A stretch of DNA of 64,000 bases from Chondrosia reniformis (taxonomy: Eukaryota > Porifera > Demospongiae > Chondrillida > Chondrillidae), in NCBI GenBank assembly GCA_947172415.1, contig OX359194.1:2976001-3040000 (forward strand), read 5' to 3'. The notes below the pieces were generated by a model that saw only the letters and a program-made list of their open reading frames with translations, searched no databases and was not told where the DNA came from. The position numbers were made by a program, and so were the translations under genes. Of this stretch, positions 1-64,000 are shown piece after piece (the first letter of the stretch is position 1; each line of letters begins with the position of its first letter).

Positions 1-360
1 GTAGGTCCCCTATAATCCCTCTAATAATCCCCACATGCAATCACAGCTAGTTTGTAATATAAAAGATAAAGAACAATTAAAGCAGTTATTGTATGGTTGA
101 AGAATTAATATATATTAAAGGATTCTCCCACATTCTGGTAAATTATCTGTCTGAACATCATTATAATGGATATAAACAGTTACTATAACCCATTAAAATA
201 CATCTTCAACTTTGCTCCAAAGTAATTGTTTTATTGACTAATTGTTATTGTTATTGTTATTAGTAGTAACCCCTTTAGCCAAGGCTGATATAATTGGGGG
301 ACATTTACATAAAATAACACAATTATGCAATAATTGATAAAAATTCAATGGCAAATTAAT
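1..360. other. no recognisable gene
   Basis: AT-rich sequence with a short TTATTG/TTATTA run near 240-262. I see no coding exon, RNA gene or clear repeat boundary. Confidence 0.4.
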
Positions 361-830
361 AAAATGAAATAGTTCATATACGTAGTAGTCTTTGATTCTT
401 CATTTGAAACTCTGATTGTCCGCTTCTTATGGCAAAAGGGTACCAATCATGATCTGCCTTATAAACAAATGAATAAGCCATACAGTTACTCCTAGGTGTA
501 GTTAAATCTATATCACACATCCTCTCTAAGTCCAAGATCCTCATGTGTACTAAAGAGTCTTTCCAAGTATCCAGGACACGCACCTCTTAAATGTTTCCTG
601 GTACACTTTGCTCTCAACATCCTCCGTCTGCTTTGTAGTGTCATCCATCCTATTAGGCTGCAGAGGAGCTATCCCAACTTTCATTTAGTATCAATCTCAT
701 CCCTCTCTTCTGTATTCTCTCCAATTTAATAGCATCACACTGCAAACACTCACTCCATACTACAGAACAGTAGTCCAGAATGTCTTTTAACTTCAGTTAC
801 TACATTTATATATAGGTTATCCAATGGCTT
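361..830 (-). mobile_element. LINE 3' end remnant (C-terminal region after the RT)
   Basis: Read on the minus strand, 650-790 encodes a peptide with DYCSVVWSEC and KLERIQKRGMRLIL. This is the region just downstream of the reverse transcriptase in CR1/Jockey-type non-LTR retrotransposons, where a conserved 'DYCS..W' is followed by 'L..IQKRA.R.I'. A second frame (374-660) continues with RMDDTTKQTEDVESK and LTTPRSNCMAYSF, in the place of the usual 'R..R....' tail. Stops and frame changes show it is dead. No RT core is visible upstream in the window, so only the 3' end remains. Confidence 0.55.
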
Positions 831-2868
831 CCAAGGCGTTACAGTACCACTGAGGGTTATATCTGTTAATGCCTAAGAAGCCTGGTTTAACCTATTTGTA
901 GCTCAGGCAAGACTTTGAGTAACCTACCTTGAAGAAGAAGATAAAGAACAGGGCAGCAAGATGTGCTTCGCTTAATATTCTCCCATATTGTCTGATCTGT
1001 ATGGTCCCTTTTTTCCTTTCCAGATGGTCGTTGTTTTGCAATTAAGGTTGTGACCTTTTGAGTTTTCAATTATCCACAAACTGAAAATATACATATATTG
1101 CCCAAGATACCCTGAAAAATATGAATACCACCCAGGATCCTTGAGTGGTATGTGGTATGGGCCTAATGTCTATCTATTCATTTGCTTTGATGTTCAGGCT
1201 GCCCGGGCTATACAACTATGTATATTATAGTTTCATGTCACATGGAATTATATATTTCATTGGGCTCAGTCTGATGTATATGTATGTGAAATGTGAAAAC
1301 CTATACCTGTGCAATTTACACTGTCTGACTGTAATGTAACGTTAACGTTACTACTTATTGTCCCATTTTCAGCTTATATACGTGTATCAAATAATACCAA
1401 ACAGGTGAAAACATATATATGGCAGTACCGTCTATTATTTCTATTATAGAGATTTCATTTCAGTTGGTGATGTTTATCGATACTAAACAGATCATACATA
1501 AAAACTGCATATCTGAACAGAATCTTATTAAAAATTCTTTCATGTGTAATCTGGTGTATCTCTAAACGTATTGCAAAACTGAAATAGGCAGAGTATTCTA
1601 AAAATGATGAATTGTAATCGCTATAAAACCTAAAAGACTAAATTAAAATTCGTAAGGAATGAAGAGATTAATGTATAGGAAACATTCTAAAATACAAGAT
1701 ATTTGGGACCATGGATAACATGTATATGACACGTGCACAAATGTGCACAATTTTCAATAGACCTATGATTTGGAGCAAGTCTGTATAACTTTGTATTGCA
1801 TATGCAAAAGATTCCCTGAGCCTGTGATTGATTTTAGAAACGTACTTATAATGCCTTAACACCAATGTGCTTGCAAATGGAGAGGTCCGCTATAGCCGAG
1901 CATGCATGAGCAGTGGATATATAATCGTTTCATGCACCAGCATTGTGGATTGAAATATCTCCTGCTCCTTTAATTAGTTATCAAGCTCGATCACCCTTTG
2001 GGGATATTAACATGTGGAAATATCCAAATATACATACGTAGATGCCTACATTGAGAGGCTTAATTAGGATATGAATACGTTTAATATAGTCCATTATATC
2101 ACCTTTCTGCTTTGCTAATAGGTTCCCTAATTGTCACCTTGCAGTATATTACTCTACATTTTCCAATTTTGTGTCTATGTGGAATAGGCTCTTAGTATAA
2201 CATTTTTGGCTTTATTCTGAAACCTACGTATATACTTTATTGACTAAATGTTTGTGGCCAATTTTGCAGATAAGTTTTACTTTACCATTTTTATATACTT
2301 TTCTTCAATCCATTTATGGAGGTGACCAGCTGACCTTCATATATAATACAATATACCCAGACTGTCCAATCTGGGGGTGACCCCAAGTAGGGACACATGC
2401 AACGAAGATAGTTATACCCCCTGCATGATTTAGCTGATCATGATTCAGCCTGACTATATATATCTGTGGACTATATCTATGGTGTGGATGTGTATAGAAT
2501 ACCTAACAGTGCCTCATCAGATCTATACCCCAGTGCTGTTTTAGCACGTGTGCACTTTAATATTAATTATTAATAATAATAATATGAAATTGGATTTCTA
2601 CTGCCAGCCTGAAACATTTGTGAAGGGGAGACTCCCCCACAGCATAAAGACACAGTATAAATACATCTAGCTCCAGTAGTAATTGAATTGACTGGACTGA
2701 TTAGAGCCTTTGACCCTGAATAGTAATGTATAATACATCTGTACATGCTACGTATATATATATAAGTTAATATATACCACGAGTGTGAGTGTAACAGGTT
2801 ATAATAGTACATTTAGTTTTTTATTTTTAAATTGGGGAATGAGCTAGTACAGATAAGACTGATGCCAG
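831..2868. other. gene-free AT-rich stretch
   Basis: Only short spurious ORFs of fewer than 81 codons occur here. There is no domain signature, splice-consistent exon or tandem repeat beyond short AT/TATA microsatellite runs. Confidence 0.4.
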
Positions 2869-4145
2869 TTACACCCTTGAGGTCCGCAGATAGCATTGAT
2901 AGGCCGACCTCTCCCAATAGCCCAGCATCTTGACTTTTGCATCAGACACCCCTGCTTGGAGAGCAGTAGTTGCGGCCCCTATCCTAAAGCTATGGCCTGT
3001 ATAATGGCTAGCATCAATACCAGCCACAGAGAGAGCTTTCTGCATTTCATCCACCAGCCGGACCCTAGTTAGCAGACTATATAGCATCTTTGAAGGTGAA
3101 TAAAGGGCCATCATGTGGACCTCGCAATGTAAGGTAATCAAGGAGCGCTGAGACTGGACACAGGTCAGTGCCAGTCTTGGAGAGAAAGATAGAAGATCCT
3201 TTTGCAAATGGGCCCGTCTTTGACTGTTTTATCTTGATGGCTAACCTGGAAACCATCTGGGTAGTTTGTGAGAATGAAACATCAGAAAGCGAAAGGTGCC
3301 GAGCCCTATCATAAGAGCTAGCAGATGGTACTGTAAACGCAGGATAATATGTTACGTGAAATGCCATCGGCTAATGTATTATGTATGCCAGCAACATGAT
3401 AAGTGGCTAGGGTAAATTTATGGTAAGCTGAGAAGAAAGATAGGCATCTCAAGAGGTGCATCACCACCCCTGGGGGTTCCTTGGAGGACCTTTTCTTGAT
3501 AACTTCAATTACCGATGAATTATCTATGTGGAACTGAACATGATGCCCAGACCAATGGCTACCCCACATAGCACAAGCGAGGACCACAGGGACCAACTCT
3601 TTTACCATAATGTTCACTGATTCCCACTCTAAAGGCCATTGTCCTTGTAACCACAAGTTGCCCCAGAGTGCCCCGCAACCGAACTTGCCTGATGCATCAA
3701 TGAATACATTCATAGATGGGACCACCTACTGCGTCAGGTTAAGAGAGGTGATTCCATTCCAGTAATCTACAAAGGTTGACCACCAAGCTAAATCAGATCG
3801 GAAGTCTACATTTAGTCTAATGTGGTGATGGGGTGCCCTTGGAATTGACAACAAGTTGATCATCCTTCTTAAGAATGTCCGACCCTGAGGAACTACCCTA
3901 CAAGCAAATTGTAGAATGCCTATTAAATGTTCCAGCTCGTTTCTAGTACATGATTTTTTAGCCTGCCAACTAGTAAGCTCCCTTTGCAAGCGTGAGAGTT
4001 TGTCTGCAGGCAGGCGGGCTTCCATTTTTCCTGTGTCAATTTGGATACCTAAAAATGTTAGGCTAGTTGTTGGACCCTCTATCTTCTCCATTGCCAAAGG
4101 TACACCCAATTGCGTGCAGATGGCTTCTCAGGAAGGTAGATAGGC
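2869..4145 (-). mobile_element. DIRS-type retrotransposon relic (RT/RNase H/tyrosine recombinase)
   Basis: Three overlapping minus-strand frames give, in order, the end of an RT (about 4145-3726: LGVPLA, TSLTFLGIQIDTG, ELEHLIGILQFACRVV), an RNase H (about 3725-3360: VFIDASGKFGCGALW, HIDNSSVIEVI, HVAGIHNTLADGISR), and a tyrosine recombinase (about 3367-2869: LSLSDVSF, SKTGTDLCPV, then GHSFRIGAAT and LGYWERSAYQCYLRT). The recombinase keeps the family's H-x-x-R box and a C-terminal tyrosine. RT plus RNase H plus tyrosine recombinase defines DIRS/Ngaro-like elements, which integrate through a circular intermediate rather than with a DDE integrase. Frame changes near 3,110 and 3,360 and the missing 5' RT and gag show that the copy is truncated and inactive. 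Confidence 0.85.
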
Positions 4146-4498
4146 TCTTTGTCGAGGGACTGAAACAAAACATGTGTGAAGATCCAACAGCACCAGGTAG
4201 GTCACGTATATATAGTACAGTGGAACTTTGTTAAGAGGACCACAGTTAATATATAAGAATTTATGGGTACAGACAGTCTACGGATATGCATATGGATGTG
4301 CATACGCTCGTAGACGGTTAACTTTTTTATAGGATGTAACATATATATGAGACCTAGAGGTGCATACATGCAGGTAACAATACAAGAATTGCTTCTTGCG
4401 TACCTTTAACTATACTGGGCTATAGACAGGTTTGCTAATGGGATACATTTCTGGTTGGTGCCATAAATTGAAATTACTGATGCTATAGGCATACCACC

Positions 4499-7400
4499 AA
4501 TTGCTGTACTATGCAAGGACATACATATAAAGGAGATAAATGATTTCAACCTGACACACAAGAAAGTGTACCGCTATGAAGTGCTCGGGGGATTACACAG
4601 TGTGACAGCTTGGCAAGAGTTATTACAGGACCATCCAGGTGACATATACAGTGTTCAGAAAAGTTACACTATAACATGTTTATGCTAATTTTAAATGAAC
4701 ACCCCTATGTGAACAAGCATCATAACTCCCCTATCATTTAATTGTACTATTATACTGTCAATGCAGGATACGAAACATTCAAAGATGTTTCAAGCATCAT
4801 CTACTGTGGTCTCACAGATGATGAATCTTTGCGTCTGGCTGCCAGACATAATATAAATGGCCACTTTACACAAGCCGTGACACACCATGACTATGTAAGT
4901 TTGCAGCAAGGTTACGGACATACGCAAGACAATTAACCTATGTTATGGGTCCTGTTTGCTACTTTAACACAGCTTGATGCTTGCAGAGCAAGGCTTTTCA
5001 CTATGGCCAATCAAGATCCTGAAAAGGAAAGCAACACCATTTCCCTCCACAGAGTGGAAAAAAGATGACAGCAGTACATTCTACCAACGGTATGTACACA
5101 GTGTCATAAATTAACATATTAGACTGACCTCTTGAGCGTACTGTCTTGTTGTTGTTCTTAAGTAGAATGTCTCTCCTCACTTCAACTTGCAGAACATGTC
5201 AAAAACCCAAAGAGAAAATATTCTAAATCAGGCCTCATTTTTGTCAAAGGTGTGGATGCTAACCACTCAGGTTATGAATGCCTTCGAGAAGGGAGAGCTG
5301 AAGGGGTAATCTCAGCCCACAAATAAAACTCAACTTACCAACAGCATAAAGCAGCATCACTTACAACCTCTTAATCACCTTGAAGAAGATTTCCAGGTTT
5401 GAGCCAAATAATTCACTTCATTTATGGTACCTTTAAATAACTGGCCGACTTGTTGAAAGGTACCAAAATGCTAAACACAAAAAATGACCAATATATACAC
5501 ATGCAGATCACAATAGGCCCAAACTTACCAATTTATGGTATTATACCTCTTTCCGTACAAAGATGGACATGCTACAAATGCTGCTTCAAAAGAAAATATC
5601 TTTTGGAAGCTGAGGCAGAGGGCAATGAGCTTTAGAGCTTTGGAGGCTCTTAAGGGTGCCTTCGTAAGAACTACTAATAGCAATAATTGGGAAACAGCAA
5701 GAAACATGTTTCCACACCATGCAGATCTGGAAAGATTGAAGACATAGTGCATACAAATTTACAAAATCTATTAAAATACTACTGAAATTCTTTTTTTAAC
5801 AGGTGGACTGCCTTCCGTATTTAAAGATTACTACCACAGTGCAATGTTGTCTACAGAGTCAGCATCCATGGACACCGCTACAAAAACAACCTTTTCACAA
5901 GATGGCTGTACAGTTTCGTGTTTAAAAGCTGAGAGTACATCTCAGACAGGGGAGCACATCAAGTGGCACCTACCTGACTTCTGTGGTGCAAATCTTGTGT
6001 TTGTAGTCATTGCCAAGGTTATTAGAGTGACTACTTACTCCCCTGTAGAATAAATACTTTATGTAGAGATTCAGATTTCCATACTTCAACATTTATGAGC
6101 TAAAAAGTTATTGAGCATCAACAACAAGGAATTCTTTAGTAGAACGTTTCAACCCTCGTTGTTGACACTCACTAACTCATCATACCTACAACAAATACTC
6201 TCTATCATTTCTTGATATTTAAATATAAATTTCAATAAGGTCTATATAGCAATATATACGTACGTATTATGTAGGTGTAAAGAGTATAGTGCAAGGAGGT
6301 ATACAGAATAATTAGAGTTAAAATAATCTATTACCAATGCATATATATAAACCTTGAAATTCCTTAATGTAGGAGATGGAGACAGAGCAGATTACCTCCC
6401 TGGCCTACACTGCCAGGGAGATTAATCGAATCTGGACGAATATTGAGGTCTTCAAGTTAATAATATTATCAGACATGGAGGACAAGAGTAGGATAGAATC
6501 CAGCCTCAGCTGCTTTGATTCAGTGGAACACGCCTATGCTTACAATACTAAGCCCACAGGAAGCTTAAGTAAGAGTCATTAACATGTATACATTTTTATC
6601 AAAAGGAACATAAAACATAGATATATATTCTTGCATCATAAGCATTAAAGAATGTGAAAATGAAAATAATTAGCCTCTCATAACTTTAATTAGTGTTTAA
6701 TATATGTATTTAGGTCATTATTGTTTAATATGACTTACATTTTAGGTCAATGCTGTCCAATGTTGCCTCGTGCTTGGCCTGCTACCTAAATTTGGCTATT
6801 AATCAAATTGACAGAAGTTGCATCTATTGATCCTGCATGTTGTCTTGATATTTCGCTATATGAAAAGTTGTACTTTTGCTTACATTATTGTACAGCTAGC
6901 AATCTGTCAGCAGGCTTGATCATGTTGCAAGCTCTGAGACTGATCACTGTTGGCCATTGGTCCCAAAATGGAAAGATAAGTCCACAGCACATTAGGGGAG
7001 AGGTGTCCAATGTCTTGGACCATGCAACTCAAGAAGAGTTGCTGTTCAAGATATTGGACACCTTTTCTTTTGTCGGCAACACCGTTATCAACGTGACAGG
7101 GGATGCCACAAATGGTAAGAATTATGTAATTATGTTGCAGCATAATCATCTTTTATGGCTTGAGTCAATTATTCAGCTATGAAAATATATGGCTTCATCA
7201 AGCACTTGTGCAAATTTGCATGCTGTATACTAATTGATTAATTACAAGTGCAAATTTGCACATTGAGTAATACGTATATATGTATACACATGTGCAAAAT
7301 TGTACTTTCTCCAACTTTAGGTCAATTTGCTGTTTCTTGTCTGAGGGGGGGAAGGGATGGGATCGTGTTTTAATAAGACCCAGATATTGGGGCAACAGCC

Positions 7401-7508
7401 ACCGGAAGTCTTGCCGAGTATTTGTATCTTTTAGATGAAGATGAAAAAAATAAAGAAGTCATCGAAGAAGTAGAAGTAGAAGAAAAAAGTAGGATAGGGA
7501 CTGTATAG
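4499..7508 (+). CDS. multi-exon gene of unknown function, 5' incomplete, possibly decaying
   Basis: Exons join with good GT..AG sites: 4499-4639 (YRYEVLGGLHSVTAWQELL) to 4766-4894 (CGLTDDESLRLAARHN), phase 1 on both sides, then an exon from about 4973. At the 3' end an exon ending at 7114 (TVINVTGDATN) joins, in phase, an exon starting near 7386 (GATATGSLAEYLYLL) that ends in an acidic tail at a TAG, 7506-7508. Between these, coding-like pieces at 5560-5745, 5800-6050, 6376-6570 and 6750-7114 need frame changes that I could not resolve. The first exons faintly recall ParB/Srx-like domains (a GG-x-H-x-x-x-A box), but I do not recognise the family. It could be a real gene, a young pseudogene or a domesticated element ORF. 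Confidence 0.45.
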
Positions 7509-7787
7509 ATTAGAAGTAAACCTTTTTTAATCTAATTTATAAAACACACTTCTTATTTAACATATTTTATTATTTTATGTACTTACTATTTATTCAGTAA
7601 GATTAAACTACAAATTTCTGAGCTGTCTTACACTCTTAAAAGAAACATACAAGATGACTAAATCTTTAAAGACATTTTGGATCAGAGCAAAGGATGCGCA
7701 AGAATAGAGTCTGAACATTTAAAAATCTGATAAAAAATATTTTAACGGTTTATATCAGATTGCGTTATTAAAGGCTACAAGACTTTA

Positions 7788-8125
7788 GCCACACTGAAAT
7801 TCTCAACTTCTGCATACAGAGTAGTAGTCTCTACAGATCATATAAGGTTAAACACATGGCCTTCCAATTACCTTTTCACGCCTTAGTATAGACTGAAGAT
7901 GATGCATCTGCATGCCATTATCAGCAAAATTTCCAGTCTCATGCAAGGGGTCTCAGCCAATAATCGCTGCATATTTGACTGGCCTTGAGTGTGAGCTAGG
8001 AGTACCATTCTTTCGTATTTGCATACATTCACATAAACAACAGGGTTAGAGACAATTTGGTAACTTGCACACAGGGACATGAAGGCTGGGGCCTTTAATT
8101 TATTTCATGAATAATGTCCCTTATG
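7788..8125 (+). repeat. dispersed repeat R, copy 1
   Basis: About 340 bp closely matching 47,710-48,065 on the same strand (shared runs include the stretch around 'catataaggttaaacacatg'), with a diverged inverted copy at about 13,735-13,990. There is no coding content beyond short antisense ORFs. Confidence 0.7.
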
Positions 8126-8339
8126 TGCAAAGATTGCAAAACCAAAATGGGTTTAAAATACAATCGAATTCCTAGCTTATGCTCCATAAAACGTACAGAA
8201 ACTAGAGAACAATAAAAATTTTCAACAAAAATAGTGAAGATGTAGGTGGGATGGCACAAAAAGCACAGAAACAAGAAAGGGATATTATACAAGTTACAAA
8301 ATGGTCTCTAACCCTATTGATTATGCTGCTGCTTCATTA

Positions 8340-8520
8340 GTCATGAATAGTCTAGTACAGCATTTTCCTACATGCTGTGCCTAATTAAAAAGTCTATATA
8401 TAGGGAACTAAACCTGGAGAGAGCTTTGGACGAAGATATTCAGGTGTCCACTTTTTTCTTCTGCTCCACTGGGCCAGACAGCTGTTTCTGGGAATTCCAC
8501 CCTTCATCAGTGATTAGGAG
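8340..8520 (-). repeat. dispersed repeat with hammerhead-like end
   Basis: On the minus strand 8470-8512 carries CTGATGA, a GGG/CCC hairpin, GAAA and CAGCTGTC in hammerhead order. An extra A sits between CTGATGA and stem II, and stem I pairing is poor, so it is a degenerate or variant motif. The adjoining part (8370-8420) recurs inverted at about 20,395-20,470, and the motif itself recurs at about 23,276-23,320 and 39,997-40,034. Confidence 0.6.
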
Positions 8521-8985
8521 TCGGTTTTTTTCATTATCTTGGTCTTCTGGTTTTCTATGCTAAATCTAGGGGCCTTATAAATATACACAATTTTGATGCC
8601 AAAATTATTTAAATAAGGTGTTAACTAAGACACATGAAAAAGCAATGTATGTAAGTCAAATTAAATTTTATGAATTAGATTTACTAGTAATCTTGTTTAT
8701 ACTGGCAAAACTGACTCAGCACAAATATATATTACAAAATACATGTACATACGTCTACTCTTAGGTCTTATACTACAAATAACAATTTTTGGAGATGGGG
8801 TACATAACACAGAATGTGGTAACACAAGACAGTCCATAAGCATACTGCATCTTGAGTTCTGTTGGTTGCATCTGTTTTCTAAAGTCTTTCTCTTCCATTT
8901 ATTGTTTAGAAACCATATACGTACATCCAACTGAACTGAAGAACCACATACTGTAAAAATATAATATACACAGAATTTATACTCC

Positions 8986-9340
8986 ATTGCCAGGGCAACC
9001 GCCTGTGTTTAAATTTCATAACCGTGATATAACAGGATTTAAAAAGCTATATACTGGTATACTGCATCGGTTTCTTAAATCCTGTTATATCCCTGCCCAA
9101 ATATGGTAAACTAAGATGTTTCTTCTTGGGGGGTTGGACAATTCTCCTTCCATTAAGGACAGTTGAAGTAGTCAGGGCAAGAGCATTCTATGAATTAAGT
9201 CGTCAACGTTTAAGCAAAAACAACTAGACGCTAGCAGAGCCATCTTGAAAGTCCCGCCAAAATAAAGATAAAAAGCGACGGAGTATATATCACTCATACC
9301 ACGGGGCTTCGGTGCATATGGATTTATACATATATATTGT
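8986..9340 (-). repeat. dispersed repeat X, copy 1 (small ORF plus hairpin)
   Basis: This matches 13,266-13,640 (same strand) and 61,030-61,560 (opposite strand). It contains the inverted pair 'taacaggattta...taaatcctgtta' and, on the minus strand, a broken small ORF starting MALLASSCFCLNVDD. A promoter-like TATATATCACTCATACCACGG block sits upstream of that ORF. It looks like the 5' end of a mobile-element transcription unit. Confidence 0.6.
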
Positions 9341-9654
9341 GCATGCATTATGAAGCCTTTATATATACATCTTCCTAGAATTGCATGTGAGCAAGAAATA
9401 TAGTATGATTTAAAATGCAAAGTCATTATATATGTTATGTCAGGTTAATTAAAAAACATCTAATGGAACCTGTCATGCATGCATCTATTTTCATCTATAT
9501 ATGTTTATGCAATAACATGCACAAGTTAACATACTTACATACCTATATTGTATACAGTGCATGATTTGTATAGTGCTTCTGTATACATACATATATACAT
9601 AAATACTTATATAGAAACTTGCCAAATGATAGCTGCCAAATGATATATCTGTCA

Positions 9655-9881
9655 AAAAATGGTGGACACTCGGCTAGCTTTCGTTTTCTAGCTTAAAATT
9701 ATCTTTCTTATCCTTAGCATAGAACATTGAACGAACGCAATGGGCTTAAAAACCACCCTTACTAATACTATGTAACATAAAGCTTGGGCAAAAACGTTTT
9801 CAGCGAGATATGGCCTTGAAATTGATGGCAATCAAGCAACAACTGGAATTGGTTAACCGGATATCTAAGAACCAGCAAGTA
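9655..9881 (+). repeat. dispersed repeat Y, copy 1
   Basis: This stretch aligns with 14,112-14,310, including 'tatggccttgaaattga' and the end 'aaccagcaagta'. With repeat X upstream it forms a composite (X then Y) present twice in the window. This copy is interrupted at its right end by the insertion at 9882-10,437. Confidence 0.65.
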
Positions 9882-10437
9882 TCTTTGGGATGGTACATCC
9901 TTCGACTTTTGAGCGTTTAAAAACGCAGTTGGTTTTTTCAATTCTTGGTCAAACGTTTCGACCCTGGGGGTCTTCCTCAGTGACTGATGGTTGGGTGGAA
10001 GAATTGCCTCTATTTATAGAGGCAATTCAAAACTGGCCACTCAATTGCTTGGGACAAGGCCAAGATAACAGACAGGGAAACCCACTGGCAAAGGAGAAGG
10101 GTCAAAGAAGCCATCAGGATCCAGAGGAGTCAGGTGAGAATGAATTTAGATCAAGGCATTGTGTTACATCAAGCCTGGAGACGATTTAATATTCATACTT
10201 CCTGTTTTTCTCATTCTGCTGAGGGTCACATGACAGGAAGTGGAAATGGCGGGAAAAATCCTCTATAAATAGAGGCAATTCTTCCACCCAACCATCAGTC
10301 ACTGAGGAAGACCCCCAGGGTCGAAACGTTTGACCAAGAATTGAAAAAACCAACTGCGTTTTTAAACGCTCAAAAGTCGAAGGATGTACCATCCCAAAGA
10401 TAAGTTCGACGCAGTTATAAGGAATCCTTATTCTATT
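9882..10437. mobile_element. 0.55-kb element with 143-bp inverted arms bearing hammerhead-like motifs
   Basis: The arms at 9880-10,022 and 10,260-10,402 are perfect inverted copies as far as I can read. Each contains CTGAGGA, a GACCC/GGGTC hairpin and GAAACG, a hammerhead-like arrangement (minus strand in the left arm, plus strand in the right). The insertion is flanked by the 12-bp direct repeat AACCAGCAAGTA (9870-9881 and 10,438-10,449). Repeat Y at 14,293-14,304 shows the same site uninterrupted. The right tail (10,403-10,437) resembles 59,096-59,125 in reverse, so the family is dispersed. A non-autonomous Penelope-like element or retrozyme relative is the best guess. Confidence 0.7.
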
Positions 10438-10449
10438 AACCAGCAAGTA

Positions 10450-12190
10450 GTTTGAGTTTTTTGGAGCCCCACAAGTTTTTTAAACTCAAAATACTTGTAT
10501 TTTGTAAATGGTTTAATTTACTTTACATATATAGTGTTGCCATAATACAAAGAGAGCTAGGGGAGAGGGCATACGTACAGTAGACGAGGCAAACTAAGCT
10601 GTTGTTATAGGATTTGTCATAATCTCCCAAGATCATCCCAGGTATGTCATCCCTCCCCTCATCTTCCATAGGTGGTGACAATAAACTTCAGCATGGAAGA
10701 AGGGGGAGCTGGGCCAAAGAAATAGTCTTCACATTTACACTCAAATTGGCAGCCATGCTTGAAAATTTGTCAAACATCTCATTTCCCTAGTAAAAATAAA
10801 ATGTACACCTGCATGTACACTGTTATCCCTATGCTTGAATTGAGTCTGTATACATGTAAAGATGAGTGTACATGTAGTAGGTTGGCTTGTCCGCTGCTGT
10901 CTACTCTTGGATACCAACAAAATGTAGTCCCAACCCGTTTCTGGGAGAGAGGGAGGGGCAAAAGTGATGTGTGCTTGCATGAGTGAGTGGAGGGGATGGG
11001 AAACATGTGTAGTTGAATGGAGGAATGAATAGGGTGTATTCAAGTGGATGAGGGGAAGGTGCAGGGGAGGGGCATTAGTAGTTGAGTGAAGGTGTGAAGA
11101 GGGTTCAAGTGGATGAGGGGGAGGGGGAAGGACAGATTGCTTACTGCATGAAAGAGCTTAAAATAGATCCTCTTCTACAGTTCGGTAAAGTTGCCCTAAA
11201 ACCAAGAGTGCTTGTGTTAATTAACATACAAAGTTTAGATCTACATTTTTTTGGTCTTACAGTTATTTTTAGTCTGCTAAAGGTCTCTATATGTGCCACT
11301 TCTCCTCCAAATAAGAGGTGAGGAAGAAACAGTGATATACTATAACTTTGCAGCAAAAATTAACACCTCTTTAGACATTTTCTTTGGAGGAGATTTGAGG
11401 GGAAATACCCAAGGACTATAGTTTGGGATTACAAAATCCAAGTCCAGAGTTGCCAAAGATTGTGTTGGTAAGGAGGCTGAATGGAGAGGTTAGGGCAGAG
11501 AGATCAGGGCACAGAGGTCAAGGTACAGAGGTCAAGGTGCAGAGGACAGGTTTGAGAGACCTGTTTAAGAGACACACTAGGGTAGAGACACACCTTGTTG
11601 GTAACATGAGTTAGTTGACCCATACAGTGATATGTCAGTTTTGAGCTCAAGTGAGTACAATGGAAGGGGAGAGGGAGAGGGGAGATAAGTAAATACCTGC
11701 ATGTACAATGGTATTTCAATAAATATTTGTTTACAATTACAAATATAAAATGAGATCCTTTTGTGTAGAGGGTCAAGTTTGTGAGCACTATAGTTAATTT
11801 GAGTTCTTTGACAAGATTTTAATGTACCTTAGACATGTGATAGCAACTGTGTGGTTAGTGAGTTATGCCAGTTCAAATAGGCTTAAATAGTTTTAATTTA
11901 ACACTGTAGCAGTTGTGGAATACACTTTCCATTGATCACAGATGTGTCTGTGCACTATAGGTAAAGGAGGGCAGGCTAACCATGAACATGTGACACTCAG
12001 AGAATGATACTCCAAGTCATCAGGGCTCAGGTAAAAGAGTAGCTGGCTATATATGAGAAGCTGTACAAGTGTTGAAACATGATTTTATTATTTCTTTGGA
12101 AAATAAATATGACTTGTATTAACTTAAAAACACTCGAGTGGCTAGGTGTGATAATAACTTCGCTTTTTTCGCAACTACTCTAACCGAATA
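10450..12190. other. no gene recognised; purine-rich tract
   Basis: I find no exon or element signature. The stretch at 10,990-11,140 is G/A-rich with 'ggatgagggg' repeated several times, and 11,500-11,545 carries short 'agaggtcaaggt' repeats. Confidence 0.4.
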
Positions 12191-12204
12191 CACTGAAAAC
12201 ATTC

Positions 12205-12955
12205 CAATCAAACGTTTCGACCTCAATCCAGAGGTCCTAATCAGTGATAATAATTACAACCAAATGGCAAGGTGGCTTATATATTACAGTATGGGGCAAA
12301 AATCTATAAAAATGTGTGAGGGCATATCCATAACAATAAGTGGTGCAATAGTATAGTAAAACACATATAAAAGTCTCCACAAGGATCCCACACCGGCCCA
12401 AGAAAGGAAGATGAACTCACTCCTCCTAAATCTCATGAGATCAGGTGCTATACCGGAACCCCTTTATCAGTGGTTGCGCAGTTCAGCAGGAAGGGTCCCC
12501 CGTTTGTATGGATTGCCTAAAGTTCACAAAATTGGAGCGCCACTCAGACCTATTGTATCTTTCACTGGATCCCCTACGTATTGCATTTGATTACAATCCG
12601 GTCCCCTTTGGTGGGTTTGTCTGGATCACATATTAAAAACTCTGCAGCCTTTTCCTCCTTCATTGCAGGGCAAACCCATTCTCCGGAGATTGCTCTGGTG
12701 TCGTTTGATGTTGTCTCTCTCTATACCGAGGTTCCCACAGACTTGGCGGTGAGAGTGGCATTGGATCGTCTTCAGGATGACCCCTCTTTCTCTCAGCGCA
12801 TGGCACTATCGCTGGTTGAGGTGACACGGCTGCTTACATTCTGTCTTGATGCCACTGATTTGTCATACTATAGGGAGGTTGCTACCGTCAAATCTTTGGA
12901 ACAGCCATGGGGTCATATGGGCTGCATATACCAGACCTGCCTCTGTCAGGGCTAG
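12205..12955 (+). mobile_element. Penelope-like element fragment: reverse transcriptase with upstream hammerhead-like motif
   Basis: From about 12,372 one frame reads DPTPAQERKMNSLL, then RLYGLPKVHKIGAPLRPIVS up to a stop near 12,590. Reading continues in the next frame with SFDVVSLYTEVPTDLA and, after another break, FGTAMGS near 12,895. These are the characteristic RT motifs of Penelope-like elements (LPKVHK, FDV-SLYT-VP, FGTAMGS). The copy ends just after FGTAMGS, so the catalytic YADD region and any GIY-YIG endonuclease are missing. At 12,205-12,250 a minus-strand motif with GAAACG and a CTGATTA core matches the degenerate hammerhead family. This fits the terminal ribozyme-bearing repeat of such elements. 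Confidence 0.8.
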
Positions 12956-12959
12956 ACTT

Positions 12960-13265
12960 ATAGAACATGAGTGAAACTTCTTCAAAAAATGAGACTGTCT
13001 CTTAAATGCTTGAGATGAATTTTTTTAAATCACTTGTAATGTGTAAATGAGTTGGCAGTTCACATTAAATCAATTGCAAATTGGGAGCTGTGGCATTCAG
13101 ACACATTCTGTGAACAGTATTTATATAGCCTTCTATTATAGCAATATACACAAAAAAACATAACACAAGAATGGTGTTCAATTGCAAGTATAAGTATTAT
13201 ACTCTCAATGCTGCATCTGTATATTTTTTCTAGTCCTTTTATATGTATAATACACACATATACCC
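12960..13265. other. no gene recognised
   Basis: AT-rich sequence between the Penelope-like fragment and repeat X copy 2. No feature was seen. Confidence 0.35.
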
Positions 13266-13640
13266 CGTTGCTGGGGCAACCACCTGTGTATATATTTCGT
13301 AACCGGGGTATAACAGGATTTAAGAAGCTATATACTGCCATCAGATTCTTAAATCCTGTTATACTCCTGCCCAAATATGGTAAACTATGACGTTTCTACT
13401 TGTAGGGTGGACAATTCTCCTTACATTTAGGAGAGTTGGAGTAGTCAGGGCAAGAGCATTCTATAAAGTCGTCAGCGTTTAAGCCAAACTAACCAGACGC
13501 CAGATGAGCCATCCTGAAAGTCCCGCCAAAATAACGATAAGAAGCAAAGGAGTATATATCACTTATTATGCGCCCTCGTGACTCGTACGTATAAAACCCA
13601 TATACACCTCAGCGCCGTGGTATAACTAATACATAATTCA
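13266..13640 (-). repeat. dispersed repeat X, copy 2
   Basis: Same organisation as 8986-9340: the 'taacaggatttaagaagc' inverted pair, then on the minus strand a small ORF related to MAQLASGCFC.. but interrupted by stops. It is followed downstream by an inverted copy of repeat R and then repeat Y. Confidence 0.6.
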
Positions 13641-13734
13641 AAATTAATTATAATTTTAAAGTACTCAAGGGACATCATTTAACATATCTAAAGGTCTTGG
13701 CCTTTTATGTCCTTGTGCATGTGCATGCTACCAA

Positions 13735-13990
13735 ATTGGTCTCTTTAACTCAGTTGATAATGTGATGCGTTCAAGCAAACATTGGTATTCCTAGTTCCCT
13801 CTCAAGCCGCAAATCAAATCTGCTGTGATTATTGGCTGAGACCCATTTAAGACTGAAACATGTTGATATTGGCATGCATCCCGATGCATCATCTTCAGTC
13901 TATACTAAGGTGTGAATAGGTAATTGGTAGACCATGTGTTCTACGTTGTATTAAAAAGTGTGCAGAAGTTGAGAATTTCATGATTTTTCA
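13735..13990 (-). repeat. dispersed repeat R, inverted diverged copy
   Basis: The reverse complement resembles 7860-8000 and 47,790-47,930 (shared 'atgatgcatc', 'tctcagccaataatcac' and 'cttagtatagact' runs). It is more diverged than those two copies. Confidence 0.6.
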
Positions 13991-14111
13991 AGCTTGCATG
14001 CAGCAGTACTAGTGTGACCCAAGACTTGTACTGTAATTATCCTAGGATTCATTTGCATCTCTATAAATGTGTAACTTGCACTGTCTAGTACTTGATTGGA
14101 ATTAAAATTAA

Positions 14112-14320
14112 ATAGTGGACGCTCGGCTTGCTTTTGTTTTCTAGCTTAGCATTAGCTTTCTCTTCCTTAGCGTCAAACATTGAACAAACAAAAAAGGATT
14201 TAAAAATCTGCACAAAAACTTTTTCTACAAGGTATGGCCTTGAAATTGACAGCAATTAAGCAACTACCAGAACAGTTAACCAGATATCTATGAACCAGCA
14301 AGTAGTTTGAGTTTGCATGG
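14112..14320 (+). repeat. dispersed repeat Y, copy 2 (uninterrupted)
   Basis: This aligns with 9655-9881 plus 10,438-10,455 and so shows the pre-insertion state of the site occupied at 9882-10,437. A (TA)n tract at 14,365-14,425 follows. Confidence 0.6.
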
Positions 14321-14344
14321 GGGTGCCTGGCGCTCCATGATTTT

Positions 14345-14350
14345 TTTATT
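14345..14350 (-). promoter_or_regulatory. candidate poly(A) signal of RABL2
   Basis: On the minus strand this reads AATAAA, about 155 nt after the RABL2 stop codon. It is the nearest consensus hexamer I found. Confidence 0.35.
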
Positions 14351-14502
14351 ATTACAAGATGTATAGACATATATATATATATATACAGTGCAAGTTATAT
14401 ATATTATATATATATATATATAATTTTACTGTCCAAAACAGCATACAATAACAACAACAAACAGGTCAAGGTGTAGAGGTTCTGCAATATAAATGGACTC
14501 AT

Positions 14503-17500
14503 TCACGTTTCTTCTGACTCTAGATACTCATCATCCTCTTCCAAACCTGCCACCTCTCTTTGACTACCTTCTGGTAAAACAGGTTGCACTTTAGAAAGAT
14601 CATCCATAGACTATGATATATATAGAAATACAAAGTAATATGTAGCAGTAAGTATTAGGCTTGTATGCAGTATAATTCTGATACAATTATATTATATTAT
14701 CAGGCATACATTAAATATTACACATGTACGCATGTACGTGTGGTAGAAATATTTGATGTCAATTACATGTTTTGATAATATCAGAGAGTACGGTAGTACT
14801 CTCTAAGTAGGGATCGCGGAAAAAATATGGCCGCCCTATTCAATGTATTATTAATTAACACCTAATAAATCAACAGCGATAGGTTTTTTGCTTGTATTCG
14901 AGTGTTTGCAGTCGTTTTTGCATGCTTTTCTAAACGCCAAAACATGTTTCGATGCTCTACAACCTTCGCAAAATGGTTAAACCAAAATAGGCCAAATTCT
15001 GAAATTCTTCATTTTTTCTTCTTTTTTATTTTTCAAATGAGCTAGCGCTAACATGCGAACTTACGCAGGTACATACAAGTACTAAATCGTCATGAATGTT
15101 TCAGAACTAGGGAATAGGCTACCGTAGATTTCAACACACCCTATGCGAAGCGTGTTACTTTTTAAGGTGCCAAATTTAGGGCCTCTTCGAACGCCATGTT
15201 TTAATTAAGTTTCAAATTCTCTATATATACCGTATATGTCCGAATAGAGGCCCCGGCCTCTATAAAATTACCTAAATTTTAGTCTGATACCTAGCCTTGC
15301 TTCCAATATAAAATCAGTTTCTCTTCACGCGCGGGGAGGAGCATGGCCGTCAGTCCAGATTCGCAAGCGCCTACTTTTGTCGCGAAAGAGAGCGTTGTTA
15401 GAGGCCACCATGTGTACAAGATAGTCTGGACCCAGTCATCGGAGAGCTACTGCCGCTGAAAGCTGAAGACAACAATGAACACGATGATCACGCTGTCGCA
15501 GTGGTGAAGGGCGGTGAAGTTATTGGTCACGCGGTCTATCTCCAGGATAGCCTGGTTCTTCCTGCAGCGCGGTGGCAACATCACTTGTCGTATTACAGGA
15601 AGAAGGAAGGTGGGAGTTGGACTGAAAGTGCCTTGTGTTTATATATACCTTTTGTGGCTCAATCAAAGCACTTGATAAACTAAGTAGGCTATTCTGTGAG
15701 GACACTCATCCACATGCACAGACTCATTCCTGTCCACAGTAACTCACTGATAGTTCATTGAAGTCAGTAATTTAATTTCATGATACGAAACCATTCCGAA
15801 AATCATAAGTGGACGAATGCTCAAGCATGTATGCAATGATGCCATATTATGCTACCACATGCAGGAGCACATAATTAAGATAATTAAGACTACATACATA
15901 ATGGAATAGTATACAAGCTAAGTCATCTATTGTTAATATATATGTAGTACTGTTCAAGCATAGTTAAGTGCACTTGCTGCAAAGCCATTTCTTACATGTA
16001 GCTGCAGGCGAGGTTTCACAAGCACCATGGAAGCGTTCTTTGCAGCTTGAACATGCTAGCATCGTTTCCCCTGGTTGCTCAGGCATTCTGCATAAACAGT
16101 AGATGGGGACTGCTTGCATTGCTCTGATTTTGCCTGCATTGCACATGTGCACTTCAGTGTATGGAAAAATCTCCATTTTTCCACTGATGAGGCATCTCCT
16201 GAGGTGTGCTCGCATTTTGTGCTGGCTAAAGACATAGCACTCTGGGTGCTTCCCCTGAGCCAAGGCAGTGGCAAAAGCAATGGCATAGACCCCACAATCA
16301 CTCGCACCAGACTGCACTGGCACGTCCATGAATTTCAGGGTGATCTCTGCCTCCTTTGTAGACAGAATGCCGGCAATCTGGGATAGCAGTGCCGTACCAG
16401 CTGATGAGTACAGGCTATCGTAGATACTGACAGTTGGGTGTACTGTACCAATTGTTGATACAGTGACCCAGTGGCCAATTCCTGTATAGAGGATTTGGAC
16501 AAACTCTCCTGCCTTGACGTCAAAGTTCATTGTCAGCCCAGATGTCACTGACTGAAACCCTGAGATTACATATGCCCTCTGAAGCAGCTTTTGAGCTGCA
16601 TCCATGATGGAATCTGTCAGCCATCCCAAGGGGCTAAGACACTCTTGATCTACCTTGAGAAGACCAAGCTCTGGGATCCACCTCTCCGCTGGTTTGTGCA
16701 CTTGTGTCTTTTCTGCATCGATTGGGTTACCTTTGTTGATGTCCTTGGCCGCCATTCTCTGCCTCTGCACTCTCATCAGTTTCTTTGCAGCCTGGTTACC
16801 ATGCTTTCTCTTCTTTGGAAGAGGCAATTTCCCAACATCAGCATCATTATCTGCCTTCTCTTCCTGATGGTCTTCACCTCTGCCTTCCTGATGGTCTTCA
16901 CCTCTGCCTTCCTGATGGTCATCCTTCTTGCCCTCCTGTTGGTAATCCATCCTGTCCTCTTGACAGTCACGTTCACTGTCCTTAAGATGTTCCTCTTCCT
17001 CAACATCTCCTTCTTCCTCATCTCCTTCCTGATCATCATCTTCCTCATCATCATCTTCCTCATCATCTCCTTCCTCCTCATAATGATCATCTTTATCAAT
17101 GCAAGCTTCGTTGTTGTCAACTTCATCACTGTCCTCATCACTTGCAAACGGATCCTGAGTTAGGCTCTTAGTACTGCCACTAGCATGAAGCTTCTGCGTC
17201 TCTTCTTCAAGTCTGCTTTTGCCTGTGGCACAAGGCTGTCCTGCTTTGAAACAGTGAATACAGTTGTCATCACTGCCATCTGTGGAGGTGGTGATGGCAC
17301 AAGTAATGAAAGAATCTTTCACCATTTGAGTAGGAACAGCTTCCCAGCTGGACTTCACCCACTGGCATAGCAAGGCGCGAGATGGGTGTTTCAGATTTCC
17401 TCCTTGTGTGTACTGATGGTCAGCTGGGTCAGCATGCCAGGAGTCGTAGAAGCTTCGCAGGTTGCTTTTGAAGCATGCATTCCACACAACGTCTGCAACC

Positions 17501-20500
17501 TGGATGAACTTGGTGCATCCTCCTGGAACAATTGCTGTGTGGAGACGTAGGCGCACTGTTTCTGCCCCGACTGCTGCACTGGTGTGGCAACGGTATGCAT
17601 CCCACACAAGAAGTCGTTTGTTGAAAGAGACGGCCCCAACAATACTGGACAAATAGTCAATGGTGAGTGTGTCATTCATCCATCCATTGGAGCTAAATCG
17701 TACCACAATGCCAGGGATTTGTTCTAGTTCCTTTCTGAGTCTTGTACCTTTCCCCTTGAACACAACAAAGGGCTTCATCTTCATCCCATTAGCACGTGCT
17801 GTGAGAACGACTGTAAAATGGTTCTTCTCATGTCCTGTTGATTTTAGTGGCACGGAACGTTCACCACGCAGTGCAACTGTGGTGTCTGAGGGCATATCCA
17901 TCCAGCATGCTGTCTCATCCATGGTGAAGATACTGTCCTGTGGATAGCTGTGATGAATCTGGAGAGCTCGAAGTCGTATGATGAAGCTCACCAGTTTTGG
18001 AATGCAGTCATCAGGTGTTGTCTGGCTCACTGTTGTCTTCCGTCAAAGAGATAAACCCTTGCGCTTCATAAAACGACGTAGCCAACCTGTAGATAGATCA
18101 TTGATAATCTTATTTCAACTGGGAGACCAATAGAGTTAGCTATTGTACATTCCATGTACCCAAACAATGTTAATACTGCACAAATTGATACTATTTTAAA
18201 GTAGCCAGGCACTGTAGCTAGCTATATAGGCAGTTCAGTTGCATGTTTAGGCAGTTGTATTGCCCTAGTGTAGCATTCAGGCTAACCTGTACTGGCATGG
18301 AAGTCCTTAGCACTGGACAACGATCTGGCCTGCTGCTGAATCAACTTGCGAGACACACGAAGGTTGCGACCACGCAATGCCACTATCCAGCTGAACAAAG
18401 CATCCTCCAAATCGACATCTAGCGCCTTTCTCCCTGCTCCACCCTGCCGCTTTCGCGAGGACGTTCCCTTCTTCTTCAAACTAGCCAATACCTCCTTCTG
18501 TTTATACCACTCGCGAATTCTCTTGCTGTCCACGCCCATCTCCCTCGCAGCCGCTTCCTTGCTCTTCTTCTCTGCGCACTCAACGGCTTTCAATTTGAAG
18601 GAGACATCGTACGACTTCCTCTTAGACGTAGACGTCGACATCGTTCGCTTGCAGCAAGAATCTCACGCGTAGCGGCTGTCGCACCTCACAGTTGCGCACA
18701 CGGAGCACAAACCGTGTCGATCTATATAGGCCTTGCGTAACGATCCGGCGAACCTGGCCTCTATTCGAGACCCGGCCTCTATTAAAGAATTGGCCTCGGC
18801 ACCGCCGGCCTCTATTCAAGTTCCAGCCTCTATTTGAGCCCGGTATCTATACGGACATATACGGTAAATAAGTAACTTGAGTTAGAAATATTTCTGGTAC
18901 TGCCGCCCCCCGCGATCGAATTACTTAGTCGCTTTGCAGGGCCTATATATAGTCGTATTCTTAACGATTATGGACCCTTTAATATCCTTAACTGAATGTT
19001 AAAGAACGGTAGAAGACTTATTTGACAAATTTGGGACCTTTTCGGACGCCTTTTTTTTAATTTAGAGCTCTCGATTATATTGTCTATTCTGGTACTTTAT
19101 TTCGAATTTTCGCCAAAAAAACTTTGTTAATAAGAAAAAAGGAGCAATACAAGTTAAATAAAAACATTCAAAAACGAAGTTAAAAGTAGGGATGGCACTA
19201 TAACAGTGATTGGCACATCTAGAAAAAGTAATGAAACGAGAAAGTGATCATATGGTAAGGCTAACATTGCAGAAGTGGCATACTGAAACTTAACTATACA
19301 CATCACTTCTATGTTTGGGCGCATCGATCACTACTTCTAGTATATCCATGATGCACCCAAACATAGAAGTGATGTGTATAGTTAAGTTTCAGTATGCCAC
19401 ATCTGCAATGTTAGCCTTACCATATGATCACTTTCTTGTTTCGTTACTTTTTCTAGATGTGCCAATCACTGTTATAGTGCCATCCCTACTATTAACTTCA
19501 TTTTATATCAATGAACCAAGGATTTCAAAAGGTCAATAAAAAGCACTTTTTAAGTCTAGTTAGTAGTGGCTTGTTTCATCATAACAAAACTAATATACAT
19601 GTAGAATATCCGGTGCACATTTGCATGAGGCTAGCTTGCTGATCAGTCTGAGTGTACATTTGAGGCTAGCTTGCTGATCAGTCTGAGTGCACATTTGCAT
19701 GAGGCTAGCTTGCTGATCAGTCTGAGTGTACATTTGAGGCTAGCTTGCTGATCAGTCTGAGTGCACATTTGCATGAGGCTAGCTTGCTGATCAGTCTGGG
19801 TGCACATTTGAGGCTAGCTTGCTGATCAGTCTGAGTGTACATTTGAGGCTAGCTTGCTGATCAGTCTGAGTGCACATTTGCATGAGGCTAGCTTGCTGAT
19901 CAGTCTGGGTGCACATTTGAGGCTAGCTTGCTGATCAGTCTGAGTGCACATTTGAGGCTAGCTTGTTGATCAGTCTGAGTGCACATTTGAGGCTACCTTG
20001 TTGATCAGTCTGAGTGCACATTTGAGGCTACCTTGCTGATCAGTCTGAGTGCACATTTGAGGCTAGCTTGCTGATCAGTCTGAGGCATGCAATCTACCAG
20101 TGTATAATGCAGATATACCTACTCATACCTCCAACTCTCTCATTATCTCATCCATAATATCCGTTGAATTCTCCTTATAAGCAACTGCAGCCTTGATAGC
20201 ATCCTTGAATACCTACATGTACATACATACGTACATACATATTAGACAGTATTAAGTATTATAATAATATACAGATCCATAGAGTCAGAATGAATACCTC
20301 GAAAAACTGTTCATCTATAATGATAATCATCTAGACTGGATGTGCATGGTGCTGCCAGATTATTGAGAATTATATATAAATCACAAATACGTACATATAT
20401 AAAAAGCTCTCTCCAGGTTTAGTTCCAAAATAGGCTTTTTTAAAAGAATAGGCACAACATGTAGGAAAAAGGTGTATTAGATGTTTCATGTACGTATATA

Positions 20501-23500
20501 GTACATGTGTCAGTAGATATGAGTAAGAATCTGTAAAAGTAAGAAAATTGCAAATATTTGATGCTTATAATGGCTGCAATGTATACAGTGGATTCCATTT
20601 AATTGCATAATCCGCTTATTTACATAAAATTATCTAGAACTGATTCATTTTATATATTAAACTGTACTTATTACATTGCTTAATCGAATAAAAGTTAATC
20701 GATTAATTTGGTTATTACCATAAAAATTAGCCTTTACTATACAAACGTATGTGCATAGCATCAATTGCTGGGCAAAGGAACAATTATTATGCATAAACGT
20801 GTCCTATAGCGTGAAACATATAGTAAGATGGCTGCTCACTTTTTTGAGAAGCAAATGTATTGACAGTAACAGCTTAATTGTTTAGGTTGCCGCCAATACA
20901 ATGACAAACTTTATACTGGTTAAACATAGAAATGAGGTGCTTTCAACATATAAAAATATTCACTCCTAGAGGATTCACACACAACTATGTACAGTACCAA
21001 TGTTTTAAATTCTTAGTAAAGTCTCTGTGAATGAACCTTTAAAATATGTATAAATCTAGCTAAATCAGAACAACGATAATTTTCAGCAGTTCAGTTATAA
21101 GTATTAGCAGATGGACCCGCCGCCCTTCGGGCAAGTCCTCCCACTGACGGGCCATACAATACCTACTCGATGCCAGTGCATGCACTGTACCATGGCTACT
21201 TCAATGCCAGCACACCATACAATGGCTATTTGAATGTCAGCTGAATTCGAACGTCTGTTAAACCAATGTGAAAAAAACAGTAATACTAGGTATATAAAAA
21301 CTCCATGACTGGATATATTTGCAGTTTCAAAGAAAACAGCAGTGGAAGTGGAGCAGCAGATCAGTACATGATCAGTTCTGTGCAATCTTCAGGTGTCCCT
21401 CCATAATCTTGCAGCGTTTCGTCTCGTTTGGTGCAAAGGCGCGGAAGGAGATACGTATAGGGCACTAATGTTTTTACCCTTAGATCCATTATATATAGAT
21501 AAATCACTTACAGGTAATTACAAATTTTTGTGAGACTTCATTGCTATCATACTACGTAGCTCTTAATCAATACATCTTCGATATACATATATGAGACATA
21601 TTCAATCTCACCTTAACTACATTAGTACCATCTGATGCAGAGACAAAGTGAAATGGAAGATGATTCTTTCGCGCAAAATTAAAGCTCTTTTGGGTCACTT
21701 TATAGTCAACTACAAAGATATTAGGAATAAAAACAAATGCCAGACTGCTTAAATATATATCACATTGCAAAACAATCACCCATTTGGCCAAAGTAATATC
21801 TTTACACATTACATGTAAATTACTGTATCTATCGCACCATATTCTGAAACTAAGGTTATCATGCATATGAAGCTAAGGAAACTTAAAGAAAACTAATAAC
21901 TTAGGGCAAACCTAAAACAAGTGTGTTGACTTAACGTCACTCAAGCACTTACAATAATCATTATTACCATAAAATCAGTACATATGTATATATTGATAAC
22001 TAAAGGTTAAAGTTCCGTTTAAATACGACTAAATGTAGCTTAAGGAAAAAAAAGTACGTACTTTATGTATGCACATGATCCATTTACGGTTACTACATAT
22101 CCACTATAAACCTATGGAGCCTTGGATGAAAACCATAAAATAACGTATGGACCTAAATTTTTGTGGGACTAAACTTTTGCAGTTTTCGGTTTTTCACATT
22201 TTTTGCGTTTTTATTTTCGCAGATGCTTCCTCATAATATTCCAACTTTCTCTAACTGGTCGACACAATTACGTAGTCCCTTTAGTGGTGATTCCTGGTCC
22301 CAAAAATGTTGCCCCAACTCACAGTAGCCATATTGCGAACTATGACATCATTGCGTTCTAAAATGGACGTACCTGGTAATTTCACTTTCACTTTTAAAGT
22401 TCTATAGTCTAAATTTTTGTGGGACTAAACTTTCGCGGATGGCTGCCAATCTGCAAAAACCGCGAAAGTTTAGTCCCACGAATATTTAGGTCCATATGGT
22501 ATTGAATTGACTGCAAAAACAAATTTAAGGAAATCATTAAAATCCACTCAAAATCTGACCATTGTTCTAACAACATAGCAAATATATATGTACATATATG
22601 ATGCATGCTCACCGTCAATCTTATTAGCAACTAGCATACAGGGTATCTCTGGTCTGTGGTACCGGAGCTCCTTGTACCAGTTGGAAAGGTTCTTATAGGT
22701 TATCTTCCTAGTCACGTCAAACACAAGTATGCAAGCATGTGCCTGGTGGTAGTAGGTAGCATGCATGCTATTGAAACGTTCCTGTCCAGCTGTATCCCAG
22801 AAATCTACGAAATAAATAAAAAGATGAAGTTAGGACAATTAATAAAATATTACATTTGAGGACTTATAAAATCATCAATTCAAGAGCTGTACAGCATATA
22901 CGTACGTAAGTGCAAGGAAGCATGCAAACAGGAACTACATATAGCTTTGCTTTCTCATTTGAGAAAACAGACTTTTATATTTCAATTTCCATATAGTGTT
23001 TCTGTCACATTATAATATAGTTATCTGCACATGCAATTACATAAAATTTTAAAACTTATGTATACTTAAAAGTGGCACTTACTGTAGCACCTTAACCAGA
23101 CAATAGCACCTTACCTTATCAGAGAAAATAGCTAATTCAACTGCCATGGAGAAGAGGTTGATAAAAGACTTGATTACATGAATCATCTAACACACCATTT
23201 TTCAACATGCTACATCTACTTTAGAGTAAAGGACTAATCCTAGTGTGACCTTTGGAATAGGGTAGTTCTTCTCCACTGGGCCAGACAGCTGTTTCTGGGA
23301 ATTCCACCCTTCATCAGTGCCTATGGGTCTTCTTCTTGATCTTAAATTTGTGAGTCCTTGGCTCACTATACAAAATCTAGGGGCCTTATATACACAATTT
23401 TGGTAACAAAGGTTGAATTAGGTGTAGGTGCATGTATATGACATGCATGGACTGTAAGGTGGCCTACTTGATATTATATGTGAAACATATCGTTATGACT

Positions 23501-26500
23501 ACCTACATATCGCTGCCTACGTTGTATCACTAAGTAACCCATCTTCAATAGGGACAAGCCAAAATGACCATCCAATTACATTCAGAATAGCAATCACATG
23601 ACTGGTTAAATGTGATGATGCAATAGAAATTAAGAACAGTTCTTTAAAGTGATATTCTATTCGACAAAAGACGATATTTTAACTTTCATGTGTCATCATT
23701 TGGACATAATGCTGAGCTGTCTGATCTTGCCTGGGTGTTAAATTTGTTTCATGTTTCATTAAAATTTTTTTTCAAAATATAGCTTTAGGACGCAATAGTT
23801 TTACCAAATTGACATTATATTTCACATATTTAGTTCAGTTTTCAACTTCACAAATGTGTGGTATGAGCTACTCTACACTTGGTTGAAGGGTCATCCTTAT
23901 TGAATATGTTTTTTGCCTTACTTTACTTAGCCAAACTTAGCCAAACAAGGCAAAATAATAATTCACAGAAGCCCTAATTCAAACAGTGTATGGCTAAAGG
24001 GCTTTCTGTAGTATGTAAAGTATGGAGAACACGTGTGCTATGTGCTAGCCTTGTGTAACAGCATATCTGAGATTGTTCAAGCGTACAATGAGGGGAACTT
24101 TATAGCAGCAAAGGGATTGACTTTAGTAGGTTTAGTGAACCTTTGAGTGGTAGATTTAATTCATGTACTAATGTTTGACAAGCTATATGCCTTTCTTGTG
24201 TGGAAACTGGCTAGTGGTCAGACATTATTATTGACCCAACCTGAAATGTACAAGGATTGAGGAAACATAATTGAAAATAATACCTATAAAGAATGAATCA
24301 GTTTCACATTATCCAAGTCAACACTCCATTCTCTGCTTTAAAGGATATGTATATTTGATCCAAAAAGGAAGTTCTAGCATGCAGAATGTCTCATGATTTA
24401 TGTAATACAGCTTTGTATACAGTGTCATTCTTAGAATTACATCATTGCATGTCTACAGCCATTCATTACCAATTTTAGATATGTCCAATGCACATACATA
24501 CAGCAGCCATACAAGTGATGTTAAGAGGTAACATTAAGTCTAAGATCTAAGATTCTAAGAACTTTAAGATCAGCTTTTGATCTTAAAGTCCCCCACTGCA
24601 TTAGAACAACTCTATACATCAAATTGCTATTAGTGACTCTCCATCACTATAAGAATGTATGCATACCTGTTTTGTATTATTACTCAATAAAATAAACAAA
24701 CAAGTTGTAAAACCAAAATGTGTAGAAACACGTACGTATCTAGTAAAAGTTAACATATAGCTATACATAATAGAATAAGGATTTTTTCTAACTGTGAATT
24801 GTTATAAAAGGAGAACACATATGGACCAACTTCAATCACTGAAGAAGACCTTCAGGGTTGAAACAGCTGACCACAAGAAAGAAATTGCCAACAACAGCCT
24901 CTAGATACTCAAAATATCAAAAGATGAACCCTTCAAAAGATAGCTATACATAGTTTAAATTGCTCGTATATTGCATTCTTACAGTATGAAGGTGCAACAT
25001 TTTGATGGCTGTGTATAAACACTAGCTTGTGCAATGCTAAAATGATTATCATGTGATAAATACTGAAACTAATATCAAATTAAGGGAAAGTCAATCAGTT
25101 TCCCCATAAAGTCTGTGAATAGGGATAGCTACATTTCGTTATTGTTACACAATCATGTGATTGTGTATACAGGGAACAAAACATTTTGTTACTATGGTGC
25201 ATGACAGAACATCTAGTTTAGTAAAAATACCATAATTAGGGAAATTTTCGTGTGCGGACTTCTTGATTCGCACAAACAAATGAACTAATGAACATTTCTT
25301 GCAATTACGAAAATATTTTAACAACAAAATTTCCCGAATTAAGGTAACAGTGCTACATTCTTTAATGCTATGTTTCAAGTACAGTAGTGAAAGACCAATT
25401 ATTACTTAAGTTTGAATTGTTGGTTTTCATAAGAACATTGCCTTCATTGTTGTATATATTCCCCCATACAGCAACTGTTGTTATAACTGTATCATAAGAA
25501 CCTTTCACCCTTTAGTGTTATCCTGTTTTGGTATGGGTACAAAAGGGTTAGGTTATAAATTCCCCACTTCCTTTTTGGGAAACCTAACAAAGGATTATTT
25601 AATGTAGCATTAAAACGATTCTGAATACATTTAAAGACTGATATCCTATAAACTTGACAAAATAATTCATGATATATTCAAAAAGAGCCTCAATATAAGT
25701 GCAGTACACATACGTATAAAAGGCTGATCACAGAAGTGTGTACAGCCTTATAGTCAGTCTAACATTCCTGAGTTACTGTATACATATGAACAGGATGTCG
25801 GTTTTTAAGGTGATAATCTGTAATACATTGAATAGGGAGCCACACATATATATTTGGTGCCATCCCTACTTATAGAGAGCTGTTGTACTCTCTGATAAAC
25901 CTAAGGTGCAGCCACTTACAGCCAAACATTACTAAATGCAATCCGTAATGGTTTACTGTGCAGGTAAAGTTTGAATATAACATCTAGTAGAATATACATA
26001 ATATATGGGTGGGGAGAGGTGGGAGAGGTGGGAGAGGTGGGAGAGGTGGGAGAGGTGGGAGAGGTGGGAGAGGTGGGGAAACATTCTGTGTTCAATCAAA
26101 ACTGCTGCCACTGTATACAGAATACACTGAACAATGTTAATTAACTCACCAACTTCAACATTTCTTCCTTTAACTAGAGTCTTGTAAGAAAACTTTGTTA
26201 AAGCATAAGTAGACAGTTGCTGTGGTTTACTTGACAATAAGTTAAGGGTCAGGTGGCCATCACATGACAGTCATATGACTTTAAAGTACTATGACTTTAA
26301 ATGAACCTATTTACACATAGACTGATTAAGTAAGAAGTTCAATAGAGGAAAACAAGTTATTTCTAGTTTATCAATCAAAAGAAGCAAAAATTAACGTTTC
26401 ACTAGAAGGATGGGTATACAGAATGGAAAGTCTCACTGTCCAAAGTTGTGTAGAGTACTATATTTGTGTAAAGTGTTCTTAAAAATGATGGCATTCCCCT

Positions 26501-27123
26501 GAATTAATGGTCTGTACAGTATACAGAGGTCAAATGGCCCCCTAAAGCTAGTAGATTACATACTACCATACTCACATTCACAAAGCATTAAAGAGCATAT
26601 ACAATGTACTGATTACAAACAACTAAATGTACATAGCTTCCCCTATCCTACATGTTTTATTAAAGAATGTACAGCATTACAAATTGGCATTTTTGTGGTA
26701 TGTAATACAAAACTCTAAGAAAGTTCAACTATTAATAGAACTGATTGATGACTCTCACTTAACAAAACTTCCTTTTGAACATACAAAAACATGTACATCA
26801 GGCTAGTATTGACCTGCTGTAACTTGATGGAGGATACTAGTCATCCATCAGAAACCGCTCTACGAGCCTAGAAAAATGGCGGGGAAAGTTTTCAGAAAAC
26901 AGTAAAATATGAAACATTAAGGATACTAGTTGATGCAGTAGCCGACCATTGCAGCTGAATTAGCAATACAATGAACATTTATAACTCTTCATTATAGGGC
27001 ATACTTTGATTTTCCAACGGCACTATCTCCTAAACATATTACTTTGACTTTGCACACTTCGTCTTTCCCTTGTTCCTTTAGCTTAGTCTTTGAATCTCCT
27101 TCTCTACTGCTTCCTTCTGCCAT
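14503..27123 (-). CDS. RABL2: Rab-like protein 2 (RABL2), complete, seven exons
   Basis: The exons are 27123-27005, 26867-26838, 26229-26150, 22804-22613, 21709-21612, 20212-20129 and 14610-14503. Together they give 711 nt (236 residues plus stop), all with GT..AG sites and matching phases. The protein has the P-loop GDSAVGKS (residues 32-39), an effector region PQQLSTYALT, DFWDTAGQERF (about 77-87), an NKID box (about 137-140), VTQKSFNFARKN and VSASDGTNVVK, then an acidic tail without a prenylation cysteine. These are hallmarks of RABL2 (vertebrate proteins are about 229 residues). RABL2 is a small GTPase that, with CEP19, triggers entry of intraflagellar-transport complexes into cilia. Intron 6 hosts a same-strand DNA transposon, a minisatellite and a palindromic element. 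The promoter region is shared divergently with the gene at 27,288. Confidence 0.95.
15342..15682 (+). pseudogene. HIRAN-domain ORF of the transposon, frameshifted
   Basis: The plus-strand frame from ATG 15,342 reads MAVSPDSQAPTF then VVRGHHVYKIVW. After a one-base shift near 15,430 it continues GELLPLKAEDNNEHDDHAVA and VKGGEVIGH. After a second shift near 15,530 it reads SRIAWFFLQRGGNITCRITG. The GHHVYK-x-x-W opening, the HD-x-x-AVAV-x-x and GEVIGH boxes and the C-terminal ITGRR match the HIRAN fold, a DNA-end-binding domain known from HLTF/Rad5-type helicases. It faces the transposase gene tail to tail. Two indels make this copy non-functional as read. I infer that it is a second gene of the element. 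Confidence 0.65.
15964..18641 (-). CDS. pogo-like transposase fused to Ulp1-type protease and PHD finger (one premature stop)
   Basis: Exon 1 is 18641-18287 and exon 2 is 18086-15964 (joined in phase, 825 codons). The N-terminus has two helix-turn-helix parts (YDVSFKLKAVE, EMGVDSKRIREW; then FSWIVALRGRNLRVSRK, GWLRRFMKRKG), as in pogo/CENP-B proteins. A DDE core follows: TMDET (D about 175), LLVWDAYRCH (D about 281), IQVADVVW (D about 317). After a long acidic low-complexity region comes a C48-type protease with GHWV, IYDSL and VQSGASDCGVYA (His, Asp, Gln, Cys about 716). The chain ends with a PHD-type zinc finger (CLCRMPE..CSSCKERFHGAC..CSKC). In this copy codon 134 is TGA at 18,043-18,045, where the context suggests CGA (a CpG transition). 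Confidence 0.88.
19178..19500. mobile_element. palindromic MITE-like element
   Basis: Two near-perfect inverted arms of about 150 bp (19,178-19,330 and about 19,345-19,500) share 'gtagggatggcactataaca' and 'ggcatactgaaacttaacta'. There is no coding capacity. A full diverged relative lies at about 39,590-39,960, and half-copies occur at about 35,925-36,020 and 36,965-37,125. It lies in RABL2 intron 6. Confidence 0.75.
19614..20084 (+). repeat. minisatellite, about 33-40 bp unit, about 13 copies
   Basis: Tandem units are built on GGCTAGCTTGCTGATCAGTC followed by TGAGTG(T/C)ACATTTG with or without GCATGA. Two length classes alternate irregularly at first and then become uniform, suggesting unequal exchange. 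Each unit contains two 6-bp palindromes (GCTAGC and TGATCA). The array ends 45 bp before RABL2 exon 6. Confidence 0.9.
22144..22497. mobile_element. MITE-like element with 30-bp inverted ends
   Basis: The ends read ATGGACCTAAATTTTTGTGG on the left and the complementary CACGAATATTTAGGTCCAT on the right. A second internal copy of the GTGGGACTAAACTTTCGCGG block forms a strong hairpin with the right end. It is non-coding and lies in RABL2 intron 4. Confidence 0.7.
23276..23320 (-). repeat. hammerhead-like motif copy
   Basis: The minus strand reads CTGATGA, A, a GGG/CCC hairpin, A, GAAA, CAGCTGTC, almost identical to 8470-8512. It is a variant of the hammerhead core with mismatched bases closing stem II and weak stem I pairing. 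It lies in RABL2 intron 3. Confidence 0.6.
24838..24877 (+). repeat. hammerhead-like motif, degenerate
   Basis: CTGAAGA, a hairpin-forming stretch, then GAAACAGCTGACC. The cleavage-site GTC is replaced, so activity is unlikely. Confidence 0.45.
26010..26076 (+). repeat. G-rich 9-bp tandem repeat (GGGAGAGGT)n
   Basis: About seven copies of a 9-bp unit with regularly spaced GGG runs, compatible with a G-quadruplex on the plus strand. On the transcribed RABL2 pre-mRNA it appears as a C-rich tract about 75 nt downstream of the exon 3 donor. Confidence 0.85.
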
Positions 27124-27287
27124 TTTTTAATTAGGTAATGCATGCTTGCGCAATAAACACCGCAAATGGCACACGGGGGGATTTAGGGATTTATAGACGC
27201 ATATAAATTAGGTCTTCCGCTGCGCACTTGCTATAAATTAGTCTGACATTTTGAAACTCTGCCTAACCAGAGAGCTAAACTGGGAAA
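27124..27287. promoter_or_regulatory. bidirectional promoter region between RABL2 and the 27.3-kb gene
   Basis: Only 164 bp separate the start codons of two divergent genes. Two TATAAATTA boxes lie in the half nearer the plus-strand gene (about 27,199-27,240), together with a G-run and GCGC-rich blocks. No convincing RFX X-box was found for the ciliary gene. Confidence 0.5.
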
Positions 27288-29492
27288 ATGACCGAAGAAT
27301 CAAGAAGTGAAATTATTCTGAAATTATTTCTTCTAGCGATGAAGGCGAAAAGGAAAAAGAAGTTTTTAAAACGCGAAAGATTTGAAAAAGATCCAAAATG
27401 GAATGACCCAGAAATTAATTCCCCCCACGAAGACTCCTGTAAGGTCAGTCTGAACCCACCAGCCTCAGGGGATGGCTGTGACCTCGTGCGTTCTGTGGAA
27501 TCGGAAGGGAGCGTGGAGCTGGGTAACTGGGAAATGAAAAGGAACATTTTGGTTGGTGCCATCAACGCCGAAATTAATCACAAGCTGAAACGTCAGTCGA
27601 TAAGATCCACAAATGATCATGATTCTAACTATTGCTTACGCAGTCGAAGTGAGGAAGTTATTACGAATTCCTTCGAGCCGAGTACTCCAGATCCCCTATG
27701 TGATTCTCTTACTGTAAAAGGGTTATCAAGCGACCCAAACACCTTGCAGTTACTTATACTAGCTTCATCTGAGGAGTTAAGTGATGCAAGCAAAGACAAT
27801 GGGATGTCCCAGACTACTAAAAATAGCAGAGAAGAAGCTAGCAAATCATGCCTTAAATGTGGAAACAGATATAAGGAAAATAAAACTAGCCCAGTTCATC
27901 CGACCTCTCCTCAGAATGCCTCAGATAGTGACTTGTGTACTCCAACTAAATCTCCGGATCTGGATCCAAATCCAGAGTCTTCACTTACAAGGAGACCTGA
28001 GGTGCTGTCTTGGACTTCCTTAACTCCAGCCTGTTCTACCTGCAAGTCCGAAGTAGACTCCTATTTAACACCTACTGATAAAATGTTGGCCACATCTGAT
28101 GATCATTTAAGCTTACTATTACAGGTAAAACGAAAATTACAAGAGGAAGTTGGAGACGATGAAAGCTTTAGAAAGCTAATGAATGGAGGGGAAGTATCAA
28201 TTGCAGATTTATTTGCATTTCGAATGCACCAGGAGGCTTTGTTGAAAGCTAATGATCACAGTCCTGCTGTAAATCAAGTTTTTCAATTTTTAGCACAGAA
28301 TAGAGGTTTGGTAGAAGTCTATGGATCATTAAGGAATGCTCTCCTTCCACTAATGACAACTGTAAACAAGGTAATATTCATCTGCTTATGTTTTACTGAA
28401 TTTCCCCACTTGAGCTTTTAGCTTAGCATCTGTATACTGTAGATCCTGTTTCTAGAGTACCTGTGGTGTTTTAGATTACTACTGTATAGATTGCATTTAA
28501 TATGTATTCTAATTAGTTCATCATGCATTATTTTTCATATTATGTATTTCACTATATGGATTAAATGCAAAATGTGTGTATATGTGTTAATTGATGTTCT
28601 GATAAGCAATAACTTCATGGTTTGTAATTTCTGGTATACGTATGTACGGTATGTAGAAAGTCATAATTTCAATATGTAACCTATATACACCCCCTTTGCT
28701 TTTGATTTATATACTTAAAAAGTACATATATAGACATGTGATACTATATGTATATACACAGGCTATTGACTTTTCGTTTTTGGTGGGTCAAGTCTTTTTT
28801 TGGTTGAATGACCAATTGAGTGATCATCACATTGACCAGGTTGAAGAGTTTTCGTTTAAACTTCTGAAGGAGTATTTTGCCACTAGTAAACAAAGTCAGA
28901 ATCCAGATGCTGTAAGTCTAAAGAAACTTTGCTATATATACATGCCAAGTTGGAGTTGCATGTTGAGTATCCCATACTAATTAAGTTTCCCTATTTAAAA
29001 TATATAACGTGTATATATGTATTACATTATCTATACATATATATATGGGATTGTAACTGTTACATCTTTATGTGGGTATATGCATATAGTTGTACCCACA
29101 AATTGAATCACCTCAGGAATTGCACCAATGTTGACTTGTCAGACTAAATATGCATGTATATTACATTGTGCTATATATAAAGATCACAGGACAAAAAAGA
29201 AATCATGTACAGTATATAGTGTGTCCTTCTTTCTTTATATATATGCTGCATCTTTGTTGCTTTTTTCTCCTTGCTATATATATACTCTAAACGTGTATGT
29301 GTGTAAAGCAGTAACATCTATACATACATACGTATTTAAGTTGGTGCATTTTTATGCATATAGGCAGAGTATAATGACGATAGTGTTGACATTGGTCATA
29401 TGATTGATTTTTGTGGAGAAAATGAACCAGACTCAATCATGGAAAATGTAGCTAACAGACTACATCGTTGTTATTCCACATCTGTAGACTAA
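27288..29492 (+). CDS. unknown protein, paralogue A of a tandem pair, three exons
   Basis: The exons are 27288-28370, 28762-28911 and 29364-29492, phase 0 throughout, giving 453 residues ending in TAA. The N-terminus (IILKLFLLAMKAKRKKK) matches paralogue B ([15 protein letters not shown]). The middle is Ser/Thr/Asp-rich and probably disordered. The conserved C-terminal module spans LMNGGEVSIADLFAFRMHQE through NALLPLMTTVNK, DFSFLVGQ and FSFKLLKEY. I do not recognise the family. The charged N-terminal helix and helical C-terminal module suggest a cytosolic or nuclear protein with an interaction domain, but no enzymatic motif is visible. The start ATG fits the position where similarity to B begins. 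Confidence 0.8.
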
Positions 29493-30517
29493 GCAGATAA
29501 TGATTTATATAGGTGAGACACAACACAAGATGTACTCTTGCGATGTCTATATATGCTCCCAAGTTTTATTGTCATCCCTACTAAGAAGACTATGTAACAA
29601 AGGAGCCTACGTATGTACTGAAGCTACTTTAAACAATAGAGACTAATTATACTGATGAGCTATATACTGATAAGTAACATGTGGTAACAAATACTTCATA
29701 TAGTTTGTTGCATGCATGATCCATCTTACGTGTAGAAGGTTCAAAGAATCTTATAAGAGACAATTTGTTTTAGTCACTAAAAAGTAAAAAGCGTAGAATG
29801 ATTGACTTGATAATCTCTCTGAGCAACTCTGCATACACTAAATACCCAAATTTGTCAAAAGATGGACCATAAATCTAAGAATAATTTTCAGTTAGAGGTG
29901 CTGCCGCATATACCAGAATATTACCTTCTATACTTGTCCAAGTCACCATCCTCTTTGTTTGACTTCACTTAGATCTTTCTGGATCTCTGGACCTCTTTGG
30001 ATTTGACAGTTGATCATTACTTTAGACTTCTTTTGTAATAATATGATTGTATATTTCATTTTGAAGTTGAATCCTTTTTAATATATGGCCATGTTGCAAT
30101 ATGCATGTACATATACGACAGTTTCAAAGCTGATATATCGAATTTCTCTAAATTAGTAGGCCTGTGCCCATGAATGGTTTATATACCATGCATGCACAGT
30201 GTATTATGTTGATAATGCATGGCTATCTGAGATGCACTTGCTTATTAAGTCCCACTGTTCACGCTGACTATATTACATCCTGGCCAGGTAATCTGATCAG
30301 CAACATGGGCCCTATATTAACTATATTAATATAGGTATGGCTGACTGGATTAGGAAAATTTCATTGTATATTGTGTGTCAGGAAAAAAGACAAGAATGGG
30401 CTCCTAGATCTGAACTATATCTGAAATAGTTGGAATTAGGTGGGGGTATATATAGATTTCTATTAGAACCTGTATTCTATTAAATATATCATAATAAATG
30501 ATAAATAAATATATAAG
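29493..30517. other. intergenic, no gene recognised
   Basis: AT-rich spacer between the paralogue A stop and the inverted-repeat/hammerhead region upstream of paralogue B. Confidence 0.4.
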
Positions 30518-30624
30518 GGGAACTTTAATAAGATCTAAAGCTGACGTTATCATTGAACTCTGGATATTACCCCAGATGATGATACCATGCTTTAAGGTGA
30601 ACTCTTTAGATCATAAAGTTCCCC
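30518..30624. repeat. inverted repeat (hairpin-forming MITE-like)
   Basis: The arms GGGGAACTTTAATAAGATCT.. and ..AGATCATAAAGTTCCCC are complementary with a roughly 60-nt centre. A related short arm pair occurs near 24,540-24,595. Confidence 0.6.
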
Positions 30625-30751
30625 AATTTTTTTATTAATGGTTAGCCATACTTTTGGTTGTACCTGGGGGGCCTTTATCTGCTGCTATGTAAACCACAAG
30701 ATTGTGCTTCTGGGAATATTTATTAGCAGACTAGCCCCTCAAACTCCCATC

Positions 30752-30800
30752 GTATGCCATACTGATGAGTCCTAATAAGGATGAAACAGCTGTCTATGGC
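30752..30800 (+). ncRNA. type I hammerhead self-cleaving ribozyme
   Basis: All core elements are present in order. The stem I 5' strand GCCATA (30,756-30,761) is followed by CTGATGA (30,762-30,768). Stem II is GTCCT/AGGAT closed by AATA (30,769-30,782), followed by GAAA (30,783-30,786). A very short stem III AC(AGCT)GT ends in the cleavage triplet GTC (cut after 30,794). The stem I 3' strand TATGGC (30,795-30,800) is perfectly complementary to GCCATA. Short stem III is the style known from Penelope-like elements and animal retrozymes. It lies on the sense strand about 190 nt upstream of the next gene's start. Activity is inferred from structure only. Confidence 0.9.
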
Positions 30801-30924
30801 TCAACCATGTTTTTGAGTGGCTAGGGGGAGACTCTGGTTCCCATCAAGCAAAATTTCGTTCCACCCATTGCTCATTGCACTCCTCAGGAGACATAAGTGG
30901 GCAGGGGTAATATCCAGAGTTCAA

Positions 30925-30932
30925 TGACGTCA
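30925..30932. promoter_or_regulatory. CRE-like palindrome TGACGTCA upstream of paralogue B
   Basis: A perfect cAMP-response-element palindrome 48 bp before the chosen start codon. It lies in an inverted repeat (30,897-30,933) whose partner at 30,543-30,580 carries a mutated version, so it may have arrived with the repeat. Confidence 0.4.
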
Positions 30933-30979
30933 CACGGATTAGCATTAATACGGAACGCAGTGCCTTGTCATCAATATTG

Positions 30980-33900
30980 ATGTTGAAAATGGCAGAGTTG
31001 AAACCGTTATTTAGGAGTAAAACCACTACGAATATAGAGCTTGAAAATGACTCTAAAGTGTCAAGAGTAATCAGTAACGAAGAAAAAAATGAAGCTATCT
31101 TGAAACTATTTCTGTTAGGTGCTAGAGCAAACAAAAAGGCTATCGACAGGGAAGGCCAACGCAGAGAAAGTAAGGAAGAACCTCGGCGTAATCCAAGCGA
31201 AGAGGAACATGAAACTAAAAGGGTTCCTTTGGAAAGACTGAATACAGAAGAAATACGTGACGTACAGAGAGAATGCGATAAGATCATAGCTGTGAATAAG
31301 GAGATTCGGATGAAAGTTTCTGCCTCTTATGACCCAGAAGGTGAAGAGGCAAAGATAAAGGCGTTGGAAGATTTGGAAAGACGAGAAGTCATAAAAAAGC
31401 GCTTAGAACTCACAAAGAAATTGAGTATTGCAGCAATAAACTCCGAGATTAGGCGAATATCGAAAGATCGAAGGAGATCTAAGCTAGGAAGCAATTTTCC
31501 CAAGTTCATCTCTTCGGTAAGCGAAGAAGAGGATTCGACACAGAGTTTGCCTCCAGTTTTTCTCTCTGAACAGTATAAGAGTGTGTCTGAAAACTGTCTG
31601 CAGGCTCCGGTCCCATTAACGAAGCTGAATGAAGGCAAGCGTACAAAAGGTAGAGAGTTAGCAGCGGATGAAGAAGGCCGCCTGGAGGTTGTGACTAAGA
31701 ATGACAAGCGAAAGGATCGCCATTCCTATCCTGGGGTCGCAAAGCATAAAATTTTTTGCGATGAAGACATTCTTCTTTCACCAAAGGATGGTTTGGTCAC
31801 AGCTGATTTATGTGACTCGTCTTCTGTATCAGATGGAAGAGGAAGCAACTATGAAGATTCTACTAATGATCAGGATGGCAATGACGCACTAGACAGTGGA
31901 AGAAGACCAGGCAGCGGGGAGAGACCAGGCAGCGGGGAGAGACCAGGCAGCGGGGAGAGACCAGGCAGCGGGGAGAGGCCAGGCAGCGGGGAGAGGCCAG
32001 GCAGCGGGGAGAGGCCAGGCAGCGGGGAGAGGCCAGGCAGCGGGGAGAGGCCAGGCAGCGGGGAGAGGTCATGCAGCGGGGAGAGGCCAGGCAGCCGGGA
32101 GAGGCCAGGCAGCGGGAAGAGGTCAGGCAGCGGGGAGAGGTCAGGGAGCGGGGAGAGGCCAGGCAGCGGGGAGAGGCAAGGCAGCGGGGAGAGGTCAGGC
32201 AGCCGGGAGAGGCCAGGCAGCTGGGAGAGGTCAGGTAGTGAACAGAGCATACACAGTGGAGGAAGGGATGATAGCGAAAGCCAGGCTAGTGAAGGTAAGC
32301 CTGAAACAATGGCCAATTTGGGTGTGGAATCCACTGATTTTGGGTATGCTACACAATATGAGCCAGTTAATCAAGAATCAAAGAGTAATGTACCAATGGA
32401 TAAGTCATCAAATCCAGTAGTATCTGATATGAGTACCCAAGCTACCAGTCCAATTTCATCTTCTCATAGTCCTGAATTGATAAGTGATGGAATAAATTTA
32501 CGGTCAAGCTCAGCAATCTCTTGGATGCAGAAGGATGCTGAGCCCTTAATGCTTGGTAGATCAAAAAAGCCAGTAGAGCACAGTGCTTCTGTTACTAGTT
32601 CTGACTCTGGATACGCTTCAGAGAATCCAATCTCAGACAACAACAGAAGAGCAGTCCCAGAAGCAATAGCCGAAGGACCAGAAGATTGTAACTCCCCAAG
32701 GCAAGGTAAACGGTTGCAGCAAGCTGGAATAACTCTCAAAATGACAAAGCCCAGTAATGCTAATCTGGATAAAGAAGTAGAGAACAGAAGAAGAAAAGAT
32801 TGGAAACCAAAAGATGATAATCCATTTCAATTTGGTGATGAGGAACCAGACACAGGGAGCAGAGAGGCTGCATTTGAATCAAAACCATCAGCCAATCAGA
32901 GAGTGGAGCTATTGGAAGAGACAGTGGTTACCAGGGAGGAGATTCTCTCCTATTTGTCACCGGAGGACCAGGATATGGCCACTACAGAAGAGGAAAGACA
33001 GCACCTCTATCACCTTAAAAGAAAATTTGAGATACAGTTTCGTGATTGCAAGGCTTTTAATGACCTTATGAATGGTCGAGAGATTTCAATCATCGATATG
33101 ATTGCTTTGCGAATGCATCAAGAATCTGCTTTGCTATCTGCCAATTATAATGATGATATCCGCAGAGTGCTAGACCAGTTGTCAGAGAAAAGCTCTAGTG
33201 ATAGTTACAACTCTTTTAAGGGAGCATTCAAACCTCTAATGAAAACAGTTAAAAGAGTAAGAATGTTATTGTGTATGCATTATGATTGTATGTACCTAGT
33301 TGAAGGCCGTGGAGTGTGCTGTGAAGAAGACAAATATTATATAGAAGCTGGGCTCGAATAGAAGCCGGGCTTGAATTGAGGCCGGGTCAAAAATAACTGA
33401 AACGAAATACAAGCCAGTGCTTCTATTCGGACAAATTTGTTACGTACATACATACATAAATATGTAGCTTGATTTAATTGTGCTATTTGGGAGTAGTGAC
33501 CCCACAAAGTGATGCATTTTTTCTTTTGTGTTTTGTTCCTGTATTATCTTGATCCAAATATCACATTTTAGTCAGTATTAGCATTGAATTATGTGTCGAA
33601 TCCCCTTTTCCTTTTGTTTAGGGAGTTGAGTTTTCTGTACTAGTTGGTATGTTGGGTGCTCAGATGATTGAAATGGATCCACAAAATGACGAGAAGATCC
33701 AAAAGTACTCATTTCAACTTTTGAAAGAATACACTGTAGACAGTGTCTCCTCATTAGTTGGTCAACCGGCTGCAGTGAGTTGCATACATACATACATGTG
33801 TAAAATATTTAATCCTTAACACAGCAAGTGATACCTGGGTTACCTGATTTTGTTGTTACACAGAAAATTGTCATATAAGCCGGATGGGTCTCAACTGTTG

Positions 33901-35549
33901 TAAATTATCAAATCCAAATGATTCAGAATCCTTTAGTACGTAAACAAAAGCTGCTTAATGTATCCTTTGCAAAGTTGCCAAGGCCTTGCTTCCTCATTCA
34001 CTGAATTAAAATGAATAATATGTATTCATTTAATTCAATAAAGATGTATACATACCTAATTTGATAATCTTGTTTATGTATACACAGCTACTGTACATAG
34101 GTAGTGTACGTACAGTACATGTTGCAAGTTCTCTATGGTATTCTAACTAAATCAAAAGTAATCCTTTTTTGGGTTTCCCTGAGTTTCTACTTGGTTAAAC
34201 GAGGAAATCATTTTGTAAATTTGAGGGGATGCAAAAGCAATCCTTGTCTCAAAAGAAACTGGCTATTTTGAATAGCAATTGGTTTTTCCGTATTACATGA
34301 CTGTCACATTAATGTCTAGTGTTTAACCCACCTCCATATGGTCTGGTATGTACGTACTTATACAAAATGATACAATATAATTCTTCCACATCACTGAATC
34401 ACTCTGAATGTTCTGTAAAATAATCTGAGGTCACCCTATAGGATGTGTTTGAAATTAAGATTAAGGACACTCCACAGAATATTGTAAAGAAATTGTGACA
34501 TATACGTACGTACCATATGTGTATGTATGTACTTATGTTTAACACTTTTTAATTTCTAGAATGTTTCTATTGAAACTACTGATGGAGACATTAATGTGGA
34601 TGACATTATCAGTGTGCTAAATGAGGAAGATTCAATTTGTTTGGAGAATGTAGCTGAGGTCTTACTTCGCCACTACTCCAGCTCAATAGTGGAAGATGTT
34701 ATGGATCACTTGAAACTTAGCGAAGATTTTGAATTAAGTGAAAAGAAAGAAAGATCAGTACGTCTGCATTTCTCCTTCAAATGCTACTGTTACACACATA
34801 CTATACATACACACTATACATACGTATGTACATGAAGTGCACTACAAAGAAGACTAAGTAGATGGCTGTTAGGAAGATGGAAAGGTTGCCAAGAAAATTA
34901 TTTGATAGAAGCTGGGCTATAATTGAAGCCATATTAGAGGCCCGGGCTTGTATTTGGACATATATTGTACTTGTATTGCTGTAAATTGTTGCTGAAACAG
35001 TTTAGTTACTGTGACTTAAACAGTATACAAATCCTGTATAACAGCTCTATCGCTAGGACTTAGGTTGAATTCATGAAGAAATGCTTTGAAATAGCAATAT
35101 AGGTACATAAATGGCATCCAAATGAAGCTCAAAATAGCTATTTGAAAGCCTTTTCACTAGATAAGTGGCAAGAACTAGATGACATTTCAATATGTAACTG
35201 GGAAATCTACATAGTCAATAAACTACTTGTCAGTGTATACATATTTACATCACATGTTCTAAATTGGCCACTTTGATTTTTGTTAAAGGGAATGATAGCA
35301 ATTGCAAGCTAATAGCACTCTCATTGTAGCAGGCACTTCTGCTAGTTACATATTTATAATAGATGGTCTGCATGATTCCAAGTATGTAACTTTGGTTTTG
35401 TGTAGACACATGTGATTCTGCCTACTGTATCTGAAGAGTCCAGTGGTGGTCAAGGAGGGAAAAACCCTACTAATGAAGATAAAAGCTCTGACTCTGATGA
35501 AGACGAGGGATTTTCTAATCAGTTTAATCAAAAATGTCAAATGTTTTAG
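30980..35549 (+). CDS. unknown protein, paralogue B of the tandem pair, four exons, repeat-expanded
   Basis: The exons are 30980-33256, 33622-33774, 34560-34757 and 35406-35549, phase 0 throughout, giving 923 residues. The first in-frame ATG is at 30,980, with another at 30,989 in better context. It shares with paralogue A the N-terminal [10 protein letters not shown] block and the C-terminal module ([47 protein letters not shown]), with the same intron positions. Unlike A it contains a hexapeptide array (R-P-G-S-G-E type, 19 units) and an extra last exon ending in a Ser/Asp/Glu-rich tail. The sequence is strongly charged and mostly disordered. No catalytic motif is visible and the family is not recognised. 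Confidence 0.8.
31904..32245 (+). repeat. coding 18-bp minisatellite (19 units)
   Basis: Units of AGACCAGGCAGCGGGGAG encode R-P-G-S-G-E. The first nine are nearly identical and the later ones have S, C, K, Q and W changes. The gradient from uniform 5' units to diverged 3' units suggests recent expansion at the 5' side. The minus strand is open too, giving a spurious Leu/Pro-rich ORF. Confidence 0.95.
33340..33435. repeat. short relic related to the pogo-like element ends
   Basis: Repeated AATAGAAGCCGGGC-type boxes and 'tattcggaca' resemble the subterminal boxes and tip of the element at 15,228-18,866. It is non-coding, in the first intron of paralogue B. Confidence 0.5.
34898..34968. repeat. 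second short relic related to the pogo-like element ends
   Basis: 'gatagaagctgggct', 'ttgaagcc' and 'tatttggacatata' resemble the tip and subterminal boxes of the same family. It lies in intron 3 of paralogue B. Confidence 0.45.
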
Positions 35550-36490
35550 TGTAAATAACATGTACATACTCTTTTCTCTATTGTTGCTCATATTTTGTAT
35601 AATATTGTACTATACGTAGCTCGGTAATGTCACTGACTGACAAATTTAGAATTATATACTTAAGCAAGAAAAAGAAAATGTGCTTGATCTCCAGATGACC
35701 CCCACAGCATCACTGCAAACATTATATACATAATTTATGTATATAATGTTTGCAGTGATTTTCGTATAGACCGAAAATCGATAATTTTGGCTACACTCAT
35801 ATAGACTCTAGTAGGCCTTTCTGAGAGTACATAGTGTGCACAATCAGGAATTTCTATCTCACGCCATCTTTGCGCTAGAGACGGTTTATGTTTATTCGCA
35901 GGTGGCCGAAAGTCAAAATAGTGCTACAATCCTATTTCAGCTTGGTGCACCCAAACACAGAAGTGTGTGGTTTAGTTACTTAAATTTCAGTATATATGCA
36001 ACTTCTGTACTTACTTGTGTATTATTGCATCACTAAGGTACATAGGGCAGTTTGGCCCTAGTGCTGGTGAGCTGCAGATAACCACAAGCTAAGCCCACGC
36101 GTACACTTATCTAAACATTTCCATATAGCAGACTTTCAGTCTGTTATCCTAGAACTTAAACCATGTAAAATTTGTCTGGCTATGGCTAGACTAGGTAGCT
36201 AGGATGCGACAGGTGAACCCCTTTGCACTAAGGAAGAGCACTATTTCGGTTACTTACCAAGTAAAGGTTTATGACTACCAGAGTATACGCGTATCACAAT
36301 TTCTAAAATGTCCCCATTGTGCTAAATTTAGCATTAATCATCTTTGCACGTGTTATATGTTGAAGTTAGATTATCTGAATAAGAAACTGTTTTTCTTCTT
36401 CGTCGAATTTGATTGGGTCAAGGTTGATAGATTGAAAGAATTTAGAGTCTAAGTACGGCAGTGGCTTACCCCCAGCTAGGCTGAACAAAA
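35550..36490. other. intergenic region with half of a palindromic MITE
   Basis: There is no gene. It holds a perfect 25-bp-arm palindrome (35,709-35,759) and a half-copy of the 19.2-kb palindromic element at about 35,925-36,020. The remainder gives only spurious short ORFs. Confidence 0.5.
35709..35759. repeat. perfect palindrome, 25-bp arms, 1-nt spacer
   Basis: ATCACTGCAAACATTATATA.. pairs exactly with ..TATATAATGTTTGCAGTGAT. It would extrude as a cruciform and is possibly a recent fold-back event. Confidence 0.9.
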
Positions 36491-39400
36491 ATGAGCAAAG
36501 GGATGGTAATCGTTGACGACGTTGACGTCGGGAAAGGATTTGAGAATAAATATCAAAACCCCCTTTTTCGTTATAATTTTGGTAGGTAAAATGCACAGTG
36601 CCAGTCGATCATAAAAACTGCTTATAATATTGAAGCCCATTGTTAGCTATTATTAAAAGATTATGTGTATGTTGCTTGGGGGCCAAGTTACATTTATAAT
36701 AGAAATTGTATTATTTTTATAATTGTCCCACTTATTTTTTCTCTCCACTATTTTCCTGTACTATATGTCTGGGTACCCTGGAAAGTAGCAAATTGCTAAT
36801 GAGCCCTTACCTAACCTAAGTGAATTAAGTTTTCGAACTAGGGATTTTCTTCTCTGACTGTAACATTATTCGAGATTTTGCCTTAAAATTTTCAATTTTT
36901 TAACAAGTGCTATTAAAGAGAAAACTTTTAATTAATAACCGTGCAAAAAGAAGTTAGAAATAGGGGTCTAGGGATGGTATTGCCTGCAATAGTGGCTGGT
37001 AAATCTGGAAACACAGTATCGAAACGAGACAGTGATCATACGGTGAAGGGTAACTATGCAGAATTGGTATACTGAAATTTAATCATACAACTTAACATAC
37101 ATTTGGGTGCATCATCCTTACTTTGGCTATCATAATCATTTTGGATAATCAGTCATCTAACAGTGTGTCCACGCTTTACACTTAACAATAATACATAGGC
37201 AATGAAACCAGGGATATCTGGGGGGCATGGATTGATTGAAATGAACTGTATCAGACTTCAATATTATATATAGGACTCACATTAGTATGCACCTTTTTAA
37301 ATAGCTTACTTTCCCTATATATGGTAGTCCATCAGTTTTTGTACTTTGCCTATGATATACCTAGTCGTACAGTATGTAGTTGTATGGTTTAGAATTACGG
37401 TTGCATTGATAAAATGATTTGTTTATATGATCCATGCAGTTTTGAGTTGGAATATTAAAGAGACTAAGGTTGAGCATGTTGTGACATGCGGAGTACTCCT
37501 GGATCAATACTTTCCTAGGCCTGAATGGATAAAATGTATAAGCTCTGAGGTTGACCAATCAGACATTAGGTTTCAGTTCATTTTGGTTTACAAGGTGGAG
37601 GATGGTTTCACCTGGAATTCATTACAGGATGCAACTGAGTCTGATAACCTACTTGGTTATATTTTAGTGAATAATAAGGATTCTTTTGAATTGCCTGCCG
37701 GGTTTTTGGACTCTGATCCACCATCCAACCTCCCCCTGTATATTTTGACTACAAAAACTGGTGAGATATTCTTATCTATGGTATCTGGACATGATCCAGG
37801 TGGTGTAGAGGTCAAAGTAACTAAAGGTAGCAGTGCTGGCACACTACCAATGATTAACACAGTAGAAGCACAGGAGGATGAAGGTTTATACCTTATTTTA
37901 TTGATTGGAGTAATTAATGTGTTACTTTTTATTATGTTTCATATTATAGGTCAAGCATCCAAATGGCCCTTTGCAAAGCCAAAGTCTCAGGGTTTTTCAC
38001 TAAGTAAACCATTAAAGAGCTACTTCTCAAATTCATTTGATTTAAGCAAAGGGCTGTTCTCCTATATTGTTGCACATTTTCATAAGTTTGAGACACAAGT
38101 AAGTATATATCTCATGCTCATGTGTTATAAACCATGCATAAATGTATTATTCTAACAAAGTGAATTATTTAAAGATATGGACACAAATGTTACAAGGGTA
38201 GTACCACAAGTATGATTGTCGAATTTTCTTTGAAATATGAATACTTATATTAATCATTATATATGTCAACGTATGTATATGTTCTAGGCAAGAGATTTTC
38301 TCCGATTTTTACTGCAATTGACAAAACTATTGGGGGAAGCTGGAGTGTTTGTTTGAGGAAGAAGCTTCACCCTTCCCTTCACTAGATTGAATCCTGCTAT
38401 ATGAAGTTTGTACCTATTGGTATTTTTAGGATTATTGGCAAATCCAGGGGAACAACTAACTGTAGGAATGAATAGGCTATTTTTATATATCCAATAATAT
38501 ACAGTTTTACTCCACTCCACTATTCCACACCTAGCTTGTGTAATGTTATTACAGATTATAGAGTTGGCTGATTATCCAATACATTTCCAAATGTATTGCA
38601 TTTCCATATCCATTGTATAGTAAATGCCAGAAATATATATACGTATATTACTTAAATATAATACAAATTGAATATGAAAGATACAGTACTATGGTTTGAA
38701 GTCATTTATATAAAACTCTAGCAAAATGAAACAACATAATTCCCATTCCCATTAAGTAAACAGAGTATTAAACAGCAGATACATTGTATAAAACAGGAAG
38801 TCATGTCTGAAAATAGTTTTAGATAGCAGATGACAGTTCTTGCCATACAAGTAAATTCATGCAGGAGGATGGGCATGAATTAGGTGGAGTGCACTGTATT
38901 ATTTTCTTTGATACTGTATATAGATCCATACTCTTAATTAGGATACATATCTAAAATTTAAATACTTGAAGCTTACAGTATCATTAATATTATAGTCATA
39001 ATCAAACCATGGTAGTAAACATCATTAAGAAGTTTGCTTTGATTCGGCAAAATGTATATATGAATATGTTGGTTTGATTGACACTTAAATTGCTAAGTAT
39101 TTCCCTTGCGCACTTTTCTATTATGATAGCTTGTAAATTTCCTCATCTAGGATTCAAGATGTGACTTGGAAAAGGGAATCAGATTATTAAAGGACCGACT
39201 GTCACTGGCTAGCTTCAAAAATGAAGCCTTGTTACATCTGGTTGTTGTTTACAGAATATTGAAGTATGTAGGTTCTATTCAAAGGAAGTTGTTTTGTTTT
39301 TGCTATTACTTGTGTATAATATAATCCAAATGCACACATGCGCACATAATCATATATATGTATACCCCATTGCCATGGCAATGAGCTGATAGGGAGAGAG

Positions 39401-42400
39401 CATTATCTACAATACACTGTTCATTCCTGAATAAGAGGATACAAATTTAAAAAGTGAAGTAAATCTTATGTGTTTATTTTCTTTGTTACTGCTATTTCCT
39501 AAGTCACATGCACTGAAGCAAATCTGAGTCTGGGTTGCCCAAGTGCCATGGCAATGGGGTTATAGCCTAGAGGCCTATACTATTTGTGCTGAATGCCATA
39601 TTGGGTATTTATGACGCCTCACTTCTGGACTAGTTATCAAGTGTAGTACATATAATGTATGATGCCTCCTGTCGGTGTAGATCACATCGGGAAAAAGTAG
39701 CAAAACAAGACAGTGATTATGTGATAAGGCTAACCATACAGAAGTGGCATATATCCTAAAAAGTTTATGAATTAACCATATACACATAACTTTTGCATTT
39801 AGGCACACCATCCCTACTTCAGCTATCCATGGTGCACCCAAACACAGAAATGATATGTATGCTTTCAGTATGCCACTACTGTATAAATAGCCTTTTCACA
39901 CGATCACAATCTTGTTTCATTGCTTTTTTCCAGATGTACTAGCCACTGCTGCAGCTTGCCCCACTTTCATGCTGACTTTATTCCTTTCTACCAGACCAGA
40001 CTGCAGTTTCTTGGAATTCCACCCTTCATCAGTGAACTTTGGATTTATTGTTGTTTGGTCTTTTTTAGTCCTTTATAGTCCTTTGCATGTCTTACCTTAG
40101 ACTATGCCATATCTATGGTTCTGATTACTCTGTACATGATTATGCAAGAACATTTAAAAAGATGTTTGAAGATTTGAGCAAAGATGTGTCATTTTTAGAG
40201 TATATTAAGAAATTCATTGAACGGTAAGGTATATTTTATCATGTGTATTGCTTTAAAATTGAATATTTAATGTATGAGCTATTCTTAAATTTGTATTTTA
40301 GTGGTGACTTTGATATAATGGGTTATGAAGGAAACTTGCTCACATCAGCTTTTATGGAGTTGTCAGACGCTGCTTCACTGTTTGTTAAGTCTTCCAATTT
40401 GAAAATATTTCATGAAAATATTGGAAAGAGAATAATGTGGGGTAAAACCAATTTCAGCTTCTATATATTCCGTTACCCTACATACATATAAGTATATTCA
40501 CTTAAGTACATATGTTGTAATATGGGTTAATACTAGAACATTTAACTCTAATACTATTTCAAATATGTACCATGTTTTTCATAATATGTACGCATATACG
40601 TATATACCTTATGCTGCGTGCAAAGTTTTTTACAGGATAAACATTATATTATACATATCTTATGTATGTAGGTTATTTGCATATGGCATTTGCCCTTCAA
40701 AATATAACTGAATCCGATTGTTTTGTTGGATACTGGAGGAGTTTTGTCAGTGATGTTGAAGTATGCAAACAATCCATAGCTCTAACTATATGATAGCTTT
40801 TGTTGTACTTACGTATATATACTTAATAATAATTAATTATTTGTATGCTCATAGTATATGTACAGTACATAGACGCTAAAATTCTCTATAGATTTTTGCT
40901 CCTAACAAATTACAGCAGGAGGATTTACAGAATGCCATTAAATTTGGCAAATTCTTCAGTGACTGTATACCAGATCTAGAGGAGTTTCAGTTTTCTGGTG
41001 AAAATCTTGCACATTTACTGATTGCACGGGGAAAAATCACCCACTTATTAGACTTGAGGTGTGCTTATACAACCATGCAATGAATAGGAAAATTGAATTT
41101 GCATTGTATCCTTTTTTGTAGGAAAGTTTTAATCTCTTTTCAAGATGTACTATTTCAAAAGCACAAGAACCTTTATAACTTTTTAGCAAGTGCATTTAAC
41201 GACCTCACTACAAATTTCAGTTCAGGAAAAGAGGGTTTACTAAAGCTTTCACCAAGTGGTGATCTTTCTTCTATTTTACAACAGGTAAGTATACTTGAAA
41301 AGCCTTAATTTATATTAAACATGTACAGTACATAAACATATTGTGCACACCCCATATTTTTGGTTTAAATATAATCAGCACATAGACTGCAGTAAGGTAA
41401 TCCATATAGATAATTCATATGGCTCCAAGAAAGGACCTAGAAACAGAATTAATGGGCATATTATCATAGTGTTCAGGGTATATAACTCATTTTAAATTAG
41501 GGGATTATTTATTTACGTAGGCCTCCGTTTGTTAGAAATGGAGGACAATGTCTGCATATAAAAGACCATAGGACTATAGAAAACCAAGTTATACTGAAAC
41601 CATGTAATTTTTTAATTGGTGAGATAACTGTGAAACCAACATATATCATAATAAATGTGTATGACAAACGTATGGCGAAGTTTTGCTTAATTAACAATTG
41701 TAAAATAATCAAGATATAATGAAGAATTCAAGGTTATGATTGTGCAATCTGGTGATGTAAAGTGATGTTTTCTATTGCATCACCAACAACTGCGTATGTC
41801 TCTGCGTACACACCGCCTCTTTGCAGAAGAAGGATCATCCTTTCAAGAATATGACAAGTCGATGCTCTCCTACGAGGAGCTACTGAATAAGCGAGTACGT
41901 TGTAGTGAAGGTTAGATAAAGCATATTTGTATACATTTCTGTAAGTTTGAGGTAGAATTGTTCCTATATAGACGCAAAAGAAATTCGTTTAGGCAACCTA
42001 AAACTTCCTTCTTCTCTTCCAATGTTTTCTGTTATATATATGTTTACTTTTCCACGTTTGCACGTACGTATGGAATGTACTTGGGTATGTAGGGATGCAT
42101 TTGAATAAACATTGTGTGCATGCAAATGTCTTGGTACATTTTGTTAGCAAAAGTTTTTTTTATTGGAAAAACATCACTCATTATTCAAATCTGTACATTG
42201 AGTGAAAAAAAGGGTGAGGGGGGGGTGTGAAATCTCGGACACAGACAACAAGAAAAATCCATATGATATAGAGGTTCATTATCTGGCAAGAGTGTTGTGT
42301 GATAATAATATATAGTAATTGATATTTAAAGGTTTGGATATATAAAAGTTCAAATTGATTGGAACCATTGTTCATAATTTCTTGCTAAGTAGATTTTTGT

Positions 42401-45400
42401 GAACAGTTGATCCATATCTCAGATGCTTTGTCGAGGATGGTTCTCCATTGCTGTTTTTGTAATTCAGGGAAAATTCTTTGGAGGGATGGGACACAATCTG
42501 CTGAGTAATGGCCCAGGGCTCCTATTTCAATTGTGACATAATCAATATGAAAGTTCTTCCTTTTGAGATCTCCTATGAATTGTTGGTAATTCAACTTGGA
42601 GGTTTTCCGCTTCCTTGCAGCCTCCATACCTTCCTTCGAGTCAGTGCAGATAGTTGGCTCTATCATTCTGATAGTGTTCTCCTTCAGAATCACAAGGTCA
42701 GGTCTGGCCGTGGTGACAATAATCCTTTCGGGAAGTGTAGTGGGAGGATTTTCAGCTGCTCTAAAATGATCCAGATCAGCAAAAATTCTTCCATCTATGA
42801 TGGTACCTTGAAGGGATTGTGTTAGGTGGAGAAGAATACAGTCATGCCTCAAGGTGTAGCGACCCTCTTTCAGGGCGGTGGGGCAACCATTTAGAATATG
42901 TCTAACCGTGGCTTCTTGAGATTGACACAGGGGACAGTTAGCTTGAAGTCTGATCTTCCAACGAACCAGATTCAAGGGGGTTGGTAATGTGTCTGAGCAA
43001 GCTCTCAATATAAAAGAAAGTTGTCCAGCTGGGAGGCCATTAATGATTCTGCTCCACACACAATTTTCTTCTTCAAGTTCTATAGAGTCTAGGGCTTTCT
43101 TTTAGACTTGGAGTGATTGCAATTTGTCCGACCATTTTTTCCTCTCATCTTCTGATAATATTAATTTTGCCTCTTTCGCTTGTTGTTTGGATGTTCTGTT
43201 GGTTGGTAGATCAAGATAATGTTTTGTTTTGCTTGAGATTTGTTGTCGTTTCAAGAAGGCTTCGTCATTGATGATGGCTTTTAGTTCAATGGTTGTTTCA
43301 TCTGTTGAAGATTTTAGGTTTGATAAATAGCTAATCTTGGCTTTCATGTACATTTCCGATAAAGTAGGGATACTGGTTGGTAATGCAGGGTGGTGAATGA
43401 GTGCTCTAGAGGCATTTTGAGGAAGTCTTAGCCATTTTTTAATTGCCTTGGCAATCATTCCTTCTAGTTTGGTCAGTGTTGTTGCAGTAACAGGGTTACG
43501 GCAAGGTGGAAGTGAATGGCTGGCATAAGATAGTGTTTCAGTATCCAGACTTTCATTTCGCCTCTGATAGGTCTTTTCCCTATTCTTCTAACTGCTGTTT
43601 TTAGCTTATCCTTGAGTTGGATTCCTGATTCTTTCCTGGTGTGCAAATTGTTTATTGTCAGAATCTTCCCCAGGAATTTGATTGGTGCCTCAGCTATGGA
43701 TTTAGTGTGGCCTTGTGACAGTTTAAAGGTCTTACTCCTGCTGGGTTTACCTTTTGATAAGGTTATTGAGACACATTTGGATGGCTTCAAGGTTAAATTA
43801 AGGCTATTTGCTGCCTTTTCTATGTGTGTCAGGGCTTCTTGGTGGTCTTCCTCATTGGAGTTAATAATTGTGAGGTCATCAGCATATGCTTTGCCTTTGT
43901 GCTCAGATGTTGTAGTCCATAGTTGTTTTTTTGGGGTCGGTTTGCATAATACAGGAGGTTGGTCGTCCAAAGGAATGAACTTTTTTGCATTCTTCCTTGC
44001 ATAGGTCCATTGGTTTTTGATTAGGGAAAGTGTTTCAGAGACTTGTGATGAATAGTTCAGTACAGCATTTCCATTAGGCAAATAGTGACTAATGGTGGCT
44101 CTGTACCATCCAGAAGGTTCCTCGCTATCTTGTTCATCCCATAGTACATAAATGGTGGAGTCAGGAGATGGTAAATCTTTGGAGTTTGGGACGGGAATCT
44201 GGAGTGAGAAACCAGAGTAATGCCATTGTTCCATCAATCTAGTGATGGGAGCAAAGGCTAATAGAAAAATGGTGGAATATAGTGTATCTCCTTGGAACAC
44301 GCCCTTTCCCACCTTCAGCTGCGGTGTTTGCCAGGACTTGGTTTGGATGTAAACTGAGAGTTTGTTATAGCAGTTTCTGATATATTGGATGGTTTCCCTT
44401 GGGATACTGACATGTTGGAGCATATCTAGAATATAGTTATGGGAAACTGAGCCAAAAGCATTTTTTAGATCTAACATTGTAATGGAAACTGACTTCTTGT
44501 TCTCTTTGGCCTGGTCTAGGATGGCATTGATGGTATTAATATGTTCCATGATTCCGTTGATACCATGGAGAAAACCTTTTTGAACAGTGGTATTAATGAT
44601 GTCATTTTTCCTAAGAAATTGCTCTAGGCATTGTGCAAGAATTTTGTGAAACAGCTTGCCTATGGTGGGTGCTAGGACTATTGGACTATTGGAGAGTCAA
44701 AGAGATTCCATCGGTGATACATACATACATTCAATTTTCGATATAATATATGTATTCTCAACAGAGTTTGGCAGGCGATCCGTGACTGGCGTCTTTAATA
44801 ATGTCTACCTTTCTCCATCCCAACCCTCGCACTGAGCACGATAAGCGTAACATCACAATCTCCCTGGCTACATGGAATGTCCGAGGGCTGAAGGCATCTG
44901 ACAAACGACAACAGCTGGGCAGGGACTGCACTAAATATCACCTCGACTTAACATGCCTCCAAGAGACGAAAGTAGCAGCGAATGAAGATCTTGAGCTGGC
45001 GTCGGGACACAAATTGGTGCTCATACAACAGCAAACTGCCAAGTACAGAGGCCTAGGCTTCATAATTGCCCCCCGACTGAAGCCATTTGTCCGCCGATGG
45101 TGGTACGTGAGTGACCGTGTAGCTGTCTTGGACCTAGACATCCCCTGTTGGAAAGGTAACTTTTGTCAGTGCCGAATTGTGAACGCATATGAACCAACAT
45201 CTCAGAGAGTCAAAGAGAATTCATCGGTGAGTGAGCAGTTCTATATATGCTGAGCTGAATTCAGCCATTAAAGCCCCAGCTAGTTTTCTTGTTTATGTCT
45301 GTGGTGACTTCAACTCAAAATTGGGTAAGCGCACAGCAGCAGATATAGAAGCAGGATTGGACTCCTGCATGGGAGCACATGGTATGGGGACCCGCAATAA

Positions 45401-48400
45401 AAATGGTGAAGCATTGGCCACCAATTTCATGGCACTGCATGGGTTCTTTGCCTGCAATACAGCATTCCAACATGTAAATGGCCATAAGACAACATGGACA
45501 GGCTGGATCAAGGATCAGAATGCACCATCATGCTCATCTAAGACAGTTGTCATCTATACCCAAATTGACTTTGTGCTCTGCAGACAGAATGCCAAGCTAA
45601 TGCTACAGGATGCTCGATCGTATGGTGGGGCTACAACATGCTCTGACTATAAGCCAGTGGTGGCATGTACCTAAGAGGCAAACTCCCCAGATGGCATATG
45701 ACACCTCTCGGCTTGTTTCTGATGAGGACACACGCCTCTCATATCTGTTATCTCTCAATGAGCGGATTAGCAATATGTCCACTTCAATTAACCCCAATGC
45801 CAGACTGGAGTGTGTGCTGAGATGTGTCAAAGATGCAGCTACTGAGACTGTTGGCATGGCAACCTCCCATCGCAGACGATACACCCAAGACTCATTGGTG
45901 GCTAAACTATCAGCACAGCAGCTTGCCCTGAGACTTCGTATTGAAGCTACTGGTAACAGCAAAGACAGAACCAATTGGCGGAGAGAAAGGTGTCGCATCT
46001 TGAGGTAGATCAACCAACAACTTCAAGATCTAGCTTGCCGTAGAGCAGACACACTGGCCTCAGAGATAACATCAACTGATGACTCCCACAAGATGTTCAG
46101 GGCAGTGAAAGCAATGAAATCTATACCGCGACCACCATCTCTGAGTGTCCAAGATCCAGAAGGCAAGTTCATTGCAACTGACAAAGCGAAAGCAGACACC
46201 ATCTGTAAGTGGTTTGAACAGCGGTTTACTGACCCTACTGTCCCACTTGCCCCATTTGTGAGCCCTGGTCAACCACTTAATCAGCCAATCACAGCATCTG
46301 AGGTTAAAAGCGCCATGAAACTGCTACAGAATGGGCGTGCACCTGGCCCAGATGGTGTTAGTAATGAACTGCTGAAATATGCCACTGGATTATCAAAGCC
46401 CTTTGTAGAGATTATTAACGCTATCTTTGAACAGCACATTGCTCTGGAAGCGCTAGGCAAGGGTATTCTGGTGGCTTTGCCCAAACCAGGTAAACCACTA
46501 GGCCCAGCCAGCCTCCGTCCAATAGTACTCTTGAACAGCGTGCGCAAGATTGTATCCATCATCATTCTGCAACGCATTCGCCCCAAGGTCGATGCATTCA
46601 CAGGAGCCAGTCAAAGCAGCTTCAAACAAGGGAGAAGTTGTGCAGACATCGTATGGGCGCAGAGAATGTTCATTTCATTTGTGATGACCCGCCACTGGGA
46701 CTTCCACAAAATGGACATTGATATTTCCCGCGCTTTTGATACTGAGTCTAAGACAGAGTTTACACACATCTACCTAGCTGAGGCTACAGAAGTGGACGAT
46801 CAAGGTGCACTCACCTGAGGTAACGAGACATGGCACAGTAGCAAGTCACTGGGATCCCTGCTCTGCAGCTCCAAATACATCATGCATCGTTGTGTGCTTG
46901 GTAACCTGTCATTCTGCTCTTTTTGGTCGATATGGATGCGTGGGCCTAAGATCCCACTGCAAAAGCGACTTCAAGTGTACCATGCTATGTGTGTGTGTCC
47001 ACCATGCTGTATAACTGTAGCAGTTGGGCTGCACTGAAGACCATTTTGAACAAACTTGATGCCTGCCACAGATGTCATCTGCACTCCATCCTCGGCATCC
47101 ATTGGCCACACAGCACCATCTCCAATGAGGCACTCTACAAGCGATGCAATACCAGACCACTATCTGAGACAGTGACAGAGGCTAGATGGAATATGTTAGG
47201 TCATGTGCTACGCATGGACCGAAATGCCCCAGCCCAGAACGCCCTACAGTATGCAGTAGAAGGTGCCAGAAGTACAGGGACAGACGTGGCCATCACACAA
47301 GCAACCTCCTGGACATCCTAAAGCTGATATTAAGGAAAGAAACCTGAATCTGCGCAATACTACTGATTTAGAACTACTTAGAAGTGCAGCAGCTGACAGA
47401 GCAGGGTGGAGGGAAATGATGAAGAAAGACTGATTACAGCACCAATAGTATTCATTAACAATGTTTTTTCTATTCATGCTATAGAAACCAGTTCAATAAT
47501 AATAATAATAATTCTCAAGATGAAGCAACTTTTTTTGCATATATATATTAATAACAATCAAGTACTACACAGTGCAAGTTAAAAATTTATACACAGATGC
47601 AAGTGACTCCCAAGATAATCACAATCAGGTATATTAAACACTAAATCTCCTCAGGAGACATATGAGTGAGTGGGGTGAAATTCAGAGGGCTAATGATGAT
47701 GACACTCAAAACTTCAGCCACACTGAAATTCTCAACTTCTGCATACAGAGCAGAGCGTACATAAAAGTCTCTACAGATCATATAAGGTTAAACACATGGC
47801 CTTCCAATTACCTTTTCACACCTTAGTATAGACTCAAGATGATGCATCTGCATGCCAGTATCAGCAAAAATTCCAGTCTCATGCAGGGGGTCTCAGCCAA
47901 TAATCACCGCAGATTTGACTTGCCTTGAGTGTGAGCTAGGAGTACTGACGGTTGGTTGCATGTATTCACATAAACAACAGGGTTAGAGACCATTTGGTAA
48001 CTTGCACGCAGGAATATAAAAGGCCTTTATTATTTATTTCATGTACAATGTCCCTTGTGAATGGACTACAACCCAAATAGAGGAGGGTTAAATGTGCTCT
48101 GAAGAGCATGGAGAATGCACTTCAAAATGGCCTAGACTTACATACATGTATGGCACCACCTTTGCCAATATTACAAGTGAAGATTGCCAATCATGGTTGA
48201 GTCACTGTGAAATACATATATAACCATCAAGTGCTGCTGAGATTAATTGATGCATGAGAGACTGTCATGGATGGACTAGGTGATTGTGCAATAAATAACA
48301 TGATAGACTAGAGCATCATTAAATCTATATATGAACAGCAAAATGAGCAAACTTGATTGTATGATATAGGAAAAACAATTTCAATCAATTGTCACAAATC

Positions 48401-51400
48401 CTGTGCAGCACACAACACATATACATATATAGTAAAATCGTAGCAAGTACATACCATGCATTACAAGCCCCGTAAAGTATCCAGAATTGTCCCCTTCTGC
48501 TCCATAAACTCTTGTTCATTCAGGATGCCATCATCGAACGCGTTCATAGTGTTTCATTCTAACATCAGCGAGACGAAGAGAGAAACTCCATTGGTCAATG
48601 TAGGAGAGGTTGCTTCCCGAGAATGATCATCCTTCTGAAGCAAGCCTGTCAGGACCTCTGCAACAACCTTTGCGGTATCAACAACACGCATGGAATCTTG
48701 TTTAGGCTGTTTTACTGCTTTGCCCGTAATCATGGGTACATTTGGTGGCTCATTGATACTCTCGTGCAAATTATTGGTTATCATTCTGGCAGTCGAATCC
48801 TTGGTATCTCCAAGTCATTATGTTTTTTTTATGAAGGTTGTCAAAGATATCACTCATGTCTTTCTTGTGCCGATTTTGTTTTGTTGTGGCTGGCCGTTTG
48901 GTCCCTGACAGTTCCTGTACTTCCTTAGCTGCTACTTTTTCACACCATTAAGAAATTTATGAAGTTCCCTTGAATTTTTGATACATCACTATCATCGCAT
49001 AACCACAGCTTCTGCCTCCCCTCAAAGTACCCAATAGACCCAATTTCACAAGGCATTGGAATATCTGGCTTAAAAATGGAACACACCATTGTCTTTAGGT
49101 GGTCCAAATCTGCGAATCTTTCATGGAAATCATACATTTCACGGATGATAAACTTGGTAACTTTTTAACCAGTGCCAGCAGACGCAAGTTGTGGATCTTT
49201 AATGTATATTTGGAAGCATCATCAACGGCAGGACTTTGTACAAAGGGGATTCATCAGATTAACGGTGAACTGGTTTCTCTGGTCATTCAAAAAGGGAAGC
49301 AAGTACAAAGGCACTCTTGAACCACCAGCAGTGAGAACAGGTCCAAAATTGGAGGCGAGACTAGTACTGTTATGAACACCATCTTCAAACTGTGCCAAAG
49401 ATTTTATTACGTATACGTCATCTGTATCCCAGGTAATGAAGTCTACAGTTTCGGAGCCATTGCAAGATTGCATAAACTCACGGTACGCAGCAACATACAT
49501 ACATACAACATAAGCAGTTGTTAGTGACACAATAGAAAACATCACTTTACATCCCCAGATTGTGCAATCATACCCTTGAATTCTTCATTATACGTATCTT
49601 GATTATTTTGCAATTTTAATTAAGCAAAACTTCATCATACATTTGTATGTACCATAATATATGTTGGTTTCACGGTTACCTCACCAATTGAAAATTTTCA
49701 ATTAATATAACACATGGTTTCGATATAAATTTCCTATTGGTTTTCTATATTCCTATGGCCTTTTATATGCCTACTTTGTCCTCCATTTTCTACCAAATGG
49801 TTCAAGGCCTAAATAAAAAATCCCTTAATATAAACTTTATGATAATATGCCCATTCTGTTTCTAGGTTCTTTCTTGGAGACATATGAATTAATTAATTGT
49901 ATTATATTTATTGGATTACCTTATATATTGTAACTTACACTATATATATTCATTATTTTCCCATTATAGGGCCTGGATTTTCTACTAACAGCTGTAAATT
50001 GTTTTGTGGACCCAGCTCCTAAGTTCATTTCAGTTGTTCAACCCCTTTGTCTTTGGTGGCAAACATTGCTGAACCTGTCATTTATAGAAGAGCCAGAAGA
50101 AACAGCTAAAATGGTTTCTACATTTATGTCAAAATGTAGAGGTCCAAAAGGATCACTGAAGGCAAATATTGCAAAAGAATTAAGACAAACTGTAGGTCCC
50201 GTGCACCCATCAATTTTATATATACATATATACCTAATGCATAGAAAGATTTTAAGGTTGATCTGTAGCTAGGAAGCTGTGGCTATATATTTTATGATTT
50301 TATGTCAAGTAGTCTTAGCATTTACTCTATACAGTTTTTGAATCACTTGAGGAAGCAGCTAAAATACTTATCACTTCATCGTTTTGTGATGTATTACAAA
50401 AGAATAAATAACATTCCTCCAGAGGTTGGTTTTTATAGAGAGAGGTATTGTGTTGTAAGTGTGTATATGCTTGTGTACGATTAGCGTAAATCAAAAATTC
50501 ATGTATACATCTAATTTGTGCATATTCATGCGAGTCGTCTCAGTGTGCACGAATTGCATCACTCGGGTTTCCTCGTATGTAATTACTGTAACATATAGTA
50601 TTGCAAATTCACTTAAATTATCTGTGATTGTGTATGTATATATGCTTATTTTTTAGTTGGTTAAAGATTTTCTTAATCACCAAAAAGCTGACAAATCAGA
50701 GTGGACTGCTGTAGGAGCAGATCAGGATTTTGCTGCCTTACTGGAAGAATTCTTCAAAAAGTAATTGTGTTGACTATAGTGCAACATATTAAAACATGAA
50801 GGAATAAGGAGTGCTTGTTGCAATTATTATGAGAATAAAACCTTATTGATCATCAGCAATATGAAATTACTATATAATTCCAGACGTTTCAACCCGGAGG
50901 TCTTCATCAGCAATATACGAGGAATAGGAATACAAGCCAGTTTAAGTAGGGAAGGGTGTGATATCTAGTGATCTTAAAAGTGCGCAGAGTAATCAATGAG
51001 GATAAAAATGATTTAGTTATTGAATGAGTAATTAGTGGATATACACTCATATTTTGTAGGCAGTTGACATTAACATGTACATGTTGTATATATAACAGTA
51101 CTTTTTCAGATGTTATTGTAGTGATTGAGTTATATATAGCTGCATGAGCTTATGTATTTACAGACATGGAGTGTTGCATAGTTACTTTCATTAAATTGGT
51201 TAAGTTATATATGATGTTTTTTATAAATATATATATATAAATGGCCTCCCTGGGTCCTTAGAGTTTATACTCTAAAACAAGAAAATCCTGATCATGTAAC
51301 ACTATAGTCATGTAGTGTTAGCTAGCCTTTAATTAAGAAGTGAAATTATGCAGATTTTGTTATTATAAGTAAAGTTGACAAAGAATACATAATATGTTTT

Positions 51401-54400
51401 AATATATATTGTAGAGAGTTTGTATGTGCATATGCACTTATGTTGTGAAAATTATATAGACCAAAGCAATGAAATTAAATTCACATTTTATTAACCTTCA
51501 CAAAATTGTGTAATATTAGTTAAAAGGGTGAATTATGTGAATGAAAATCAATTCACATATATATGAATATATAAATATAATGCATGCATCATTGTTGTAA
51601 AGGGTTTATACGTAGTATGTAATGCCCATGCACCTCATTACTCTAACTCCTCAGAAGCCAAGGATTAACCTCTTTGTGTTTTTGAATATAGCTTGCCACA
51701 TTGTGACCATGAATTCCACAAGTGTTTCTTGGAATACATTAAAGGCTGCTTTGGGAATATTTCAAACCGTCACAGTGGTGTTGTACCAGATCTTCTCAAA
51801 GTAACAGATTATCATCTGCTTTCAACAGATTCCGGAAGAGATCAGGAACGAACAAGCATACTGGATCTTCAGAAGGACTTTAAGGAGACCTTAAAGTCAT
51901 TTATTCAGCGCATGAAACTAAAAAATATAATTCCAAAAGATTTTCATCACTTCATGGTAATCCCTTAAATACATGTGTGTATACATGTATATAATTGTTA
52001 GATTTGAACACTACCTACGTATATATTGTCCAGAGGCCTACGTACGTACATATTATAAATAATTTAAACCTCTTGGAATGATCAATCTACGTACATATAA
52101 ATTATTTTAGTCCTACATGTATTACGTATATCAATAACTAGGTGTAATTAAGTCCTACTATTATATTATACTAATCAATGGCTTTATTTTCATTTTATAG
52201 TATAAAAGAAAAAATCCTTTCCAGCCAACTGCATTTCAGATGTGCATTCTGTCTACTTGTGTGGAAGTGAGAAGTTGTATTACTGTTATACGTGTATTAC
52301 TAATATTATATATGTATGTATACGATTATTTTTGTGAATCTATTTTCTTTCTTCTTATGTAGTTTTGCTTTATTAATGACATATCTGACCTCTTGGTCAA
52401 TGGTGATGATCAGTCTTCAAGTGCAAAATGCACTAGGTTTGCTATTAAGCAGCTTGCAGAAGCGTATGGGAGAGATCAAGCTATTTGGAGCAGTCCTGCT
52501 ACTGTTCCCCACACCTGGTACTGGGAGATATTAAATCATGCCTGTAACTTGATCAAGCCCCGCCAGTCTGACCTGTCCTGGTGTGCTGATACAGGTCCTA
52601 TTATAAAATGTTTATCTATATATGGTGCCTTTGTAAAGTGTTTCAATGAATGTGGACCACTAGAGAAGGTTCCAGAATTTATACAATGTAATACTACTTC
52701 ACAAATGAAGAATTATTTCCACTGGATCATGGATTTACAGAAACACCTAAAGGAGTGGAATGAGAAATTCTTCACTGATGATTTTACTCATAAAGAAGTA
52801 CTATGCTATGCAGCCCTGCAAAGTCAAATTAATAGCATAGCTAAAGATCTGCAGATAGAGTTGACTCTGGATCCAGTCAAGGTTGATGAAAAAAAAAGTG
52901 AAATGATCCTTCTCAAAGAAGTAACTGAAAACAAGTTGATTATAACAAGAGATAGTCAAAGGTACGTATATATGTATATGACAGTACTCATCTGCTTTCT
53001 CCTATCCATGCACTTCTACTATAAATCATAGGTGCTCACTGATGGCTGTCTTTATAAAATACAATGTTTCCTTGCCATCAAAGTTGGTAGCTTCTCTGAA
53101 AGAATCTGTATCAGACTGTGATTACATTTTACTTCAAAGGCCTGTTTTCACTGTTGAGGAGACTAATACAACTGTTGAAATATTCAACCCAAAGCTTAAG
53201 AAAAGGTCTTTGCATGTTCTTCATGCTGCGTTGAAGGATTTCTTTAACCAATTTGAACAATATAAAGAGTTTATAGTACATTTTGTCATGAATAATAGTC
53301 AGTTCTTTGATAGCTATCTCAGCGAGAGGATAGTGGCACGCACTTCATCAAGTCCTCAGTCAACAGTCCATGACCAGCCCTTTTTCATCTCGGCCAGGGC
53401 ATACTTTCCAGAAAATGGAAATGATTGTGATACATTATCAGGAGTTCCAGTACCAGTTAGTACCATTTTTTGCATTTATCTTACAGTACAATAAATATGC
53501 CCATTTTATATGTAGATATACCTTGCAAGTCTGGGAGACACAGAAATCTTCTTTAAGAACATCTTAGAAGGTAATGCCACTTATGGCAGTCTGTGTACAT
53601 TGGGAGTGTTTCAGGAGAAGGCTGGTACTCTGGACATCAATGAAGAACTGATGATCCTTAGAAACTTTAAATTTAAAGGTGTCAAATACAGTGAAGATTT
53701 TGGAAGTGTCAAGTCAATCATGCAATTGATCCAGTTTGAAGAATATATTGAAGACATTTTTAAAGTCTGTGAACAGTATAAACTTAAAGAATGTCTTGCG
53801 GATCCAAAGATGAATGAATTGCTTGAGATTCGAGATTTAATGGTCTCAGAAGAGACCAGGGATGAACTCACTGCATCCAAATCTAAAGAATATTTGAAAA
53901 AGATTTATGAGATACTTGATCTCACTGACCAGCGATTCCAATCCTTGAAGCTGTTTGCTTTGATTAGAGATAGTGCTGAATTCTACCAGTTCCTGAAAGA
54001 GAAGAACTTCAAAGGTACTACAGGGACCCGTATCTTTCACCAGCAACACACTCTCATCACTCAGCACCTCCAACATGAAGAATACAATGAACAGGTCCTG
54101 ACACATCTCCTGGTTGCCTTCCGATATATTTCTCCCGTTCTTGATACTAAACAGAATTTGATACATCTAATGAATCAAGTCTATCTTGAAACAGCTCAAC
54201 AAATTGGAAAAGGAAATGTTGGCAATTTCATTCAGTTGAACACTGTCAGCAAAAATGTTCATCTTCTTCAACTGTGGTTTACAAGGGCAGAAGTGAGTAT
54301 CAGCATGTATATACGTATATTTGTCAAATGGTTTAATATTATTGTTTTTTCTTACCTTAGGGTGACACCCTGGAGAATGTTGGAGAGGATTTGAAGAGTA

Positions 54401-57400
54401 TCCTGAAGACAGGTTACTTTCAGTTCAATATAACTTTTGAGGATCATGTGGACTCCCCAGTGGCCACTATATTTCCTTACTCTCACAAGGAGAGGCAACG
54501 TGATACATTTGTCCTCTGCTACACTCCTGCATCACAAAGAATGAGTGGAGCAGAAGGGGAAGCTAAGGTTGTTACCTGGCAGCAAGAGCAGATAGAAGAT
54601 TTTACGCGAAAACTTGGTTTTCTCACAAAAGGACAAAACAATGATGATCACTCCAAATTTCAGAGACTTTTTACAGTGAATTATCTATATATTTAGGCAA
54701 CATACACCTTTTTATACTATAGATATACGTATATGTATATAAGTACATTGAAGATACATCATATATACTTACAATATAAAGTGAAAGGTGATTTATATAC
54801 TTTACTGTACAATATATATACTTAAGAATATATGTAATATAAATTAATACTTCAATGTTTCAATGTGAATATTTGAATCCTTTCTTTAAATATAAATATC
54901 ATTTATATTTGTTAGATTGCTCATTCAATATTTGCCATTCAAAGAGAGTTACGTAGTTTAGGACATGGAAAAGCCAAAATAACAAGATTTGACTGTTGTG
55001 TAGAATTGGAAGAAGCAGAAGAGGAGGTATAATACTTTCTACCCTTTACAGGTGGTATACCTTATAGTATACATATATTCTAATTTTAATTTACCTTTTA
55101 GCTTAGTGAATTAGAAAAAGAACTGAATGAATGGCAGGATGGTCTCTCTCAGCTACAGAATGACTATGATAAACTATTGTTTTTCAGAATGCCAAAGATA
55201 CTAAGGATTCATAGAATTCTTTTGTTGTTTGACTATCATTTGAAAGCTAAGGAGATCCTTCAAGAAGTCACCTTTCTTTTCTCTCCCCTATCATCTACAA
55301 GAGTACAAATTGCTACAGTTCTCAAGGTCAGGAACACTAGTTACATAGAATTAATGATTAAATTTTATCTGGAAAAAATATATTACACCTAAATAGCCAA
55401 GTAACCACATCTTGGTTGGGTAATTTAAGTAAGTCCTATATAATATTTAAAGTGACAATTACAGTAGCCATGCATAGGCATCAAAGATGGAAAAATCCCC
55501 AAAGAACAAGTGATGACTACATATTTCACTATCCTTAGGGATCATCAGAGTGTGGTGTGCTGGTTGTCACTTTCAATTGGACTTCATAACCCCAACAAAG
55601 ATAGACATTTCATCATATAGCCTTGACACAGATATTGTGCAATATTTTCACTATTTACGTACATATATATGTGTGTGTTTGTGTATTCTACATAGCCAAC
55701 AACTATATATTTCACACTGAATGTTTTCACCCATAGATCCTCATCAGTATATAATGTGTGCGTGCAAACTTCATATCAAATCTCATTAAAAACTACGATA
55801 TCAGATACATGTACGTACCTATTTAATAGGAATATTTATTAGAAAAAATGCAAGTTGAAGCTTCCAGTACCACAATGCCAATAGCTGATGTTGGCAAAAT
55901 GTTGGAGTTTCTCTTTAAGAGCACTCTGGTAACAGATTGTGCCTTTCCACAACGTGCCTTCAGCGATAGTCACGATCATGATCAGTTATCATTTTCATCT
56001 CGTCCTGATCACCATAAGGCTCAAAAGGTATATGTATACATAATACAGTATATGCTTACATGTTAGTCTTTTGATATGTATTATTAAACTAGATATACAC
56101 ATGATTATAGTCCAAAGGTGATGACCAGAGCCAAAATATAATACAGCGGAAATCCGAAGTTTTGAGCTATAACTAATTTATACCCCATTGCATTAATGAT
56201 AGCATTATCTATGTAATTTAAGGCTACTAATTTTAACAGGTACTAATTTTAGTGGTTTAAAAAGGCCTTAAGGTAACTGGGATTGATTATGTTGTATAGT
56301 CTATGGTTAAAGCAACCCTTAGTATTATGATGGAATAGGGATTTTTTTAACTGATTCAAACTTATATTATGTACATGTATATATGTTCTGTCCATTAATT
56401 CCATATTAAATTTTCCACCTTTGTTTGGTATTCTCTATATGATGAAGGCTTAGCTAATTAGCAGCCATGGTAACAAGTGATACTTACATACGATATGTAT
56501 ATGTATATATGGTACACCTTGTGTGTATTATCTATTATACACAGAAATGTGTCCTTGAGTTTTTTCAAATGTACGTAAAGTTGAGTACCTTATTTTTACA
56601 GTTTGTCTGCAGTTTTCACATTGCCACATCCTTCACTTCAAAGGACCTAATAAGGTTGATTTTGGAAATATATGGAGGAATACCAGGTCCTTATGAACTG
56701 TATCACTGTGGACCTGATACTACTTCAGATGAGCTGTCACTTTTCTACAAGAGAGCTATGAAATTTCCGTAAGCAGCATAGGGTTCAGGAATATTCTACA
56801 TCAGCATATACCTATATATGTCCATGTGTGTCTATATAAACATGTAAACATTTATGTACATTTGCCATGTTTTTGAAGGCATCTCCAGTTTACTCTGCTG
56901 ACTGTCAATTTGTTGCCTACCAAGTTACAGGAGGTATGTAATTTTCTATTCACAGTAAATGATATTGCAATTTTTTCTAGCTTACTCACCTTAACATTGT
57001 TTGTAGGTACTTCTTCAACTTCATGTGGCTTTTGGGAAGAAGGCAAACAGCTCTAGACTTCGACTTCACTACATTGCAACAGATGTTACTGTACTACAAG
57101 ACATGCCATGGTTACTGGTCAAGGAACACAAACGTAATCAGTTGAAGTACAGTTGGGATGTTGCTGTAGAGGAGTGTGAGAAGTTGCTCAATCCTAAATG
57201 TAGTACATTTGCTGCTGCTGAGCTTGTGTATGGCAGAGCTGGTTAGTACTACCATATGATAACATCTATATTGTACGTATATAAATATAGTAAATACATA
57301 TACTATAGCTTTTAAAACTTTTGTCAAGTTCATGCCTTATTCAGTATATGTACATACTTCCCTTTAGGTGATGGAAAGACTCATTACATAAGAAGTAGAC

Positions 57401-60400
57401 TTGTTACTCATACACAGTCTCTGATAGTTGTAATTAATGAGTCATTTGCAGCTTACAATGCTATAATTCAGCTAAGGCAACTTCCATTGGAGAGGAATAA
57501 TGCAATCTACTTAAGTTTTACCATGCTACCCCCAAGTGTAAGTATATAGTTCTATTAAACCTCACTCTAACATGTCATACTCTCATGTAATGTTTATATC
57601 TCTGAAGGAGGAGTTTACTGAAATAGATGAGAAGCTGTACAGAGATGTGATTAAGAGAGTAGAAAGATTCTTCTTTGATCTCATCTTCTTGGGCTATGTT
57701 GAAGATGCTGAGAGCGGACTGTCTTTTAATCTCCCAGGTGACCTCCAGTGGTCACTGTACTTTGAGGTTAGTTGCACTTTCTCTGCTAAATATTAACAAT
57801 AATTTTCTGAATTTTTGTAGGTTCCTTCTCGGGAAAACCTTGGTCCTGTGGAGTCACTGCGTGAGTTTACTAAGGAGCTTCCTGTATTGGAACTAATTGG
57901 AAGAACAAAGATTATAGATCATAACTGGTAAATCATCCACTGCTACACCAAACAGTGATAATCTAACTTCTTTATACATAATCTCATCAGCTCCTTCACA
58001 TGTAATCTCAACCAAAATATTTCCTCTTGCAGTTGCCATTTTTCTTGTTAAATGTTTAAAGGGTACAATTATTATATCAAAATTGAATGCATAAAGAAAA
58101 TTTTTGTTTAGTGTGTTTGTGTATATACGTACGTTACATAACTTCCGCTGTAACATAATTTAGGTACATGCATATTAGTATGTACGGATACATTATTTTA
58201 AGCACAAAATATATGTAGTGTGTTCATGTTTATATTTATTGTCAGATATTTATATCTACCATATATTAATATAGTTCCTTTGATGTGGACAGAGATGTAC
58301 AGTTAGTCTGTAAGTATCTCAAAGCTTATAGCAAGAGAGATGAGCAAGGTGGAATTAACAGATTATTAAAAAGAGGTATCTTAATTTTCTGTTAACCTTA
58401 ATGTACTAAATGTACCATTTTCTTTAATAGGCAGAGAACATAGTTCTGAAAAGATTGGATTTGGTCACAAGAAAGACCTTCTCAAAGACGAGTGTCAACA
58501 TTTTCTTGATATTTACAAACCTAAGCATGTTACGAAACACAAGATGTACCAAAAGCTATTTGTTGGGTAAGTGTTCAATAATGATTTATGAGAATATGAT
58601 ATTCTACAGTAGCTAGTAGAAAGAATAAATTGCCTAATAATTGCACACCTTTCTATATGTATATTCATATGTACGTATATATGTACATATGTATGTAGAC
58701 ATCTTTAGGTATATCACATTCACTACTAACTTGTTGCCTTAAAATACAGTTACATGAAAAAAAGGTGTGAATTTATGTAAAACTTTCCTGCTTTTAACTA
58801 TAATGAAGGTAAGTATATAAGTAGGCGTATTTATTGATAATATATATCTCAGTACTTAATTGTACCTTTAATAGGTTGTGTTTATTATAAAATTGGCAAG
58901 GATAAAATTAGAGTAGACACCTCTAAACTTGGTTCTACTGTTATGAAGACAATGTTAAATGAAGTATCAGACTTCTGTCAGCCATCTCATATGAAGGAAT
59001 GGAATAACACCTCTAAACAGCAGGTATGCTAACTTTCTGTCTTTAGCCTCAGATGTACGTACAGTGTCTACAACATATATATAAGAGATAAAATAAAGAT
59101 TCCTTCTAACTGCATCGAGCTTATCTTTCAAATGGAGAATCTTTTAGTGTCTAAAGACACAGTTTCTCTTGGTTGAGCGTTTTGACCTTAAGAGTCTTCA
59201 TTAGTGACTGATAGTTTTGTTCTTTAGTTTCCTTTTTATAGACACCTTTTCCAACCCTTTTCAATTTTAATATACATACGTATGTATCCTCCAATAGCTT
59301 GTTTATGAGGTGAAGGATAGAGGAGGTTGTTTCCATCTCATTGCTATCAACTCTGAGAACATGACAGGAGAAGACAGAGAGAAATATACAATAATGGGAG
59401 CTGAAATACCTCCATCACAGTTAGTGTTGCATCCTGCTTAATCCACTATAATTGGTTTGGTAAAATTTTAGTGGATTTGCTGGGTTAGAATATTATTATA
59501 TGTACGTATTTATCTTCAGTGCTTTAGCTAGTAGAGACTATCTTGACTTATATCTGTCAAGTGCATTAAATGTTCCACTGGAAAATGGAAGACTTTCTGC
59601 TATTGATGAGGAAAAATATGTCTTAACACTTGATTACACTTTGAAGGTGAGCTAACAACCAGTTTCTTATACAAGGTTTGGGTTTTTATCACTCAATATT
59701 AGAGGTAGTCTATCTTGCTTCACCTACCCAAATAAATGCAAAAGTGTGGAAGGGAAGGGACGGTCTAGCAGCACTTTAGATTAAAAAGCACCTTTTCAAC
59801 TGATCAGATGCATCTATCCAGAATCCCTAATAAATATTCCATAACTATGACACATTAATCCAAAGGTGTTATTTAATCTATAGTGGTGCTAGACCATTCA
59901 TTCCTCTTCCACGCTTTTGAGTGCTATCTTGGGAAAACTTTTAGCAAGCTAGACTATATTAGAGGACATTTTTGCTACAAACGGTAAATTCAGGTATATA
60001 CATAAGCTTAAAATTAATGCTAAGAAGACTGGATGATTTATATTAGCACTTCCATTCACATTTTATTCAAGACCCAAACTTTGTGGTTTTGTATCTGTAT
60101 TTGGTAGAATTGTTTCCTCTATCAGTGGGTAATAAAGAATTGCTAGCACCCCTAAAAGTGCATGTAATTAATTGTTTAGGCAGAATTTTTTAAATTTACT
60201 CAAAATAACCATAAAATAACCAATTAATAGTGTTTTGTGTAATTTATTATATACGTAGCTGCTGCATGATTTTATGATTGTGGGTTTTATTAGGTGTTAT
60301 CTATATGTTTGCAATAACTCTTACAACATTTTACTATTTGTTAATTACTGTGGCTGTTATACTCATTAGATGTTGGAGATTCATGAACGGTTCCAATGTG

Positions 60401-63400
60401 GTATTCCTGTTGTTATTGAAGGTGAAACTGGAGTTGGAAAGACAGCTTTAATTGAAATGTTGTCAGTCTTGTGGAATCAATCCCTTCTCTCCGAACAGAG
60501 CCTCCTAGTGGACAGAGTACTGACACTACTGCAAAAAGTCTGCAGCAGTTAGTTGTCAATTAATTTTGTATATAGTGTCTATTTAGCAGTAGAAGTGCCT
60601 AAATGTCATTTTTTAGATTTAAGCAACACTGTTGACAAAATGATGCATTCCTATCTGGAAGTTGTTCGGTGTATCAATGACAAAGAACCAGTGCCATATG
60701 TCCACCTCAAGCAAGTTTGCAGCTCTAAAGCTGAAGTAGAAGAAGAATTCAGAGATCTACAGCAATCACAAGAGAAGGGAACAAAGAAAACACTGTCAGA
60801 CCTCCTTTTAAAATATGTAGAAGTGATAATGTCTCAACCTATTGCTAGTCTGTTGAACTTTAAAGCTGTTTGGTGCTGGACTCAAAATGAAAAATCGGAA
60901 CAATTAGAAGAAGAGTTCCCAGACTCTCCCTTTAGTGACCTGGTGAAAAAGTTTGAGGAAGAAAGGAATGACCAGGTACTTCTCCTATAAACGATGCAAG
61001 TTACAAATTTATCATTGTGTATTAGTTATACTATGGCGCTGAGGTGTATATGGATTTTATATGTACGAGTCACGAGGGCGAGTCCATATAAATCCATATA
61101 CACTGAAGTGCCGTGGTATGAGTGATATATACTCTGTTGCTTTTATCGCTATTTTGGCGGGACTTTCAGGATGGCTCAGCTAGCGTCTGGTTGTTTTTGC
61201 TTAAATGCTGACGACTTCATAGAGTGCTCTTGCCCTGACTACTCCAACTGTCTTAAGTGTAAGGAGAATTGACCACCCCCCAAGAAGAAACGTCTTAGTC
61301 TCAAGAAGGGAAAGCAGCACAGCATCGACAAGGAGAACGACCCACGATTTGAGTTGAGCCTGGAAGGCAGTGCGCGAGAGTCCTGACGATTTTCTACAGT
61401 CAAATCAATTACCACCTTCCATATTTGGGTAGGGATATGACAGGATTTAAGAAGCCGATGCAGTATATAGCTTCTTAAATCCTGTTATATCATGGTTATG
61501 AAATTTAAACACAGGCGATTGCCCCAGCAACGGAGTATATATAGTAATTTATCTACAGTATCTATGTACGTCAGTTGCTATGTTATGGTACCACAGTGAT
61601 ACTTCTTCCATGCTCTAAACCGTATTTTGAACTACATTGTAGCCTCATTTTATATTCTTGATTCATCTTAGCCAGATCTTGTTGGCCTGCAGTTACCCAT
61701 TTATATTATTTCATTGGATCATCTTAGCCAAACGAGTTACTGGTCACCACCAGCATTTAGTAAAATTACATTCACTTATCCCTAGATTTACCTACCCAGC
61801 TGTATGTTCCATCAACTGAACTCACTAAATATTTAGAAGAGATTGTGATATGTCTTTATTTCTGTTTAAAGTTGACTGCAGGTTTGCTGTTTTATTTTTT
61901 GAGAGCAAAACCTCTGAAGACATTTTACAAGCTAAATGTTCATGCAGGTATAAAGAGCATTCTGTTTAAAACATTTTGTTGTGTTTATTAGGGAACTACA
62001 CTAGGCAAATCCTGGTAACAGATTTCAGATCTTTCAACCCCATCTAGGGCTTTTATCAGTGAAACAAATAATTCGAATTAAAAACGCGAGGCTGCGACCC
62101 CACACTCCAATTACTTGGCTGTTTTTTTGGGCTTATATGTAATTGTAAAAAGGCCTAATGTAATGTAAACCACAAAATTTCCTTGTGTACTTTTACAAAA
62201 TGGTCTATAACCCAGTAGCCATACGTACACGTATGTGTGTGCAAATGTAACGAAGCCTCTCAATAAGGTACACGTACGTCAAATTTGGTGAAATTACTGT
62301 CCACATGAAAGAATATTTCTTACGTTTATGTTAAATACTGTCTACAACAGCCTCAACAAAGATGCAGTGCTTGTATTTGATCAATTTTAAGAAATTTTGT
62401 TAAAAATAGGTTTAAGTAAAATTTAACACCATTGACCCTTCCTTAATAAGAATCAGGAGAAAATTGAAAGCAGCTGTTGAATTCAGTGATGACACTTACA
62501 AAGCTTAGACAACAGACTATATATAGATACAGATGATGATGTGTAATGTGTGTTTTGTCATCTTTATTTTCCTATTATTCAAGGTCTTACTCCAAATGAT
62601 ATCCGCCTATTTTTTGAACCAATTTTTGATCAAGCTGAATCACTGAAGATTAGTTGCCAATACGATGCTCCTAAAATTGCTGTGAGATGAGTTCACATCT
62701 TTACAACTATGCCTGTAAATATGATCGTGTATACCAACATACGTACGTAGGTGTTTTTGGATGAAATTAACACATCTTCTTGCCTTGGATTATTAAAAGA
62801 AGTCCTGACTGATAGATCAGTTTATGGGATGGTGAGAGATGTTGAGTGCAAATATGTAACAGTTATGCAACTACGTACATAATTGTTATTTATGTGTAGA
62901 TACATACTTTACTCCTTGCATATAAATTTATATATACGCCATTGTCATGGCAGCAAGCTGCTAATTTTTTTTTTTTTGGGGGGGGGGGGTTAGGTACTGG
63001 TGTATGCAGAGTGAATTGATGATTCAGAATGTATTTATAATTACTTGCAATTGGCTATAATTCTCACCTATGGTATAGCTTATGTGTGTAATCACAATCA
63101 TTACTTTTATATTTCATTTAGAAAATTCCAGAAAATGTCTTTGTTGTATCTGCCTGTAATCCTCATCGCGGGAACAGTGTGTTTGTTCATGAGAAGAAGG
63201 TGAAATCGGAGACCTGGGTGAGGGGAAGCTACAATGTCCATCGTCTTCATCCAACAATCAAGTTTTTGATATGGGACTATGGATTCTTAGACAGTCAACA
63301 GGAAGATGACTACATCAAAGCAAAGATGGAAATGGTCAGTGGAAGCATTAATAGGTAAGTCTGGAAGTAAGCATATAAGCAGACTACATGCAGTAGAATC

Positions 63401-63831
63401 TCTTTGATTAAAGATCTTTATATAATTGAACAATCATAATTTGGCTCAACTTTTATAATGAGTAATAAGCAAATTCCTTGGCTTACATGAGGGAAGCATT
63501 GCTGTGGCAATTGTAGCTCAGTGGCAGAGCACTGGTGGTCATAACTAGCTGTCCTGGGTTCTATTCTCAGCAATTGCTTCTTTCATGTTCTTCCCTCTTC
63601 TTGATGATTATAGTTACTTGTGGTTTGATTATCACTTTGATTATCAGTACTTATACCTTTTCTTCCTTCAGATCCCTAGCACAATATCTGAGTGCACTTA
63701 TTGGACATAGTCAAAAATTAATTAGACAGTATGCAGCTGAACATCTCCACTTAGCTTATGAGTTCACCATAGATATTTCTAAAAAGCTTTCACATAGTTG
63801 TGTCAGTCAGCGAGACATCCAAGTAAGAGTG
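36491..63831 (+). CDS. RNF213: RNF213 (mysterin)-like giant AAA+ E3 ubiquitin ligase, 5' half, continues past window
   Basis: I reconstruct 40 exons totalling 7,749 nt (2,583 codons) in which every junction is GT..AG and every phase agrees. The last exon ends at a donor (63,832), so the gene runs on. The start ATG 36,491 has an in-frame stop just upstream. Diagnostic blocks are LEIRDLMVSEETRDEL, LLVAFRYISPVLD, NVHLLQLWFTRAEGDTLEN, a Walker A GRAGDGKT (about 1774-1781), a second Walker A GETGVGKT (2172-2179), Walker B VFLDEINTSS (about 2426), a sensor-like VSACNPHRG and CVSQRDIQ. RNF213 (about 5,200 residues in mammals) combines a dynein-like AAA+ ring with RING and RZ fingers and ubiquitylates proteins and bacterial lipopolysaccharide. 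The RING region lies beyond the window. Codon 2012 is TAA. Confidence 0.92.
37884..37949 (+). other. 66-nt in-frame intron
   Basis: Donor AAG|GTTTAT, acceptor ATTATAG|GTCAAG, AT-rich, between E-D-E and G-Q-A-S. If retained it would add 22 residues that look like a membrane helix. Confidence 0.7.
39590..39960. mobile_element. palindromic MITE-like element, full diverged copy
   Basis: Inverted arms ('gataaggctaacca', 'ttttgcatttaggcacacca', 'ggtgcacccaaacacagaaa') are related to 19,178-19,500. It lies in RNF213 intron 4. Confidence 0.65.
39997..40034 (-). repeat. hammerhead-like motif copy
   Basis: The minus strand reads CTGATGA, a GG../..CC hairpin, then GAAACTGCAGTC with a compensated stem III (AC TGCA GT). 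Stem I is weak. It lies about 70 nt upstream of RNF213 exon 5. Confidence 0.55.
42385..44690 (-). mobile_element. R2/NeSL-like LINE with restriction-like endonuclease, 5' truncated
   Basis: On the minus strand an RT domain begins near 44,690 (SPIVLAPTIGKLFHKILAQ, then GFLHGINGIMEH). It continues with VSITMLDLKNAFGSV, GVFQGDTLYSTIFLL and GKAYADDLTII. Downstream frames (43,458-43,102 and 43,059-42,385) carry LRLPQNASRALIHHP, a zinc motif CPLCQSQEATVRHIL and a PD-(D/E)XK-type endonuclease (RPDLVILKENTIRMIEPT). This order (RT, then a zinc knuckle, then a C-terminal endonuclease) defines the R2/R4/NeSL/CRE group. A frameshift near 43,465 and an in-frame stop near 43,080 inactivate it. Between the QGD and YADD motifs an insertion resembles a small Tudor-like fold. 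Confidence 0.85.
44692..47512 (+). mobile_element. APE-type LINE (endonuclease plus RT), frameshifted, with (AAT)n tail
   Basis: Plus-strand ORFs give an apurinic endonuclease: ISLATWNVRGLKA, LTCLQETKVA, VCGDFNSKLG, TQIDFVLC and SDYKPVVA (44,801-45,674). An RT then follows: GRAPGPDGVSNELLK, LPKPGKPLGPASLRPIVL, FKQGRSCADIVWA and MDIDISRAFD (46,093-46,818). The part from the YADD box onward is missing. A C-terminal piece resumes at 46,989 (TRPLSETVTEARWNMLGHVL). The end is followed by an AAT microsatellite (47,494-47,512), the tail style of RTE-like LINEs. Several frameshifts and the internal deletion make it inactive. It is inserted in the long-TIR element. Confidence 0.85.
47710..48065 (+). 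repeat. dispersed repeat R, copy 2
   Basis: Close match to 7788-8125, about 350 bp, same strand. It is another insertion within the 8.5-kb element. Confidence 0.7.
48480..49545 (-). pseudogene. unknown protein remnants inside the long-TIR element
   Basis: Minus-strand coding-like pieces follow in order: 49,545-49,222 (ETVDFITWDTDDVYVIKSLA, GPVLTAGGSRVPLYLLP), then 49,220-48,950 (DASKYTLKIHNLRLLALVKK, a frame change, MYDFHERFADLDHLKTMVCS, YFEGRQKLWLCDDSD). Next come 48,784-48,554 (AKVVAEVLTGLLQKDD) and a last piece near 48,540-48,470 (FDDGILNEQEFMEQ). It probably belonged to the element whose repeats flank it. I cannot assign a family or see a DDE triad. Confidence 0.45.
49970..56933 (+). other. 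RNF213: RNF213-like exons 10-23 (central helical region)
   Basis: The exons are 49970-50191, 50335-50424, 50657-50760, 51692-51956, 52201-52266, 52363-52961, 53032-53455, 53516-54292, 54361-54675, 54916-55026, 55102-55326, 55830-56027, 56602-56768 and 56879-56933. The encoded stretch is mainly helical and includes LSLHRFVMYYKR, EYIEDIFKVCEQYKL, SLIVSL-like LFALIRDSAEFYQFL and LQLWFTRAEGDTLEN. It leads into HCGPDTTSDELSLFYKRA, which precedes the first ATPase module. Similarity to mammalian RNF213 is clearest from 53,700 on. Exon 18's donor (GTGAAT) is weak. Confidence 0.85.
50883..50912 (-). repeat. hammerhead-like motif copy
   Basis: The minus strand reads GCTGATGA, a GACC/GGTT hairpin, then GAAACGTC. 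Stem III would be two base pairs with no loop, the form that Penelope-type ribozymes may only use as dimers. It lies in RNF213 intron 12. Confidence 0.5.
59160..59215 (-). repeat. hammerhead-like motif, degenerate
   Basis: The minus strand carries a CTAATGAAGACTC..GTCAAAACG arrangement. The neighbouring 59,096-59,125 matches the tail of the element at 9882-10,437, tying this copy to the same family. RNF213 intron 31. Confidence 0.45.
59698..59975. mobile_element. MITE-like inverted repeat
   Basis: The arms 'agtgtggaagggaagggacg..ctagcagcact' and '..agtggtgctagaccat..ctcttccacgctttt' are complementary, and the outer ends 'agtctatcttgct / agcaagctagact' are inverted too. Non-coding, RNF213 intron 33. 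Confidence 0.6.
61030..61560 (+). repeat. dispersed repeat X, copy 3, with best-preserved small ORF
   Basis: This is the inverse orientation of 8986-9340. An upstream promoter-like block TATAAATCCATATACACTG is followed by ATG 61,171. The frame reads MAQLASGCFCLNADD..CSCPDYSNCLKCKEN, meets TGA at 61,270, and continues in frame PPPKKKRLSLKKGKQ..KENDPRFELSLEG to TGA 61,384. The cysteine cluster and basic stretch suggest the 5' end of a DNA-binding element protein. The 'taacaggatttaagaagc' inverted pair follows. It sits in RNF213 intron 35. Confidence 0.6.
63507..63578 (+). tRNA. tRNA-like sequence, probable pseudogene or SINE head
   Basis: A 72-nt stretch folds as a complete cloverleaf: acceptor GCAATTG/CAATTGC, D arm GCTC-AGTGGCA-GAGC, anticodon arm CTGGT/ACTAG with loop GGTCATA, a five-base variable loop, and T arm CTGGG/CTCAG around TTCTATT. 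By position the anticodon is TCA, but base 33 is G rather than the invariant T. The loop resembles a tRNA-Met (CAT) loop shifted by one, so a functional tRNA is doubtful. Internal A and B box-like blocks are present. It lies in RNF213 intron 39. Confidence 0.5.
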
Positions 63832-64000
63832 CAAGTGCTGTAGTGTATATATGTATTGGAATAGTTGAAAATATTGTGTTTAATATACAGTACGTGTATA
63901 TAACATGATATGTTTATTTCTCACTAGTAGTCTAACCAGTCATATCTTATGGCTATATAGACTAGTACTACTTTCAGCCTTTAAGCCTGTGCATGTAGAC

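Follow-up and report, generated by a model that had tools for sequence, protein, structure and literature searches.

A solitary type I hammerhead motif between two paralogous genes of the sponge Chondrosia reniformis, a likely remnant of a retrozyme-type retroelement

The vast majority of hammerhead ribozymes associated with repeats in eukaryotic genomes are of type I (excerpts of PMC3088659). Most minimal type I motifs, usually lacking helix III, are dispersed in the non-coding DNA of animal genomes (excerpts of PMC7761336), and a single coral is reported to carry more than 6000 type I motifs (excerpts of PMC7229834). Among the closest described systems are the animal non-LTR retrozymes (Cervera and de la Pena 2020, PMC7229834; here and below in its excerpted text), whose self-paired RNAs of ~170-400 nt have a G+C content under 45-50% and carry a type I hammerhead with a short or weak helix III. 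Their defining arrangement is tandem, with the hammerhead in repeats of ~150-450 bp, so that each ribozyme would cut a multimeric transcript into unit lengths. In the model presented in the excerpts of PMC7229834, unit RNAs would be closed into circles by an RNA ligase of the host, for which a tRNA ligase is the likeliest candidate; the circles are thought to be reverse-transcribed and re-inserted into the genome.

The satellite hammerheads of axolotl and newt (HHR_Amex1; excerpts of PMC7229834) have reportedly conserved contacts between loop 1 and loop 2 and a very weak helix III, whose palindromic tetraloop suits dimer formation and in which it is ambiguous whether A15.1-U16.1 counts as a pair. 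The axolotl retrozyme ribozyme reached 6% cleavage in one hour as a monomer and cleaved far better in dimeric form (same excerpts); a palindromic helix III also occurs in several other hammerheads, including that of Aedes (excerpts of PMC3088659). Penelope-like elements and Terminons harbor minimal type I hammerheads, often alone and dispersed (excerpts of PMC6155905 and PMC7761336), and the mammalian intronic hammerheads of RECK and C10orf118 are solitary ribozymes near host genes (excerpts of PMC3088659). Among the papers listed by a literature search, no title or opening part of an abstract reports a sponge hammerhead, which is no proof of absence.

Here we characterize a type I hammerhead motif from Chondrosia reniformis, its surrounding repeats and its neighboring genes, in a window comprising the whole 64,000-nucleotide stretch of contig OX359194.1 that was analyzed.

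The hammerhead motif and its predicted folding

A complete type I hammerhead motif can be read directly on the plus strand at 30756-30800, as GCCATA-CTGATGA-GTCCT-AATA-AGGAT-GAAA-C-AGCT-G-TC-TATGGC (Table 1). Direct reading, Rfam alignment and a structural scan all locate the core and three stems that a first-pass annotation had claimed, with the six pairs of stem I, five of stem II and two of stem III that it had described; its start at 30752 was four bases too early, and its cleavage position, predicted from the GTC triplet, agrees with ours. Three helices are present, with helix I open-ended, around a core that conforms to that of RF00163 (CUGANGA, GAAA, A15.1-U16.1, H17). The core-side pair of stem II is G.U here as opposed to G-C in the Rfam consensus, and stem III consists of A15.1-U16.1 and one C-G pair closed by an AGCU loop.

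Table 1. Positions within the window of the hammerhead motif, the surrounding repeats and the signals and reading frame near them
Feature	Position	Strand	Description	Basis
ATTAAA 30479, AATAAA 30493, AATAAA 30504	30479-30509	+	putative poly(A) signals	sequence
Imperfect fold-back GGGGAACTTTA...AAAGTTCCCC	30517-30625		overlaps the candidate element	alignment, sequence
Candidate element	30542-30935	+	~0.4 kb; putative ends; rod-like predicted RNA	fold, G+C
Left arm of inverted repeat	30550-30573	+	24 nt, 100% complementary; reaches 30542 with a 3-nt gap	
Stem I, 5' strand	30756-30761	+	GCCATA	sequence, Rfam alignment
Catalytic core	30762-30768	+	CUGAUGA	sequence, Rfam alignment
Stem II	30769-30782	+	five pairs, core-side pair G.U; loop AATA	sequence, Rfam alignment, Vienna fold
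Core GAAA	30783-30786	+	final A is A15.1	sequence, Rfam alignment
Helix III	30786-30793	+	8-nt palindrome ACAGCUGU	Rfam alignment, Vienna fold
GUC triplet	30792-30794	+	predicted cleavage after 30794	sequence
Stem I, 3' strand	30795-30800	+	TATGGC	sequence, Rfam alignment
Right arm of inverted repeat	30904-30927	-	24 nt, 100% complementary; reaches 30932 with a gap	
CRE-type palindrome TGACGTCA	30925-30932	+	putative promoter motif	sequence
ORF B from first in-frame ATG	30980-33361	+	paralogue of ORF A	

The motif aligned with Rfam RF00163 (Hammerhead_1) from end to end (1-45 of 45) without gaps, scoring 32.2 bits, with an E-value of 3.3e-6 for the local 501 bases and of 4.2e-4 for 64 kb, both strands and all 4227 Rfam families. 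The covariance search proposed in the first-pass annotation thus gave a divided answer: the window-wide E-value is significant, and the score falls 1.8 bits short of the gathering score of 34, a threshold set by curators for listing and not an attribute of the molecule itself. For this reason a default curated Rfam search lists only a tRNA. (A tRNA-like sequence at 63506-63580 is called tRNA-SeC(tca) by ARAGORN and scores 44 bits with the Rfam tRNA model.) Other matches below their cut-offs look spurious, among them MIR6140, placed on a fold-back with 84.1 of 140 bits, and Fibrobacter-1, at 24.7 of 77.9 bits with a local E of 0.0065; an independent structural scan was therefore made on both strands, with the core and at least five pairs in stem I, three in stem II and two in stem III as its definition. 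This hammerhead was its single hit in the window. A first-order Markov model of the window, which keeps the dinucleotide make-up, was used to generate 150 random windows, and the scan hit nothing in them. The looser pattern CTGATGA...GAAA has 11 matches, of which the other ten are absent from the scan output, and Rfam yielded no second hammerhead in the 64-kb window down to E 10; HHR_Amex1, by comparison, is represented by ~60,000 motifs tied to tandem repeats (excerpts of PMC7229834). We take the hammerhead motif as real. A dispersed repeat, CTGATGAAGGGTGGAATTCC(C/A)AGAAA, occurs in three near-identical copies (8485-8510, 23292-23317 and 40007-40032 (-)) and is likewise absent from the scan output.

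From A15.1 to U16.1, helix III forms a perfect palindrome of eight nucleotides, the Rfam consensus length; the minimal dispersed type I motifs, by contrast, usually have no helix III. Within one molecule it can form an A-U and a C-G pair around the AGCU tetraloop; between two copies eight pairs are possible, with a Vienna duplex energy of -11.1 kcal/mol. For the single molecule, Vienna gives a lower energy to a competing fold that pairs the CUG of the core with the CAG of helix III (-13.4 versus -7.2 kcal/mol), a result that serves as a caution only, since Vienna ignores tertiary structure. Despite its appearance by eye, extension of stem I into the flanks is no better than in shuffled flanks (109/500 as good), and the 98-nt hairpin at 30733-30830 is ordinary (z -0.99; 31/200 shuffles as good). 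Because both resemble shuffled sequence, a canonical contact between loop I and loop II is at most putative here, in distinction to the conserved loop contacts reported for HHR_Amex1 (excerpts of PMC7229834). Since its helix III is of the dimer type and the window holds no second copy to pair with, the single ribozyme, though complete in its core, is probably weak or idle in place.

The enclosing inverted repeat and other repeats of the window

A perfect 24-nt inverted repeat encloses the ribozyme (Table 1). The candidate element that it suggests spans 394 nt between putative ends, with 43% G+C over 30542-30938, and the RNA of 30510-30960 is predicted to fold as a rod of -147.1 kcal/mol (z -4.85; 0/100 shuffles as good), much of this fold strength stemming from the arms of the inverted repeat. 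The overlapping imperfect fold-back at its left may be a small inverted-repeat element in its own right. Eight clusters in the window are formed by inverted repeats whose exact arms measure at least 18 nt and lie no more than 450 nt apart; merged into six spans, these occupy 2.1% of the window, or 1.5% when the span enclosing the ribozyme is left out, and on this basis an accidental placement of the ribozyme within such a repeat is a ~2% event. Fold-back elements are common in the window, and the presence of the ribozyme inside one could be a coincidence at that level. Probable fold-back elements, seen as inverted repeats whose exact arms are long, lie at 9899-10383, 13308-13364, 19185-19490, 22419-22479 and 35709-35759; in the third of these, 19237-19438 matches Rfam MIR6140 on both strands, below cut-off.

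No direct repeats of at least 9 nt were detected across the ribozyme site, a result that says little because the longest repeat in shuffled sequences averages 8.9 nt. Inspection by eye revealed no shorter target-site duplication at the ends of the arms, and no tandem array covers the ribozyme site in the window. By BLAST, the segment 47647-47707 is similar to the right arm together with its inner bases (E 0.005, 16 identical bases). A gapped local alignment with the same region scored 57, the best of 100 shuffles reaching 61, and the other strand gave a long gapped alignment with an uncontrolled score of 68; with BLAST suggestive and the shuffles unsupportive, a relation of this segment to the right arm appears doubtful. 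Searches of virus and prokaryote collections retrieved the exact ribozyme pattern in none of the viral contigs and none of the genome contigs, and a 21-nt piece of the inverted repeat had no match in the same collections; these results say little because the collections comprise viruses and prokaryotes.

Other mobile elements are evident in the window. A Pogo/Tc5-type transposase occupies 15964-18662 (-), with BrkDBD and HTH_Tnp_Tc5 in one ORF and DDE_1 in the next; the DDE_1 ORF also matches a Ulp1-type C48 peptidase and a PHD-finger just under cut-off (22.2 of 24 bits). LINE-like pieces are arranged head to head at 42385-46818, with zf-RVT and RVT_1 on the minus strand; the plus strand has Exo_endo_phos together with an RVT_1 match below its cut-off. 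We take the reverse-transcriptase pieces accompanied by zf-RVT or Exo_endo_phos at 42-47 kb to be of LINE type. Taken with the split genes, the LINE and pogo/Tc5 pieces point by themselves to a eukaryotic and probably animal genome, and its compactness and G+C might suggest a sponge.

Neighboring genes and the position of the ribozyme between them

The ribozyme lies between two ORFs on its own strand, ORF A (27288-28421) and ORF B (30965-33361 from stop to stop, with first in-frame ATGs at 30980 and 30989). The two ORFs are paralogous, aligning with E 5e-22 and 34% identity across 139 aa. The ribozyme occupies the sense strand upstream of ORF B, as had been annotated, at 179 nt from the first ATG rather than the ~190 nt given previously. 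Within ORF B, an 18-nt tandem array of 18.3 copies (31907-32235) codes for repeated GSGERP. Divergent from ORF A and ~160 nt from it, a stretch of 42 aa (26998-27123, minus strand) has no Pfam match and a weak PDB likeness to Rab GTPases (best E 0.15); it is possibly the start of a Rab-like GTPase, presumably resembling RABL2. PDB searches with three ORFs of the window gave nothing useful.

AATAAA and ATTAAA signals are located ~245-280 nt upstream of the ribozyme, and the palindrome TGACGTCA, which we take to be of CRE type, lies 47 nt before the first ATG of ORF B, its sole other copy in the window being at 16515. Short motifs of these two types, in A+T-rich DNA, constitute weak evidence of poly(A) and promoter use. 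With an E limit of 1, BLAST of 30000-31100 against the window detected nothing upstream of ORF A, so that the two paralogues do not appear to have the ribozyme in common.

The interpretation offered in the first-pass annotation held in one part: type I hammerheads with a short stem III are known from animal retroelements, and Rfam, the scan and the literature agree in placing this motif among them. Its other part, a self-cleaving 5' transcript of gene B, is weak, because the putative CRE-type motif lies downstream of the ribozyme, the AATAAA-type signals lie upstream, and nothing similar precedes paralogue A. The simplest reading of the region is that it may represent spacer DNA and not a leader. 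We accordingly consider it very unlikely that the ribozyme resides in the 5' leader of gene B and cuts the mRNA, lowering or regulating expression. Its orientation and distance from the ATG would suit such a role, and precedents include the hammerhead in a 5'-UTR intron of C10orf118 and another located 13 nt before a halovirus gene (excerpts of PMC3088659); the two flanking types of motif suggest an untranscribed spacer instead, a working ribozyme would strip the cap from each mRNA, and paralogue A has no ribozyme, whereas the hammerheads of RECK and C10orf118 are conserved at their sites across mammals (same excerpts). Still more improbable, in our estimation, is retention of the ribozyme as a spacer device or co-transcriptional cleavage terminator between the tandem genes A and B, by which RNA reading through from gene A past the AATAAA-type cluster would be cut after the GUC triplet, a cut that would promote termination and keep the gene B promoter, at the CRE-type motif, clear.

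Origin of the motif and its significance

The explanation that we favor, with moderate confidence, is that a non-autonomous retroelement of the kind represented by animal retrozymes, itself carrying a hammerhead, left this solitary ribozyme between the two genes, where it is probably weak or idle and probably plays no part in gene B. The ungapped, full-length RF00163 match with its window-wide E-value points to such an origin, and the size, G+C content and strongly self-paired predicted RNA of the candidate element, its unit ends being putative, lie within the ranges of animal non-LTR retrozymes, with which the motif also shares its type and a short, weak helix III (excerpts of PMC7229834). 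Further agreement comes from the palindromic helix III, a feature of the dimer-acting axolotl ribozymes (same excerpts) and of others such as that of Aedes (excerpts of PMC3088659), from the predominance of type I among repeat-associated hammerheads, and from the lack of a similar motif before paralogue A. The motif differs from animal non-LTR retrozymes in occurring as one copy in the window, with no tandem array and no duplication of at least 9 nt, and in its long perfect enclosing inverted repeat. Since the window lacks the tandem arrangement that defines retrozymes, with no hammerhead found there in repeats of ~150-450 bp, we class the locus as a likely solitary remnant and not as a retrozyme; a transcript of this single copy would be cut once at most. 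The perfect 24-nt inverted repeat is not presented as a mark of retrozymes in the literature excerpts consulted, and better fits a fold-back DNA element.

That random sequence merely happened to fit the motif is scarcely credible: the score below the curated cut-off, the spurious-looking matches in the same Rfam searches and the non-hammerhead core fold favored by Vienna, with a helix III pair probability of 0, are set against the E-value across all families, the empty random windows and the fact that Vienna does not model the hammerhead tertiary core. Derivation from a Penelope-like element, as a minimal pseudo-LTR ribozyme whose other parts were lost or never there, is unlikely on present evidence. 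The type I hammerheads of these elements have a much reduced helix III or none, and minimal motifs of this type are mostly dispersed in non-coding DNA (excerpts of PMC6155905 and PMC7761336); as a Penelope ribozyme cleaved only when its protein was there (excerpts of PMC11167929), it would not be surprising for an isolated copy to be weak. The Chondrosia motif departs from those of Penelope-like elements and Terminons in its helix III of Rfam consensus length, and Pfam found no GIY-YIG domain in the 34 of 65 stop-to-stop ORFs (at least 95 aa) that were scanned; the reverse-transcriptase pieces at 42-47 kb accompany zf-RVT or Exo_endo_phos, and no long pair of direct repeats resembling a pseudo-LTR was present at 24-36 kb. 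Slightly less likely again, in our judgment, is that a fold-back DNA element (MITE) with 30542-30573 and 30904-30932 as its boundaries carries the ribozyme as cargo. The fully complementary arms would serve as its putative terminal inverted repeats, a chance fall inside them is the ~2% event calculated above, and the BLAST likeness at 47.6 kb is suggestive; that likeness did not exceed shuffled sequence in gapped alignment, no target-site duplication was recognized among repeats of at least 9 nt or, by eye, among shorter ones at the arm ends, and the left arm sits within the other fold-back at 30517-30625 as well.

A solitary retrozyme-type remnant, as we prefer to read it, adds one well-formed type I hammerhead motif whose helix III is of the dimer type and which an unusual inverted repeat encloses. 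This perfect repeat, and the placement of the ribozyme between AATAAA-type signals and a CRE-type motif, are unusual features that we regard as leads. Should the element turn out to include the inverted repeat, hammerheads would be linked to fold-back DNA elements; if the ribozyme is conserved between genes A and B, it would point to host use of a retroelement ribozyme.
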